Source of the DNA: Melampsora larici-populina 98AG31 | Taxonomy: Eukaryota; Basidiomycota; Pucciniomycetes; Pucciniales; Melampsoraceae | Assembly: GCF_000204055.1 (NCBI RefSeq) | Contig: NW_006768766.1 | Span: forward strand, 22,233 to 86,232 | Reading direction: 5' to 3' | Length of the DNA: 64,000 bases | Part shown: positions 1 to 64,000 of the stretch, in pieces | How positions within the stretch are numbered: the stretch's first letter is position 1 | Layout of the letters: every line of letters begins with the position of its first letter | The notes under the pieces: generated by a model | The model's input: the letters and a program-made list of their open reading frames with translations, nothing else | Database searches by the model: none | What the model was told of the DNA's origin: nothing | Translations under genes and position numbers: made by a program

Positions 1-39
1 ACTTTATATAATTCTACATGATCATTCTTTTCAAGTCAT

Positions 40-1772
40 CTACCATCTTCTTTTCACCCATTTGATCAACGTTATAACTCCAAGAATGATTCCACTAGCT
101 TTCAAAAACCCAGCAGGTTGATCGACCATAGGTAAGTGTCCAGCTCCTGGAACATTTTCATACCTAGCTCCAATCCTCTCTCCTAAACCTTTCAAAACCT
201 CTGGTAACTTTCCATCTTCTTCACCTGCTACTAAAAGAATCTTAGTGCCATTCATTTTGCTTTCATCGATTTTATAATCACATAAAGCAGCGCATCCAGC
301 TCTAAATCCTTCTAGACTGGTATGTTCGACCATTCTTCTGATCTTATTTCCAAGTCGACTTTCTGGAAGGTGTAGTCCTGAAGCCGATGGGAACCAGCGT
401 TGAACGGTAACCTCAGCTAAGTGACGGGAACCCTGATTCTCTTTCAACCCTAAGCGAGCTTCCCATAGAGATCGACTTATATTGGGTGAAGCAGGTTGAG
501 AGTCACAAACGACCAATTTCTCGAAGAGATCAGGGTGGTGAGCAGCCAATCCAAGTGCAGTAGCTCCGCCTTGTGAAACTCCGATGATACCATGAATTGG
601 AACCGATAAGCCTAGCTGGGTTACAATTTCGGTCACGTCTTCCACAAGACCTTCTATTGTACAAGGTTCGGGAGGCACAGCAGACTACGCGTATAGACTT
701 ATTTTCAGTCAAAAGATCGTAGTAAGCATGGAGGGTATGGGTAAACTCAACTTTTCCGTGTCCACGTTGATCGAAGCATAGCAGGTTGAATTTCTTTGCG
801 AAGCTTGGTAAGACTTCTTCCCACATTGACATTTCTACAAGTAAAGAGTTTACAAAAACGATCCATGGTCGACCAGGTTCTTGATCTGCTGGAACAGCTC
901 GAGTACAGACCTCCAGTTCAGTTCCATCACGCATAGTGAGCCGGTGATGAGTAGTAACCAAGCCTGGCAGAGGAACAGGCGCTCTTTTATCATCAGCTAC
1001 ATCGAGTGTTATAAGTACTCTTGAGACCATATTATAGGCCGCCACAGTTGTAGTAGCATCAAGTAGGGCCCGATCAGGCTCTGGTCCGCCAAGATTTTGT
1101 TTGAATTCCTCAATCAGTTCATCAGGTATATCCAAAGTACGAGTAACAGCGTCGGCAAAGGCTAAAGCGGTGATCTGCGATGGCGAGAGCTGATGGTGAG
1201 GATCGCTAAGGGGTTTCACAATATCGCGAACTCTACATAATTGAGTAGTTGACATTCCTGCTGCTCTTGCGATAGTCTCATGCTGAACCCATTCATAAGC
1301 CGCAGAGTTGAGAGCTGCCACTCGGAGAATCTAAATCGAGTGGCCATATAATATCAGTAGACACAAACGAAAAACAAGTCTTCAAGAGGCAGGAAGGATC
1401 AGACGAACCAATAATTCCCGTATGTCCGCTGGTAGACTATTCTCACTTCTGATCGGTCCTATTAAACTATTCCAACCGTTCTATGATACAATTCGCACCA
1501 TAAGACTAGAGTGAGAAAGAGAACCAATACCAAAAAATGGAAAGAAACCGACCGCAATAGAAGGGTTGTGAAGTAAAACACCTATAACCAAGTTGAAAAG
1601 AGATGGAAGGAAATAAGTTTAAAGTGTGAGACCCATCAATCAAACGCGATGAAGAAAATGAGTGATAATAACCATCGAGTGAGATCAAATCCCTTGGGTG
1701 ACGACGTTTTCTGATTTCATCCGCAATTTTGGATTCACCAGGAACAGGAAATCGTAGAGGGATTCTAGGCAT
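40..1772 (-). CDS. AhpD-like / carboxymuconolactone-decarboxylase domain fused to alpha/beta hydrolase
   Basis: The N-terminal half resembles the carboxymuconolactone decarboxylase/AhpD-like fold (LPADIRELL-ILRVAALNSAAYEW, then H and AGMS). The C-terminal half is an alpha/beta hydrolase: oxyanion segment IVFVNSLL, DQRGHGK, nucleophile elbow GVSQGG with catalytic Ser, and a late GAGHLP with catalytic His. This suggests a 3-oxoadipate enol-lactonase-like hydrolase, probably cytosolic; the substrate is unknown. Exons that join in frame are 1480-1409, 1330-752 and 684-40, with introns 1408-1331 and 751-685, both GT-AG. The first exon begins at the ATG at 1772 (MPRIPL...IADEIRKRR), chosen because this is where family similarity starts; an in-frame ATG lies at 1814. 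The exon 1/exon 2 splice could not be resolved. The cysteine pair of true AhpD peroxidases is not seen, so the N-terminal domain may be non-catalytic. Confidence 0.75.
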
Positions 1773-2304
1773 GACTAAAGAATGTGGATCAAATACTTCA
1801 GATCTGTTTACCAAGATTGCTGATTATAGTTTGAAGGGCTCGTCCAAAGACAATTGCCATCGAGTTCGATATCGAAACGGCTACCGGCTTTATATCGGCC
1901 CGATCATACTTCAAACCATAAAGACCTTCAATAATCACAGAGATTTCCCAGAGTCAACCATGACTTCGTCATTAAGCAATGTGATGATTGGTTTCTGCAT
2001 TACACTCTGAAAGACCCACTCCCAAGATCAAAGGCCCGATGGTATGGAGGTTCAGATAGGTCAAGACTTGATAAAGTCAACTACTGCTGTCCAAGGTAAA
2101 GAAAGATTTGCTTGTGTTATCTACAATTTAACGATAGTATCAAAGTACAACAAATTTCAGCATCCAAAAACAAATGGTGCTTATGATGAACGAAGGTGAG
2201 AAGCAGTGACGTTAGTAGGAGGTGAAAAGAAGCTCGAAATGAAAGAGATAAGATGATATCAGAGGTCCAAGAGCCAGTATAAACACAATAACAAATAAGA
2301 TGCT
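1773..2304. other. intergenic stretch, no gene seen
   Basis: Between two minus-strand genes. Short open frames on both strands have no recognisable composition or splice continuity. It should hold the promoter of the hydrolase gene (1772 upward) and the 3' end of the TRIC-like gene. No repeat was noticed. Confidence 0.5.
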
Positions 2305-3240
2305 TCAATCCTTCTTCTTTCCTACAGTTACTTTATTGATTCGATGCGGTAAGTTTCTATGTGTCTCATGAGCACGCCAATAATAAATTATAGAAAGTAA
2401 AATAGCACAAGCTCCTCGAGCTTCTGCAGGTGCCAATAAAGGTTTAAAATTCCCATTGAGCCAAGTAGTCAATAGATAATAAGTCGGATGAGTTTGTTGT
2501 AAGAAACCATACACGATTGCTATCAAGACTCCAGACCAAACATCTAATGCACCAATTGTACTAGGTCTTTCCATCCAATCTGGTCGAGCCCAACGCCAAA
2601 TTGGTTGAGTAGTACCAAGAGATTGAGCAAGCGCTGAACCTCCAGAGGCAGCCATCGCACCAATAATAAGTTGAAGTAAAAGAGATTGAGCATAAGCCGG
2701 TTCACGATGATTTACTACTGCGTCAACTGCTGCAGTTATCGTTGCTGTCCGAATCAATGCATCAGGTAATGGTAACAATCGATCGAGGAAAGCCATCGAA
2801 GGAGAAAATTCGATGAGTTTCAAACTCCAATGTGTGAAGGTATAAATCAAAAGCGGTCGAAAGGTAACAAGTTGAGGGATAGGTTGGTACAAAATCAAGT
2901 TGACCATCACCGAGCCGCCCCATGCCTATGTAGAAATTAAAAAAGACCGAAAATGGAGATCTGATCAAGAAAAGCGAGGCAGATACTAGAATAGTTTGAT
3001 TTTCATGGTTTTTTGGGGACAAACCATAACAAGATATCCGATAAGATCAGCAGTCCAACTAAGCTTTCCTCCTGCCTTCACACGCAAATGTTGATAACCC
3101 AAACTGAGTCTTGCAGCATGAATGAAAGGTAATAACGGTAATGGAAAAAATGTAGGATGAAGAGGTTCTGAGATTAACTTGAAAAGATATGTGACATTCT
3201 CTAAGATGGTTGTTGAACCAAATTTGATAAGTTGAGTCAT
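2305..3240 (-). CDS. TRIC-like intracellular cation channel / multipass membrane protein
   Basis: Two exons (3240-3025 and 2925-2305) join in phase across a 99-nt GT-AG intron (3024-2926), giving about 278 aa. The splice creates the segment WTADLIGYLVM-AWGGSVMVNL. Several hydrophobic helices follow: RPLLIYTFTHW, the DALIRTATITAAVDAVV stretch, a Gly/Ala-rich helix with AASGGSALAQ, GVLIAIVYGF and ACAILLSIIYY. Length, helix number, the GG-containing pore-like segments and KVTVGKKKD basic tail resemble fungal members of the trimeric intracellular cation (TRIC) channel family, which conduct K+ in ER-type membranes. The family call comes from memory of the pattern, not a search. The coding region itself is secure because of the clean splice. 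Confidence 0.62.
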
Positions 3241-4687
3241 CAGGTATTTTCTATGCTTAAAGTGATGATGCTATGCTAATTGATAAATGATAAACGAGAT
3301 GTGAAATTCAAAGTGTAAGTAAAGAAAACGTTGAAAAGTTGAAAGGTTGAACACACGAATCCGATGACGAAGAGCGTGCGGCTATAAGATCAACACTTGC
3401 TGCACAGACTACGGTGAATACCGGGCGTGCACAACCAAACAGGAATGAGCTCTGTCATGCAGTCATTTAATTGTAACCCGGAGACCGCGGATGAGGAATC
3501 TCATATCCGCATAGCCCGGCCCCGCGGAGGAGAGGGATCTTTGTCCGTGGTCATGAGAAGGAGAGCATTCGAAGGGTTGCGGAGGCAGAGAGCCCGGCTC
3601 TCATGCGAGCCGCTATATTTTCCCACACCCCCCAATGGGCAATACAAATTCACCAAGTCGGACTGTTTCAAATCGTTGTTCCCGAAAGCCATCGACCATT
3701 TGGGTCACCTCAAAGACCTCTCCTGCTTCCATCAAATCTTCAACTATGTATGTTGTAACATTGTGAAGATGGTATCGCAGCATGGAAGCGACCAATATGT
3801 GTGTAGCGCGGTACTCTACAAAAGCCGATAGTTTTTGAACGAATGAACCTTATTTGGAGGGAATTCGGTCAGAAAACCAATAAAGCTGTCGAACCTAATA
3901 ACCGCCGTTGGATTCTCAAGTCCAAATCCGATACCTTGGTGGGTATCGTGACCCTGTTTTTGTTTTATTTTACTCGAAATTGAATCATCGCCATTTGTAA
4001 ATTTCATCATCAACTTGAACGGTAAACAAGTGTATCTGGGTGCATCCAAAGCTGTCAAATAGCAAACCCTTACACATCTTGATTGCAAGGATTTATAGAG
4101 ACTACTTGATGAAGAACCAAAAAAACAGCATATGAATGTTTGTGAAACCCAATTGCTTCCCGACATCTTAATTGTTATCGGTTTTGCCAGAGGTTTGGGA
4201 AAACAGATACTCGGTCAAAATGAATAGTTTTCTTACCAAGTTTTTGAGTATCGGTTTTCTCAAAGGCGACTGTAGAGATGATGCAGAGTGGATGCAAGGG
4301 CGAGACAAGTGGATATGGGTAGCAGCTGGGCCAATGTGTCTGGACAGGTGTGACACATTCGGACGTGGGAAAGGCACATCAATTCCAATAAGTATGACTG
4401 CGTGGCTCGCGCTCTCAATTTGAGAGCCGACTCTCTGCCTCCACAGGCCTTCGAGTCTTCTGATGAGAAGACACCTTTCCTTCATCGCCAAGAGCTTGTG
4501 TTGGGGCAGAGCCTAAAACTGAAAGCAAGAGTGATGTGAGAAACACAAATCAAAGAAATGGCAAAAACAATATGGGTGTTGTAAATGAGAATGATGTTGG
4601 ACTTTTTTTAAACAGATGCCAACTGTTAATCCTTAAGTTTGAAGTTATGATCCAGTCACTACAACACTACAAAGTGATCATTAAGTG
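3241..4687. other. intergenic region with degraded, unclassified coding-like fragments
   Basis: No gene can be called. A GC-rich patch at about 3480-3615 resembles the reverse complement of about 4399-4470 (shared GGCTCGC...GAGAGCC...CTCTCTGCCTCC), so an old inverted duplication may be present. Minus-strand frames at 3613-3795 and 3816-4166 look locally protein-like but match no family I know. The right edge is the insertion site of the helicase element. Confidence 0.4.
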
Positions 4688-4696
4688 CTTATTAGC
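4688..4696. repeat. 9-bp target-site duplication, left copy (CTTATTAGC)
   Basis: CTTATTAGC sits directly outside the left terminal inverted repeat and recurs exactly at 11007-11015 outside the right one. A 9-bp duplication is the size typical of Mutator-like and some other cut-and-paste transposons. Confidence 0.9.
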
Positions 4697-4975
4697 CGAA
4701 CTTAACAAAGTCCCTCGCATGCGGTAAAACCCGGAGCCTGCGTAGGGACTTACGCCCAATGTGCTTATGCTCGCGTGAGCGGTCATGAGATTTAATAGGG
4801 AGAAAATGGACCCAATGAAAAACTTTCGTTAAACGAAAGCTTTTCGATTTTCCTTTTGAGACATAAAAGTCTGGCCTCTTGCGGACCAGACCCTCAATTC
4901 AGATCTTCCGTAACTTGAGCCATGCTCAAGTTTTCATTGCCATCCAAAAAGCTGATTTTCAAATTTCAAAAACCA
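4697..4975 (+). repeat. left terminal inverted repeat of the helicase/DUF6589 element
   Basis: 279 bp, starting CGAACTTAAC. The outer 160 bp (4697-4856) match the reverse complement of 10847-11006 exactly. An inner segment of about 50 bp is diverged, and the last 60 bp are again nearly identical. Five hairpins lie in order: 4708-4719 with 4739-4751; 4769-4780; 4823-4839; 4869-4874 with 4886-4891; 4914-4920 with 4924-4930. Confidence 0.9.
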
Positions 4976-5150
4976 ACTGCGGTTGAAGACATTACACAAA
5001 TGGGCAAAATCATTTACCGATTCGGCGAAAACCAGGAATGGGTTACAAGAGGTCTCTCTGAAATCCGAGAGCCAAACCGTTTATAGCATTGATTGAAGAT
5101 TCCTGTTGGGTTTTCCGAGCTGTTCTTTCTGCAATTCATCATCTTAAACA

Positions 5151-7770
5151 ATGCAAACGCGAGCCGATAGAAAACGTGCGGAAGTCGTGGCAGCCGCTAT
5201 CCGAGGCGCACCGACGACGTCGACCGAGCTGCTACGCCATAACAAGCCTCCTTTACCACTTGCACTGCAAAACATGAACCTTGAAGAGCAAACAGACTAT
5301 GTTACCAAGCGCTTCAGAGAAATCTTTGGAGTCGAACCAAGAAGCCTCCAAGTCAAGGCTGTTGTGTGCTTGATCAACGGAGATAATACCTTTCTACTCG
5401 CTGCGACTGGGTACGGAAAGACACGAATCGCAGAGATGTATTATCATCTTTTTGATGAATCTCAATTACCTGTAGTTCTGGTTTTAAATCCTCTTGATTC
5501 ACTCGGAGACAATCAGGTGGGTACTGGAGGCTGTTGAAGATGTTGCAAAATATCTTCAAGCTGATCAAATGTGATTAATCAGGTCTTGGAGAAAAAAGGT
5601 CGTATCTCAGCAATCAACTTGACCAAGAGATCCATGACTCCCGAAGTGATCAGACAACTCAAAAAAGGGTTTTACCGCTTTGTTTACTTGGTGAGATAGA
5701 ATGAAGTACCTCTAATTCGGTATGAACAATGTTTGCTAATGTAAGATTCTGATAATGTAATTAATTAGGGGCCGGAGATATTTTTAAACTCTGAAGCCTT
5801 CGAAGAGATATATAATAGCATCAACTTCCAGTCTCAACTCATCTTGAAGGTCGTTGATGAAGCTCACATGATCTACATGTGGGGCTTGGTCGCTAGCGGG
5901 CCAGGAAAGCTACTGACGACTTTTAAAAATTCTCAAGATATTGGGTGCTTCAGACCAGCCTACGGAAACTTATGTGACCAACTAATGGCAACTGAGAACG
6001 TGGCAATTCTTCTGATGTCAGCAACCTGTCGACCAGTGGCAATTCGAATGATTCTAGGAAGTTTGAAGATCACACCATATAACATTACCATCCTTCAAGG
6101 AGAACTAACACGACCTGAGATTCGTCTTGTTCGAGTAGATCTAGCATTCCCCCAGCCCACAGCACAAGACATTGGGCGTTTGGTAGCTCACAAATCGGTT
6201 CTCACCAATGAGGAGCTTCCGGTAACAATCGTTTACTCAAGAACACAAGATGCTACCTTGAACGTGATGGCGATGGCTCAATTGGCTCGTGGAACTCCTG
6301 AAGACTTACCAAACGGAGCTAGCAGTTTCATTCGAAGGTACCATGCAATTACTGGTGCAAAAGATAAGGAAAAACGTGCAAAAGACTTTGTGGATGGTCA
6401 TTTTCCTTGGATGTCAAGCACTTCAGCCCTTGGACTCGGTTCGAATTGGAAGGCGGTCAGTTGTGTGGTGGTAGTCGGTCGAATGGATCCGTCAACCATA
6501 ACACAGATGGTTGGCCGTGCGGGTCGCTCTGGTAATCATGGTTTAGGCATCATGTTTGTTGAACCAAACCGTCCGAGTGGGAAAAACAAGATTTCAGAGT
6601 TTGAAGAGGGAAAAGAGATGGGAGATGACGAAAGGATGGATGCTTTAGCAATTACACCTGTCTGTCTTCGTGTAGCTTTATCTATAGACAACTTGTAAGT
6701 TTGACTTTGAATAGTCTTTGACAAATGCGATGTTTTCTGATAAATTGTGATTGGCGAGGGCCTTCAGGTTTGGATACATTCCTCTGTCGGTGGACGACAG
6801 TAGATATAAGGAAGAGATAGCTCGCCAGCAAGCAGCATGGATGCCAAACTGCACCTGCTCAAACTGCGAGCCTGAAGGAGCAGTCCAACTTATCAACGCA
6901 TTTCGAAAGACTTCAAAGTCGGATCTGAGTCATCTGATCTCCACGCCTGTTCTCGATCTATCAAACCCACTAGAATCAACTTTACCCTACTTGTGGTATC
7001 CTCCAAAGCTTGTAGTCTCAACCATCAAGCCATTAATATGTAAAAAAGACGACCCAATTCGACTCAAAGAAGATTTTGTAGAGCTTGCAGTATCTCTAGT
7101 TGGTCACTTTGAAATTCTTTATCGCAAATCACCTCTGAAGAATTGTGGTGTGGCTCCAGATGTATTATTCAATCGAGAACATGCTTGGCTCATTGTGAAG
7201 AATTATAAATTAATTTTAGACGGCTTGTGTTTACGTAAACTTTTAGGAAGCCAAGCTGTTCCAGGTATTTTTCAAATGATCAATACTTGCATTCAATTAT
7301 GGTTACATTCAGATGCCTACGCACATTTAGAATTGGAGATGGACATGGCTCAAGTAGAGGAAGACCAAAATTACTTGGATGACATGTTAATTGAAGCAGA
7401 ATACGAAGCTGAAAAACAAGTTCAACTCCTTAGGAAAGCAGACGAGGCAAGAGCAGTTGAAGCACGTAAAGCTGCACGTTTAGAGAAGGCTGCTGAGAAA
7501 TATGAAAAAGAGGAACTCGCGCGCGAAAGCCGACGTAAGAAGATGGAAGGAAAACAGACTGTTGTTAGAGATGTGATGACAAGTCATGAGGTATGCCATT
7601 TCACGTGGATCTACTGTTACAAGTATTCTTCATTAACTTCTGTGTCAATGGCTGAAGAGCTAAACCGAGTGACTTCAGCAAGCGGTCCACCTAATTTAAA
7701 CTTATTGTACTTATTTTTTCGTGCTTCTTCAGTGAGGATGTTTTGGAACTGTGTGATTCCCAAGGTGTAA
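5151..7770 (+). CDS. RecQ-like superfamily 2 DEAH helicase of the TIR element
   Basis: ATP-dependent SF2 helicase. In-frame exons: 5151-5516, 5583-5690, 5769-6694 and 6768 onward; introns 5517-5582, 5691-5768 and 6695-6767 are GT-AG. Motifs: Walker A AATGYGKT (residues about 85-91), DEAH (188-191), SAT (242-244) and arginine-finger motif VI QMVGRAGRSG (404-413), in the usual RecQ order. After the helicase core come a Cys pair cluster (MPNCTCSNC) and a long Glu/Lys/Ala-rich probable coiled coil (about 7330-7570). Up to 800 aa if read to 7770. The true C terminus is uncertain, because the last 154 bp overlap the end of the antisense DUF6589 gene and a donor-like GTATGC occurs at 7591. The start at 5151 is the first Met of the open frame; Met at 5274 is an alternative. 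No HRDC domain seen. Confidence 0.85.
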
Positions 7771-10526
7771 AAGTCTTTGTTGTATTCGATATTGGGTATT
7801 GGGCGGTTGGTTTTGCAAATCTCAGGATCAGTGAGGTGGTCGCGAGCCATACGCATGAAGAGAAGGAGTGACCGATCAGTGATTATGATTGATTTGCTCT
7901 GATATATGTCTTTCAGACCAGTGCGTAGTTTGAGCCGATGCATTGTCTGTCGCATCTATTACAATCGATCAATGAGGAAAGATGTTAATCAAATGTAGGG
8001 TTCAGACAAATTTCACTGAACTTACCAAGGGTATATTGACCGAGTAGCGATCTGTGAGCTTTTGTATGTCGGTTCCCTGGCCCTAGAGTCATCCAAGATT
8101 GATTTGTTAACTTTAAACAGAATGAAATTGAACTAGATTGACGTACTGAATGGTTGTAGAAGTATTTCAACCAATAATTCTGCATCTCCAAGTAAAAGTC
8201 TTTCGCGACAAAATGACCAGCTCGTCCACTTGGGCATACTAAAAGTGAGTGTCGGAGGGCTCGACCAACACTTGGTGGTAGGTACTCTTCCAGTAGAAGA
8301 ATGTAACGAGGAAGAGCAAGTGCATAGTTGCCCATTCCTTCCATCCCTTGAGCAAGAATTGCCCAACGCTTCCACATAAGCATCATTCGACCCACATCTC
8401 CCTGCCGCATAGCTCTATCAGCTTCAACTAATGACGAAAAGTCTCTAATTCGAAGTTTCATATTATGTAAGTTACCATCTTGTACGTGAGACGCCTCATC
8501 ACGAGATTCTTCAGAGCAGTATCTGAAGTAACATTCTTCAACAAGAGCTTCGGCCACGCCCTCCTCAGCTAGGTTTAAAGGTGTGTCCTTTGAAGCGATC
8601 AGTTGACTACAGTGACCATTCAAAGAAGATCCAAGTCAGTCAATCTTGAATTGCGGGACAAAAAATAAAAGGTTTTTACATACTGTAGCAAGAAAACAAG
8701 AGTCGATATGTGGACTTTATGTACAATTTCCATTATCGAACTAAAATCTTTCTTTGAAACAGGCTTTTCAGATGTTCCACCAAGTGCTACCCAAGATTTC
8801 CATGCGCCTGTATCAGAAGAATCTTTTGGATCTCCCCAATGCTTCAAAAGAACTGTCTGGCTAACATTCCATAGAGTATGTGCAGCTCCAAGCATAGTTA
8901 GAAGTTCTTCGTGAGCTTCATCCTTATGCTCAGCAGGAAAAGATTTCGCAATCAAACTCTGAATATTCTTACAAGTGCCGTGATCCCCTTCAATAACCCG
9001 AAGCTTTGAGGCGTATTCTTCTTCCGAAAGACCACTCTGTAAACGCAGCTGTTCAAGCATTTCAGCTACACCACCTGCTGAATCGTCTGAAGCTGCCATC
9101 ATCTTGAACATCATGATATCTGGGTTTTCGATTGGAATCTGGTCAATTACTGGAGGTGACATTGCTAGATTCTTGCTACAGTATTTGTGGGCTGGACTAT
9201 CTTTTTCGACAACATGACGAAGTAATGCAGTCACAATTTGAGCCTTGATTGCACATTTCCAATGTTCACTTTCGGCCTCATTGGGTAAGAAGTTATACAA
9301 TTCAATCGGAGCAGTTTCACTTGCTTTCATGGCGGCCTGGAACGATTCGACACTGGCTTCTTCAGGATTGATTTCCTTCTGTAAGTGCTCAGGTAAGAAA
9401 TGAGCATAAGCCCAGCTGCCGTGGTGAATCTTCGATTTTTCATCAACTCGGGTGTGATGAACTCGTTTCATTATGTCAATGTTGTCGGCGGTGACTAATG
9501 GTTGGAAAACATAATCTAGAGAAGCTCGATATCGAAGAATCTCTTCAGTCCTTTTTTTTAAAGTAAGCATACATCTGTTGGCGGTTGCAGAACTTGAGGT
9601 GAGTCCCAAAGAATGAAGATAGTCATGAACCCGTTGTGGAACACCACTGGCGAGAAAAGTGACTGAGTTGAGCAGGCCTAGTCCATTGTGACGTCGATTA
9701 CAGGCTAGTCCGACCATGGAGCAGAGAGTCATGGGGATGTGTGTTGACTGGAAGTTGTTTCTAGTCTCAAGTTCAGTCTCCCGAGTGTAGGCAACATCTT
9801 CACGGGCGTCAAGCAAGTTTGCAGGATCTGTGATACTGTCATTGGTGTTGGCCAAATCCTTGTCGGGTTCAAGTTCGATTTCGGAATCAGAATCGTTGTC
9901 TTCTTTGGCTGTAGGATTTGTCTCAGAGCGCTTTCGTTTCCGTTCGACCTCTGAGTCTCTTCGTGTTTTTTTTTGCAGCTGGCCATCTTTAATTTTTGCT
10001 TGGATGAGATTGTACAGAAATGACATGTGTTGACTAATTTCACATCCTCTTTTTTCTTCATTCTCTTTGTCAAAGAAGCCGTGGTCAATTTCCTTAGAGC
10101 TGTAATAAGAGCCACCTGGGGCCTTGCCACTGGGCATCGACTGAGAATTCACTATTTTTTGAGCCTGATGCATGCCAATTAACCGAGGAAAAGAGAGAGG
10201 TCAGTCTACCCATCAGATCCAAGATGAGTCCCTATTCTCCTAACCTCTTCTAATATGAAAGAATCCCATAGCGCTGTTCCACTGGTTGAAGATTGTGCAA
10301 GTCTTTTAATTGTTCTCATAAGCCGAGTAGTTGAAGGCCAGCCTGATTTTGTTGCCCAAAAGCGCCGGCGAGTGGCCAAGTTAGAGTCTTGACATTCAAG
10401 AAATGTTTGAATGAACTTCTTTGGATCGAAGGAAGGTATTTTATCAATAACTTCGCATACTTGAATAACCCGAGTTTTGTTTATAGGCTGATGTGACTCA
10501 GCAGGTGCTGAAGTCATTAATTGCAA
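7617..10526 (-). CDS. DUF6589 protein, candidate transposase of the TIR element
   Basis: Five exons join in phase: 10526-10245, 10164-8684, 8606-8147, 8082-8026 and 7955-7617, with four GT-AG introns of 64-80 nt, giving 872 aa without internal stops. The order of blocks fits the large basidiomycete DUF6589 family as I remember it: TADNID (about residues 319-324), a long helical region, then EGDHGT (about 486-491), AAHTLWNVSQ, GDPKDSSDTGAW and a C-terminal GQGTDIQKLTDRYSVNIPL. The conserved acidic motifs resemble the spacing of an RNase H-fold DDE/DDD nuclease; that is inference. An acidic/basic low-complexity linker (KRKRSE...DSDSEIE) lies near residues 160-195, with a likely nuclear-localisation cluster. 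It is convergent with the helicase and overlaps its 3' end. Confidence 0.82.
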
Positions 10527-10727
10527 TGGTTCGAGGTGAAGGTGTCAAATCAGAAAGATGTTGTTAAGTTGGTCAACAGGTAGGCAACATATTTTACTTG
10601 ATCAAATTGGCACAAGAAATTTCATTCTACCACAAGTTCACGAATCACAACCCATGATTCTGCTACAGTTGGGATTAAATCTGCTATGTAACAATTTTAT
10701 CCATCTCGCAGCAGCGGTTGAATTCCG

Positions 10728-11006
10728 TGGTTTTTGAAATTTGAAAATCAGCTTTTTAGATGGCAATGAAAACTTGAGCATGGCTCAAGATATGGAAAAT
10801 TTGAATCGAGGGTCCTACTTGGAAGAAGTAGGATGTTGATTGCTTCAAAGGAAAATCGAAAAGCTTTCGTTTAACGAAAGTTTTTCATTGGGTCCATTTT
10901 CTCCCTATTAAATCTCATGACCGCTCACGCGAGCATAAGCACATTGGGCGTAAGTCCCTACGCAGGCTCCGGGTTTTACCGCATGCGAGGGACTTTGTTA
11001 AGTTCG
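10728..11006 (-). repeat. right terminal inverted repeat of the helicase/DUF6589 element
   Basis: Reverse-complement partner of 4697-4975 and also 279 bp. It carries the same chain of hairpins. The fourth hairpin is built from a different sequence (TCCTACTT at 10813-10820 pairing with AAGTAGGA at 10826-10833, loop GGAAG). Confidence 0.9.
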
Positions 11007-11015
11007 CTTATTAGC
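11007..11015. repeat. 9-bp target-site duplication, right copy (CTTATTAGC)
   Basis: Exact copy of 4688-4696 immediately outside the right TIR. Confidence 0.9.
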
Positions 11016-11787
11016 TCAAGATAACATTCACCATCCCCAATGTTAGTGGCATGGCAGCCTTGGAATCCAAACATTGCAGAAGTTTACAATCTCAATCTAT
11101 GACTCCCTTGACCTGCAAATCATCCATTGAGCATCTCAAGTCTCTAGCTGCAATTGATGCCTATTTGACCCCAAACCTGTTTCTTCAGATAGCATAGGGT
11201 CCAAGACTTCAAAGATTCTTGTGATTGAAATATTGGTTCAAGTACTCACAAAAATCTCTTAGAAAATCATACAATGCCTTGGGTTCACCATCACATACAT
11301 CATTCAAACAATGTAAAAAGATCATAACCTTGGTATATGGCTTTTGATGTACAGTCATTGTCAAGATATTGATTTTGCCACCAGGTAATTGTTCTCAAGA
11401 GTGATGTGCAATATCCTCAGTCATAAATTGTTCAAATCATGAATATAAGAACAAAATGTGAAATGATTGCTGATTTCATGTTATACCTCTCATCTATCAT
11501 CAAAACTTGGGGCAACTCCCAAAAAAATGTATTAAAATTCATAAATTTCAACGTCCATCCCAAGACAACTGACATAATTAAAGAAGACAAGATTTCATAA
11601 GAATTTGCAAAACCATCTATACACACACAAACACATGCACATACACCTATTATTAAAGAGATCTTCTCTAATTGTTACATAGTTCAATCAACAATAGCTA
11701 CAAGCAACCCAAGAAATTTCATCTTATAAGCAATATAGAAAAGAAAAATAAACATCATTGATCATTAAATTCAATTTCAATCATCTT
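11016..11787. other. intergenic, AT-rich, nothing recognised
   Basis: No open frame with splice continuity or known motif. A short CA-rich run (acacacaaacaca) occurs near 11620-11640. It contains the 3' flank of the LIM gene. Confidence 0.5.
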
Positions 11788-14157
11788 CTAGTAGTAACCA
11801 AATCTTCTAGCACCAACTCTATCCTTATCCTAAAAAAAGTTCAAAAAAAATCAAAGTCAATATTTCATTAAATCCCGGAAACACATACCCATCTGATGAA
11901 AAAATGATAAAAACCAAAGGTTTAAGACTCACTAAACAATCTCTACATCCAACTTTTCCAGAACTTTGAAAAGTTTTAGCACCTGAATCCAATGCTTTAC
12001 CACACCTTTCACATTTCAAACATCTAGTATGCCATCTTTGATTCATAGGTCCAATCTTGGTTTCTTGAATCGTACCTGGTTTCAAACAGCCTGGACAAAC
12101 ACTTTGTCCTCCTAATCTTCTTCCTATACCTCCTCCTCCCCCTCCTGTTCCAATACAACTTTCAGAAGTTGATAGGAATGGTGAGCTTGATACTTTCTTA
12201 GCTGCTATGAGTGCACCTCCTACTACGGGAAATGATGGTTGAAGATGTCCAATCTTCTCCCTTAATTCTTTTAATCTAAGTTCAGCTGCTTGAACCTCTT
12301 TAATCTCAACGCACCTCTCACACAATTTCAAATCGTCATATAGTACATATTTACCTTCTTCGAATCCTCCGTCACATCCATCACACCTTAAACATTCCAA
12401 ATGAAAGGTTTCGCCGGTCGTAGGTAAGGTTGCAAGTGTTGTTGCACCAGGTGCGTGAGAAGCGAAGAGAGGTAATGAGCACTTCGTACACATCGGATTT
12501 GTCGAAGGTGAGAGTGGCAGTGCACGGGTAGATGATTTAATATTCGGTATGCTCGCGTTCTTGTCTGTCATAGTGGCACTGCTTTGACGCGGCTTCATGG
12601 GACTTGCTAAAGATCTAATTGAAAGTGGACGAGTAGGTTTGAGAGGATACAGCGGGACAGAACTCTTCAAGGGTGAGGAGGAGCGTGGAAGAGATGGTGA
12701 GGAGCGATCAGAGGCCATTGTGTTGGCTGAAAATGAAGTGGTGAGCGGACGAGGAGTTCGTCTATGGACGTCATTCGCTATGCTAGCTGATGCAGAAGTC
12801 GATAGTGGTCGAGGACGAGTGAATTGGTTATGGGTAACTAGTGGCGTAGGTGAAATTGAGAGTGGTCGAGTAGGCTGTAGCTGATTACGGGTGATCGTAC
12901 CCGTGGAAGCCGAGGTCGGAAGGGGACTAGTAGGTTGTAGACGATTGTGAGTCACTGGACTCATTGACCGTGAAGCTGAGAGTTTCGGTGCAGGTGTAGG
13001 GACTTTCTCGATTCCAGCCTTTTGCAGCTTACTTCTCAATTCTTCAACTGCTGGTCTCAAAGCCTTAGTAGCTGGTGAATCCATAGTTCTTTTGATGTTA
13101 GGTTTGTCACGAAGATCTGGAATATCAGTAACCATCGATGTTGCGGATTTTCTCGTTGGTCGATCGAAACATTCATCGCAACACGGATCACCTCCTAAGT
13201 TTACTGAGGGAGAGGCTGAGATATCTATCGAGCAGTGTACACATTTGAAACATTTCTGTTGATAGATTAAAAAACACGCAATAAGTTTCTCAATGAAGTT
13301 GACTATGGAGAAGAGAAAAGTAGAACCTTGTGCCAAAAACCACGAGAACCACCTTTCCCAAGTTGAATAAAACCTTCATCACCCACTACGACTTTCTCAC
13401 AAGCTGTACAATTCCCACGACTAAAGAGTTTGATATAACAATTACGACAATAAAAGACACCGGCCCAATCACCTGATGATAAATCATCACGTCTGGGATC
13501 CGGGTAAATTTTACCTTCTCGTTTGAAAACCTCTGAGCAAGCCCCACATCGACCTCTCGTTTCGTTTGGATCAAGAACTGAACCAAACACATTGGTTAAA
13601 ACCTCTTCTTCGGCTGCTGATAGATCAATCGAATCGGGTATGTTGGCAGTTAATGAGCGTACGTGAGCCCTTGCTGATGATTTGACTGATAATCCACGTT
13701 TGGGGGTAGGATCCGAGGGTGTAGATGGTTGAGGTTCTTTGAGTGGAGTAGGTGGTGTTACGATTCGAAGTGGAATTGATGTGATGTTCATATCTTGAGC
13801 AGTGAGACTTTTACGATTTGGAGTAGATTGATTCGCAGTGATAGGAACAGGGGCAGATGATTTAGGTAGTTGAATTACTTCGGATGGTTGAGTAGTTTGA
13901 GCTCGTGTGTTATTGGAGATCGAGTTACGTTTTTCGCCATAAGTCTTGAGCCAACGATCAGGTTTGGTAGGTTCGAATAAAGCACGAGAGACTTGTGAAG
14001 CTGCAGTTTTTAATCAGAAAGAGTTAAGACGATGATTAGATATCAGAGATGAAAAAGATGAAAGAGATTCAAACTGACATGCACTACTTCCACCACATTT
14101 ACACCGCGTCTCAGCACCTCTGATGATATCACCACACCTTTTACAAAACCCAGCCAT
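11788..14157 (-). CDS. LIM-domain protein with Ser/Pro-rich linker
   Basis: Four exons (14157-14079, 14000-13327, 13255-11933, 11829-11788) joined by GT-AG introns of 71-103 nt give 705 aa. The N terminus has a short zinc-binding motif (CKRCGD...RCKCGG). LIM-type modules follow: CGACSEVF...FYCRNCY / CTACEKVV...FWHKKCFKCVHC...CCDEC around residues 150-280; CTKC...FHLECLRCDGCDGGF...CERC; and C-terminal CPGC...RWHTRCLKCERCGKAL...CRDC. Between them is about 200 aa of Ser/Pro/Thr-rich, probably disordered sequence with repeated (T/R)RPLS and MSPVTHN-like phrases. LIM proteins of this kind are zinc-dependent adaptors, often at actin or sites of polarised growth. The tail after the last LIM is only DKDRVGARRFGYY. 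Start chosen at the ATG at 14157 because it opens with the Cys motif. Confidence 0.85.
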
Positions 14158-15031
14158 AGAAATGAGGTCGAAATCGAATGATTAGATGGAATTCGAATTG
14201 ATATCTGGATTCTAAAATCGTGATGAGTATATTAGAAGATAAGAAAGTTGAAAGAACGAAGAAAGAGTAGTGAAAAAGCGAAATTTAAGAAAATGAAAAT
14301 GAAGAATGGGGTTAAATTGAAAATATCACGCGATTTGTCAACAACCAACGCGCGTCTTGTGTCAACCAAGTGTAAAGTCTATGTATGTACATACTTTGAG
14401 ATTTACCCACTTTGCAACTGATCATCTTAATCTTCATCGTCATCATCATCACCTTCAACACACGTCATAAACTGATGTCATGGCTAGGATAATCCTCTGA
14501 GCCCCTGAAAACAAGCAGCAGTTCATCTCAGATTTACCAAATCAACACCTCAATCCGGGCACGCCGTTATATCCCCAGAGCTCAACGTACAGACGATGAC
14601 AAATACCGTATATGTACGCATCCAGAAAAGGCTCTCACTCAGGACCAAAGTCTTACGCCCGAGCTCTTACTTGGTCCTCGGGGACAAGAAACGAAGGAGT
14701 GACAAAAACGGGAGACTTCGATTTGCACAGGCGAAACGCAGTTGAAAGAGAAACGAACAAAGAATGAAAATCATGGAATACAAGCGACATGAATCGAAGT
14801 CCAGTTTTTGCGTGAGCAGGCTTTGATGAGCAGAGCGAGGCGAACGGAGGAAATGGAGAATATCAATCGGAAATCAAGAAAACCAGCGAGAAACGAGCTG
14901 AAACGAGTGTACTATACCTAGTGTCACTGTGTGAGGTTGCGCGAACGGTTCACTTCAGTGATGAGGTCACTGAAATTAGACAGGAAGAAGTGGAAAAATC
15001 AAGCTGATGAAAAAAACATAGTAAGAAATAG
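14158..15031. other. intergenic region upstream of the LIM gene
   Basis: No coding frame or repeat recognised. The first about 200 bp upstream of 14157 are purine-rich on the + strand and presumably hold the LIM-gene promoter and leader. Confidence 0.45.
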
Positions 15032-15597
15032 ATGAATAATCAAGACATAGTGAAGAAACAGATGACTAATCAAGACTCAACATTGAGTTTAGAATTGACT
15101 GAATTACTTGGATGGATGGATTTCTTTGATGATGTTAAGATTTCATTTGGATTGCCTTTCAAAATTAATGAAAGTCTCTCAAGATTTTTACCATTACTTG
15201 AACGTAAGTCTGCAACTATTCCTTCAGGTTTATGGTGATATGATGAGTCAATGGTTTAATTTTGTTTGAAGGTCCTCTTCTAGTTGACTCAGGTGAAATT
15301 TGTATTATTGAGGTTTGATCAATACTGATTCACGATCTTTGTCAATTATTTTGATTATGGGCTTGGAATTTTCAAGGAGGATCTGATTTTACTTGCCATT
15401 TGAAGGAGGTCCAGGATGGCTTGGTTGGCTTTGTGGTTCATCGTCATCACGATCAAGATCCATGTCATCTGTTCATACATCAAATCGAAAGACAAGTTAA
15501 TCGCTACTTCGACTTCAAAGTTTTTCTACGTTCTTTGAAGCTAAAACTCACAAGATGGTTTGGCAGGTTGACCAAATGGCATTCTTCTCTATTTTGA
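15032..15597 (+). CDS. small protein of unknown function (predicted three-exon gene)
   Basis: Not recognised. A reading with three exons is possible: 15032 to about 15203 (donor GTAAGT), a short exon from about 15272 (PLLVDSG) and a last exon from about 15377 (GSDFTCHLKEVQDGLVGF...HQIERQVNRYFDFKVF) ending at 15597. The joined frame stays open for roughly 150 aa, acidic at the start and basic at the end. Support is the splice-site quality and continuous frame only; no domain is visible. An alternative donor after IIE gives a stop, so the second splice is the weak point. Confidence 0.35.
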
Positions 15598-15849
15598 CTA
15601 CCTGCGGCTTGACCAATTGGGCCATATTTCCAATGTGAGATGGACACGCTTGATTATCTGAAGTCACGCTGAGCTGAAGTGAGTGAAAAGAGGGAGATCA
15701 TGAAGTACAAAAGGTCAACCTCTCAGTGCATTCTCATTCCAATCATCTCATCTACTTGTTCATAGCTGTTTCATATCTTCACTCTTGACATAAACAATAA
15801 AAAAACACCAGCTTCATTCACTTTTCTTAGTAACGCAAATATCTACATC

Positions 15850-15891
15850 ATGCAATTCGCACTCAGCTTTTTGCTTGGTGCTCTTGCCGGT
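15850..15891 (+). pseudogene. orphan signal-peptide exon of a secreted-protein gene
   Basis: The ATG at 15850 encodes MQFALSFLLGALAG, a typical short fungal secretion signal, directly followed by a donor-like GTACGC. Upstream is a plausible leader (AATAAAAAAAC... CTACATC-ATG). No downstream exon with cysteine spacing or homology could be found in the following 1.4 kb, so this is either a gene remnant or an exon whose partners I cannot see. Confidence 0.3.
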
Positions 15892-17316
15892 ACGCCTGAG
15901 TTCAGAAGTGCACTGAACTTTAAGCTGTGTCTTGTCCAAAAAAACACATTAGTAAATTTCTGTCTCTTATGATTTTCTCTAATTGTTGGGCTGATAATTT
16001 TCCCTGAATCAAAATGTAATGTGAAAAGTTTAAGTACTGCAAATACAAAGCGCTTTTCTGCTTGTGATTTGTCTCAAGTAATTGCCTCACTTGGACAACC
16101 CAAGCCACCTGCAGAGGGGGCTAAAAATTTTGGAACCAGCATCATACCAGCTTTTCACAGGTCACCCAAGGCTTTCAGAAACTTGGCACAATTCTTGCCA
16201 ACACATTCTCTCAATGGTATTTGAGTGGAATTCCATATCAACAAATATCATACGAGCTCCATGCTATGGTTATTCAATTCCAAGCTATGATCACCCACTT
16301 TTCCAATCCTCGTTGTCAGATCTGCAACCATTCTAATGGCTATTAAGTCAGTTTGAACTCTTTCCTTGCATCTATTCACATTGAACCTCCCAGTACTTAC
16401 CTATGATTATTTCCACAATCAGCTCACATCAGTCATCACCCAGAGCTATGCTATGCTGGACAATGTTAATGTCACTGATCAATCTAGGCTTGATACCCTC
16501 ACTTAATATTGATCTTTTTTGTTTTTCTTCATTAGCTGACTTTGAAATTCTCCAATCTTGTCTCTGTATTGTGGTTGAACTCATTGTGTCATTGAACATC
16601 AATGTTTCCAGCTTACTGTCAAGCATTGGTATTGATCTCAACATCTGTGTAATTGTTGGCATCAACATCCAATCTCTCTTGATTTTAGATACCATTCAGC
16701 CGTTCAATGGCAATGGCCTCTTGGGACCTGTTAATGATCTTTCACACAATGTGTTGGTGGTTTGTTCTAAAAATGTGCTTGCATATTACTTTTTCACTCA
16801 TTGGCTTCTCTTCTATTGACTACCATCCTTTTATTCATTCTTTGTATGTCTCATTACACAACACACAACCTCATTTTATATGTACCTACCCTATGGACTC
16901 TTCAACTTTTCAATCATGAGTATCAATCACCTTACACTTTTTACCCTAATCCCAGTTGAGATAATATCATGTCCTACCCATAAACACCTACCAATCCAAT
17001 CCAAAAATTGGTTGAAAATATTTGATTTGCTCATTGGTATAAATACACATCTGCCATTACAGCAGTCTTTTAGTAATTTTAGACCATGATCATCAATTAA
17101 TGCTGCCATAGCTTGAATTCAGGATTTGAATTTTGAAATGATCAGAGAACTCAAGTGAGGGAATGGATTCGAGAACATGAATGTATACTGCAGGCAGCTG
17201 ATTGGATTGGTACCGACTGGCTGGGGACCCCGAGAGATGTACCGGGTTGAATTTGGTAAATCGCAATCTGTAAGATCACAAGAATTCGAAGAAGACCATC
17301 AACTTACCACAAGAAG
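15892..17316. other. intergenic, no reliable gene
   Basis: The 138-codon frame at 16403-16819 is Leu/Ile/Ser/Asn-rich, has no motif and is shadowed by an antisense frame, so it is not called. The last 200 bp before 17317 should be the promoter of the next gene. Confidence 0.4.
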
Positions 17317-18698
17317 ATGAGCAAATCAAAATCAAAATCAAACAAATCCAAACCAATCGAAGTACTACAATCCACTTCAAATCAAAAACCATCAATCAAA
17401 TCAGAATCAAACAACTTTAACCCATTCACCACTCTATTCAACTTAATCTTATTCTCAATTCAATTCATCTTCAAAATCATCAATTCTATCATTCGATTAA
17501 TCTTATTTCAACCTCTCATTAGTTTTCCTATCATCATCTTCATCATCATCTCAATCACTCCTACGGCTCTTAATTATCTTATCAACTTATTCTCAACTAA
17601 ACTCATTCGACTCTTGACCTTTTCAACACCTTCGATTCCTCATCTCACTTATCTCTATTGTACGATCCTCAATGGTCCATTCTTTTGTGAAGGATCAACT
17701 CTCAAACCGATCCCAGTATCTAAAATCACTCGATCAGTTGCTGATAGCGCTAAGTTAGCCTCCGATATCTTTGAATCCGTCGTCGGTCTGGGCGATCCTC
17801 ATAACCTTGGCTTACATCAGGCTGATATCCTCGAATTGGCGTTGGCTGTACAACATTCTACTTCACTCGAAGGAAAAGATGTATTAGCACCTCAGCTTAT
17901 GGATTTGAGTGAGATGACTAGAGATGTGAAAGATCAAATTATCAGTCTGAATAGTCAAGGCATCAATACCTTCTCATTTGTAGCTTATGAGGTGAGACAC
18001 CATTTTTGATTTCTTAAAACACGAAATCAACATCACTGATGAAGTTCTTTACAATTTAGTTTTCAAGACTACAAGATTTGATAGAATTAATTCAATCAGG
18101 TTCCAAAAAATATACAACTCAACATGTTTCACACAACTTAGATATCTTATTCCAAAGACTTTCAGAAGACTTAACCAAACTCTTAAATGATATTGAACTT
18201 TCCTTACCATTAGCATCTAGAGCCAGTGATTTAGGTACAAAACTTACAAGTGAATTCTTATCATCACATTTCAAATTATTGAAAATTAAAGAATCTACTC
18301 CGATTTGGAAAAAGATCTTTGAACGAGATTCTTGGTCTCAAAAGCAATTGTCTAGAGATTTAATCTTAACTTCGGAAAGTGTGGAAAGTTTAAAATTGGT
18401 TTGGAAGAAACTTGAAGAATTAAGATCGGTTCTAATGGCTTATCGTAATAATGTGGCTTTCTTTAAGGTGATTTGCTTGGATCTTTTATTCAAATCGATT
18501 TTGAAAATCAATATAATACTCATCATCTTTTATCTTTTAATGTAGGCTTCTTTAATTGGTTCACATATTGCTGATCATCAGTTATCAGCTGAAGATGAAG
18601 TTCATGCAATGAGGCATATTATCGATAATTTCAAACAAGCTGTTAAGGAATCAAAGTCACAAAAAAAGCGGGTCAAGAAACTTGAGATTGATGCATAG
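17317..18698 (+). CDS. membrane-anchored protein with helical C-terminal region, unknown family
   Basis: Three exons (17317-17991, 18060-18467, 18546-18698) with in-phase GT-AG introns give 411 aa. A Lys/Ser-rich N terminus (MSKSKSKSNKSK) precedes two hydrophobic stretches at about residues 35-60 and 65-95 (LILFSIQFIFKII, PIIIFIIISITPTALNYLI). About 300 aa of predominantly helical, Leu/Glu/Lys-rich sequence follow and end in the basic tail KKRVKKLEIDA. The topology suggests an N-terminally anchored protein with a coiled-coil-rich soluble domain, possibly at the ER or nuclear envelope; this is inference from composition. I do not recognise a family. Confidence 0.75.
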
Positions 18699-19655
18699 AA
18701 AGTAATGTAAAAGATTTTGATAGGTCTTGTTTCATAAGATTTCAATGTAGTATAAGCTTTTCTAAGGAAGGTAAGATAGATCATTATATGTATATAGCTG
18801 TTATGGCCTTGGAAAGTTGTAATATCCTAATTCTACATGTGATAGTGTATTTTTGAAACCATGTTGCACAATGTCTGCTGTGTTATGTTTACTGTACTCC
18901 AATATGCTCAAGACAACTTTGACATTCATGAATGCATTCTGAGTCCTGAAAATCCAATCCGGTGCAGGTGCTCATAGACCATGATGTATTGCACTGAAGA
19001 AGTCTGGAGAGTTCATGATCGAAGCCACATTCTCTTTCTCCAATCACAAGCTAAATAATCAAGCACCTCTACTACGCCACACCTTGACACTGACAATGTT
19101 CACATTGTGCAGGAAAAATGGCCGCAGAGAGGCCTTGGCTAATCTGAGCGAGATTCTCGGATGCTTTACAGAGGGTTCTCACGAGACTTAAAAATGCTCA
19201 CGATTGGCAGGATACATGCCTCTTAATCACTCACTAGCAGCTCACCCGGAAAGATAGCATGTTTGAGCAGATTGAAGATATACACCGCGCATCCTGGGGT
19301 ATATCTGGGCTGGCAAGCTATTCGAGTATAAATGAAAGCATTCAGCAGCAACTATCTTTTGCATGATGTAGTAAATAGTATAGGAAGCGGATAACTAGGG
19401 GTTTTTTTCTCTTATACCCAAGCTTCAGATGTAGTCGAGAAAGCAAGGGCTATTGAAATGAATGAAGGCATAGGTGGGACATTCAAAGCTTTGGTCCATC
19501 ACAAAGCTACTGAAATATTTGAAGCTCAATGAGTCGCCAAGAAATCAGGTCATCAAACATGGTACGAAAACGCTCGACAGGATCGACCCTCAGGGGCTTT
19601 CCAAGACACGCAAGCAGATTGAAAGCATAGTTGGGAGCATTGAATAGCATACATT
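18699..19655. other. intergenic between convergent genes, nothing recognised
   Basis: Holds the 3' flank of the membrane-protein gene and, on the other strand, the 3' flank of RPL27. No repeat or RNA gene noticed. Confidence 0.45.
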
Positions 19656-20447
19656 TCAGAACTGTATAAAGTAACACAAAAACAGGGAGCGAGACAGGTT
19701 CATCAGTGTGAGGCGAGCAAAATATGAAAACAAAGAAACGAACCCGAAGAGGGGTGAAGAACCATCGGTTCTTGCCTGCTTGGTACCTCTCCTCAAACAT
19801 CTTCTTGATGGCCTTCTTTGCTTCTTCCCGCTGCGAGGGCTCCTTGAATGTTTCGTAAGTAACAATACCCTTCAATCCCTCTAACTCCAAAGCATATCGG
19901 GTTGGCATCAAGTGGTTGTAGTTGACAGCCTGTGATTGAAGAAGAATAAAGATGATTAAAGACCGGAACCGAAGAATTTTGAGCATCATTGATGAGCTTG
20001 AGGTGTTTGTTCAAGACGTACCCGGATGAAGGGTTTAACTTTCGATCGTTTAGCAAGCTTCTTGGCACCCATACCTCGAGTGACTTTGAGGGGGTATCTC
20101 TCGATACCAGCAACAATGCAGTGAGGATAAGGTCGATCTTTTGTTCCCTCGTCAGATTGCTTGATGACTACAACTTTTTTGCCTGCATGTCGACCCGAAA
20201 GAACAACGGCAACTTTGCCTCCCTTGTAAACTGAGAAATAAATTCATTGTGAGGGTAGAAGAAGACCAGAGAGACAAGTATGATCAGTTTCAATTAAAGC
20301 GTCGAAATTGCAAGGACCACAACGGTTCCGGATGTTTCAATGGAACAGGTTATGCGAGTGGAGGTTTGATGGCTGATTCGGTCATGAGTCGGATGTGGAG
20401 AAGGTGTGGTGACGATGGAACGAGGAGATTGACTCACTCTTGACCAT
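19656..20447 (-). CDS. RPL27: 60S ribosomal protein eL27
   Basis: Structural protein of the large cytosolic ribosomal subunit. Four exons, 20447-20438, 20230-20022, 19929-19744 and 19661-19656, join to exactly 136 aa, the usual eL27 length. Landmarks: [22 protein letters not shown] (KOW motif), [33 protein letters not shown] and the C-terminal [12 protein letters not shown]. The first exon is only 10 nt (MVK plus one base), and the last contains just the final Phe codon and the stop, which is easy for gene finders to miss. The first intron is long for this window (207 nt), as is common in ribosomal protein genes. I looked in it for box C/D snoRNA motifs and found none convincing. Confidence 0.97.
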
Positions 20448-21705
20448 TTTCGATGCCGGAAAGTTCGTAGGGTTGGGGTCGGAATCGTGTCTTGCAGCGT
20501 ATAAACGCGATGATAGGGTAAACCAACAAAGTACAACGATTGCAGCAGGCCGATCCGACCTAGATAGGTTTCATATGATGAGACTTCCACAACTACCATC
20601 CACACTCGGTCCCAGCTCGTCACAAGTCCGACCTTACGGGGCGAAACCGACCATCGTTCATCGCGGATATGGCACTTTGAAGTTTATCACCTCAGTCCCT
20701 TGAGCCTCGACTCACAGCACTCACACTCAAAAAAGCAGAGCCATGAAAGATTCAGCTCCACAACACTTGGTCAAAACCAATTCACTTCCGTCTGCACTTT
20801 CGCCAACGTATTATTCGATTGCGATCAATATCAGCTGCACAGATTGTCTGATGCCTTAGTGGCTCAAGACGGTACAGTCTTTGATTTGCCTCTCAAGGAA
20901 AGCCTGATGGAGATTTGGATGGACATGGCACGCTTTATAGGCTGCACGAGTTTAAATTTGTTGCTCAAATTTGGTCCGCGACTCGGTTTCCTGCAAAAGA
21001 CTGGTACCAATTCAGCAGATGTCTAGTTGTAAATCTTTCTGCTCTGAAATACATTTTGACTGACGCTCTTGGAAAGCTCAAGCAGAACTGACATGTCCGG
21101 TAGCCCTTTAATTCTGAGTTCACAGAAAGAGATAAGATCACACAAAAATAACAAATACACGCCTTGCAGGTCATTTGATTCTGATTGTCCTTGGTCGCAG
21201 AGGCTCTCTGATTTCCTTGAGTCTGAGCAGTGATAACAAGAGTTAGCTGATCAAAATCATTGCTGAGTACAACAAGCCTTAGTAGTGTGGAAACATCAAT
21301 GAGGTGAGCTGGGAAGGCAACACAGGTCTTGCAAACAGACAACTTAATCTGACCGTGCTCCTCACTCTTAGTGAGATTGGCTAGTGAGAGTTCAATGATA
21401 TGGGTGTTGAGAGGATCTTTGGCTTTCTGTGAAGTATCTGGCTCAGTTATAGTCAAAGAGAATAAGGTCACAATCCCCCTGGTTCTGTTTTGTGCAGATC
21501 ATGCCTTAGAATTGGTAAAGAGTATAGCCAGAATCACAAATGGCATGACAGCATCTTTCAACATTTTTGGGTAGAAGCTGGTCTTGATTTGTTGATCAAA
21601 TCAATCAGATTGAGCAAGATGAGTGGATACAGTTGAACAAACTCCTTGGTACAAATTGGATGATTTGCTTAAGATGATTTGAATAATCTGAATGATATGA
21701 AGTCA
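20448..21705. other. RPL27 upstream region and unassigned sequence
   Basis: The first few hundred bases must carry the RPL27 promoter. Frames at 20700-21026 (+) and 20965-21471 (-) overlap each other and have no recognisable domain or convincing splice partners. Confidence 0.4.
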
Positions 21706-21710
21706 AGAAG

Positions 21711-21903
21711 TGTTAAGGTCTTGTCTCAGGGGATCTGGGTTCGAGGGAGGAATGAAGGATTAGGACCAAGCAATCTACGTTTGTTATTCAGATTGTCGGA
21801 TGAGGAAAGAGTTCTACAAGTGACGTAATACAAGTTATAAATACGCTTCTTGCGTGACATCTCTCATCTCTTTCACATGTGTTACATATATGAGATTGTA
21901 ACA
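21711..21903 (-). repeat. 3' LTR of the Ty3/gypsy element
   Basis: 193 bp, identical by eye to 27880-28072. Preceded by the target duplication AGAAG. Confidence 0.97.
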
Positions 21904-21917
21904 TTATCCCCCTTTTA
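21904..21917 (-). promoter_or_regulatory. polypurine tract of the Ty3/gypsy element
   Basis: On the element strand the bases abutting the 3' LTR are TAAAAGGGGGATAA, the expected purine-rich primer for plus-strand DNA synthesis. Confidence 0.75.
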
Positions 21918-21997
21918 ATGCCCAAACTCCCTTTTGCGAGTTCTGCATTCTTTCCCTGGGTAGCATTAAAAAACCCTGTGGGAAAAAGCTTACCCAC

Positions 21998-24900
21998 TCA
22001 CTTTCTCCGTTGCCTTTTGCATCTTGATGATAATGTAGTAAACCTTCTATCAAAATCATTAACCAATTCCTTACTGTTTGATAAATTTCGTAAAGGTTCC
22101 CATGAATTATGATTTGAATTATAACCCTCCCAATTCACTAAATATTCTAATGATTTACCCCTCCTCCTACGATCTAATATCTCTGCTACTTCGAATTCTT
22201 CTTCACCGTCAATAATAATTGGTGGAGGTTCTAATTGTTTTCTTTGAGGGATGCTGTCGGTTATGTGTTTCCTAAGCAATGACACGTGAAAAACCGGATG
22301 AATCCTCTTCATAGAAATTGGGAGATCAAGTTTGTAAGCTGAATTTGACACCCTTTTAATAATAGTAAAAGGACCTAGCCATCTGTGTTCCAATTTGGGG
22401 CTGGGTCGTGTCGTGGAAATATTTTTCCCGTTTAACCACACCTGATCACCAATGTTCCATTCCGGTGTGTCTCTGACATGTCTGTCGAATTGCTTCTTCA
22501 TCGTCTCCTGAGCAATATCAAGATAGTGTGTCAGTTCACGTTGGACTTCTTCAATCATTTTCAACCTATCTTCAACCACCGGGATACATTGGTCTGCACA
22601 TGGCACTCTGTTAAACGTCGGATTGAACCCATAGTTTGCTTTAAAAGGTGAAATACCCGTCGATTCGTGATCGCGATTGTTGTAAGCAAATTCAGCCGTT
22701 GGTAGTAAGGCTTCCCAGTTGCCCTGTTGATACTCGACGAAATGTCTTAGGTACTGTTCAATTGACTTATTAACAATTTCACTTTGTCCATCAGTTCGTG
22801 GGTGATACGCCGTGGAAGGGTGTAGCCGAATTCCCAGTCTCTTATCCAACTCTTGGGTGATTTGAGATACGAAAATGGTTCCACGATCTGAAACAATACT
22901 TTTAGGAGTACCGTGTAGCTTCCAAACGTTTTGAATCATAATGTCAGCTAAGTCATTCGCTGTCATGGTCTCTTTACATGGCAGAAAATGGGCCATTTTG
23001 GTCATGCGGTCAACCACCGTTAGTATACTATCAAAGCCTCTTGACTTGGGTAGCTTCGTAATCAGGTCGTAAGTGATGTCCGTCCATGGGCCTGCTGGAG
23101 TTGGCAAAGGCTCCAGCGTTCCGAATGGTTTTGTCGTGTTAGACTTGACTCGTAGACATGAGTCGCATCCGTCAACATACCTGTTCACGTAGGCTTTCAT
23201 CGATGGCCACGTGAAACACCGTCGAACAAGACTTAACGTCTTTGCTCGGCCCGGGTGACCTGATAAGAGACTATCGTGACGACTCTTGACAATCATAAAT
23301 TTAATATCATCATCATGTGGTACTTCAATCCTACCCCTGTTGTATAATACCCCGTCCTTTTCTTCAAAATGATTTGATGCCTTCTTAAATTTAACTGATA
23401 TAGGATTTTTAATTGCTGAAATCAATTCGATAATTCTCTCATCTGATTTACTTGCAGTTCGTATTAAATCAATAATGTCGTTGTCCGTCTTGAATTCAGA
23501 TGAGTCGTCTACGGTTTCGGCGTCCTCAGGAATGTCAGTTATTTGAGTGTTGGATACACCCAGCACATCAATTTCAAACCAGCGCTCGGAATCCTCCAGA
23601 TCGATAGTTTCGTCCTCAAAAAATGCCTCACAAGCAGCAAGTTCAGCCGGGAATGAGTCAGAGTCGATATTTTCAGGCCGCAGTAGGTGTCCGAATGTCC
23701 ATTTTTCGCTTTCATCCGGTGCCAAATCAGGACGTCGTGATAATGCATCAGGTTTTCCCGCTGTTCGCCCAGGTCTGAATCTAATGACGAAATCAAAACA
23801 TCCCATAGTTTCAGCCCAACGTGCCTGTCTTCTGGTGAGCTGTTTGGTTGTCATAAAAGACTCTAAGTTTTTGTGATCCGTATACACAATCACTTCCAAC
23901 CTGTTAGGGTTACCCTCTAAATAATGTCGCCACTCCTTAAAGGAGGCCACAATAGCTAGCAACTCTTTGTCAAAAATTTCGTAATTGCGCTCCGCTTGAA
24001 CTAAGGATCTAGAAAGATAAGCCACGGGGTGAATTTCACCATCCTTCTCGCACCGTTGAGATAATACAGCACCCAATGCGAAATCCGAACAATCACATTC
24101 GAGAATGAATGGTTTGTAAGGATCTGCAATCTTGAGGATCGGGGCGGTTGTAAAGGATGTCTTCAATGATTCAAAAGCCTCATTACATTTCGTATCCCAT
24201 ATGAAAGGAGTCTTCAGTTTCGTTAGATTATGCAAAGGTCGTGTAGTTTTAGAAAAGTGGTCTATAAAACGGCGGTAAAAATTAGAAAATCCAATGAATC
24301 TTTGAAGTTCGGTAACGTTGCGTGGCGCCGGCCAATCTCTGACAGCTTTAACCTTGGTGGGATCCATCTTGATTCTGTTCTTCGAAATTAGGAGACCAAG
24401 ATATTCAATTTCGTCTTTTGAGAATTCACACTTCTCCGGTTTAATCCAGAGGTCGTGTTTGCTTAGTATATCAAGAACTCCATCCACTGCTTCCTCATGA
24501 TGCACGTCCTTCTTTGTATAAATCATCGTATCATCCAGGTAAGCAGCGGTGTCTTTACCAATCCTTCCCAGTAATATGTCCTGGATGAAGTACTGGAAGT
24601 GTCCTGGAGCTCCCGTCGGTCCAAAAGGCAAGGTCAGGGGGGCGAATTGCCCATGTTTACAAATAAACGCAAGTATATCTTCGTGGCCTTCAGCAACACG
24701 AAGATTACCATATGCGTTACGCAGGTCCAACTTAGTGTATTTCTCCGCGTCCAAAAGGCTGTCCACTAAATCCATTGTCAGTGGAAGAGGATATTTATTC
24801 TTCACTGTCAATGAATTTAGCTTCCTGTAATCGAAGCATGGCCTCAGATTACCATCCTTCTTCCCGGTGAAGAGTACCGGGGCAGCCCAAGGAGATGTCG

Positions 24901-26440
24901 TTCGCCGAATGGTCCCATTTGCCAGGCCCTCGTCGATCATCTTCTGAAGTACCTCATTTTCAGCCGGAGATAATGGTATAATCTTGCTAGCTTGAGGTTG
25001 GGCGCCAGGCACGAGTTCCACCTTAAAATCGTATTTTCGCCTCGGAGGTAATCGTTGCGAGTTAGACTTGCGAAACATATGTAAGTGACGATGATAATAA
25101 GACGGAACCATCTCCTCGACTGCTTTAACTGGTTCTTGAAGCTTTAAATCAGCAGCTAATCGTGCTGACGTCGACCACGATGTCTTTGCGGGGGCGAGTT
25201 CGAATGTATGACTATTCAGGAGAGGATCATACTGGCGAGCTGTTTCAACAGTACAGGTGGAAGGAGAAATGTCGAACTCACATCGCGGGGGCGTAATTGT
25301 ATCACCAAGATTACAGGCCCCCTCGTCACTATTCCTAGCGTGCCCCTTTGGCTTCTCTGCGAGATCCTCTGGGGATTGTGGCGGACTGGACGAAACTGAA
25401 TCATCAGTTGCAATGTGGACCATTGGGCTTGTGTTAATCGGTTGGACGCAAGATGTCGGGATTGACTGCATATCGGATGTCTGAACTGGATGAATATCGG
25501 GTGTCTGGTGTTGTGATTCAGTAAAGAAGCAGGGCTTGCTAGCTGTTTCAATAGGTAAAGGGACAACTGCACGGTCGAACTCACATTGCGGGGATGCTAA
25601 CGTATCATTCCTGATACACATCCCCTCGTCATATTTCCTAGCATGCCCCTCTGGCTTCTCGTCGAGATCCTTGGGGGACTGAGGCGGAACAGACGAAGCT
25701 GAGCAATCAGCTGCAATGTAAGGTGTGTCCTGTAAGTGAAAGGAGGGGATCGAGTCGTCCATAGTACGTCTGGTCATCTGTGATTTAGGGGGCAAAGGAT
25801 GCTTGCCAGCGGTTTCAAAAGAAATTGGATGATTGTCGGAAACACACTCACATTGCGGGGATGCTAATGTATCAGAATTGGTACACATCCCCTCGTCAAA
25901 GCACCTAGCGTCCCTTACGGGGTCCATTCCCAGATCCGGTAAGGGTGTTGTCGGGCAAGACGAAACTGCAGATGCAGCCGCAATGCAATGGTCAAAGTCT
26001 TGAACTTGTCCAGTCTTCCAATTAATTAAGTTAAAATTCTCCTTAATCCAAGGTATACCCAGTATACCATCATAAGTATCCTTAACTCTAGTAATAATAA
26101 ATCTGGTCGGTAATGAATTGTTCTTGATGTGTAGGTCAATCTCATAAGATGAATTGCTTTGCGAGCCGTCGAATCCGGTAACCACTCTTGTAGTGCGTTC
26201 GGAAAAAGGGATTAAACCTGATTTACTCGCAAGGGACTCACTCAGCACATTATGAGTTGCGCCGGAGTCAATCAGGAGAAGGGAGTCAATTGGGGAATCT
26301 GTTGGTGTGGCTCGGGGAAAGTGGGACAAAGAAAGTGTAGTACGCAAAAACAGTCGAGGATCATCTGCATTGCAAGGCATAATTTTACTAGCACCTAATT
26401 GAATGTCCACTAAATCCCTATGTTGGCTCAGGATAGGCAC
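21998..26440 (-). CDS. pol: Pol polyprotein (protease, RT, RNase H, integrase, chromodomain)
   Basis: About 1480 aa from a GTG at 26440; no ATG is near, and the frame is open upstream to the slippery site at 26464-26470, so it is probably made as Gag-Pol. Order: aspartic protease with LLLIDSGATHNV (Asp at about residue 58); a spacer of three degenerate repeats (DEG.C...DT..P.CE); RT with catalytic YLDD encoded at 24530-24541; RNase H (ECDCSDFALGAVLSQ ... YTDHKNLE); integrase with an H-H-C-C zinc finger (GHPG...CDSCLRVK) and D..D..E core (DRMTKM, VSDRGTIF, GQSEIVNKS); and a chromodomain near the end (FEVAEILDRRRRG...YLVNWEGY...NSWEP). The chromodomain places it among chromoviruses, which often target heterochromatin. 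All catalytic residues checked are present, so the copy may be active. Confidence 0.97.
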   Translation of the reverse strand: MPILSQHRDLVDIQLGASKIMPCNADDPRLFLRTTLSLSHFPRATPTDSPIDSLLLIDSGATHNVLSESLASKSGLIPFSERTTRVVTGFDGSQSNSSYEIDLHIKNNSLPTRFIITRVKDTYDGILGIPWIKENFNLINWKTGQVQDFDHCIAAASAVSSCPTTPLPDLGMDPVRDARCFDEGMCTNSDTLASPQCECVSDNHPISFETAGKHPLPPKSQMTRRTMDDSIPSFHLQDTPYIAADCSASSVPPQSPKDLDEKPEGHARKYDEGMCIRNDTLASPQCEFDRAVVPLPIETASKPCFFTESQHQTPDIHPVQTSDMQSIPTSCVQPINTSPMVHIATDDSVSSSPPQSPEDLAEKPKGHARNSDEGACNLGDTITPPRCEFDISPSTCTVETARQYDPLLNSHTFELAPAKTSWSTSARLAADLKLQEPVKAVEEMVPSYYHRHLHMFRKSNSQRLPPRRKYDFKVELVPGAQPQASKIIPLSPAENEVLQKMIDEGLANGTIRRTTSPWAAPVLFTGKKDGNLRPCFDYRKLNSLTVKNKYPLPLTMDLVDSLLDAEKYTKLDLRNAYGNLRVAEGHEDILAFICKHGQFAPLTLPFGPTGAPGHFQYFIQDILLGRIGKDTAAYLDDTMIYTKKDVHHEEAVDGVLDILSKHDLWIKPEKCEFSKDEIEYLGLLISKNRIKMDPTKVKAVRDWPAPRNVTELQRFIGFSNFYRRFIDHFSKTTRPLHNLTKLKTPFIWDTKCNEAFESLKTSFTTAPILKIADPYKPFILECDCSDFALGAVLSQRCEKDGEIHPVAYLSRSLVQAERNYEIFDKELLAIVASFKEWRHYLEGNPNRLEVIVYTDHKNLESFMTTKQLTRRQARWAETMGCFDFVIRFRPGRTAGKPDALSRRPDLAPDESEKWTFGHLLRPENIDSDSFPAELAACEAFFEDETIDLEDSERWFEIDVLGVSNTQITDIPEDAETVDDSSEFKTDNDIIDLIRTASKSDERIIELISAIKNPISVKFKKASNHFEEKDGVLYNRGRIEVPHDDDIKFMIVKSRHDSLLSGHPGRAKTLSLVRRCFTWPSMKAYVNRYVDGCDSCLRVKSNTTKPFGTLEPLPTPAGPWTDITYDLITKLPKSRGFDSILTVVDRMTKMAHFLPCKETMTANDLADIMIQNVWKLHGTPKSIVSDRGTIFVSQITQELDKRLGIRLHPSTAYHPRTDGQSEIVNKSIEQYLRHFVEYQQGNWEALLPTAEFAYNNRDHESTGISPFKANYGFNPTFNRVPCADQCIPVVEDRLKMIEEVQRELTHYLDIAQETMKKQFDRHVRDTPEWNIGDQVWLNGKNISTTRPSPKLEHRWLGPFTIIKRVSNSAYKLDLPISMKRIHPVFHVSLLRKHITDSIPQRKQLEPPPIIIDGEEEFEVAEILDRRRRGKSLEYLVNWEGYNSNHNSWEPLRNLSNSKELVNDFDRRFTTLSSRCKRQRRK

Positions 26441-26445
26441 AACCG

Positions 26446-27525
26446 TCAGTCCTGAGCTACGCCATTTTTTGAAATATCAGATCTACTACCCCCTTCTTGC
26501 TTATCCATATAAATTGAATCTCTACTACCCATAGCCGCCACTTTCGCTTCTAATTCAGCAAACTTATTTTTAAAATTAACAAAACCACTTGATCTCCCTT
26601 TGCCTTTAGCATCTTTCTTCTTGTTAGGACAAGCACTCGCAAGATGACCCTGAACATTACAAATGAAACAAGACCCTGTTTTTAACCGTTTAGTGCGTTC
26701 TTCGTCAGTGAGTCGAACGAAGCTGGACGAGATGTCCATCGCATTGGGGTCAACAGTAGGAACGTGAAAGGTAGTAGAAGTATCAGAAGCTCCATGTAAC
26801 TTGCTGTCGATCTTAATAGCAAGGTTGGCGATTTGTTCTAAACTGGTGAACACGTCCTGAGTCATGACCATCGCTACTCTAATTTCCTTCTTTAACCCCT
26901 GTTCATAATGACTAATAAGGGTCGGAACCTCCCAGCCAGTAGCCGTTGCGTGCATATTAAATTCATGCGTATATGCCGCGACAGAAGTCTTCTGAGAAAG
27001 ATTACGTAAAGCCCTCTCGGCTTTCGATTTCTTCTCGGTATCGAAATACATAGCTCGGAAGTTGGTCAAAAAACGATCGAACGTCACAAGATGAGCCGTG
27101 GAAGCGTCGAGTAATTCGGTCATGAGCGGCTGGGCCCAGTTACTGGCAGTACCTGTGAGGTATGACAAGGCAAACACCACTTTGCTCCTATCATCGATGA
27201 ATTGATAGGGATGAGCAAGTAAGTAAAGTTGGATTTGACTAAGGAAAATTTCGGCAGGCGCTCCTCTGATGCCTCCAAATTTATCTGGCGTCGACACCTT
27301 AGGCCCTTTGGGATTAGGTGCGAGCTCAGCGTGGACGTGCGTAGTGGTAGCAGTCGGCGCCGGAGGAGGTTGTGAGGTCTGATTCTGTCGAGCCATCATT
27401 TCGGCCAGGCGGCTCTCTGCATCGCGCGATCGAGCTTCCGCCTGCTCACGCAAAGTGCGTTCGTTGGTCAGAGAGTTAGACAACTCGTTGAGCTGCCGTT
27501 GGATGTCTTCCATACTCATACTCAT
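26446..27525 (-). CDS. gag: Gag capsid/nucleocapsid protein of the Ty3/gypsy element
   Basis: 359 aa starting MSMSMEDIQRQ. An N-terminal heptad-rich coiled coil (about residues 5-45) is followed by the Ty3-type capsid domain (IFLSQIQLYLLAHPY...FDRFLTNFRAMYFD). A C-terminal CCHC zinc knuckle (CFICNVQGHLASAC) binds RNA. It ends in GVAQD with a TGA stop; the pol frame overlaps it by slipping back one base. Confidence 0.95.
   Translation of the reverse strand: MSMSMEDIQRQLNELSNSLTNERTLREQAEARSRDAESRLAEMMARQNQTSQPPPAPTATTTHVHAELAPNPKGPKVSTPDKFGGIRGAPAEIFLSQIQLYLLAHPYQFIDDRSKVVFALSYLTGTASNWAQPLMTELLDASTAHLVTFDRFLTNFRAMYFDTEKKSKAERALRNLSQKTSVAAYTHEFNMHATATGWEVPTLISHYEQGLKKEIRVAMVMTQDVFTSLEQIANLAIKIDSKLHGASDTSTTFHVPTVDPNAMDISSSFVRLTDEERTKRLKTGSCFICNVQGHLASACPNKKKDAKGKGRSSGFVNFKNKFAELEAKVAAMGSRDSIYMDKQEGGSRSDISKNGVAQD
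26464..26470 (-). promoter_or_regulatory. candidate -1 programmed ribosomal frameshift site (A AAA AAT)
   Basis: On the coding strand the gag codons TCA AAA AAT contain the heptamer A AAA AAT, which fits X XXY YYZ. It lies 15 nt before the gag stop codon. The -1 frame is open from here straight into pol. Confidence 0.6.
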
Positions 27526-27868
27526 CGGCGTCTCAGATTCAGGTGGCGGTTCGAGAGCGAGAGTTTGGTGATCGGCGTCAAAGAAAGAATGCGAAGCTTC
27601 GGAATCCGAATCAGCCTCTCCGAGTTGTGGGGTTCTGTACGAAGGTGACGTGGTGGCGGTTTCAGTATAAATGAAGTTCTAATAATCTAAACTATGTAGT
27701 TCAATAAGTTCGGTAGTTCAATCTGAGATAATGTAAGTTTAAGTTCGTTGTTCAATCAATCTATATGGTTTCAGTTCAATTCTAACTCTAATATAAATTT
27801 TAATCTGATTCTTCTTCTGATTCAATTTCTTTCGATTCGGTTTCGTTTCCTTGATTCCCGTAGTTTAG

Positions 27869-27878
27869 ATCCGACAAT
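27869..27878 (-). promoter_or_regulatory. primer-binding site, self-complementary to the element's own 5' transcript end
   Basis: On the element strand ATTGTCGGAT begins two bases after the 5' LTR. Its exact complement ATCCGACAAT lies inside the LTR (27970-27961), about 33 nt downstream of a TATA-like TATTTATAA, i.e. at the predicted mRNA 5' end. This is the arrangement of Tf1-type self-priming retrotransposons. Confidence 0.6.
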
Positions 27879-27879
27879 A

Positions 27880-28072
27880 TGTTAAGGTCTTGTCTCAGGG
27901 GATCTGGGTTCGAGGGAGGAATGAAGGATTAGGACCAAGCAATCTACGTTTGTTATTCAGATTGTCGGATGAGGAAAGAGTTCTACAAGTGACGTAATAC
28001 AAGTTATAAATACGCTTCTTGCGTGACATCTCTCATCTCTTTCACATGTGTTACATATATGAGATTGTAACA
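27880..28072 (-). repeat. 5' LTR of the Ty3/gypsy element
   Basis: 193 bp, identical by eye to the other LTR. Contains a TATA-like element (28012-28004 on the minus strand) and the predicted transcription start near 27970. Followed on the outside by AGAAG. Confidence 0.95.
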
Positions 28073-28077
28073 AGAAG

Positions 28078-29302
28078 ACGGATGATGGCTTGAATATGAC
28101 AGACTGTGACATGTTTAGATGCTTCACTTGATGAGTTGACTGTGAGATGGAATGCTAGTCCAATCAAAGAGCTGAGCTGCACTGCTGTGGGCTGATGATG
28201 ATGATGTTGGAGCCTCAAGGGTGTTGAAGAGAGATTTTGTCAAGTCCAAAAAGGATTTTATCAAGAAATAAACTCCTCTTTTATGTTTATGTCAAAGTAG
28301 TTTTTGACATCCTTTCATGACTGGGATGGAGTTTATATTTTACATGATTGCTCCCAAAAAACATTTTGGAATATACATAATTATAAAACACAACCAAACT
28401 TGCCCTTAAGGCTAGATGAGAGAGTTGGGAATGCAGATTGATTGTGTGACTGAAAATGTGGCATATGGAACAGTGACATCATGTCACTGACATGGCACAA
28501 GTGGATAGAGATGATTGTTGTGACTTTTGATGTGTAATAGCATACCACAGAGACACTCAGAATTGTGGCAGGGCATCTCAATGGGGCTAGACCAGAACAT
28601 ATGGCAAGTGGTACCCTTTGTTCCCTCTTAAATTGTTTTCCTTTATTATAATTAGGAGGATTCAGTGATATCTGATGTTACCCAATTCCACAAGACAAGA
28701 AATATCAATGAGTTTCTCATCACTTGTCCAAGATGCTTCCCGCTATTCCCTTTTCATTGCCGTTGTACCAAGTGATGAATCTGGTGGCTTCCTTCAGGGA
28801 ACAGTCTCAAGTCTGTCCTTGTTCTCCATCTTCTAACAAGAGTGAAAAGCCGATGTGGAAATTAATGGTTGTAGCAGGTCTGAACACCATATAAGATACT
28901 CATTGCACTCTGGAGCCTTTGTATCATACCAACTCTACTAAGCTAATGGTCTCTTTTGATAATGACAATTCATAGAAGATCATTTGGTTTCAACTTTTGC
29001 ATGCTGTTCACGTTTCAGGAAAATGAGTTGTCTTTCAATCATCAAAAAATTCAAGGATAGGCAGTGTCGTTGTTAGAATTCTTGTGACAGATAACACGGA
29101 TTATCCGAGATATGAGGTGGGTCGGTCTCGTTCCCGGGTCCGTTGACTTGGTGATCTTCAGCTTGTGCGTCAGGCTCACCTGGACATTCACTCTAGAGTC
29201 TATGTACCTCGTCAGGCGCATCATCTCAAGCTCAAGATGGTGTGTTTCATCTCTGTTCGATAGATGCTCGAGACATTCATGTGCTGATCGCTTGCATCAC
29301 AG
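28078..29302. other. intergenic; may contain unresolved 5' exons of the next gene
   Basis: Mostly AT-rich with no repeat noticed. Between about 29180 and 29240 a frame reading VRQAHLDIHSRVYVPRQAHHLKLKM could be an upstream exon joining at 29303 across a 63-nt intron, but its own start is not found. Confidence 0.35.
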
Positions 29303-29942
29303 ACATCGATTGACCCTTCACACTTTCCCTTCATCGGTCTGACGCCTGGTTCACCTACTGGTGGCACGGCCATTCATCAACCAGCCTCACTCGATGGCGA
29401 ATCATCCTCCGAGTTCCCTTCTCTCGATTCCGAAGAAACTCCAGCACCCCTGGGCGTGTTTTCAGTACCCGACTTGCGCTTTGAGCAGGGCTACCTTATG
29501 AGCATACGACCATTCTTTTATTTAAAGCCACCCACTGACCTCGATGGCATCGAGTCAAGGCTCACCCACCAGCCGATCGAAGACGACGCAAGCAATGCGG
29601 ATATCGAAGATTTATTCTATTTAGGTAAAAACTTCAGGGTCAAATGGGGTTTAGTAGCTTGGGTAACAGTTCGAGATCAGGTAGATCACTTGTTCAGCAT
29701 CATATTCCACGAGTCACTATCTTCGCATGTTGATAATAAAACCCCCCTTCCAGATAATCTATCCCATGATGCAAGGATGTTTGTGGGGTACACTGTCTCT
29801 ATTTATCACACATGCTTGGCGGACTCGACGTACACTGAAACAGGCAGGCTCCAATCCAATCAACAAGAAAGCAGGGTTTTTGGGCAAAATGGTTGAGAAT
29901 TTATTTGGAGGCGTGAAATCGAACGTGGCTTTATCAGCTTAA
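29303..29942 (+). CDS. ATG43/DUF1770-type mitochondrial outer-membrane protein, 5' end unresolved
   Basis: Two exons, 29303-29680 and 29754-29942, join in phase through a 73-nt GT-AG intron. The signature is GVFSVPDLRFEQGYLMSIRPF, then VKWGLVAWVTVRDQ joined to IIYPMMQGCLWGTLSLFI, a single membrane span, then a short tail. This matches my memory of the fungal DUF1770 family, whose fission yeast member Atg43 is a mitophagy receptor in the mitochondrial outer membrane. The region before the signature is Ser/Pro/Thr-rich and acidic (LDGESSSEFPSLDSEE). The start codon lies upstream and could not be placed with confidence. Confidence 0.65.
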
Positions 29943-32900
29943 TCGAGCATGGTGGGTTCAACTTGATCAAATGGATCCAAAATCAAGACGGGGTACAAGG
30001 GCGTCAAGTGAGGTCGTTATCACTGCTGTTAGAAAGTCTAATAAGAGTGGCACGTTTGCCATTCACTGAAGCGCTTTTGTATTCGCGGAGCTTAACTTTT
30101 CATGGTAATTGTCTTTAATCGTGTTCTCTCATTCTGCTCCACAGCGCGCGAAACTGACGTACCCCCTTCAATCAAGCCGGACGGTGATACTGTAGCTACG
30201 TACTCACCAAGCACTGTTTGAGTATCACTCTGTATGAATGAAAATTTCATGTACCTATTTTAACATCTGAGTCGATTTGGAGGAGGACTTCTCTCCAATG
30301 GCGCAAAGCGTGTTAAGGCGAGTTTTGATGAGTCCATGCGACGTTGATCTAGGCCACACTTGGACCACATGTTTACGTCCATGAAACAATGATTGTATGT
30401 ATGCACATATGTTGCGGTGGTGCTACAAAGCAACTTCCCAGGACATCCCAGCCTTGTGCGATTGAGCTCATGATCAAGCAAATTCCGAGTCCTTGAAAGA
30501 TTTGGGTGTCTTTTCTTGATTCGTGGGCAGAGTCGAATGCTCTAACAATCAAAGATGTGAACAATCCGCTGGCAAAGGTACATAAACACCTTTTTTCTAC
30601 TGATTGATCACAGATGGAGGATCAGATCAAAGATTCTAAATGTAAGTTCATTAAAGCCATCAAACAATTAATAGACCTCAACTTTCAAGTTCAATTCTCA
30701 ATTGGTGGTAAAGGTGTAGTGATCATTTAAAAGTGGTGAATGCTAGATTGTTCCTACAAATCATGAGTGAAAGAGTCTGCAGGAACATTAAACAGACAGA
30801 CAGAAACATGAATCTGATGCAAGGGACTACAAGGAGATCTGGAGCCTCTGGAGTAAATGACCATCATGTGGTATATTCCACTCTGAGTAACTTGCTTTCT
30901 GTGGATTGTGCCAATTCTTTGATACACCATGAATTATTCCTAATCCTTCACCTCGACATCATCCATGGTCTGTGTTTATTAGGACAGCCATTTAGAATCA
31001 GCCAAAGCCAAAAGATGAAAAGACAAAGGAATAAGCCAGAAATCCCCCGCTCTTGCTAGTTCACAAATGCCAAAAATTGAGATACATTGCCTCAAAATCG
31101 CTCAGGGTGAATTTTTCATTCAAATCTAAAAGTCTTCAGTTCTAAGACCCAGCCACCCCTCACCAAGCTTTGGTACCACACTCCTTTCCCTATAGAAATT
31201 TTGAACTAAATCTCATTGATCCCAATCCAAGGGATATTTCTACATTCTTTTCTCCATCATCATTTGTGGTTGGCCATGAGTATTATCTCGTCATGTTGGC
31301 TCAATACATGCGAGTTGACCCAATTATATCCATCCTCAGAATTTCAACACAAGCAAACCTTTCCCTAGATACATAAAGATCTCATCTGAACACTGAGCTA
31401 TAGTCACAATGGCAGTCAGTGCAAGCACACAAAATCTGATAACCTCAGCTAGTTACAGGAATATCAATGGATCTGTATTGTATGACACTAATGAAGTGAT
31501 TTTCCCATGTGAAAAATGATTGCATTTGATGCATTGAATAATTGATAATGCTGATTTAATGCAGAATAATGCTGATTTAATGCATTTTCAATCCTTTCTT
31601 ACTCTACATACATGTAATCACATTTCCCACATGAAAATTACTTTATGTTGGTAGTGTGAAGGAGTGGTGATAATGGGATGGTTGCAAGAGAAGACCAATA
31701 GACAACAGATTCACTTGCTGGATTCTTTTCAAGTGCCCTTGTTCATTTTACTTGGATAGGTCAGGGTTGGGTGCTTGAGCAATTTGAGCTAAACTGGAGC
31801 CAGAATCAGGGTGTAGATTTAAGTGCATATGCAACTTGACTCAAAGGCATAAAAGGTGTCCAAAATGGGGTGGAATAAAAGTATCACAGATTAGATGAAA
31901 AAGGCATAGGCAAGTGGGACCAAAATATATGTAACAATTAATGAGATAAATCTAAGAAGATGATCTTGACAGTCAGGGAAATACTTTTCAGAGAATCAAT
32001 TTTTAATTCTTTGAGGAAATGACTGATAAAAAGTGGGAAGAAGCAGGGTTCATGATCACCCATTGATTATATATAGTAATTATCTCAAAGGTAAAGCACA
32101 CAGGACATGTGAAATTCATGTGGCACAATTGGCTTACTCATTGTTTGCCAAGGTAATGGCACATGGAACCTGTGTTGCACCTGTGACATATTCTCTTATC
32201 TAGAAGCTTGCTCCTAGTGACCAATAATCTAGGTCAAGGTGCATCATAAATGTTAAGATCAAGTTTCTCACTATGGAAATTCCATGATATACAATCAAAT
32301 GTAAATATGAGGCAAGACAGGTCTTCTGACTCTCAGCACAAAACACAATGAGATTTCATTGAGATTGAATGATATCAACAAGGGACCATCTGTGCTCTTT
32401 TACTATCCAGGGGGGCAGCTGGAGTGCAGCTACAATCTGCTGCAAGAAATACTAACTTGCTGTAGCACAACTTCTAAACACTGCATTCCAATGTGCAGCA
32501 CAGCATATAAATGCTCAATTTTGAAGGACTCACCTGCCGTACAGCATCCTGAAACAACACTTTGACCTTGGATCAGCGCACTGCAAGTGCTCACTTCTTC
32601 TGAAGTTTGGCCAAGTACATAATGTGTTCAGGAAAACTCAGTATGAAGGTAGGAATTCTATTTTTGGTGAGAGTTGAATCTCAATATACTTACTTTCATG
32701 TTTTCATTCAGACAATCTCATCCTGTTCAAAAACAAACTTAATGTTATTGATCATCTTGCGGTTTTCTTTGAAAATTACTTGATCTGTTTGGGGTGTGGT
32801 CCAGGCAACTTGCCTCTTCACTCTACATCTTTGGTTCAATACCTTAAGCAAGCTTGAGTTAGATTTCTCATTTGTATACATCCAATGTAAATTTAAAATG

Positions 32901-34860
32901 GGTAAATTACTAATTTGCTGTTGTAGACTTAGGAACACTGTGCAATCAAATATCACAATGATATGTCTGATTTGTTTTCATGATCAATACAATCAGATTG
33001 TTGTCAAAGTCATCATCAAATCTCTAGAGATTATGTACAGATTTGGTTGGTGATTGGACTTGCCCATTGGAATCAGGTAACCCAAACTGACAGCAATGAT
33101 ATCAGACAATCACATTCAATTTTAAGAATCAATTGAATTGTCTTTATCAACAAAAGATTGATCATTTAGTTTTTTGACCAAATTCACCTGTTTACAATAA
33201 ACAATAAATCTGTGAAATGTAATAGAAGTCATAACAGCAGGAAGCTGGTGTTGATTAGAATGTGGTTCTTCATCAGATTGGTTTTCAACATGGGATGATG
33301 GTAAAAAATGATTTGGATCAACATCTGAATTATATTTGGTAATTGGAAATCAAGTTCTAGATAAAGAGACTATAGTTTGATATTGTGGTAATGAATCTAT
33401 CAGACCAATCAAAAATAAATGTAATTTTGAAATTATTTATCATCATTATTTGAAGAGGAGTTCTTACTACATACTAAATTCATTATAACTTCACACTCCA
33501 ACATGTATTCAAACATGTTTATTGATCATTTGATTTATTGTTATCACTTTTTATTATTTCATTTTTAAAGCCAAAAAAAACTTTTTATGATTTTATATAT
33601 AGTTCACATATAAGGTTTAGATTCAACATTCAGATTTATTTTTTATGTTTCAATTAAAACATTTCAGAAGACAGATGATATATGTCAGCAAATAAAAAAT
33701 ACTTGGTAATAGGAAAAATTTGTTTTTTTTGGTAAAATAGTAATAAATTCAATCAAAGGATGAATTGAAGATCAAATTACATCAAAGAAATTATCATAGT
33801 GGATTAATAAGCCTCTGGTGGCAAACTTCAGAAGTTTGGAAAGTATTTGAATCATTTTAACATAGCTATTTACCATTTTTAGTCATCTGTTGATGGAAAA
33901 GAGGGTAAAATTAGTAATGATTCTATTTCACGCCATTTTAAAATTCACAGCAATGGTATTTCACATGATCATATGAGTATCAATCCTTGGCAACAAAATT
34001 ATGAATGATTTGAAGGAGTTATGATGAGTAGTATTAGCTATATACCATTTATCAAATCACAGCTTTACCACATCTTTAAATATCAAATGACTCATTCTCA
34101 CACAGCAGAAACCATATACCCTTATCACAAAAGCCTGAATCATCATAAGATCATCTTGATATTTATTCTAGAACACTCAAAACACAGCATATACCCAGCA
34201 TATACCCAGTAATTAATCATAAGAATAGAAATTAATCATCTTGCCTGGCAAATGAGTGATGATTAAGCTTGTAGAATGATTTACAGATCAACAGACATCA
34301 CAGCAATGTCCATAATGGATCAATAAGCCACTGATGGCAAAATTTAGAAATGTAGAGAGTCATTGAATCATTAAATCATGGCACTTTACCAATATCTCAG
34401 TCATCTTTTGGGTTTTTAAGAGCTGTTAACCACTTGATTATTATTGATTTGTAATGTTGTGTATATGAACTTGTGTGCTTTTGGCAAAATTGTGTTTCCT
34501 TTTGTTCTTCATCTCTTACATAGCTTCAATTTTATTTATCCTTATAAATTTATTTGAGCAGTACTAGGTCACTCAAACCAGCCCTTCTATCAGAGGAGAA
34601 ATTTCTTTCATGTTCTTTATATGACACTGTCATTCTGGAATAATATCAAAAATATATTGAGCTTATTTTTCTACATTTTAACATAGTTAACAATAAGGAT
34701 GTCCAGGGCATCAAAATGGGCTGTGAGCAAGCTGATGGCTTGCCCAGTAGAATCTTGTACATGTACAACAGTATCTTGCATTGCTCGGATTTTGTGACTA
34801 GCTTTGAACACATAGTAGAATTGATACATTGAAAAATCTAACATGGAATGCAAGCTATTA
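29943..34860. other. 4.9-kb AT-rich gene desert
   Basis: No open frame with splice continuity, domain or usable start was found on either strand; all frames are short and compositionally biased. Probably old decayed repeats, but no LTR or TIR boundary could be set. Locally repeated GCTGCA-like words occur around 32410-32520. Confidence 0.5.
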
Positions 34861-35325
34861 GGGGTTGGGCGAAAAACCAACCAACCAGTTTTGCGCCTTT
34901 CAGAAGGGAGTCAAAGCAAGTTGATGATGGCCGGAAACGACTGTGTGCAGGTTTCACAGACCTGTTGCTCTGCCAGGTCACTCAAAATCAGTGTATGGGT
35001 CTGAAGACAGGCCTTTTCAACTGAGCTGAGCTCCGAAACAGCCTGGGTGGTACCTGGGTCTGCTTTGTGAAAGGTGGAAAGACATTGTTTCTGTGGCTTG
35101 AGTGACACAAAGTGCTTTTGGTTTTTGAATTGTTTGGGCTTTGGAATGAGCAAGAACACTGCTCACCAGTCAACTTTTGGTGATTCTTTTGCAAAGCAAC
35201 GCGAACAACAAGTTTTTTTGTTGGCTTTGATATTGTTTTAGCAATTGTTCCTGAGCATTCCTAAAAAATTGAATCACAACTCAATGGCACTCAGAAACTG
35301 GTTGGTCGGTTTTTCGCCCAACCCC
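34861..35325. mobile_element. 465-bp MITE-like element with 31-bp terminal inverted repeats
   Basis: Starts GGGGTTGGGCGAAAAACC and ends with the inverted copy (GGTTTTTCGCCCAACCCC); one mismatch over 31 bp. No coding capacity. No convincing target duplication could be found at either side. The superfamily is unknown. Confidence 0.7.
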
Positions 35326-35412
35326 GATTGTGCATAGAACAAACTAGATGATATTTTACATGAACTAATAGAGGAATACCCAAGAAACTACATTGGGGTG
35401 TATAGCAAATTA

Positions 35413-35632
35413 CAGCCGTTCCAACAATTAACGGCAGAATTCTTTGATCATGTGTCGCTCTCGAGGTTAAATCTAGAGAGGTCAAAACTGGATTAAACCC
35501 AGTTTTGCACGCAAATGAACAAGGAGGCCTGGGAGACCTGTCACTTTGAGTCGGCTTTAACTAGTTTTGACTTTTAGATCAAATATGCAACACACCGATG
35601 AAGATTTCTGCCATTAATTGTTGGAACGGCTG
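35413..35632. mobile_element. 220-bp TA-flanked MITE, termini CAGCCGTTCC
   Basis: CAGCCGTTCCAACAATTAA at the left is inverted at the right with about two mismatches in 30 bp. Both sides are flanked by TA (35411-35412, 35633-35634), the target of Tc1/mariner-type transposases. Non-coding. Confidence 0.7.
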
Positions 35633-35634
35633 TA

Positions 35635-36109
35635 ACTGATAGTTGCAAAGTTTGAAATTTGAGAGGAGAGCAATGATTTTTTTGTAATTTTCTGACATCA
35701 ATTTTTTTTTCTGGGAACAAAGGAGAACATAACAAGAGAGACATTAAAGAAAGATACAAAGAGAACTGAGGTTGACTCCACAGGCCAATCCTGGCAAAGA
35801 TCTTTTTACGTGATCACTTGTCCCGTCCGCGATCCCAAACGCTACTCTTGCCTGAGAGTGCTTTTGACTACCCCCATTCCCCTTAGTCAACACTACATGC
35901 CAACTTCCAAAACATTAAAGCCATATTCTGCTTCAGAACATTTAGTTTTTGAGAGTTAACCAAACTCCTCAATGTACCATAAGTTGATCTTGTCTCATGT
36001 ACATAATGCTTTTCTTGATATGTATACAAGACCAACCATTTGACCATGTTACACCTCTGCAATTGATGAATTGTGATTTTCATGGTGTACTGCACAAATG
36101 GTTTATTTA
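35635..36109. other. intergenic, nothing recognised
   Basis: 3' flank of the first secreted-protein gene; AT-rich, no repeat noticed. Confidence 0.45.
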
Positions 36110-36963
36110 TTATAGACCAAGCATCTTCAAGGCTGCAGCGTTGCAATCTTCAACGCCTTTAGACTTGAGAGGTGTTTTAAAGAAACGAACTCCTATCCTC
36201 TTTGGGCTATCGGGGGTCTTGCTGAAGGTTTTCTCCTCCTACCAAATTGAAGATGCAGAGAGAATTTGATTGGTTGATGTTCAAGCAAGTAGAAATAATT
36301 CTGGACTTACAAATTTGAGCTTTGGGTTAGCGGTACAACTATTGTCCAGCGACTGTGGCACACGATATTTGAGCTCCTCGGCTGACATCCTGAAAAGACC
36401 GAAATCAGAAGACTTGAACAAGTGACAATGTTCTTACAACAAACTATCAGTGGGAAGCTTACTTTTCAATCCTGGATTGCTTATTCTTGCCTGCTTCTAA
36501 TATCACGATCTGGAAAAAGATCCGAGTTAGGATTGGATGAAGAGGTCATTCTGATCTAAAACTTCACATCCACCGCTCTACTCACGGCACACGTCTTGAA
36601 CATGGTGCAAGACCGATGACTTTTTGCCAACTTTTCGGCACATCTAAAGATCACAAATTACATCAGTCAGACACCACAAAATATGAGTTGAGTATCTTGA
36701 AAGAGCTTGAAGACTAACGCGAAACAGTCTTGTAATATACCACTTTCGCCTTTGCAAGTGATAGCATTTTGCCCAGATCTCGGTGTAGTGCCAGTATTAG
36801 TGTGCGGTTTAGTTACCTTCTTAACCGCGCGTCGCTGTAGATGATCAAGGGTACTCGGTTCATCAGGGGCTGATTCGCTCACTTCGAGACCAAGAACCAC
36901 CTCAGTCTTCCCGAGTCGAAGGAATAATTGAAGGATGAAAGCCATGAGGATAAGAGATTTCAT
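36110..36963 (-). CDS. small secreted protein A (candidate effector), tandem paralogue
   Basis: Five exons on the minus strand. Exon 1 opens with a signal peptide (MKSLILMAFILQLFLRLG). Later exons read CAEKLAKSHRSCTMFKTCA, then IVILEAGKNKQSRIEK, then MSAEELKYRVPQSLDNSC, then EEKTFSKTPDSPKRIGV...LKMLGL and stop at 36110. Exon order, length and the Cys pattern are shared with the gene at 38240-39087, at roughly 40-60% identity per exon, which proves the coding reading. A dibasic LQRR site after the N-terminal region could be a Kex2-type cleavage site. The exon 1/exon 2 splice phase is not resolved. Secretion and small size suggest an apoplastic or host-directed role; that is inference. Confidence 0.72.
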
Positions 36964-38239
36964 ACTGCGCGAGGTAAAGATGTGTAGAGGATGGATGGAG
37001 GTGAAAATATATTCTTAAGGGTGTAGTGTCAAGCACCTGAAACATTTATAGGCGTGCTCTTGCAAGCCCAGTCTGAAGGATCTGCACGATGATTGTGTTT
37101 AAACAACAGCGCTGGCTTCGGGTGTCACCCAAGTGCAAGCATCACTGAGGAACCGACCTTGGAATAACACCCAGTTGCGTTACCGTGATATAGTCCAACA
37201 CGAGAGACCAGTTGAGCGGAGTCTTGGAGAGGCCCATCATGTCGCCAACCTGTTCCCGGTATCTTTCGTCTGCCTCGTGGTGCTAATTATCAACAGAATG
37301 TAGAGAAGGGCAGCTAAAAATCTGACATTGAATGTTGCCTACTGAGGGGTATCTTCAGTTTGTACGAAGACGCAACGCTACGACCAACGTCAAGCTAATT
37401 AGTGAGCAGGTGTTTGCGTTGTATTCTGGACTCGGCTGTAATTTCAAGGCTAGTGCAATTCGATTGTTATAGATACTCAAGATGATATAAAATGATTTGG
37501 CAACCTATAACATCTAATGGATTTTTTGACAAAGTAATAGTTTAAGTTTAACCTATGTGGTACATTCCACTTGATTGAGGGACTTTCCGCCTCAAGATTG
37601 ATCCAACGGCTTGATACATAATCTTGATCTCAATTATGAGGAAACCCAATTTGTGATACTTTGAACCAATCGTTATGAAACGAACTTGGTAAGTAGTACT
37701 AGCACACAAGCTTTTGTTGTGAAGGTTTGAAAGCAGTCTGACTAAGTAAAATGATGATGACCTGATTGGTTGTTTACCAAGCAGTTTACCATCCCTATAA
37801 ATAAGTTCATCTCCTCCTCAAGATATCTTGTGTTTCCTCCATTTCTCAATTTCAATGTAACCACTCATTAACTCGCTTACAATATTGGAACTCATCCGTG
37901 TGATATCCATCTCATTATCTTATTGCTTTCCTAGAGAAGGACTACATTAACTCTGTTACAAGTCTTCGAGTAAGCAATAGAGATTACATAGTTTGCTCTA
38001 CAAAATGTTGCTTCTGACATCGAAGAACGTAGACAGTCTAGAGTTATAAGGATTGCCACTTAAGCTGATACAAAGCGATCAATTCGCAAGGCAAGCAGAC
38101 AAGCCAGTTGGGAATCTAATTTTATCAAACCATGACTCGTCAACCTTGGACGATCTTGGGCGATCCTAAAAATGAGGCTAAAATTAAAAAACATTCAGAT
38201 CACCTTGAACCCGTTCAAGGAACCAAGTCATGTTAAAAA
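36964..38239. other. spacer between the tandem secreted-protein genes
   Basis: Holds the promoter of gene A. A segment near 37215-37260 (AGGCCCATC...CCCGGTATCTTTCG) is also found upstream of gene B near 39257-39300, so the duplication included upstream sequence. Confidence 0.5.
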
Positions 38240-39087
38240 TCAAATCTTCACGTAACCAAATTTCCTCAAGGTTTCTTGATCACAAATTTGAACTTTTTCA
38301 GAAGTCAGAGGCTTATCAAAGAAGAGCATTCCTATCGACTTTTGACTATCGGGTGTAGGAGTGAAGGTTTTGTTGAACTATCAAATAAAAGATGGAGTCA
38401 ATGGAAGAATATTGGAGAAAGTAGAAAAAGATTCGAGACTTACGAATCTTAGTAGGGGTGTAACAGTACAAGTAGAGTCCAGCGACTGAGGCAAACGATA
38501 TACGAGCTCCTCGACTGACATTCTGAAAAGGCCGAGTTCAAAACGTCTGAACAAATGATACATTATTTGCAAAGAAGTATCAGGTGGAGACTTACTTTTC
38601 AACTTTGGATGGCTTCCCCGTGGTCGGCTCTACTATCACGACCTGGAGTAAAAACACAGTCAGCATTGTGAAGAGGTGTGGACACTTCACAACCACCCCT
38701 CTACTTACGGCACACGTTTTGAGCATGGTACAAGACAAATGATGTTTCGACAACTGGCCGGCACATCTAAATATCGCAAAGTATACCAGTCAAACAGGAT
38801 ATGGTCAGGGTTGGCCTGTCAACTCAAGATCTATTTCAACTTCGGTGCGAGCTTAAAAAATATTTGACGACTAACACTAAGCAGTCTTGCAATATACCTC
38901 CGAATGGTGCCCGATCTGTGGGTCTACATTCAACAACATTGCGAGAAGTTTTGCGTTTTTGTAAAGGACTGAAGCTACTCCGTTCATCAAGCGCTGAATC
39001 ACTCATATGGAAAACAGAAACCGAGTTGATGTCCCCCAATCGCGGCGATATTTGCAAGATGATAGTCAAGAGGATGTAGAATTTCAT
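38240..39087 (-). CDS. small secreted protein B (candidate effector), tandem paralogue
   Basis: Same five-exon structure as gene A. Signal peptide MKFYILLTIILQISPRLG; Cys exon CAGQLSKHHLSCTMLKTCA; VVIVEPTTGKPSKVEK; MSVEELVYRLPQSLDSTC; and the last exon FNKTFTPTPDSQKSIGM...FGYVKI ending at 38240. The exon 1 tail carries SDSALDE...LQKR, matching SESAPDE...LQRR in A. Divergence between A and B is high at the protein level, so the duplication is old or selection is diversifying. Confidence 0.72.
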
Positions 39088-40741
39088 GATGAGAGAGAGG
39101 TGGAGATCTGGATTGTCGATAGTTGAATCAAGAACTGGCTGCTGTTGCCACCCATATGTACATGCGGCATTGAAGCAGAGTCAACCAGTCTCATAGTCAC
39201 TTCAAATTTCATGCATTACGATGCGTTCTCAGATACGGAGGTCGAGATGTACATGGAGGCCCATCGCAAAGCACCCAACCTCACCCCGGTATCTTTCGAC
39301 CGCCCCTTCGCCACCACTTGCAAGGCACGTCGTAGAGAAGAGCACCTACATAGGGCCGCCAACGAACAGACCTCGGATAACTCCTACTGAGCGTCACTGT
39401 CGGCCCATGGTCACTTGGCATCAAGATGCGTGTCCTACGGACAAGCTACAACAACCAGCGTCAAGATATTTCGCAAGGTTTCTACGCTTATTCTGGTCAG
39501 GGATATCACTTGATTATATCAAATGCAGTCTTGTTAAGGTATCAGTTTTGTTGTCTTTCTGATGCCGATAACTTTGAGGAGATGGATTTGATGATGATAC
39601 ACTTCCGATGATGTGACGATATTGTGGTGGTTTTGAGGCTTGATGCATGGATGTTGAGATGAGAGCTTTGATATAGAAATTTGAGTTGGAAATTCGTGAT
39701 GAGTGTAAATGGAATAATTTATCTACTCTATTTGAACTTTTCTTCTCATTTCTCATGAGTTTATTCTTGGGATTTCTTAATTTGTAATTGAAGAGACGTG
39801 TTGAAGTTTGAAAGCTCAAGCCTTTCCTCTGTTTTCCTCTTTAAACATAAATTGGAATTTCGCAGTGCAACCTCCAATCAAGCTGTTTAATCCACACACA
39901 AGCCATCTTGAATTGGTTTGGTAACTTATTTCCCTTTTTACCCTCAAATCTTCTCGACAAGTATCCTAACTTTTTGAACCTTTTGCTTTCAAGGGAAGAT
40001 TACCACTCTCCAATCCATTCTAGTATGACTTTCGAAGTCCAAAATGGTTTATAATTTATCAAATCAGCTTCAGATAAGATAAACAAATGGTTGATCATCA
40101 AATTTAAACTTTACGACATTCTTTGAAATTATTATCAGCAAGTCCGAATCAAAATCAATCAATACTCCTCAGCACACACACACACACACCTTCGTTTTTA
40201 ATTCTTTCTTTCTCTTTTTGAGTTATCATCACGATTAATTCCGATCAATTTGGGTTGATGAACTTAAGAAAGAAAGGAACTATCATTTAATTATAACTTC
40301 ATCATCTCTGTTTGATTAATTCGACTCATAGGTCAAGGTCTTGGAGTTAGACCAGTCAATTTGAAAATCGGCAAAATCACATTCTTTTATAATTTTTTCC
40401 CTTTCCTTTGCTTCACTAGCTTAATCAATAGTGGATCTTTTTGTTTGATTTCAAAGATCATCATTTGTCAAATTGTTATTGTCCTTGTTGTTTGACTTCC
40501 ATTCAACTCAACTCATTTGCCTAACTTGGCTCTACTTCTTTTATTTTCATTTTCATTTGGAGATGATACCTTTGAAGTAATTCTTTCAATCAATCAATTC
40601 AAATCATCAACAATAACAACGACCTCAAACTGATCCTTTCACTCTTCATGAACTTCAAATCTATCCTTCAAACACATTCATTCATTCAACTCACCCTTTA
40701 TTAATCTCAATACACCTCAAATACTTTTCAACTCAATTGAA
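39088..40741. other. intergenic with a short CA microsatellite
   Basis: Includes the promoter side of gene B and a long AT-rich, T/C-rich leader-like region before 40742. An (AC)n run lies at about 40174-40190. No other feature noticed. Confidence 0.45.
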
Positions 40742-42672
40742 ATGCACAATCTTAATACCCACGCCTACGTCTTACCTCACCTTAATCGATTTGTTCGTCG
40801 GACTATCATTGAACCTTCTCATAACGATCATCCACACGAATCCTACATCTCTGGATCTGATCTGAATAGTAATCCATTGATAAACCTTTCGACTCCTATA
40901 CATCATCAACCTAATTCCCCTATCACACCGACTGATTGCCCTTCTCAACTCGAATTCTCCAAGGCACTTGATTTACCTCATCAACGTGCTAAGAATCAGA
41001 ATCCAACCTTTCTCAATCATCAATATAAAGAAGGTTGTCGGTGTCATTGGTCTAGTACTCGATTAGCAGGACAACAGGACGGCTTGATTTGCGACTCGGC
41101 TCCTCATTATTATCATCACTCCGAGACTGGTGCGGTGATCCGTGGGCCGCTCAAGTCATCATATCAACCTTCCTCCGCACATGCGGCCATCCCCGCACCT
41201 CTTCCAAAGCCTTCGCGTCCTGATCAAGATCGTCTGCCAACTTCGGCTAAGCCAGTTGTCTGGGAGGGTCATATCGCTAATCCACCTCTCAAGCCGGATC
41301 ACAAGCCCATTCTCGTGCCAATCTCAATTCCACAATCCCTCAAACCTCAACCTCCTGCTCCACATACGGCAGATAAGACAACTCAGCCTTCTCATTCCCG
41401 CCCCATCCCTTCGGTTGTTAGTCCGGTGAAACTTGCTCAGCCAGCTCCACCAACAGTTGCACATCCTGCCAATTCTCACCCTCTCTCTACGGATGCTAAT
41501 CCAGCGCAACACGATCAACCAGCTCTGCCAAAGCATGATTCTCCGGTCTCAGTCACTCCCTCGGTTCTGTCTGCTTCCGCGCCGGCTCAACCTCACACCT
41601 CACGCCCTGCTCAAGCTCCGGTCAACCGAGAAGCTACCGGTCCGGCAGTCACAAGTCAGAATTTAGGCACAAGTAATGGAACTAGCAACAACACCCCTGA
41701 TACAACCATCAATGTTTCCCCCGGCGCTTCAGTCACTACTCCAACCCTTGACGCTTCAACCTCTTCTACTACTCCTCCCCCGATCCTTCCAGTTCAGACC
41801 TCCAACGATTCGGGTGCTAATCGACAGATGGTCTATACTTCTACTATGAGTGCCAACGGTGCAAACTATACTGGTATGCCCACGAGCCTGTAAGTCTATA
41901 TCTTTCCCCAGGTCAAAGTAACATATGGCATACTGATCACACAATGACTCCTCACACTTTTCTAACCTCCCTTAGGACTAGCAATAATACCTTTTCAAAC
42001 TATGTTGGCGACAATAACTTGAGCCGCATTCCACATGACTCTAGTAACACTGAATTGGCGAAAGCACTAGGAGGAACATTTGGAGGAATTATCGGTCTTT
42101 CACTCTTATTAATTGCTGGTGTTCTCTATTCACGGCGTAGCTCACCTCGACAACGAGGTGAAAGTTTTGCCGGAGTCAGAAGATCTCGTCACTCATCACT
42201 TACCGGTCCGCCAATGATGACACAAGTCACAAGTGAAATCACCACCAATGCGTCTTATGGCAATGTCCAAATGGCCTCAGTGGTTCCAACGGGTGATAGT
42301 TTGATGCTACCTGCCGATCCGGTCACACGATACTCTTCCAATGGAACGGGGTTATTGAACAAACTTCAAGGCACAACGGCAGCACTACAACAAGCTGGAT
42401 TGATCACCCCAACCAGCTCGATGGAAAACAATCAGAATGCCTCTGAAGCCGCCGCAACTCAAGGTCCTTTTGAGAATGTTCATGACACAACACCTGCTGC
42501 AGGCGCCGGAAGTATTCATAATCCATTTGCAAGTGAACCATCAGAAACACATCATACGGACGAAGGTAGTGCTAGTGGTGAGAGAACACCAGAAACTATT
42601 CGATTCGGAGCTCCTCGGAATAGTCAGAGAGTTAGCGGAGGTGATCAAGCTTGGTGGGGGAGTGCTACTTGA
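40742..42672 (+). CDS. Pro/Ser/Thr-rich single-pass membrane protein
   Basis: Exons 40742-41889 and 41976-42672 join in phase (PTSL-TSNNT) to 614 aa. The first about 380 aa are Pro/Ser/Thr/His-rich and disordered, probably O-glycosylated if exported. After an Asn/Ser/Thr stretch comes one clear membrane span (GGIIGLSLLLIAGVLY, about residue 440) followed by the basic stop-transfer SRRSSPRQR. The rest is a 170-aa cytosolic tail, Ser/Thr-rich, ending SGGDQAWWGSAT. The layout resembles fungal cell-wall stress sensors or mucin-like type I membrane proteins, but no signal peptide or WSC domain is visible in this frame. An upstream exon may exist. Confidence 0.7.
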
Positions 42673-44124
42673 TGCTTGAGTGTTTGGATGGACAAGCTGG
42701 GTTACAATTTTGTTTGCATTAATTTATTTAGTAGTTATAGGGAAAGATAATCATCTCTTGTTTTTGGTCACTCCTCTCTCTCTCCTCAACTCTCTCGTCA
42801 TATCTTCCGTGTATTGGTGAGAAGGAGATACAAGATCGATCTTTCCTACTACTACTATGCGATCGTACCTTTCCACTGCTGCATCCATAAGCATGTTTTC
42901 TTCATTTTCTTTTACAGAGAGACACTGATGATCATCAATTGGATAAGTGATATTAGGCTATCGATCTTCGAGTTTGTTTGAATTTGTTTGTATATTTCCA
43001 TAATTTATACTTTTTTATTGGAAACTCTTTTTTTGATTTATTTATTTCTTAGCAAATGGTGATAACACTTCAAATCTGTTTCTCATTTTTTCTTTTTTGG
43101 TTTCACCTACTTTTTTTTTTTTTTTAATTTTTTTTAATTTTTCTGGTTTCTTTTTTTTTTTTGTTGGTGGACAGTTTTTTTTTTGATTCGTGAATCGTAG
43201 TGATTGGTAATAATGTTTTTTTGGTTTGAAATGGTGTTCATTTTGAGAGAAGGGGTTTTTCACACAAGGAATTGAGATCATAAGAGGTTTTTCTTGAGGT
43301 ATCTATATTTTTTGAGATCTCAATTCTATGTAAAGATGAGAAATTGTCACAAGATTTTCCTCGAGATTCATAGGAATCATCTGTGGTTCAATTTTTGCAT
43401 TCAACACTACCTCCCCTTTTCAGATGAGAAAATTTGAGGAATTGTATCATCACAGGCAAATTGTCACAAGTTGTGCATTCAGTTCAATGTAGTTTCGAAG
43501 AGTCACGTTGTGCAACATTTGCCTCAACATACCATGTCATCATCCAACCACGGAGGACAGGCATCACAAATGTCTTTGTATAGCGTCGTATAGTTGCAAA
43601 AAAGGAAGAAACACAAAATCTTGTTTGCTTGGATCCCCTGTAGTCTTCAAGCACATGTTCTTAAATCCAAGGTAGTGAACGGCTTGTTGTAGTCCCATGG
43701 CACCTGGAGTCGACATTGCGGCTGTTAAGATTCAAGACAAACAATGTAGGACCTGAGCTGCACGCTTTCTTCTTCCTCTAATTGACGAACTGCTAAATTT
43801 CTCTCGCGAATTCTGCGACGTCCAATTGCCAATAGTGATGCGGTACCACGGTACCTTAGGGGACATCCAAAAAGTCAAGACCCCTGGAACAAATGCCCAT
43901 AAACCAGTATTGCACAAGAAATTGACTTTTCCTTTTGCCAGCATCGTCGATCGCATCGGATTGTATTAGAGGTACATACCAACCCATCTTAGACCTGTTG
44001 ACCATCTTCTTAGCATCTCGAACCACAAGTGCTTGGGTTCGTAGTTATTAGAGTGTCAAAGTCGATTCGGTTGGTCTTTCGAAGCGCTTGTCGAATCAAA
44101 CCTTCGATTCTCACATAGCCCAAC
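42673..44124. other. intergenic; pyrimidine tracts, and a possible small minus-strand gene
   Basis: Long T tracts (43090-43220) give a Lys-rich spurious frame on the other strand. On the minus strand between about 44060 and 43725 there are coherent fragments (ALVVRDAKKMVNRSKMGW; NTGLWAFVPGVLTFWMSPK; then, in another frame, ASLLAIGRRRIRERNLAVRQ...SYIVCLES with a stop). They could be exons of a small divergent gene, but I could not find a clean splice set. Confidence 0.35.
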
Positions 44125-46415
44125 ATGACATTGTCGAAGCCCTCAAAGAACCAGAACGGATCAGTGGATTGCCTTTGTTTTAATCCATGTAGAAAGTTAT
44201 TGAATAGTAAATTCGAATGTTATAAGGTTCGTAAGCATTTTGATTCAGCTTGAAAATTGCTATGACCGACTGACTAATCTGATCCTGTCTCACTCAGCTT
44301 AAACAATACGATGAAGGAAACATACATCGCTTCAAGCTACCCAAACAATATAATCCAACCATCGAACATAAGCGCATCAGTTTCAATTCAGATGAATTGA
44401 AATTAGAATCTAGAGAAAACCATCTATTGTCGGGTCTCTTCCCTTCAGATCGTCATGATGTCGAATCGGACCCTTCCGTCTCTCAGGCCGAATTATTGGA
44501 GCCACAATTGATTTGGATAGACCGAACTGACTTACAAATCTGGTCAGTTGTGTTCAATTCTGTGAGCCACTCATAGTTTCTATATTTTTTGGTTAATCAA
44601 GCTTTTAGGATCTAACAACTTGTATACTTTTCATAGCCCAGTAACCTCGAAGATCTTGAAATCCTACCTCTGTCAACACTCCCGGACTCGCGTCATGAAG
44701 CAGGTCTAGAGGATAAGATGATTGAAGAAATCGAACTTGATACGCCTACAGCTGTAGCCATGCCACCGACTTGGTCTTGCAAATCTGGAAATTCGAAGCC
44801 TTGGTTAATTTCAGATGGNNNNNNNNNNNNNNNNNNNNNNNNNNNNNNNNNNNNNNNNNNNNNNNNNNNNNNNNNNNNNNNNNNNNNNNNNNNNNNNNNN
44901 NNNNNNNNNNNNNNNNNNCAGATACACCTATTCGAGCTACGAGTATCACCAGTGATGTGTGATGGGGATGATCCGCCTCTTTTCGACCTCCATCTAATCC
45001 CATTGGCTGAACTGACGGGACAGCATGATTTGATTCTGGTCGAATTCGATCCAGCTTACAAGAGGTGGTGCTTTGCTTCTCGTTCAAAATTTGTCATCGC
45101 TCAGTCCCAGTCCGATGAAGTCAAATCACATGAGACTCTACATCAGATCACCCAAGAACCAACTAGCGAGGTCTTACCCGAATCGCCTATCCCACCTCCG
45201 TACAGCTGGTCACAAACTTCCACAACATTGACGATTCAATTTCCGATTCCCGAACAACTTCCTACGAAATCCTTTAACCTTATTTTTGACGCCAATCAAA
45301 TTACTTTAAAACTTCAATCAACCTCTTTGACAACAGATTTGGCAAAGAAGTTTGATCAATATATCCGTACTCTCTTCAAATACTTCAAAACGTCTATTGA
45401 TTCATCCTCTTCATCAGCTCTACTTCGACTTGAGCTTTGGGATCAAATTCAACCCAAGGACTCACTTTGGTATACGAATACTTCAGATCAAGGTCATACT
45501 ACTCTTACGATAGAGCTCGAAAAACGACACGAGCTACGTTGGCCACAAGCCTTTAAATCTGATGATCAACTCGATCAAGTCTTTGATCCAGCTGACTATG
45601 AAGCCATTCGATCCAGGCTCGAAAAGTATACAACTGATCTAGATCTAGATAGCAGTCTAAGCTCCATTCAAAAACAAAAACAAGGTCTCGGTGCTATACC
45701 TATCACTGGATCTACTTCGGGCCAACCACCTTCTACAGGTTTGGGTGGTAAGCATATCGGTCTAAGTAATGCCGAAGTGGATGATGAGATTGATTCGGGA
45801 AATCAGAGTCAAAGTCTTGGAGCGGTCTTTACATGGTTAAGTCCAGTGAATGGTGATGAATCATTGGAATCGAAACCTCATTGGATCACAATCACACCTC
45901 ATGAGATGATACCAGTGGAGATTATCTCTAGAAGCTTACCGGTTCATAATCTCGAACCTGAAATCCCAAGTTCCAACCTATCAAGATCATCGATCATGAT
46001 TAAGAATGATATAGACGGACTTGTATTTGAGTCACCTATCAGTTCGACTCGATCGATGTCACCTGTTTATCAATGGGATCATATTCAAACCATTCCTGCT
46101 ATGTCATTTGTGATGGCATCAAAACGAGATATAAGATTAAGTTGTTATACAGAAGATCAAACGATCATCTTTGAAGATTCACGTGTATCCATGGATGATG
46201 AAGGTAAACAACAGATTGGAAATATGATGATTTATTATCATTCGAAACATTCAAAATCAATTCAATTAGATCAATCTGTTATTAAACTGAATCAAACCCC
46301 ATGTGGATCTTTGATTGGAGTGATCGGTTTGAGAAACCATCGTCAAGATCATTCAAATGGTTTAATCATGGTTTGTTTATGTGAAAAAGAAATAATTATA
46401 TGTAAGAATTTATAA
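44125..46415 (+). CDS. NUDCD1: NudC domain-containing protein 1 (NUDCD1-like), interrupted by an assembly gap
   Basis: Exon 1 44125-44226 (MTLSKPSKNQNG...CRKLLNSKFECYK), exon 2 44298-44561 and exon 3 44637-46415 join in phase. The N terminus matches the NUDCD1 pattern (xLLxxKFExYKL, then a beta-propeller-like region with ISFNSDELKLESRENHL). A CS domain, the p23/NudC-type Hsp90-cochaperone fold, follows at PPYSWSQTSTTLTIQFPIPE...FNLIFDANQITLKL. NudC proteins assist folding of WD40 proteins and dynein regulators. The start at 44125 is the in-frame ATG that opens the conserved N terminus. The 100-N gap falls in exon 3, so its length there is unknown and an intron may be hidden. Confidence 0.8.
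44819..44918. other. assembly gap, exactly 100 N
   Basis: A run of 100 N is the conventional placeholder for a scaffold gap of unknown size. It lies inside the NUDCD1-like gene. Confidence 0.99.
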
Positions 46416-46557
46416 GCATGTTTTGATGAAATCAATGGAAAAGATTGATTAGAAATTTTTAAGCCAAAATTTATCATTCATTATTTACCATTCAAATGAA
46501 ATCATGAATGAAAAGATGTAAATTATAAATATTTCCATTTTCAAAAGGAAAAATGTA

Positions 46558-46819
46558 CAGCCCTTTGCATAATTGATGACTTTGAAGAAAAAAAAACATC
46601 GAGTTTTCAAATAAAAAACCTTGAGTTTTGTCAAAAAGCTGCTGAGTTTTTCAAAAAGTCAGTGAGTTTTTTTTGGAAACCTGGCTCAGTAAGTCTAAAA
46701 GAGAAAGAGCTCGCTCAGTTTTTGAAAAAATGGATGAGTTTTTGAAAAAAACTCGCAGGTTTTTTTGAAAACTCAAGTGTTTTCTCTTTTTCCAAAGTCA
46801 TCAATTCTGCAAAGGGCTG
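46558..46819. mobile_element. 262-bp TA-flanked MITE, termini CAGCCCTTTGCA
   Basis: About 28 bp of terminal inverted repeat (CAGCCCTTTGCA, then AATTGATGACTTTG) with one mismatch, flanked by TA on both sides (46556-46557 and 46820-46821). Non-coding. The interior is a series of degenerate GAGTTTTTnAAAAA words in direct and inverted orientation. The CAGCC ends and TA target match the element at 35413-35632, implying one Tc1/mariner-type source family. Confidence 0.75.
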
Positions 46820-46821
46820 TA

Positions 46822-48690
46822 GGAGTTTTGAAAGAAACTATTTCTAGAAAACGTGTTTTGATCGAAATTGTCTTCGCTCTATACGTTATGTAAGATCAAA
46901 ACTCATGAGAGCAAACATTTTCAAAACTTCAATTAGTTTCTTCATTTTTGAATTGAGTCTGATGTAAAAAGAGAAACAAGTGATCTTAAAAAGATATGGT
47001 TCCAATTTGACTCTTGGATAAAATCACAAACCAAGAAAATAATTGTCTGCCCAGTTGCTCAACTTACACCACGGGGCAGCTGGCACGTGAGATTCACGTG
47101 AAATAGTTCTCTGCCAATAAATCACGCGCTGTCCACAGTGCAATACCTGTTGTGAGCTACACATGGCAGCCAGGGTGAGCAGCTAAAGCGTGGTGGCTCA
47201 CCTGTCCATTGGGTGAGTCATCTCACATCATAACAGTGTGAAATGACTAATCCAATGAGCGGTGTGGAAATCAATTTAGATCTCACTCTAAGAAACAATT
47301 TTTTATTTATTCTTTAATGTGTTCCTTTAAAATTCAGAGTCGATTTCATTGGAAGATCTATTAAAATCAACTTAATTGCAATTTACAATTCTCAGTTCAA
47401 GATTCTCTATTAATCATATTCATTATAACTTATTTATTTCACAATTTGCATAAACATTAGTCTTTATTACATTCAATTCAAGATAAAAGATAATAACATG
47501 ATGAGATTCAAAATCAAAAAACAAATAATCAAGAAAATCAACGAGTTAGTATGAAATCGATCAATCTAAAAAAATAAAGAATACAAACCTAGATTTCAAA
47601 TGAGGAGAGAAGAACAAATGATTAATTAGTTTATAGATAGATCGAACTAAAAGAAAGAAGATATAATAAAAAAAGAAGAACTTACAAATTTGAACTTAGA
47701 CTCATCCAAAAGAGATGATTCATTCTTGTGAGCGGAATGGATCAGATTCATGTTGAAGCAGGTCATATACAAATAGAAATCTGAGTGATCCTAAAGAATT
47801 TTATCAAGTCTTCTGATCTACCCAACTGAAGGTTCCTCTCGGGAATAACCTTAACAAAGTACGACGCGCTCAACTTGATACATAATCTTGATTCTCAATT
47901 ACGAGGGCGAGGCGCAGACGGTCTTGAGGGGCTTAGTTAAGCTTATCTTCTATCTGTTAAAATCATCATCACATCACCCAAATCCAAGTTTTAAAATATG
48001 AAAATCTTTGCTCAGCCTGATCAGCTTGAAGTTTGAAACTTACTGAAATTGTCACTGTACCAAATCTGATTCTTTTAAGTTTTCAAACAACACCTTTTGT
48101 TCTTTTGTGTAGGTCGTCGTAGTCGTTATCAACTCACCATCTAGATGCTTACATATATCTGATATACGCAATATGATATAGACTGGTTTGTTTGTTTGGC
48201 AGTCCCGCAGATCACTGATATTTTATTTATTTATTTTCTAGCTCAGTTTTTCTTTATCTTCTGAGCAAATCCAATACTACATCTGTATTTATGGAAGTGA
48301 ATTGTTCAGTATGATTATGATGGAGACTTGATGATCCAATGATTGGATAAGTAAAAAACTGAGTCAAGTTTTTAATTTCACTTCAAGCTCATCATCAACT
48401 TCAAATCACGAATTGAAATGTTAAAATCAATTTTCTATTGAGTTCCCTTTCAATTTTTTTTAATTCAAAGATTCTTTTCTTTTCTTTTCTTTTCAAAAAA
48501 AAAACACATCTAAAAAATCTAAAATCTATATACAATCTACATAAATCCTGTTTAACTTTTCTTGACTTTCATAAACGAGTTTCTTTTCCTTTTCCTTTTC
48601 TTTGATCTTTGATTAATCCAAACACGTTCACGCCAATTTCAATTCGATTTTTCAATTCTTCGTTTTAGAAAAAATTTCATCTTATCAAAC
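46822..48690. other. intergenic, AT-rich
   Basis: Nothing coding recognised. A more GC-rich patch at 47060-47260 has several short inverted words (CACGTGAGATTCACGTG; GGTGAG/CTCACC), but I could not bound an element. A TTTTC microsatellite lies at about 48475-48496 just before the next gene. Confidence 0.4.
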
Positions 48691-51334
48691 ATGAGCGGAA
48701 GTACAAGTTCATCTAACCAATCAAGCACCATAACCAAAGAAGAAATCCAATACAAATTAAGATATGAAAGGTTAGAAATATTTGAAGTAATCCAATCAGG
48801 CAAGAATGTGGAGAAAGAAGATGAAAAGATTTCATTGATTTATAGTAGTGAAGAAGAAAAGATTAAAGATGAAGAAATTGAAATTAATCCAATGGAAGAA
48901 GATGAAGATGAAGATCAAGATCGAATCGAATTTAAAAGTTTAAAGGGGATTGAAGTTTTTATGAAGAAGTCTTTTAAAGAGTTTAATCAGATTAGTAAAC
49001 CGAATATTAAAGAAATCCAAATTGTAAGTTGAGAAAGTTGATTGAGTTTATTCCATGAATAATCTTACTGATTGAATGGTCTGATAGGTATCAGGATCTC
49101 AACCAAACCAACTTAAAGTACGAATCAAATTCAAAAAAACTTATAAAACTTTTATCAAATCTAACCAATCAACCAAAACTAGAATCAAAACCAAAGTGCG
49201 AATTCAATCTAATGTGATTTATTTAGATGAAAGTGAAGAAGAAGAAGAAGAAGAAATCATATGTATCTCATCAGAAGAAGAAATCGAAATTAAAGAAAAC
49301 AAAACTTATTTGTTTCAAGTTTTATTAGATTTAAATCAATCATCAACTTCAGATTCAAATTGGGATTTCGATTTAAACGGATTGAAGGAAACTATTAATA
49401 AAACTTTTATTAGAACTCCATTAGAGTCATTTTTAGATTTCTTAAATGAAAATCAATCCATTCCAACACCAACACCAACACCAACACCACCTTCACCGAA
49501 TAACTTACCATTAACATTAAACCAAGGGTTTTTAGGTTACGAACATAATCCATCTGATCTAAGAGATGCCATTACATTTGGAGGACTGTTTCCAGATCCG
49601 AATTTCGATTTAAATCAATTTAATCAATCAGATTATGAGATACCAAATCAATCTACTAAACAATCAACTCAACCTACTTCTACTTTTACTACTCAAAAAA
49701 CAAATCAAGAAATCCAATCTGATCCGATTGCTTCTACTTCTAAATCATCTACTCAACCAATTATTAATACTCAATCTTATTCGGTATCACAATCATCTGA
49801 TATCCAAATTGATGAAATCACACCTAATCCAACACCTGAAGAATCCGACATTCAAATTGACGATATCAGACCCGACCCAACACCTGAACAAAATGATATC
49901 CAAATTGACGACATCAGACTCGACCCAACGCCCCAACAAGATGATATTCAAATTGATGATATTCGAGTGGATGATATCTTAGTGGACGATATCCTAGTTG
50001 ACGAACATATACCCAACCCAAACCCTGCACCAGATGCCATTGAAGTAGAAGAAACCCCAATCAGATCAAATCGACTCAATCCAATCACTTACCCAGATGA
50101 TATCCGAGTTGATGATATCTTAGTAAACCCAAGAAGATCTGAATCCGAACAAACCGATGGTCAGAACGAAAAAACTCACCTGAATTCGATCACTTCCACT
50201 CCTTCACTTGATGGACATTCAAATGGATCCAAGAATTCTGGATTCGAATCGGCTTTAAACACTCCGATTGATAAATTCCCTACCGAAACTCAACCTCAAC
50301 CTCAACCACAAGCTGAAAGCTTTCTTGGAAACTTAGTCAACCAATTAGAAAACGCACCTGGACATAGATTAGGAGGAGTTTTACAAGACAAAACAACCCC
50401 AGAACCTCAACCTACTAAGATTGTGATCCGATTCAAATCCACTGAAGTTTCTAGAAAAGATTCAAAATTGAATTCGAGTGAAGATGAAGGGATGAATGAG
50501 AAACATGAAGTATCAAATGAGATTGGAGAGTTTGATGATCTAGAAGATCCAAGTTATCATCCAGATAGTTCGGATGATACGGTGATTGAAGATCCACAGG
50601 ATCGAGACCATCATCAAACCGATCGATCTGATTCGTCTGGTTCTGAACCTGAAGAAGAAGAAGAAGAAGGACCATCTTCTTCAGACTCAGAAGAAGCCGG
50701 ACCGAAACGGAAGAGATTAGGAGTGGTGGGTAAATTGAGAGAGAAACATGTTAAATCGAAATCGTACTTTAAGTTTCAATCTGCTCGAGATTCTCAACCT
50801 GCTCAAGATTCACATTCGTTTCATTTTCAATACGATCCACCGATTCGAGATCTTGAAGGGTTAGATGAAATGAATGAACATGAGATCAGATTACTATGTC
50901 GAAGCTTACATGATCAACTCATTGAACATCGAAACGATCGAAAGTGTCGAATCAGTGAAATCTTGAATGAGAATCGAAAGTTAAATAAATCCCTTCGAAC
51001 TGTGAAACATCAAAACAAACAGATCAATAAAGAAAACAAAATGATGTATAGAAGAAAGTTGGATTCAGAACAACATTTGATTGATTTAAAAGAAGAGATA
51101 CGAGAGATGGGTAGTTCGAGTCATGTGAAATTAATGGAAATTCAACGTAATGATTTACTTCAATTGATTAAATTGAACGCTTTGGAATTTAAGATTAAAA
51201 AATTAAAAAATCAACGTTCGATTGATAAATTGATTATTAAAGATTTACGTTTATCTTTAAAAGAAGCTGAAGATTTGAATAAGAAATCAAATTTGGATTC
51301 TAATGAAGGTCAGATGGATCTTGAAGTATCTTGA
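48691..51334 (+). CDS. acidic, repeat-containing protein with SUMO-interaction-like motifs and C-terminal coiled coil
   Basis: Exons 48691-49023 and 49088-51334 join in phase (IQI-VSGSQ) to 859 aa. No known domain. In order: a Glu-rich N terminus with KISLIYSSEEE; SUMO-interacting-like motifs VIYLDESEEEEEEE and IICISSEEE (about residues 150-170); a Thr-Pro run; Asn/Gln/Ser-rich linkers; tandem 16-aa repeats (49796-50005); a Glu/Ser acidic tract (EPEEEEEEGPSSSDSEEAGPKRKR) with a basic nuclear-localisation-like cluster; and a long C-terminal coiled coil (about residues 720-850). The composition suggests a nuclear scaffold, possibly SUMO-binding; this is inference. Likely a fast-evolving lineage-specific gene. 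Confidence 0.72.
49796..50005 (+). repeat. tandem 48-bp (16-aa) coding repeats, then 15-bp (5-aa) repeats
   Basis: Units read SDIQIDEITPNPTPEE, SDIQIDDIRPDPTPEQ, NDIQIDDIRLDPTPQQ, then DDIQIDDIR leading into VDDIL, VDDIL, VDE. The frame is preserved throughout, so the array is translated. Confidence 0.85.
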
Positions 51335-52959
51335 AGTTTTAAAGTTGAAAAGCTTATGTAAGAATCAAGAAAATCAAATTAGATTAAAAGATGAAATAAT
51401 TTTTGAATTGAATCAAAAGATTCAAAGATAAGAAACTTTAATTCAAAACTCAAACTTGATATATATCAAAAAAAAGGTGTTGGTTTTATTCTTGATGATT
51501 TTTTTTTTTTCGTTTTTTTTTATTTGTGATTTTTTTATTTGGTTTTAGGATTGGGTTTTCTTTTTTTTTTCTTTTAATGAAGTTTGTGCAATCATAGTTT
51601 AGTGATGAAAAGTGGATGTCCTTTTTTTTTATAAAAAATGATGTGATGTGATGATTTTTTTTTCGTGTCTTGATTAAGAAAACTTCTTGAATGATTTATG
51701 ATGTTTCTTTTTATAAACTTTTGACGAAAATCAGTTTGAATTAAATATATCAGCTTATCCTTTTGTGCGTGTGTGTAATGTTTGATTCCTTTTTTTTGGT
51801 ATGGTTTGGTTTGGTTTAAAAAGTATATCAATTATAATTTAAAAAAAGTCGTTTTAATGATGATTAAGATTTGATTTATTTTAATCAGACTTTTGGTTAA
51901 GGAATCATGAATGAAGTATGTCTTGATTGTAAGATGAAACCTTTTTTTTCAAAAGAAAACAGTTTGACTATAGTTGCTAATGTCAAAGGCTTATAAATTT
52001 TAGCCAAAACCTTCAAATTGAATGTTCTTGCTCACAACTCAACATTTCAAGTTCCTAAGACCATCTCCAGAATGCTCAACCTGGTTGGTTTCCATCTATA
52101 AATTTTCTAAAGGATCTGATTACAACTTTGTTTTTCTTTATTTTACTTTTTTTTTGATTATCAAATCCAACTTTCCACTCAAAAACAACACCTGGACAAC
52201 CCAGGCACAAGTGCAGGTCATGTTTGAGAAAAGCTATATATGCACAGACATGAGACTGAGGATCTTGAATCTGCCCTCAAATGTTCAAAATGTTGAGTTT
52301 TGAGTGAGAACTTAATTGGATTTGCTGAATGTGGACATTTGCAGTATCTGTCTGAAATTTGTAAGCCTTTGACAATAACAACCATACTTTCCTAAAGATA
52401 ACTCATCACTTTCTCTTTCTGGGTTTCTGAGCCCAAAAGTGGTCAGAGGGCATGGGGTTTTAGGTCAACTTTACTTGAACAATTTTTGTTGAAAAACAGA
52501 ATGCTTGGAAAATGTGAATTATAGCTTGATTGAAGTGCATTCTTTCCTACTAAAATTATGTTCTGTAACTTTGACAATCTTGAACACATCATTGTTCATC
52601 CTTTCTAAAGAATCATGATCAACATTGGGCCGCCGCGTTGCTATAAAGACCCAACACAGAGCAACGGGACCATGAGCACAATGCCGAGCAACACATCATA
52701 TCACATGATTGCCCGGTGTGTTGCCTCTTGCGGTCCACATTTCAGTCCTGTTGCGCTGCGGCTGCAGTACTGTTGTCAGCAATGCAGCCCCAAAATCAAG
52801 CATTCCCCGGTGATACGGCACAGAGGGTGAGTCCTGCAGGCTCAGCTCACAAATCCATCTCATCTTCAATCAAGGGCTCACCTAATCCTTTGTGTTCGTA
52901 ACCCAATGACATCATGGCCAGCACTAGCCTACCCCCTCTTATACAGGCCAATCTACACA
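51335..52959. other. intergenic, T-rich then unassigned
   Basis: 51480-51700 contains several T8-T10 tracts. A more GC-rich stretch at 52620-52900 has overlapping short frames on both strands but no domain. Confidence 0.4.
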
Positions 52960-53058
52960 TTGGAACTGGCACCCTGCAATTACAAACTTGATTTCTATTT
53001 GGAACTGGACCCCTGCGACTGCAAACCTGATTTTGATTTGGAACTGGACCCCTACAAT
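52960..53058. repeat. 39-bp minisatellite, three copies, third copy split by the copia insertion
   Basis: Units start TTGGAACTGG at 52960, 52999 and 53038. The third copy stops at ACAAT (53054-53058) and resumes as ACAATTACAAACGCTTGATT from 63170. 39 bp is 13 codons, and the + frame reads LELAPCNYKLDFY, LELDPCDCKPDFD, so it may once have been coding. Confidence 0.8.
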
Positions 53059-53535
53059 TATAAAGGTGAAAGCTGTAGGAAGCACGAAGTGTTCTCAGCA
53101 AAGAGTGGAGAACACGAGTCAAGTAAAGTGAAGTACCTTTAGGAAGCACGAAGTGTTCTCAGCAAAGAGTGGAGAACACGAGTCAAGTAAAGTGAAGTAC
53201 CTGATGGTAAGAGAAACAAAAGAATAAGAATGGATTACTAAAGTAATATCATCAACTCATAAAGACAAACCTTTAGGAAGCACGAAGTGTTCTCAGCAAA
53301 GAGTGGAGAACACGAGTCAAGTAAAGTGAAGTACCTGATGGTACGAGAAACAAAAGAATAAGAATGGATGAAGAAGGAAAAACAAGAGGAAGAATCATTC
53401 ATTCTTATATGTGTAGATTCTTGTATAACCATGGTACAAGAAATGGATTGTAGAAGGAAGCAAAAAGTAACAACGTCATAGGATAATTGATTATGATGTC
53501 ATGACTAAAAACAGAGAGAATTAATTATCTTTATA
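53059..53535 (-). repeat. 3' LTR of the copia element with internal triplication
   Basis: Contains three copies of a 63-64-bp word starting TAGGAAGCACGAAG (53076, 53140, 53274), each with the 8-bp hairpin arms GTGTTCTC/GAGAACAC. A second repeated word is GAGAAACAAAAGAATAAG. It differs from the other LTR at about half a dozen positions, including a one-base length difference. Confidence 0.92.
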
Positions 53536-53566
53536 CCCCCCCTGCTTCTAAAAACCATTTCTTCCA

Positions 53567-56500
53567 TTACTTGTTGATGTTCATGCTTGTTACACAACGG
53601 TTGTGAAGAATTCGCGATAGTGATTTAGTAAAGATATCGGCCGTCATGTCCGAAGTTGGTTTGTATGTCAACAAAAATTTACCCTTGAGTAGTTGTTCTC
53701 TGATCCAGTGATACTGGATCTCGATGTGTTTAGTGCGAGAGCGAAAGATTGGATTTGTCGCCAAAGCGATACAGCCTTGATTGTCACTAAACAAAGGAAT
53801 GGTGTCAGGGACAGGAATGTTCAAGTCTTTGAAGATGGTGTCCAGCCACAGGAGTTCTTGAGCGGCCTCTACAACTGATTTGTATTCGGCTTCAGTTGTG
53901 GACAGGGAGACAACTGGCTGTTTTTTCGTTCTCCAACTGATTGGCCCACCAAAAAGCATGAATAGGTAGCCAGAAGTCGATCGTTGAGAATCGGTACAAC
54001 CGGCGCAGTCAGAATCCGCCAAGTTAACGGGGACAGAGTAGGCGAGAGAACCAGCCACGGGATCTGGAGAACTGTAGTTCAGGCAGTAAGATGAAGTGCC
54101 ACGGAGATATCGGAGAAGGCGATGAAATGCTGCCCAGTGTTCAGTGCCGGGCTTTTCAAGGTGTTGAGAAAGTTGAGAGCAAACGAAGGCCAAATCAGGG
54201 CGAGTGCATTGAACGAGATAGTTGACAGATCCTACGGCTTGGCAATAGTTTAGGCCTTTAGCAAGAAAAGCATTGATTGAAGCTTCATCAGCCTTAGTAA
54301 GACATGTGTTCGGAACCATTGGAGTTGATACAGAAGCACAATTAGCCATCCCGTAGGTTTTGAGGAGATTCTCGACGTAGTTCTCCTGCGATAGAGAGAT
54401 GGTGCGTTTGGCGCGATTGCGGGTGATCTTCATGCCCAGGATGGAAGTAGCAGGACCCAAGTTGTCCATGTTGAATTCCTTCGAAATGAGTGATTTGAAC
54501 AATCGGATACCTTCTTTTGAGCCAGTGATCGTTAAGTCATTGACGTGAACATGTACGTAGCATGGTTCAGCCTCGTTGAGACTGATGAATAAGCAAGGAT
54601 CCGCTAAAGAAGCACGGAAGTTGATCTTTTTGAAGAAGAAGACAAGTTTGAAGTACCAGCAGCGCGGAGACTGCTTCAAGCCATAGAGAGATTTGTGAAG
54701 AACTAGAACCGTACGAGCAGTACGATTTGCTACACAAAGACCTTGAGGGATTTGGAGGTAGATGACCTCGTCTGGAACGCCATTCAAAAACGCGGCAATT
54801 GCGTCCATTTGTTCAACGTCGTAGTCATTGGCGGCAGCAACACCCAGAAATACCCGAAGCGTAGACTTACATCCAGTAGGAGCATACGTTTCTTGATAAT
54901 CGACGTTGTGAACTTGAGAAAACCCTTGTGCGCACAAGCGGGCCTTGAATTTGACGAAGCGTCCGTCGGCATCGTTCTTCACTTTATAGACCCATGTGGT
55001 ACCTATAGCTGTGCATCCCTCAGGCAATTTGACCACAGACCAGACGTTTTGACGAGCCATGTTGTCAAGCTCAGTGTTCATCGCAGCCATCCACTCATCT
55101 GCCAAAGGACCGCGCAGAGCCTGATTGAAGGATTTCGGGGAGGAATTATCAGTACTTGCCAAATTAGCCCGGCGGCGGGTAGTGATGATGTTATTGGGAC
55201 TGATAGAAGAAGATATATCTCGAGGAGCGACAGAGGAATGGGGTTCGTAGTACCAGCGAGCTTGGTCGGGAGGTAGCGGAAGCATAGACGAGGTATCAGG
55301 GCTTACATCTCCAAGAGTGTCAATGGGATGATAATCGTCATCCGATTTGTCACCGGCGGAAGTGATTGGTGCCGAGTCTTCAGTATTGTCCTCAACTGGA
55401 GATGGTGAGGAGGAAGAAGAGGATACATTCAATGAAGACATAGGGCTGTCAGAAGGAGTTAATCCATGACTAGGAATTTCGGACGAAGAGTTAGGCGAAG
55501 GAGTCAATCCGTGAGATGGAATGGAATCAACATCTGACGGAACAGGAACAACAGAGTCGATTGAAGAGACATCAGAGTTGTAGGAAATTGTGACATCAGG
55601 TTGCGAAGACATTGGTGAGACAGGTGGGATGGAGGGTAGATCTTCAAGTAACTGGTTGAGATCAGGCGGCGCTTTAAAAGGAGTGGAACGAGAAAAATCC
55701 TCTTCATTGAAGATGACGTCATGTGAATAGACCACTTTGTTTTGCTCGTAATCCCACAGGCAATAATTGTGCAATCGCTCTTGATAACCCAGCAATAGAC
55801 ATTTTTTAGAGACTCGGCTAAATTTGGAAAGTCTAAGTTGTTTGGGGATCAGGGGATAAGCAGCGCATCCGAAAACATGAAGGTGACCAAGGGTTGGAAG
55901 CTTGCCGGTCCACATTTCAAAGGGCGTTTTATAGCCAATGCTAGCTTCAGGGCATCGATTTTCAATGTACACAGCTGTGCTAACAGCTTCACCCCAAAAT
56001 TTGTTGGGTAAACCCGCGTCGATCAACATACATCTGGCTCTCTCTGTGGTTGTTCTGTTGCCTCGCTCCGAAATAGCATTTTGCTGTGGAGTATAGGGTG
56101 CAGTAAAGTCGGAGGAGATACCATGCTCACGGAGATACGAAAGAAACTCATTTGAAACGTATTCACCACCATTATCGTTTACGAGACGCTTAATGCACAG
56201 GTTGAGTTGTTTTTCAACTAAGAGTTTAAATTGCACGAAATAAGAGAAAGCTTCGGACTTGTGTTTCAGGATGAAAACATGTTTATACTTCGTATAACCA
56301 TCTGTGAGTTTGAAGTAGTATCTGCCACCTCCAATTGATTCAGGAGAAATGTGACCACTCAAGTCGCTATGGATGACTTCTAAAGGAGCTGAGGGCCTAG
56401 GCAGGGTACCCGAGAAAGGTAAACGGTGATGTTTGCTTAAGATACAAGTAGGACAGGATGAAAACTTAGATAGAGAAGAATTGAATAATAATGTCATGTA

Positions 56501-57261
56501 GCGATGGTTTAGATGACCGAGCCGTCTATGTAATAAGAATTACGAGTCAGAAGAAAGTGGCGGTGCCGAAAGAGCTAGAGCAAACGACTTGCCTAAGTTG
56601 ACATCAAGAACGAAAATTCCATTGGAGATAGAACCAGTTAGAGCAACTTTCTTGTCCTTGAGTAAAGCGAATGCTCCATTCCCGCTATTAGCAAGTTCAA
56701 AACCTTTAGAGAACATCTGAGAGAGACTAATAAGGTTGCTTGTTAAAGATGGAATGTGAAGAGCATTAGCGAAGGAGAGTTCTGAGTTAGGGCCTTTCAA
56801 GGTGACTGTTCCTTTTCCAACAGATTGTATGGCGTTTCCGTCAGCGAGATAAACGTTTTCGGAGCATTCGGAGTAGTTTTTGAAAACAGATTGATCGCGA
56901 AACATAGTCACGGAAGCGCCGCTATCCAATAGACAAATCACTTTGTCCCATTTTCTTTGCACGGCAGCTAGAAGGTACGAAGTGATAGCGGGAGGACCAG
57001 GTACGATGGAAGGAAAAAATTCAGAGAAGTTTTCGCCAGTCGAGGCTACGGTAGCAGAGTGAGTCTTAGGTTTGTTTTTCAAATGAGGATGCAATTGATG
57101 ACAGCGATCAGATGGGTGAGCCGTGTCCGGATTATGTCTTCTGTTGGAACAGACAGGATAAGATGGAGTGCGATTGTTGACAGGATGATTGCGACGAGCA
57201 GTGTAAGCAGATGGTGATGAGCTAGTGTTGATGGAGACCTTCTTGTCGTTAACATATTTGT
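53567..57261 (-). pseudogene. pol: copia gag C terminus, protease, integrase, RT and RNase H (broken)
   Basis: The first part (57261-56540) holds a His/Cys-rich zinc-binding region (HNPDTAHPSDRCHQLHPH) and protease CLLDSGASVTMF. An in-frame TAA at 56542-56540 interrupts, after which the same frame continues RRLGHLNHRY...CPTC (GAG-pre-integrase zinc finger). Integrase follows (HSDLSGH, VNDNGGEY, SERGNRTTTE), then a long Ser/Pro linker and the copia-type RT (FKARLCAQGFSQ...DYQETYAPT). RNase H follows (ADSDCAGCTDSQRSTSGYLF, STTEAEYKSV, SDNQGCIALA) to the stop at 53567. The RT active site reads HVND instead of VDD, so one catalytic Asp is lost. Stop plus missense show a dead copy. Confidence 0.93.
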
Positions 57262-57294
57262 GGTACACAAATATCGTTCTGGAAATTTCCAGAA
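57262..57294 (+). repeat. left TIR of the PIF/Harbinger element
   Basis: 33 bp, exact inverted copy at 61823-61855. Immediately inside lie further GTTCTGG/CCAGAAC words in both orientations up to about 57358. Confidence 0.9.
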
Positions 57295-57529
57295 CACTTT
57301 TTCCAGAACGCCAGAAGGTTTTTTTTTGGTGTGTTCTGGCGTTCTGGCGTTCTGGAACTTTGAATGCCCCAAACTCCAGAATGCCCAACACCTGAGTACT
57401 GAACCCAACCACACATCCGCTAGCACACACCTCATACCACGCACATCAAACACCCTCCCACATCACTTTTCTCAACTCTCAGCACTTCTCGGTCTTGCAT
57501 TTCAATTTAACTCTGCCTTTCCTCCTGCA

Positions 57530-59164
57530 ATGGTTCGAAAAAGCCGACGTCGACTTCTGAAACGGTCTATTCACTTGGCAATTCACAAGAAGAATCAGTC
57601 ACAAACAGACCTTTTAACTTTAGCTTTCCAGAAAAAGAGGAATTCTGAAAGCCTTTTCATCCTTCGGTGTCTTCAAGCAATCATCGTTCAGCAAAACTTA
57701 CAATCCGAGGCCGTTTTAGATGATGAGCATGATGCCGATGATCGATTTGAGGCTAGGAAGCCACTGTACCTGTTTTTGCTGGCCGCGCTGGAATACCACT
57801 TGGCCAGTGCACAGTCTGTTAAGCTTGTGCTACTCGGTCGTCGTCTACGTCAAATCAATCAAAACGGACTCGATCGGCTTGAAGAGGCTCTAAAAATTTT
57901 AAATTCAACCCGCTATGTTCAGGATCGGAGATCGCGCGAACGCAAAGTTTTAAGAAACGCAGCGTTTCCGCAAAGGTTTTGGGAAGGCGGTGATACATTT
58001 ATATGTATAGTAAGTCTGCTTTCTGATGTTTTCTCTTGGTGTCTGCTAATGAGGGATATTGTACTCTCACTGGTAGGCTCGAATGAGCGAGGAACGATTT
58101 TGGAAATTAGTCGATTTGATTCAATCAAGTGGTGTATTTCACAACCAATCACATCACAAGCAAGTCCCTGTACCATGGCAGCTTTTGGTTGCTCTAGCGA
58201 ACCTGGGATCTTCGGGAAATGGAGGTGATCTTTCACATTTGGCATATATGTTTCACATTTCAGGTTAGTGAACTGTCTTGTTTGGTAAACATTGATTCTA
58301 TTTACTGATCCGATTAATTAGTTTAGAAGGTAGTGTCCAAAATTGGAAGAATCGATGTATTTATGCGATCCTTCAAATTGAAAAGGACTGGGTGTTCTGG
58401 CCCAAAGAAAATGAACGACAAGAACTGAAATCCAAAATGAAGGATACTGTTTTCAAAGATACGGTGGGATTTATGGACGGAACTCTCATGCCACTTGCTT
58501 TTGCGCCGGTGAGAAATCCTGAGGACTATTGGACACGGAAAAACTTTTACGCTTTCAATGTGATGTTAGTGTGTGACGTACACAAGTCAATCCGATTCTA
58601 TGAACTTGGTTGGTGTGGCTCGGCTCATGATCAAAGGGTTTATCGCTCCTCTTTAGTAAGTTTGTTTGTGGTAAGCTTAATGGATGAGATGGAGTTTAAC
58701 TGACTTCTACCCAGCTCTTCACGGATCCTGCCAATTTCATGAACGAGGAAGAGTTTCTCTTGGCAGATTCAGGTTATACCTTATCTCCCCATGTAATCAC
58801 ACCTTTCAAACGCTCTGTTGGTCGCCACTTGAGGGATAATCAAGAAGCATTCAATCAAGAATTATCTAAGTGGAGGGTCATTATCGAACAAAGTATTGGT
58901 ATGCTTAAAGGCAGATTCCAGTCTTTAAAAGAAATCAGGATAATCTTACGTGGGGTGTCAAGTGCGAAAAGGGCGAATGCGTGGATCCGTGCGTGCATAA
59001 TTCTACATAATTTCTCAAAGGCTGGTGGGGAAGAATGGCATGACGAGTTTGGATCAATTGAAGAAGGCCTGATTCACTCAGTAGGAAATGCAAGGCCTCC
59101 TCAAAACCAACCTTCTGGACAAACAACTGATGTTAATCATTTCAGGCAGGATACTACAAGGTGA
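57530..59164 (+). CDS. PIF/Harbinger DDE transposase
   Basis: Exons 57530-58009, 58077-58263, 58327-58655 and 58715-59164 join in phase to 481 aa. The N terminus is basic (MVRKSRRRLLKRS). A helix-turn-helix-like region RMSEERFWKLVDLI...NLGSSGNGGDLSHLAYMFHISEGSVQNWKNR precedes the DDE_4 catalytic core: FMDGTLMPL (first Asp), FLLADSGY (second Asp) and the Glu in IIEQSIGMLKGRFQSL. KSIRFYELGWCGSAHDQRVY is the conserved block between. Length and all three acidic residues are intact, so the enzyme may be functional. The 58327 acceptor was chosen because the earlier AG gives an immediate stop. Confidence 0.92.
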
Positions 59165-59932
59165 GATGGTCTTTTTGCTGAGTTTATAGCGACTCCAAGG
59201 GGTTAATTAATCGTCTATCTGTTTCACTACATTTCAAAACTTTGAATCGTTCTTATCTGTTGAACTAAAATTCACAACTTTGAGTCGTTCTCACTGGTTT
59301 ATTGGCTTTCAAACCTTTGATTGAATTTGTTTTAGTTTCACAAATCGACTCTGTTGTAAAAAAAATGCCACTCAAATTTAAATTTTTCAATTTGACCTTA
59401 TTTATGGTCACCTTTTTGATAAGAAACTGATGATACTACTTCAAAAAGGTTTTGGTTATTCAAAACCACAAACAATGACCAAAAACGAGCAATAAATTTC
59501 AAATCAACAAAGGTAAAAGATAGAAAATAACTTTTTTCTTAATTTTATTTGGTGAAACAACGATATAAGTAAGAGTAGGGAAGAAACTGAAGGAAAATAA
59601 TTTTTCTTTATAAGACTTGTTTTGTTAACAGACTTGTATTTGTGAAACAACGATTTAGGTAAGAGTAGAGAAGAGACCCAGGAAAACCGACTGGGTATCT
59701 TGTCTACATAGCTTCTGAAAGCAATTTGAAACTTTTCAACAAGTACATCTTGACAAACATTTGAACTTCAAAAACGAGAACCTTTTGAAACCGAATAAAA
59801 TTGTCTCAAATCTGAGCAAACCGATACCGTTTTTTTATAAACTTGAGTAAGTGATTAGATCAGTTTTCAGACCTAAGTATAAATCAAAAGAATCAGTCAA
59901 GAAGTCTATCGCATAGAACATTGAAAATATCC
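59165..59932. other. convergent intergenic region inside the Harbinger element
   Basis: AT-rich 3' untranslated region shared by the two convergent genes. Repeated phrases GTGAAACAACGATATAAG / GTGAAACAACGATTTAGG occur near 59552 and 59642, each followed by a TAAGAGTAG-like word (an imperfect direct repeat about 90 bp apart). Confidence 0.5.
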
Positions 59933-61699
59933 TTACGTCTTTTCAACAGTCTTGTATAAATCATCAGCAATTATTTTTGCTTGTTCATAAGCAACATTGT
60001 TATCTTTCATGAATTGATTGATGAATTGTCCTTTTGCCATTGCCAATTCGAGTTCCATAGCCCGCTTTGTTTTTTGAACATCTAATCGAGCCGCTTCAAG
60101 TTGACAAATCTTGAGCTTCGCATCGACCTGTGCTTGTTCTAACAGCTGTTCTTCAGTTAATAAGGTTTTTGAATCCTTTTTTGGCATCAAAGCACTGGCC
60201 AAATCCTTCATAACATCCTTCATTGTATTGCTTTCGAGTTCACTCTTGATGAGGACATCTTCAAGACGAGTGATTGAAGAATTTGACTCGGTGTCTGGCT
60301 GACTCAATAATTGACTGACTCGAGTTTCAGCCCCCGGTTTGTGAGTTTGGTGTGATTGTGATGGTTGGATCAAGCTACCGTGATACAAATTCTGTGTTTG
60401 ATTCGGTTGACTCGGTTCTCCTAGAGATGAAATCAGATGAACATTAGTTTATACTGTATGAATTACAAGAGACAAACTCACCATCATTTTGAAAATTGTT
60501 GTTCAGAGCACGTCGAATTTCTTGGTTGAAATTGTCTTCCAGATTTTGTTCCTCGGTGAGCTGACAATAGTACTCATCATTGGAAGCTTGTGAGTGATCA
60601 TCTTCGATTCGAGTGTTTGGGTCGGGACTCTCAGTGACTTGTGAGGCCTCGATCAGCCTTGATGACAGTCCCAAACAATTTAAAGAATTGTCAGCAGAGT
60701 TTGGTACCGCACTGCTTGCACCATCAAGGCGAGTACCCTTGTCTCAAGTCCCCATTGTATCCTCAAGCTCATAATAATATTTACAGTGGTGTTTGATAAT
60801 ATAATCTGATTCAAAACATGATCAGTCGGAGATTCAGAAGGGTGCTTGAGGATGGATTCACTCACCCTGTATCAAACACTTCTTACGGTTCAAATACTCT
60901 GGATGGTCATCAGTCCAGCCATTCTTTGCTTTCTCTGCTTCGATTCCATTCTTTACACCCTGACCAGTGCTATTTAGCCACATCTGACCCGAAATGAATT
61001 TTTTTTGAGTTCCGAAACCTGTAAGATAAATCATGTGTGTCAGTTGAGATTCAAAAGCTTTATGGTCTTGAGACTCACCTTTCCTTCCACGTTCTTGACA
61101 CTTCGGCCATAAAAACCATGCTGAGCTAAATAATCGATGATCTCCTCCACCGTATGACTTTTCACAAGAGTCTTATCCTTGTACCGAGTCCAATTACCAT
61201 AAGTTGTGATCCAGTTCAACAGAATACTCATCGCAGTTTCCCCCTTCTCATTTTTCTCCTCTTCCCAATACACTGGTGCTTTTCGAGTGGATACACTATC
61301 GTTGGGTTCTTCTGCATCTTGTTTCTTGGATTTTCTTTTTGAATTGGACTTCGGGACTTTGCTGGTGGTGGCTTTGCGAGTGGATGTTGACATGGCCTTA
61401 CCTTTTTTGGCCTTGGCAGTTCTTGAATTCTTTTGAATTGATGAGACTGGTTGTTTGATAGGTTGAGAGAGAGAAGCCATCGAATTGAAGGAGGATCCAA
61501 AGGCAGAGGGTGAAATTACAGTAGCAGGAATAGGTTGTGTATAGAAGTTTGGTGATCCGGAGTTCAAATTGAAATTTGATGGGTAGGCCTGAAGAGAAGA
61601 TGGGTGAATTTGGAAGGTGAACGGTGTGATGACTTGGTTTTCTTGAGGGCTGCTTGGTTGGCTGGAGGTGGGAGTATGGTCGTCGATCACTTGATCCAT
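59933..61699 (-). pseudogene. Harbinger-associated Myb/SANT-like DNA-binding protein, one frameshift
   Basis: Multi-exon gene. Exon 1 (61699-61079) has a Ser/Pro-rich N terminus, a strongly basic region (KKGKAMSTSTRKATTSK...SKRKSKKQ), and the Myb-like core ILLNWITTYGNWTRYKDKT...VEEIIDYLAQHGFYGRSVKNVEGK. Exon 2, from 61018, continues VSELKK and then needs a one-base shift at an A8 run (+ strand T8, 60999-61006) to read FISGQMWLNSTGQG...GWTDDHPEYLNRKK. Later exons give an acidic linker and a C-terminal coiled coil ending at 59933 (RLDVQKTKRAMELELAMAKGQFINQFMKDN). Such proteins bind the transposon ends and import the transposase. The shift may be real or a homopolymer error. Confidence 0.75.
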
Positions 61700-61822
61700 G
61701 TTTGTTAGGCGGGGTATGTGGGGAAGCTGCAGCAGGCTGCAGCAGAGAGTTTATGTTGAATTTGTGTTTTTTCCAGAACACCAGAAGGCTTCCCGAAGGG
61801 TTCTGGTGTTCTGGAAAAAACC

Positions 61823-61855
61823 TTCTGGAAATTTCCAGAACGATATTTGTGTACC
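61823..61855 (-). repeat. right TIR of the PIF/Harbinger element
   Basis: Exact inverted copy of 57262-57294. Inside it lie the words CCAGAACACCAGAAGG...CTTCTGGTGTTCTGG as further inverted repeats. Confidence 0.9.
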
Positions 61856-62640
61856 GTAATTGTTGAATGTTGTTGAGAACAGAATCAACTGAGAGTTTCT
61901 GGTCCATCAATTCAGCTCCGTGAATAATCATGGTTTTTAAGCTGTACAAGCTATCGGGGCCTCTCAATATTTTTGTGTATCAATAATTTAATTTTCTGCC
62001 CAGAAAATATTATCTTTCTTGTAGTGTTAAGAGGCTTCTTGACATCCGTCATGAATCCTTGAAGATCAGACCCATCTCAAGACAAAGTGAAAAGTTGAGA
62101 GAAGACACGTCCGCGATTTCGAGCTTTAGTAGATGCAAAGTGAGCTATGATGGTCTTCCATAGTTCAATAGGGTTTCTTCTGTTCGATTCATTGATTAGC
62201 AACTCCGAAATGCGGTCACTAAGTTTTAAACGAAGAAATCCAAGTAGATATTTGCATCTAAGGTCATAGGTGGCTCTGAGGACAGGGTCAGTAGGTACAG
62301 GTTCAATACCATCGACGATTCCATCAAGATTCTTCAAGATAATGTATGCTTCGACTTTAAGGTACCAGGTGGAGAAATTATCTTCAGTAAGAATAGGAAC
62401 TCCTGAATTAGAGTCTGAAGTGCTGGAGTTGAACTCGGTAGTCAAAAGTGCACCAGACATCGTGGTAGGAGGAATGAGTGTTCCTGGATTGAATGTTGAC
62501 TCGGTGTTTATGCCGGTAGGCGTTGATGATTGTGAAGAATTAGGTGAGTTTGGATTACTGAAATTGGATTCGAAATTGGTATCGAGATCCGGAAGTGAAG
62601 CTGGAGTACTCGGTAGTTCTTCAGAGCTTGGATTGCTCAT
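61856..62640 (-). pseudogene. gag: copia gag N-terminal part, broken by stops and the Harbinger insertion
   Basis: Begins MSNPSSEELPSTPASLPD at 62640. The core ILTEDNFSTWYLKVEAYIILKNLDG...LRCKYLLGFLRLKLSDRISELL...NPIELWKTIIAHFAS is the Ty1/copia gag (UBN2-type) domain. A TGA follows FSQLFTLS near 62077. After it the frame is recognisable (DGSDLQGFMTDVKK, then SLYSLKTMIIHGAELMDQKL) but shifted or partly lost, and it ends at the Harbinger boundary at 61855. Confidence 0.85.
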
Positions 62641-62693
62641 AGAGTTGATAAATGAGATTTGTTGGATTTAGGGCAGCTCTGGGCTCATAACCT

Positions 62694-63169
62694 ATAAAGG
62701 TGAAAGCTTTAGGAAGCACGAAGTGTTCTCAGCAAAGAGTGGAGAACACGAGTCAAGTAAAGTGAAGTACCTTTAGGAAGCACGAAGTGTTCTCAGCAAA
62801 GAGTGGAGAACACAAGTCAAGTAAAGTGAAGTACCTGATGGTACGAGAAACAAAAGAATAAGAATGGATTACTAAAGTAATATCATCAACTCATAAAGAC
62901 AAACCTTTAGGAAGCACGAAGTGTTCTCAGCAAAGAGTGGAGAACACGAGTCAAGTAAAGTGAAGTACCTGATGGTACGAGAAACAAAAGAATAAGAATG
63001 GATGAAGAAGGAAAAACAAGAGGAAGAATCATTCATTCTTATATGTGTAGATTCTCGTATAACCATGGTACAAGAAATGGATTGTAGAAGGAAGCAAAAA
63101 GTAACAACATCATAGGATAATTGATTATGATGTCATGACTAAAAACAGAGAGAATTAATTATCTTTATA
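62694..63169 (-). repeat. 5' LTR of the copia element
   Basis: 476 bp with the same three internal repeat copies as the other LTR. Ends CTTTATA followed by the target duplication ACAAT (63170-63174). Confidence 0.92.
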
Positions 63170-63336
63170 ACAATTACAAACGCTTGATTCATCAACAATT
63201 TTTTTATTTCACCCATCCATTAAGTACTCCACTAGGACTTGATCAATCAGTTTCCCTACTTTGACTCCTTATCCTTCCACTTGATCATTATTATTCCTAT
63301 TTTTTGGAACTGTTATCTTTTTTCATTCTTGTTGTT

Positions 63337-64000
63337 ATGTCTAGTAGTAGCAGCCCTGAATCCTTGGATCAACAGTTGCAGTCCTCAAGACCGCCTGTAT
63401 TGTCAACACCTGTTTGTTGTTCAACCAGGCTACCAACACCTTGCGAGAGATTGCCTGGAATGGTTGTACCCTCTTCTGATAGCCAAACCGTGATCTCTCT
63501 TCCACAAGCTACCGGTTTGAAGCGTAAGAAGAACACCCCGACTGAAAAAACTAATGTTGTGGGATCTTCCCAACAGGCAGACAAGAAGCGGAAGAAATCA
63601 CCTTCTGTGTTGTCTAAGGTGAGTGATTGTACAATGTTTACAATAACAATGTACATTTATACTGATGATACCTTTAATTGGATAGCCACTGGGTAATGAT
63701 GAATCAGATAAGCCACTGGAATGCAAAATGAATCAAGATTCCAACAATGGCCTCACTTATTGTCAGAAAGCAAAGATTTTGGAATCTAGTGATGGTGACG
63801 AGGAAGGGGACAAGGGGCCTGAGTATGAACCTGTTGAGGATCATTTTGGAACCCCAGTTTATGAAGGAACTGATGTAACTTTAATACCTTTCAATCAAAG
63901 GTGTCATTATGTGGTTTGAAGATAACTGTACTTACTTATCCTTTCCTTTTTTATGTTTTCTTCTCAATTGACAGAATCAAGACCTGCCTCTGGTGGCTTA
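63337..64000 (+). CDS. 5' part of an unrecognised gene, cut by the window end
   Basis: Exons 63337-63618 and 63686 to about 63900 join in phase (VLSK-PLGND); a third exon probably begins near 63975 and runs out of the window. The N terminus is Ser/Pro-rich, then basic (GLKRKKNTPTEK, ADKKRKKSPS, nuclear-localisation-like), then acidic (SSDGDEEGDKGPEYEPVEDHFG). No domain is visible yet. The layout fits a nuclear or chromatin protein or the start of a transposase-derived gene. The copia LTR ends only 167 bp upstream of the ATG. Confidence 0.5.

Follow-up and report, generated by a model that had tools for sequence, protein, structure and literature searches.

Within the 64-kb window, by which we mean the whole stretch of Melampsora larici-populina DNA analysed here, we found a 6,310-bp element (4697-11006) that is likely a DNA transposon of the AcademH type, autonomous and moving by cut and paste. 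Judging from predicted structures, the DUF6589 protein encoded in it is very probably the transposase, of the DDE type, and it is accompanied by a RecQ-like helicase encoded on the opposite strand.

Boundaries and genes of the element

The features of the element, with positions in the window, are:

4688..4696, no strand: left target-site duplication (TSD) CTTATTAGC, exact repeat at 11007-11015
4697..4975, + strand: left terminal inverted repeat (TIR), 279 bp, starting CGAACTTAACAAAGTCC; ungapped alignment with the right arm, related termini genome-wide
5151..7770, + strand: RecQ-like SF2 helicase gene, splice model with exons 5151-5516, 5583-5690, 5769-6694 and 6768-7770
5403-5423, 5856-5885, 6504-6527 and 6850-6867, + strand: helicase motifs Walker A, DEAH, motif VI and CxCxxC, respectively
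7617..10517, - strand: DUF6589 gene, predicted DDE transposase of 869 aa, exons 10517-10245, 10164-8684, 8606-8147, 8082-8026 and 7955-7617
9486-9484, 8985-8983 and 8188-8186, - strand: putative catalytic residues D318, D485 and E725 of the DUF6589 protein, a triad conserved in homologues
10728..11006, - strand: right TIR, 279 bp; ungapped alignment with the left arm
11007..11015, no strand: right TSD CTTATTAGC, exact repeat of the left 9-mer

The two TIR arms aligned without gaps and were identical at 255 of 279 positions; the outer 160 bp were all identical, with the first mismatch at position 161. With a 20-nt exact seed this pair was the sole inverted repeat of at least 60 nt in the window, and the 9-mer had no further occurrence in it on either strand. 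The alignment bears out the 279-bp TIRs and the exact 9-bp duplication of the original prediction, which had further placed two convergent, intact genes and no conventional transposase inside the element. Both genes contain introns, and with splice sites positioned by hand each gave a model with GT/AG introns and zero internal stops (800 aa to the first stop for the helicase), in agreement with that prediction. The 3' end of the helicase gene is uncertain and overlaps the DUF6589 gene.

The helicase protein matched the pfam domains DEAD (7.4e-11) and Helicase_C (2e-07) and, in the PDB, WRN/RecQ chains (8.7e-08); its match to the best RecQ family model (2.7e-20) scored 72.6 bits, below the model cut-off of 219.8. 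The DUF6589 protein was matched by PF20231 at 1.2e-68 over residues 381-773. A Pfam scan at E<=0.1 of seven ORFs within the element returned only DEAD, Helicase_C, ResIII (below its cut-off) and DUF6589. No known transposase family was thus present among the matches, as predicted, and a hidden second transposase was not found in these ORFs.

Comparison with the copy on C14 gave dN/dS values of 0.17 for DUF6589 and 0.13 for the helicase, obtained by a simple count on tblastn blocks and rough because the C14 pieces hold 6 and 1 stops, which may be read-through introns or lesions. From these ratios both genes look to be under purifying selection. Among 30 helicase loci, Walker A was kept in 27, DEAH..Y.WG in 26 and GRAGR in 14, which points to possible degradation of some copies.

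The window also holds a Ty3/Gypsy-like LTR element (21711-28072) with 193-nt direct repeats that are 100% identical, a pol ORF with RT, RNase H, integrase and chromodomain (21998-26476, - strand) and a gag ORF (26446-27678, - strand); it is probably a recent insertion. A Ty1/Copia-like element (53059-62992) has 300-nt direct repeats, 99% identical and 9.6 kb apart, with about four degenerate 64-bp units in each, an RVT_2/integrase ORF (53567-56539, - strand) and a Pol_BBD ORF (56540-57445, - strand). Probable host genes are a LIM-domain ORF (11825-13375, - strand) and a CS-domain ORF (44637-46415, + strand).

Related copies across the genome

The 98.3-Mb assembly (243 contigs) was searched for both genes. 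PF20231 matched 104 pieces, which merged into at least 94 DUF6589 loci, a lower bound with 102 of 248 candidates scored, and the helicase exon matched 128 places. A helicase lay within 8 kb of 83 of the 94 DUF6589 loci, where chance would give about 2. Convergent orientation was seen in 82 of these 83 pairs (82 of the 94 detected loci), which makes a related helicase a regular partner of DUF6589. Unpaired were 11 DUF6589 loci and 45 helicase matches. Two of the unpaired loci lie in bounded elements (C3:2807874 and C2:3656699), in each of which tblastn found both genes, the helicase pieces of the former being 36% and 25% identical. Both genes were present in 14 bounded elements of more than 5 kb, the window included, a tally that is not independent of the 82 loci because these elements were chosen mainly for gene matches between termini. 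In one of the 14, C3:2548481 (9.6 kb), both gene matches were on the same strand. A further bounded element, the 15th, is C4:1314934 (3.9 kb), for which neither gene was among the matches listed. Viral contigs were considered as a source of relatives, and none of 118 pattern matches there was confirmed.

By pattern and by eye, a terminus related to that of the window was seen upstream of the helicase in 24 of 30 helicase loci. The pattern CNAACTTAACWAAGTCC, allowing up to one mismatch, had 1,103 matches genome-wide, versus 45 for the reversed control. We assembled 33 insertions with both ends. Five were the window, C14, C20, C25 and C28 copies; for the other 28 we chose by eye, from the 100 places listed out of 1,103, + and - matches lying next to each other. 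The duplication was exactly 9 bp in 30 of the 33; the exceptions were L099 (one base off), L095 (irregular) and C28 (none). Mismatched pairings, used as a control, gave 0 of 1,056 at 6 bp or more, and the target 9-mers had no fixed sequence.

Eighteen short copies (69-1,324 bp) were examined, six of 69-93 bp, 11 of 570-661 bp and one of 1,324 bp, and the duplication was perfect in 16. Those of 69-93 bp (L096, L105, L107, L108, L111 and L112) are barely more than two inverted ends with perfect 9-bp duplications, and the smallest unit able to transpose can be no longer than these. The C20 copy is inserted in a repeat, and its joined flanks matched that repeat at two other places (79% and 77% identity), where the target sequence stands once at each junction. 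These matches are paralogous uninterrupted sites, not an allelic empty site; the joined flanks of C25 had no match across the junction.

Between copies C25 and C28, one end showed 3 differences in 1,088 bp and the other end none in 751. C20 equalled C25 over 1,088 bp of one end but was identical at only 649 of 685 positions at the other, which makes C20 look mosaic and suggests that copies may be so more generally. The C28 copy (G000:C28:887400-895100; L069, L070), near-identical to C25 and without a target duplication, is perhaps a product of recombination between copies. In the sister element on C14, other DNA of about 5.4 kb (G000:C14:542021-547446; L005, L092) sits inside the right TIR, despite which the element has a perfect duplication, AACAATCTG, outside.

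The original prediction had pointed out that RecQ-like helicases of fungi are usually discussed as telomere-linked. A telomere-linked helicase repeat (TLH-like) in place of a transposon would fit a RecQ-like helicase in a fungus and the position of the window copy, some 27 kb into its own contig, but the element is bounded by TIRs and TSDs. Moreover, among the 57 pairs (from 83) on contigs of known length above 500 kb, 3 lay within 50 kb of a contig end, no more than the 3.9 or so expected. These positions rule out a telomere-linked helicase, which the dispersed insertion sites with TSDs also contradict; we regard it as extremely improbable, and the notion of telomere linkage does not apply here.

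DUF6589 and the classification of the element

In AlphaFold models of two DUF6589 homologues, an all-helical insertion interrupts a core that resembles RNase H. The top structural alignments were to the P element, Hermes, ISCth4 and RAG1, with the P element as one of the two closest matches; Foldseek with the second homologue model gave nothing useful. The D-D-E triad was kept in DUF6589 homologues, and the predicted models combine an RNase-H fold with D, D and E at the catalytic positions, as judged from strand order and aligned ranges, as is general for DDE transposases. This comparison with RNase H-fold transposases, together with the conserved residues, supports the earlier idea that DUF6589 is a transposase. 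By hmmscan, 52 homologues had zero matches to Pfam transposase families at E<=1, DUF6589 being the only consistent match. In the open-licence literature we found no paper on the DUF6589 (PF20231) family.

From the TIRs, the TSDs and the fold we infer cut-and-paste transposition with a 9-bp stagger. The DUF6589 protein would bind the TIRs, and its D-D-E site in the RNase-H-like core would cut the ends; these would then be joined to the target with a 9-bp stagger, the gap being filled by host repair. Short copies reduced to the ends would be mobilised in trans by the same protein.

An undescribed superfamily, as originally proposed, was not supported, as the helicase-bearing DNA transposons AcademH and KolobokH are already in print. 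AcademH, reportedly introduced by Kojima in 2020, is said to be a helicase-encoding lineage of Academ. As far as excerpts of the published descriptions go, DEAD and Helicase_C are the domains of AcademH and KolobokH (PMC10799480), as in the SF2 helicase of the window element, and TSDs of AcademH are 9 or 10 bp (PMC10045372), here exactly 9 bp in 30 of 33 insertions. The same excerpts give animals and fungi as the range of AcademH, with low copy numbers in Basidiomycota, Ascomycota and Mucoromycota (PMC10799480); the named close relatives found here come from the rusts Melampsora and Puccinia, but at least 94 DUF6589 loci stand against the reported low copy number. AcademX, by contrast, has a nuclease and TSDs of 3 or 4 bp, a difference from AcademH that in the portion consulted seems tied to the encoded helicase and nuclease (PMC10045372), whereas here the TSDs are 9 bp and no nuclease was among our Pfam matches, so that AcademX does not fit. 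Excerpts further describe Academ as a DDE superfamily with a DDD/E transposase (PMC9587614) and as a recently identified type in a survey of rust transposons (PMC12210899). The element is thus probably a member of AcademH, assigned by published description (helicase, TSD length, host range) and not by transposase sequence. In the literature searched we found neither an earlier description of RecQ in Melampsora or basidiomycete transposons nor a report of a novel rust transposon superfamily.

Kolobok elements duplicate TTAA (4 bp), and the 9-bp TSDs without fixed sequence ruled out KolobokH on TSD length. In the part of the source that describes it, KolobokH likewise combines a RecQ helicase with a DDE transposase in fungi (PMC9587614), but its helicase lies downstream of the transposase domain, whereas here it is a separate convergent gene.

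By sequence, DUF6589 matched no PDB chain at E<=10. Its structural likeness to P element, hAT (Hermes) and IS256 (ISCth4) transposases raises the alternative of a DDE superfamily apart from Academ and structurally akin to these three. The RecQ-like helicase would then have been adopted independently as a self-supplied repair factor, the 9-bp TSD would likewise be of independent origin, and the superfamily would have expanded in rusts with 69-93-bp copies. P and hAT elements have 8-bp TSDs and are not known to carry a helicase. This alternative would fit the top structural alignments, the 52 homologues without a Pfam transposase match and a copy number unlike that reported for AcademH. Helicase, 9-bp TSD and basidiomycete host, however, together form the combination published for AcademH in the excerpts above, and Academ is described as a DDE superfamily as well (PMC9587614). 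We therefore consider a separate superfamily quite unlikely and retain the assignment to AcademH.

The helicase and RecQ genes of rusts

With less certainty than for the transposase, the RecQ-like helicase may be a dedicated accessory acting after excision or strand transfer. It might steer gap repair at the donor site towards restoring the copy, or it might unwind the target or the joined ends. According to an excerpt on flies, loss of BLM impaired copy-based repair after P{wa} excision and led to flanking deletions (PMC8951532). Because BLM acts there after P-element excision and the P element is a close structural match, we favour, by analogy, a role in repair or strand processing; the link between helicase or nuclease and TSD length in the excerpt cited above (PMC10045372) would also allow a role at the target.

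Alternatively, the helicase could be passenger cargo without a part in transposition. Most of the 18 short copies, which keep the ends, have no room for either of the two genes, and the genes are thus not required in cis. Additional genes of other kinds, among them TET/JBP dioxygenases, occur in rust DNA transposons, according to an excerpt (PMC12730594). However, pairing and convergent order persist among copies with 40-55% helicase-exon identity to that of the window (C14, at 94%, aside), the pairing is kept even in the pair with 36% and 25% identity, and the helicase dN/dS is about 0.13. The pairing is probably also present in Puccinia triticina, where the DUF6589 protein PTTG_26233 and the helicase PTTG_26232 have consecutive locus tags (on contigs of the same length, 1,158,275), an adjacency suggesting that it probably predates the Melampsora-Puccinia split. 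Passenger status therefore appears rather unlikely, and we prefer the accessory role. Among the best 120 of 393 protein matches, the closest came from Melampsora americana and then mostly from Puccinia, some being unnamed metagenome proteins.

Apparently new are the function of DUF6589, the large expansion with tiny non-autonomous copies and the mobile-element account of the rust 'RecQ effector family'. A probable function as a DDE transposase is thereby given to a Pfam family that had none assigned and is abundant in this genome. Thanks to the helicase partner, one can also test whether a transposon is able to supply a BLM-like factor of its own that directs repair at the donor site. In an excerpt of earlier work, RecQ helicases are enriched in rusts and are discussed as an effector family and in terms of aggressive DNA repair (PMC9370660). 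Many rust RecQ helicase genes are probably transposon genes, and a transposon origin would be a simpler, ordinary explanation of this enrichment.
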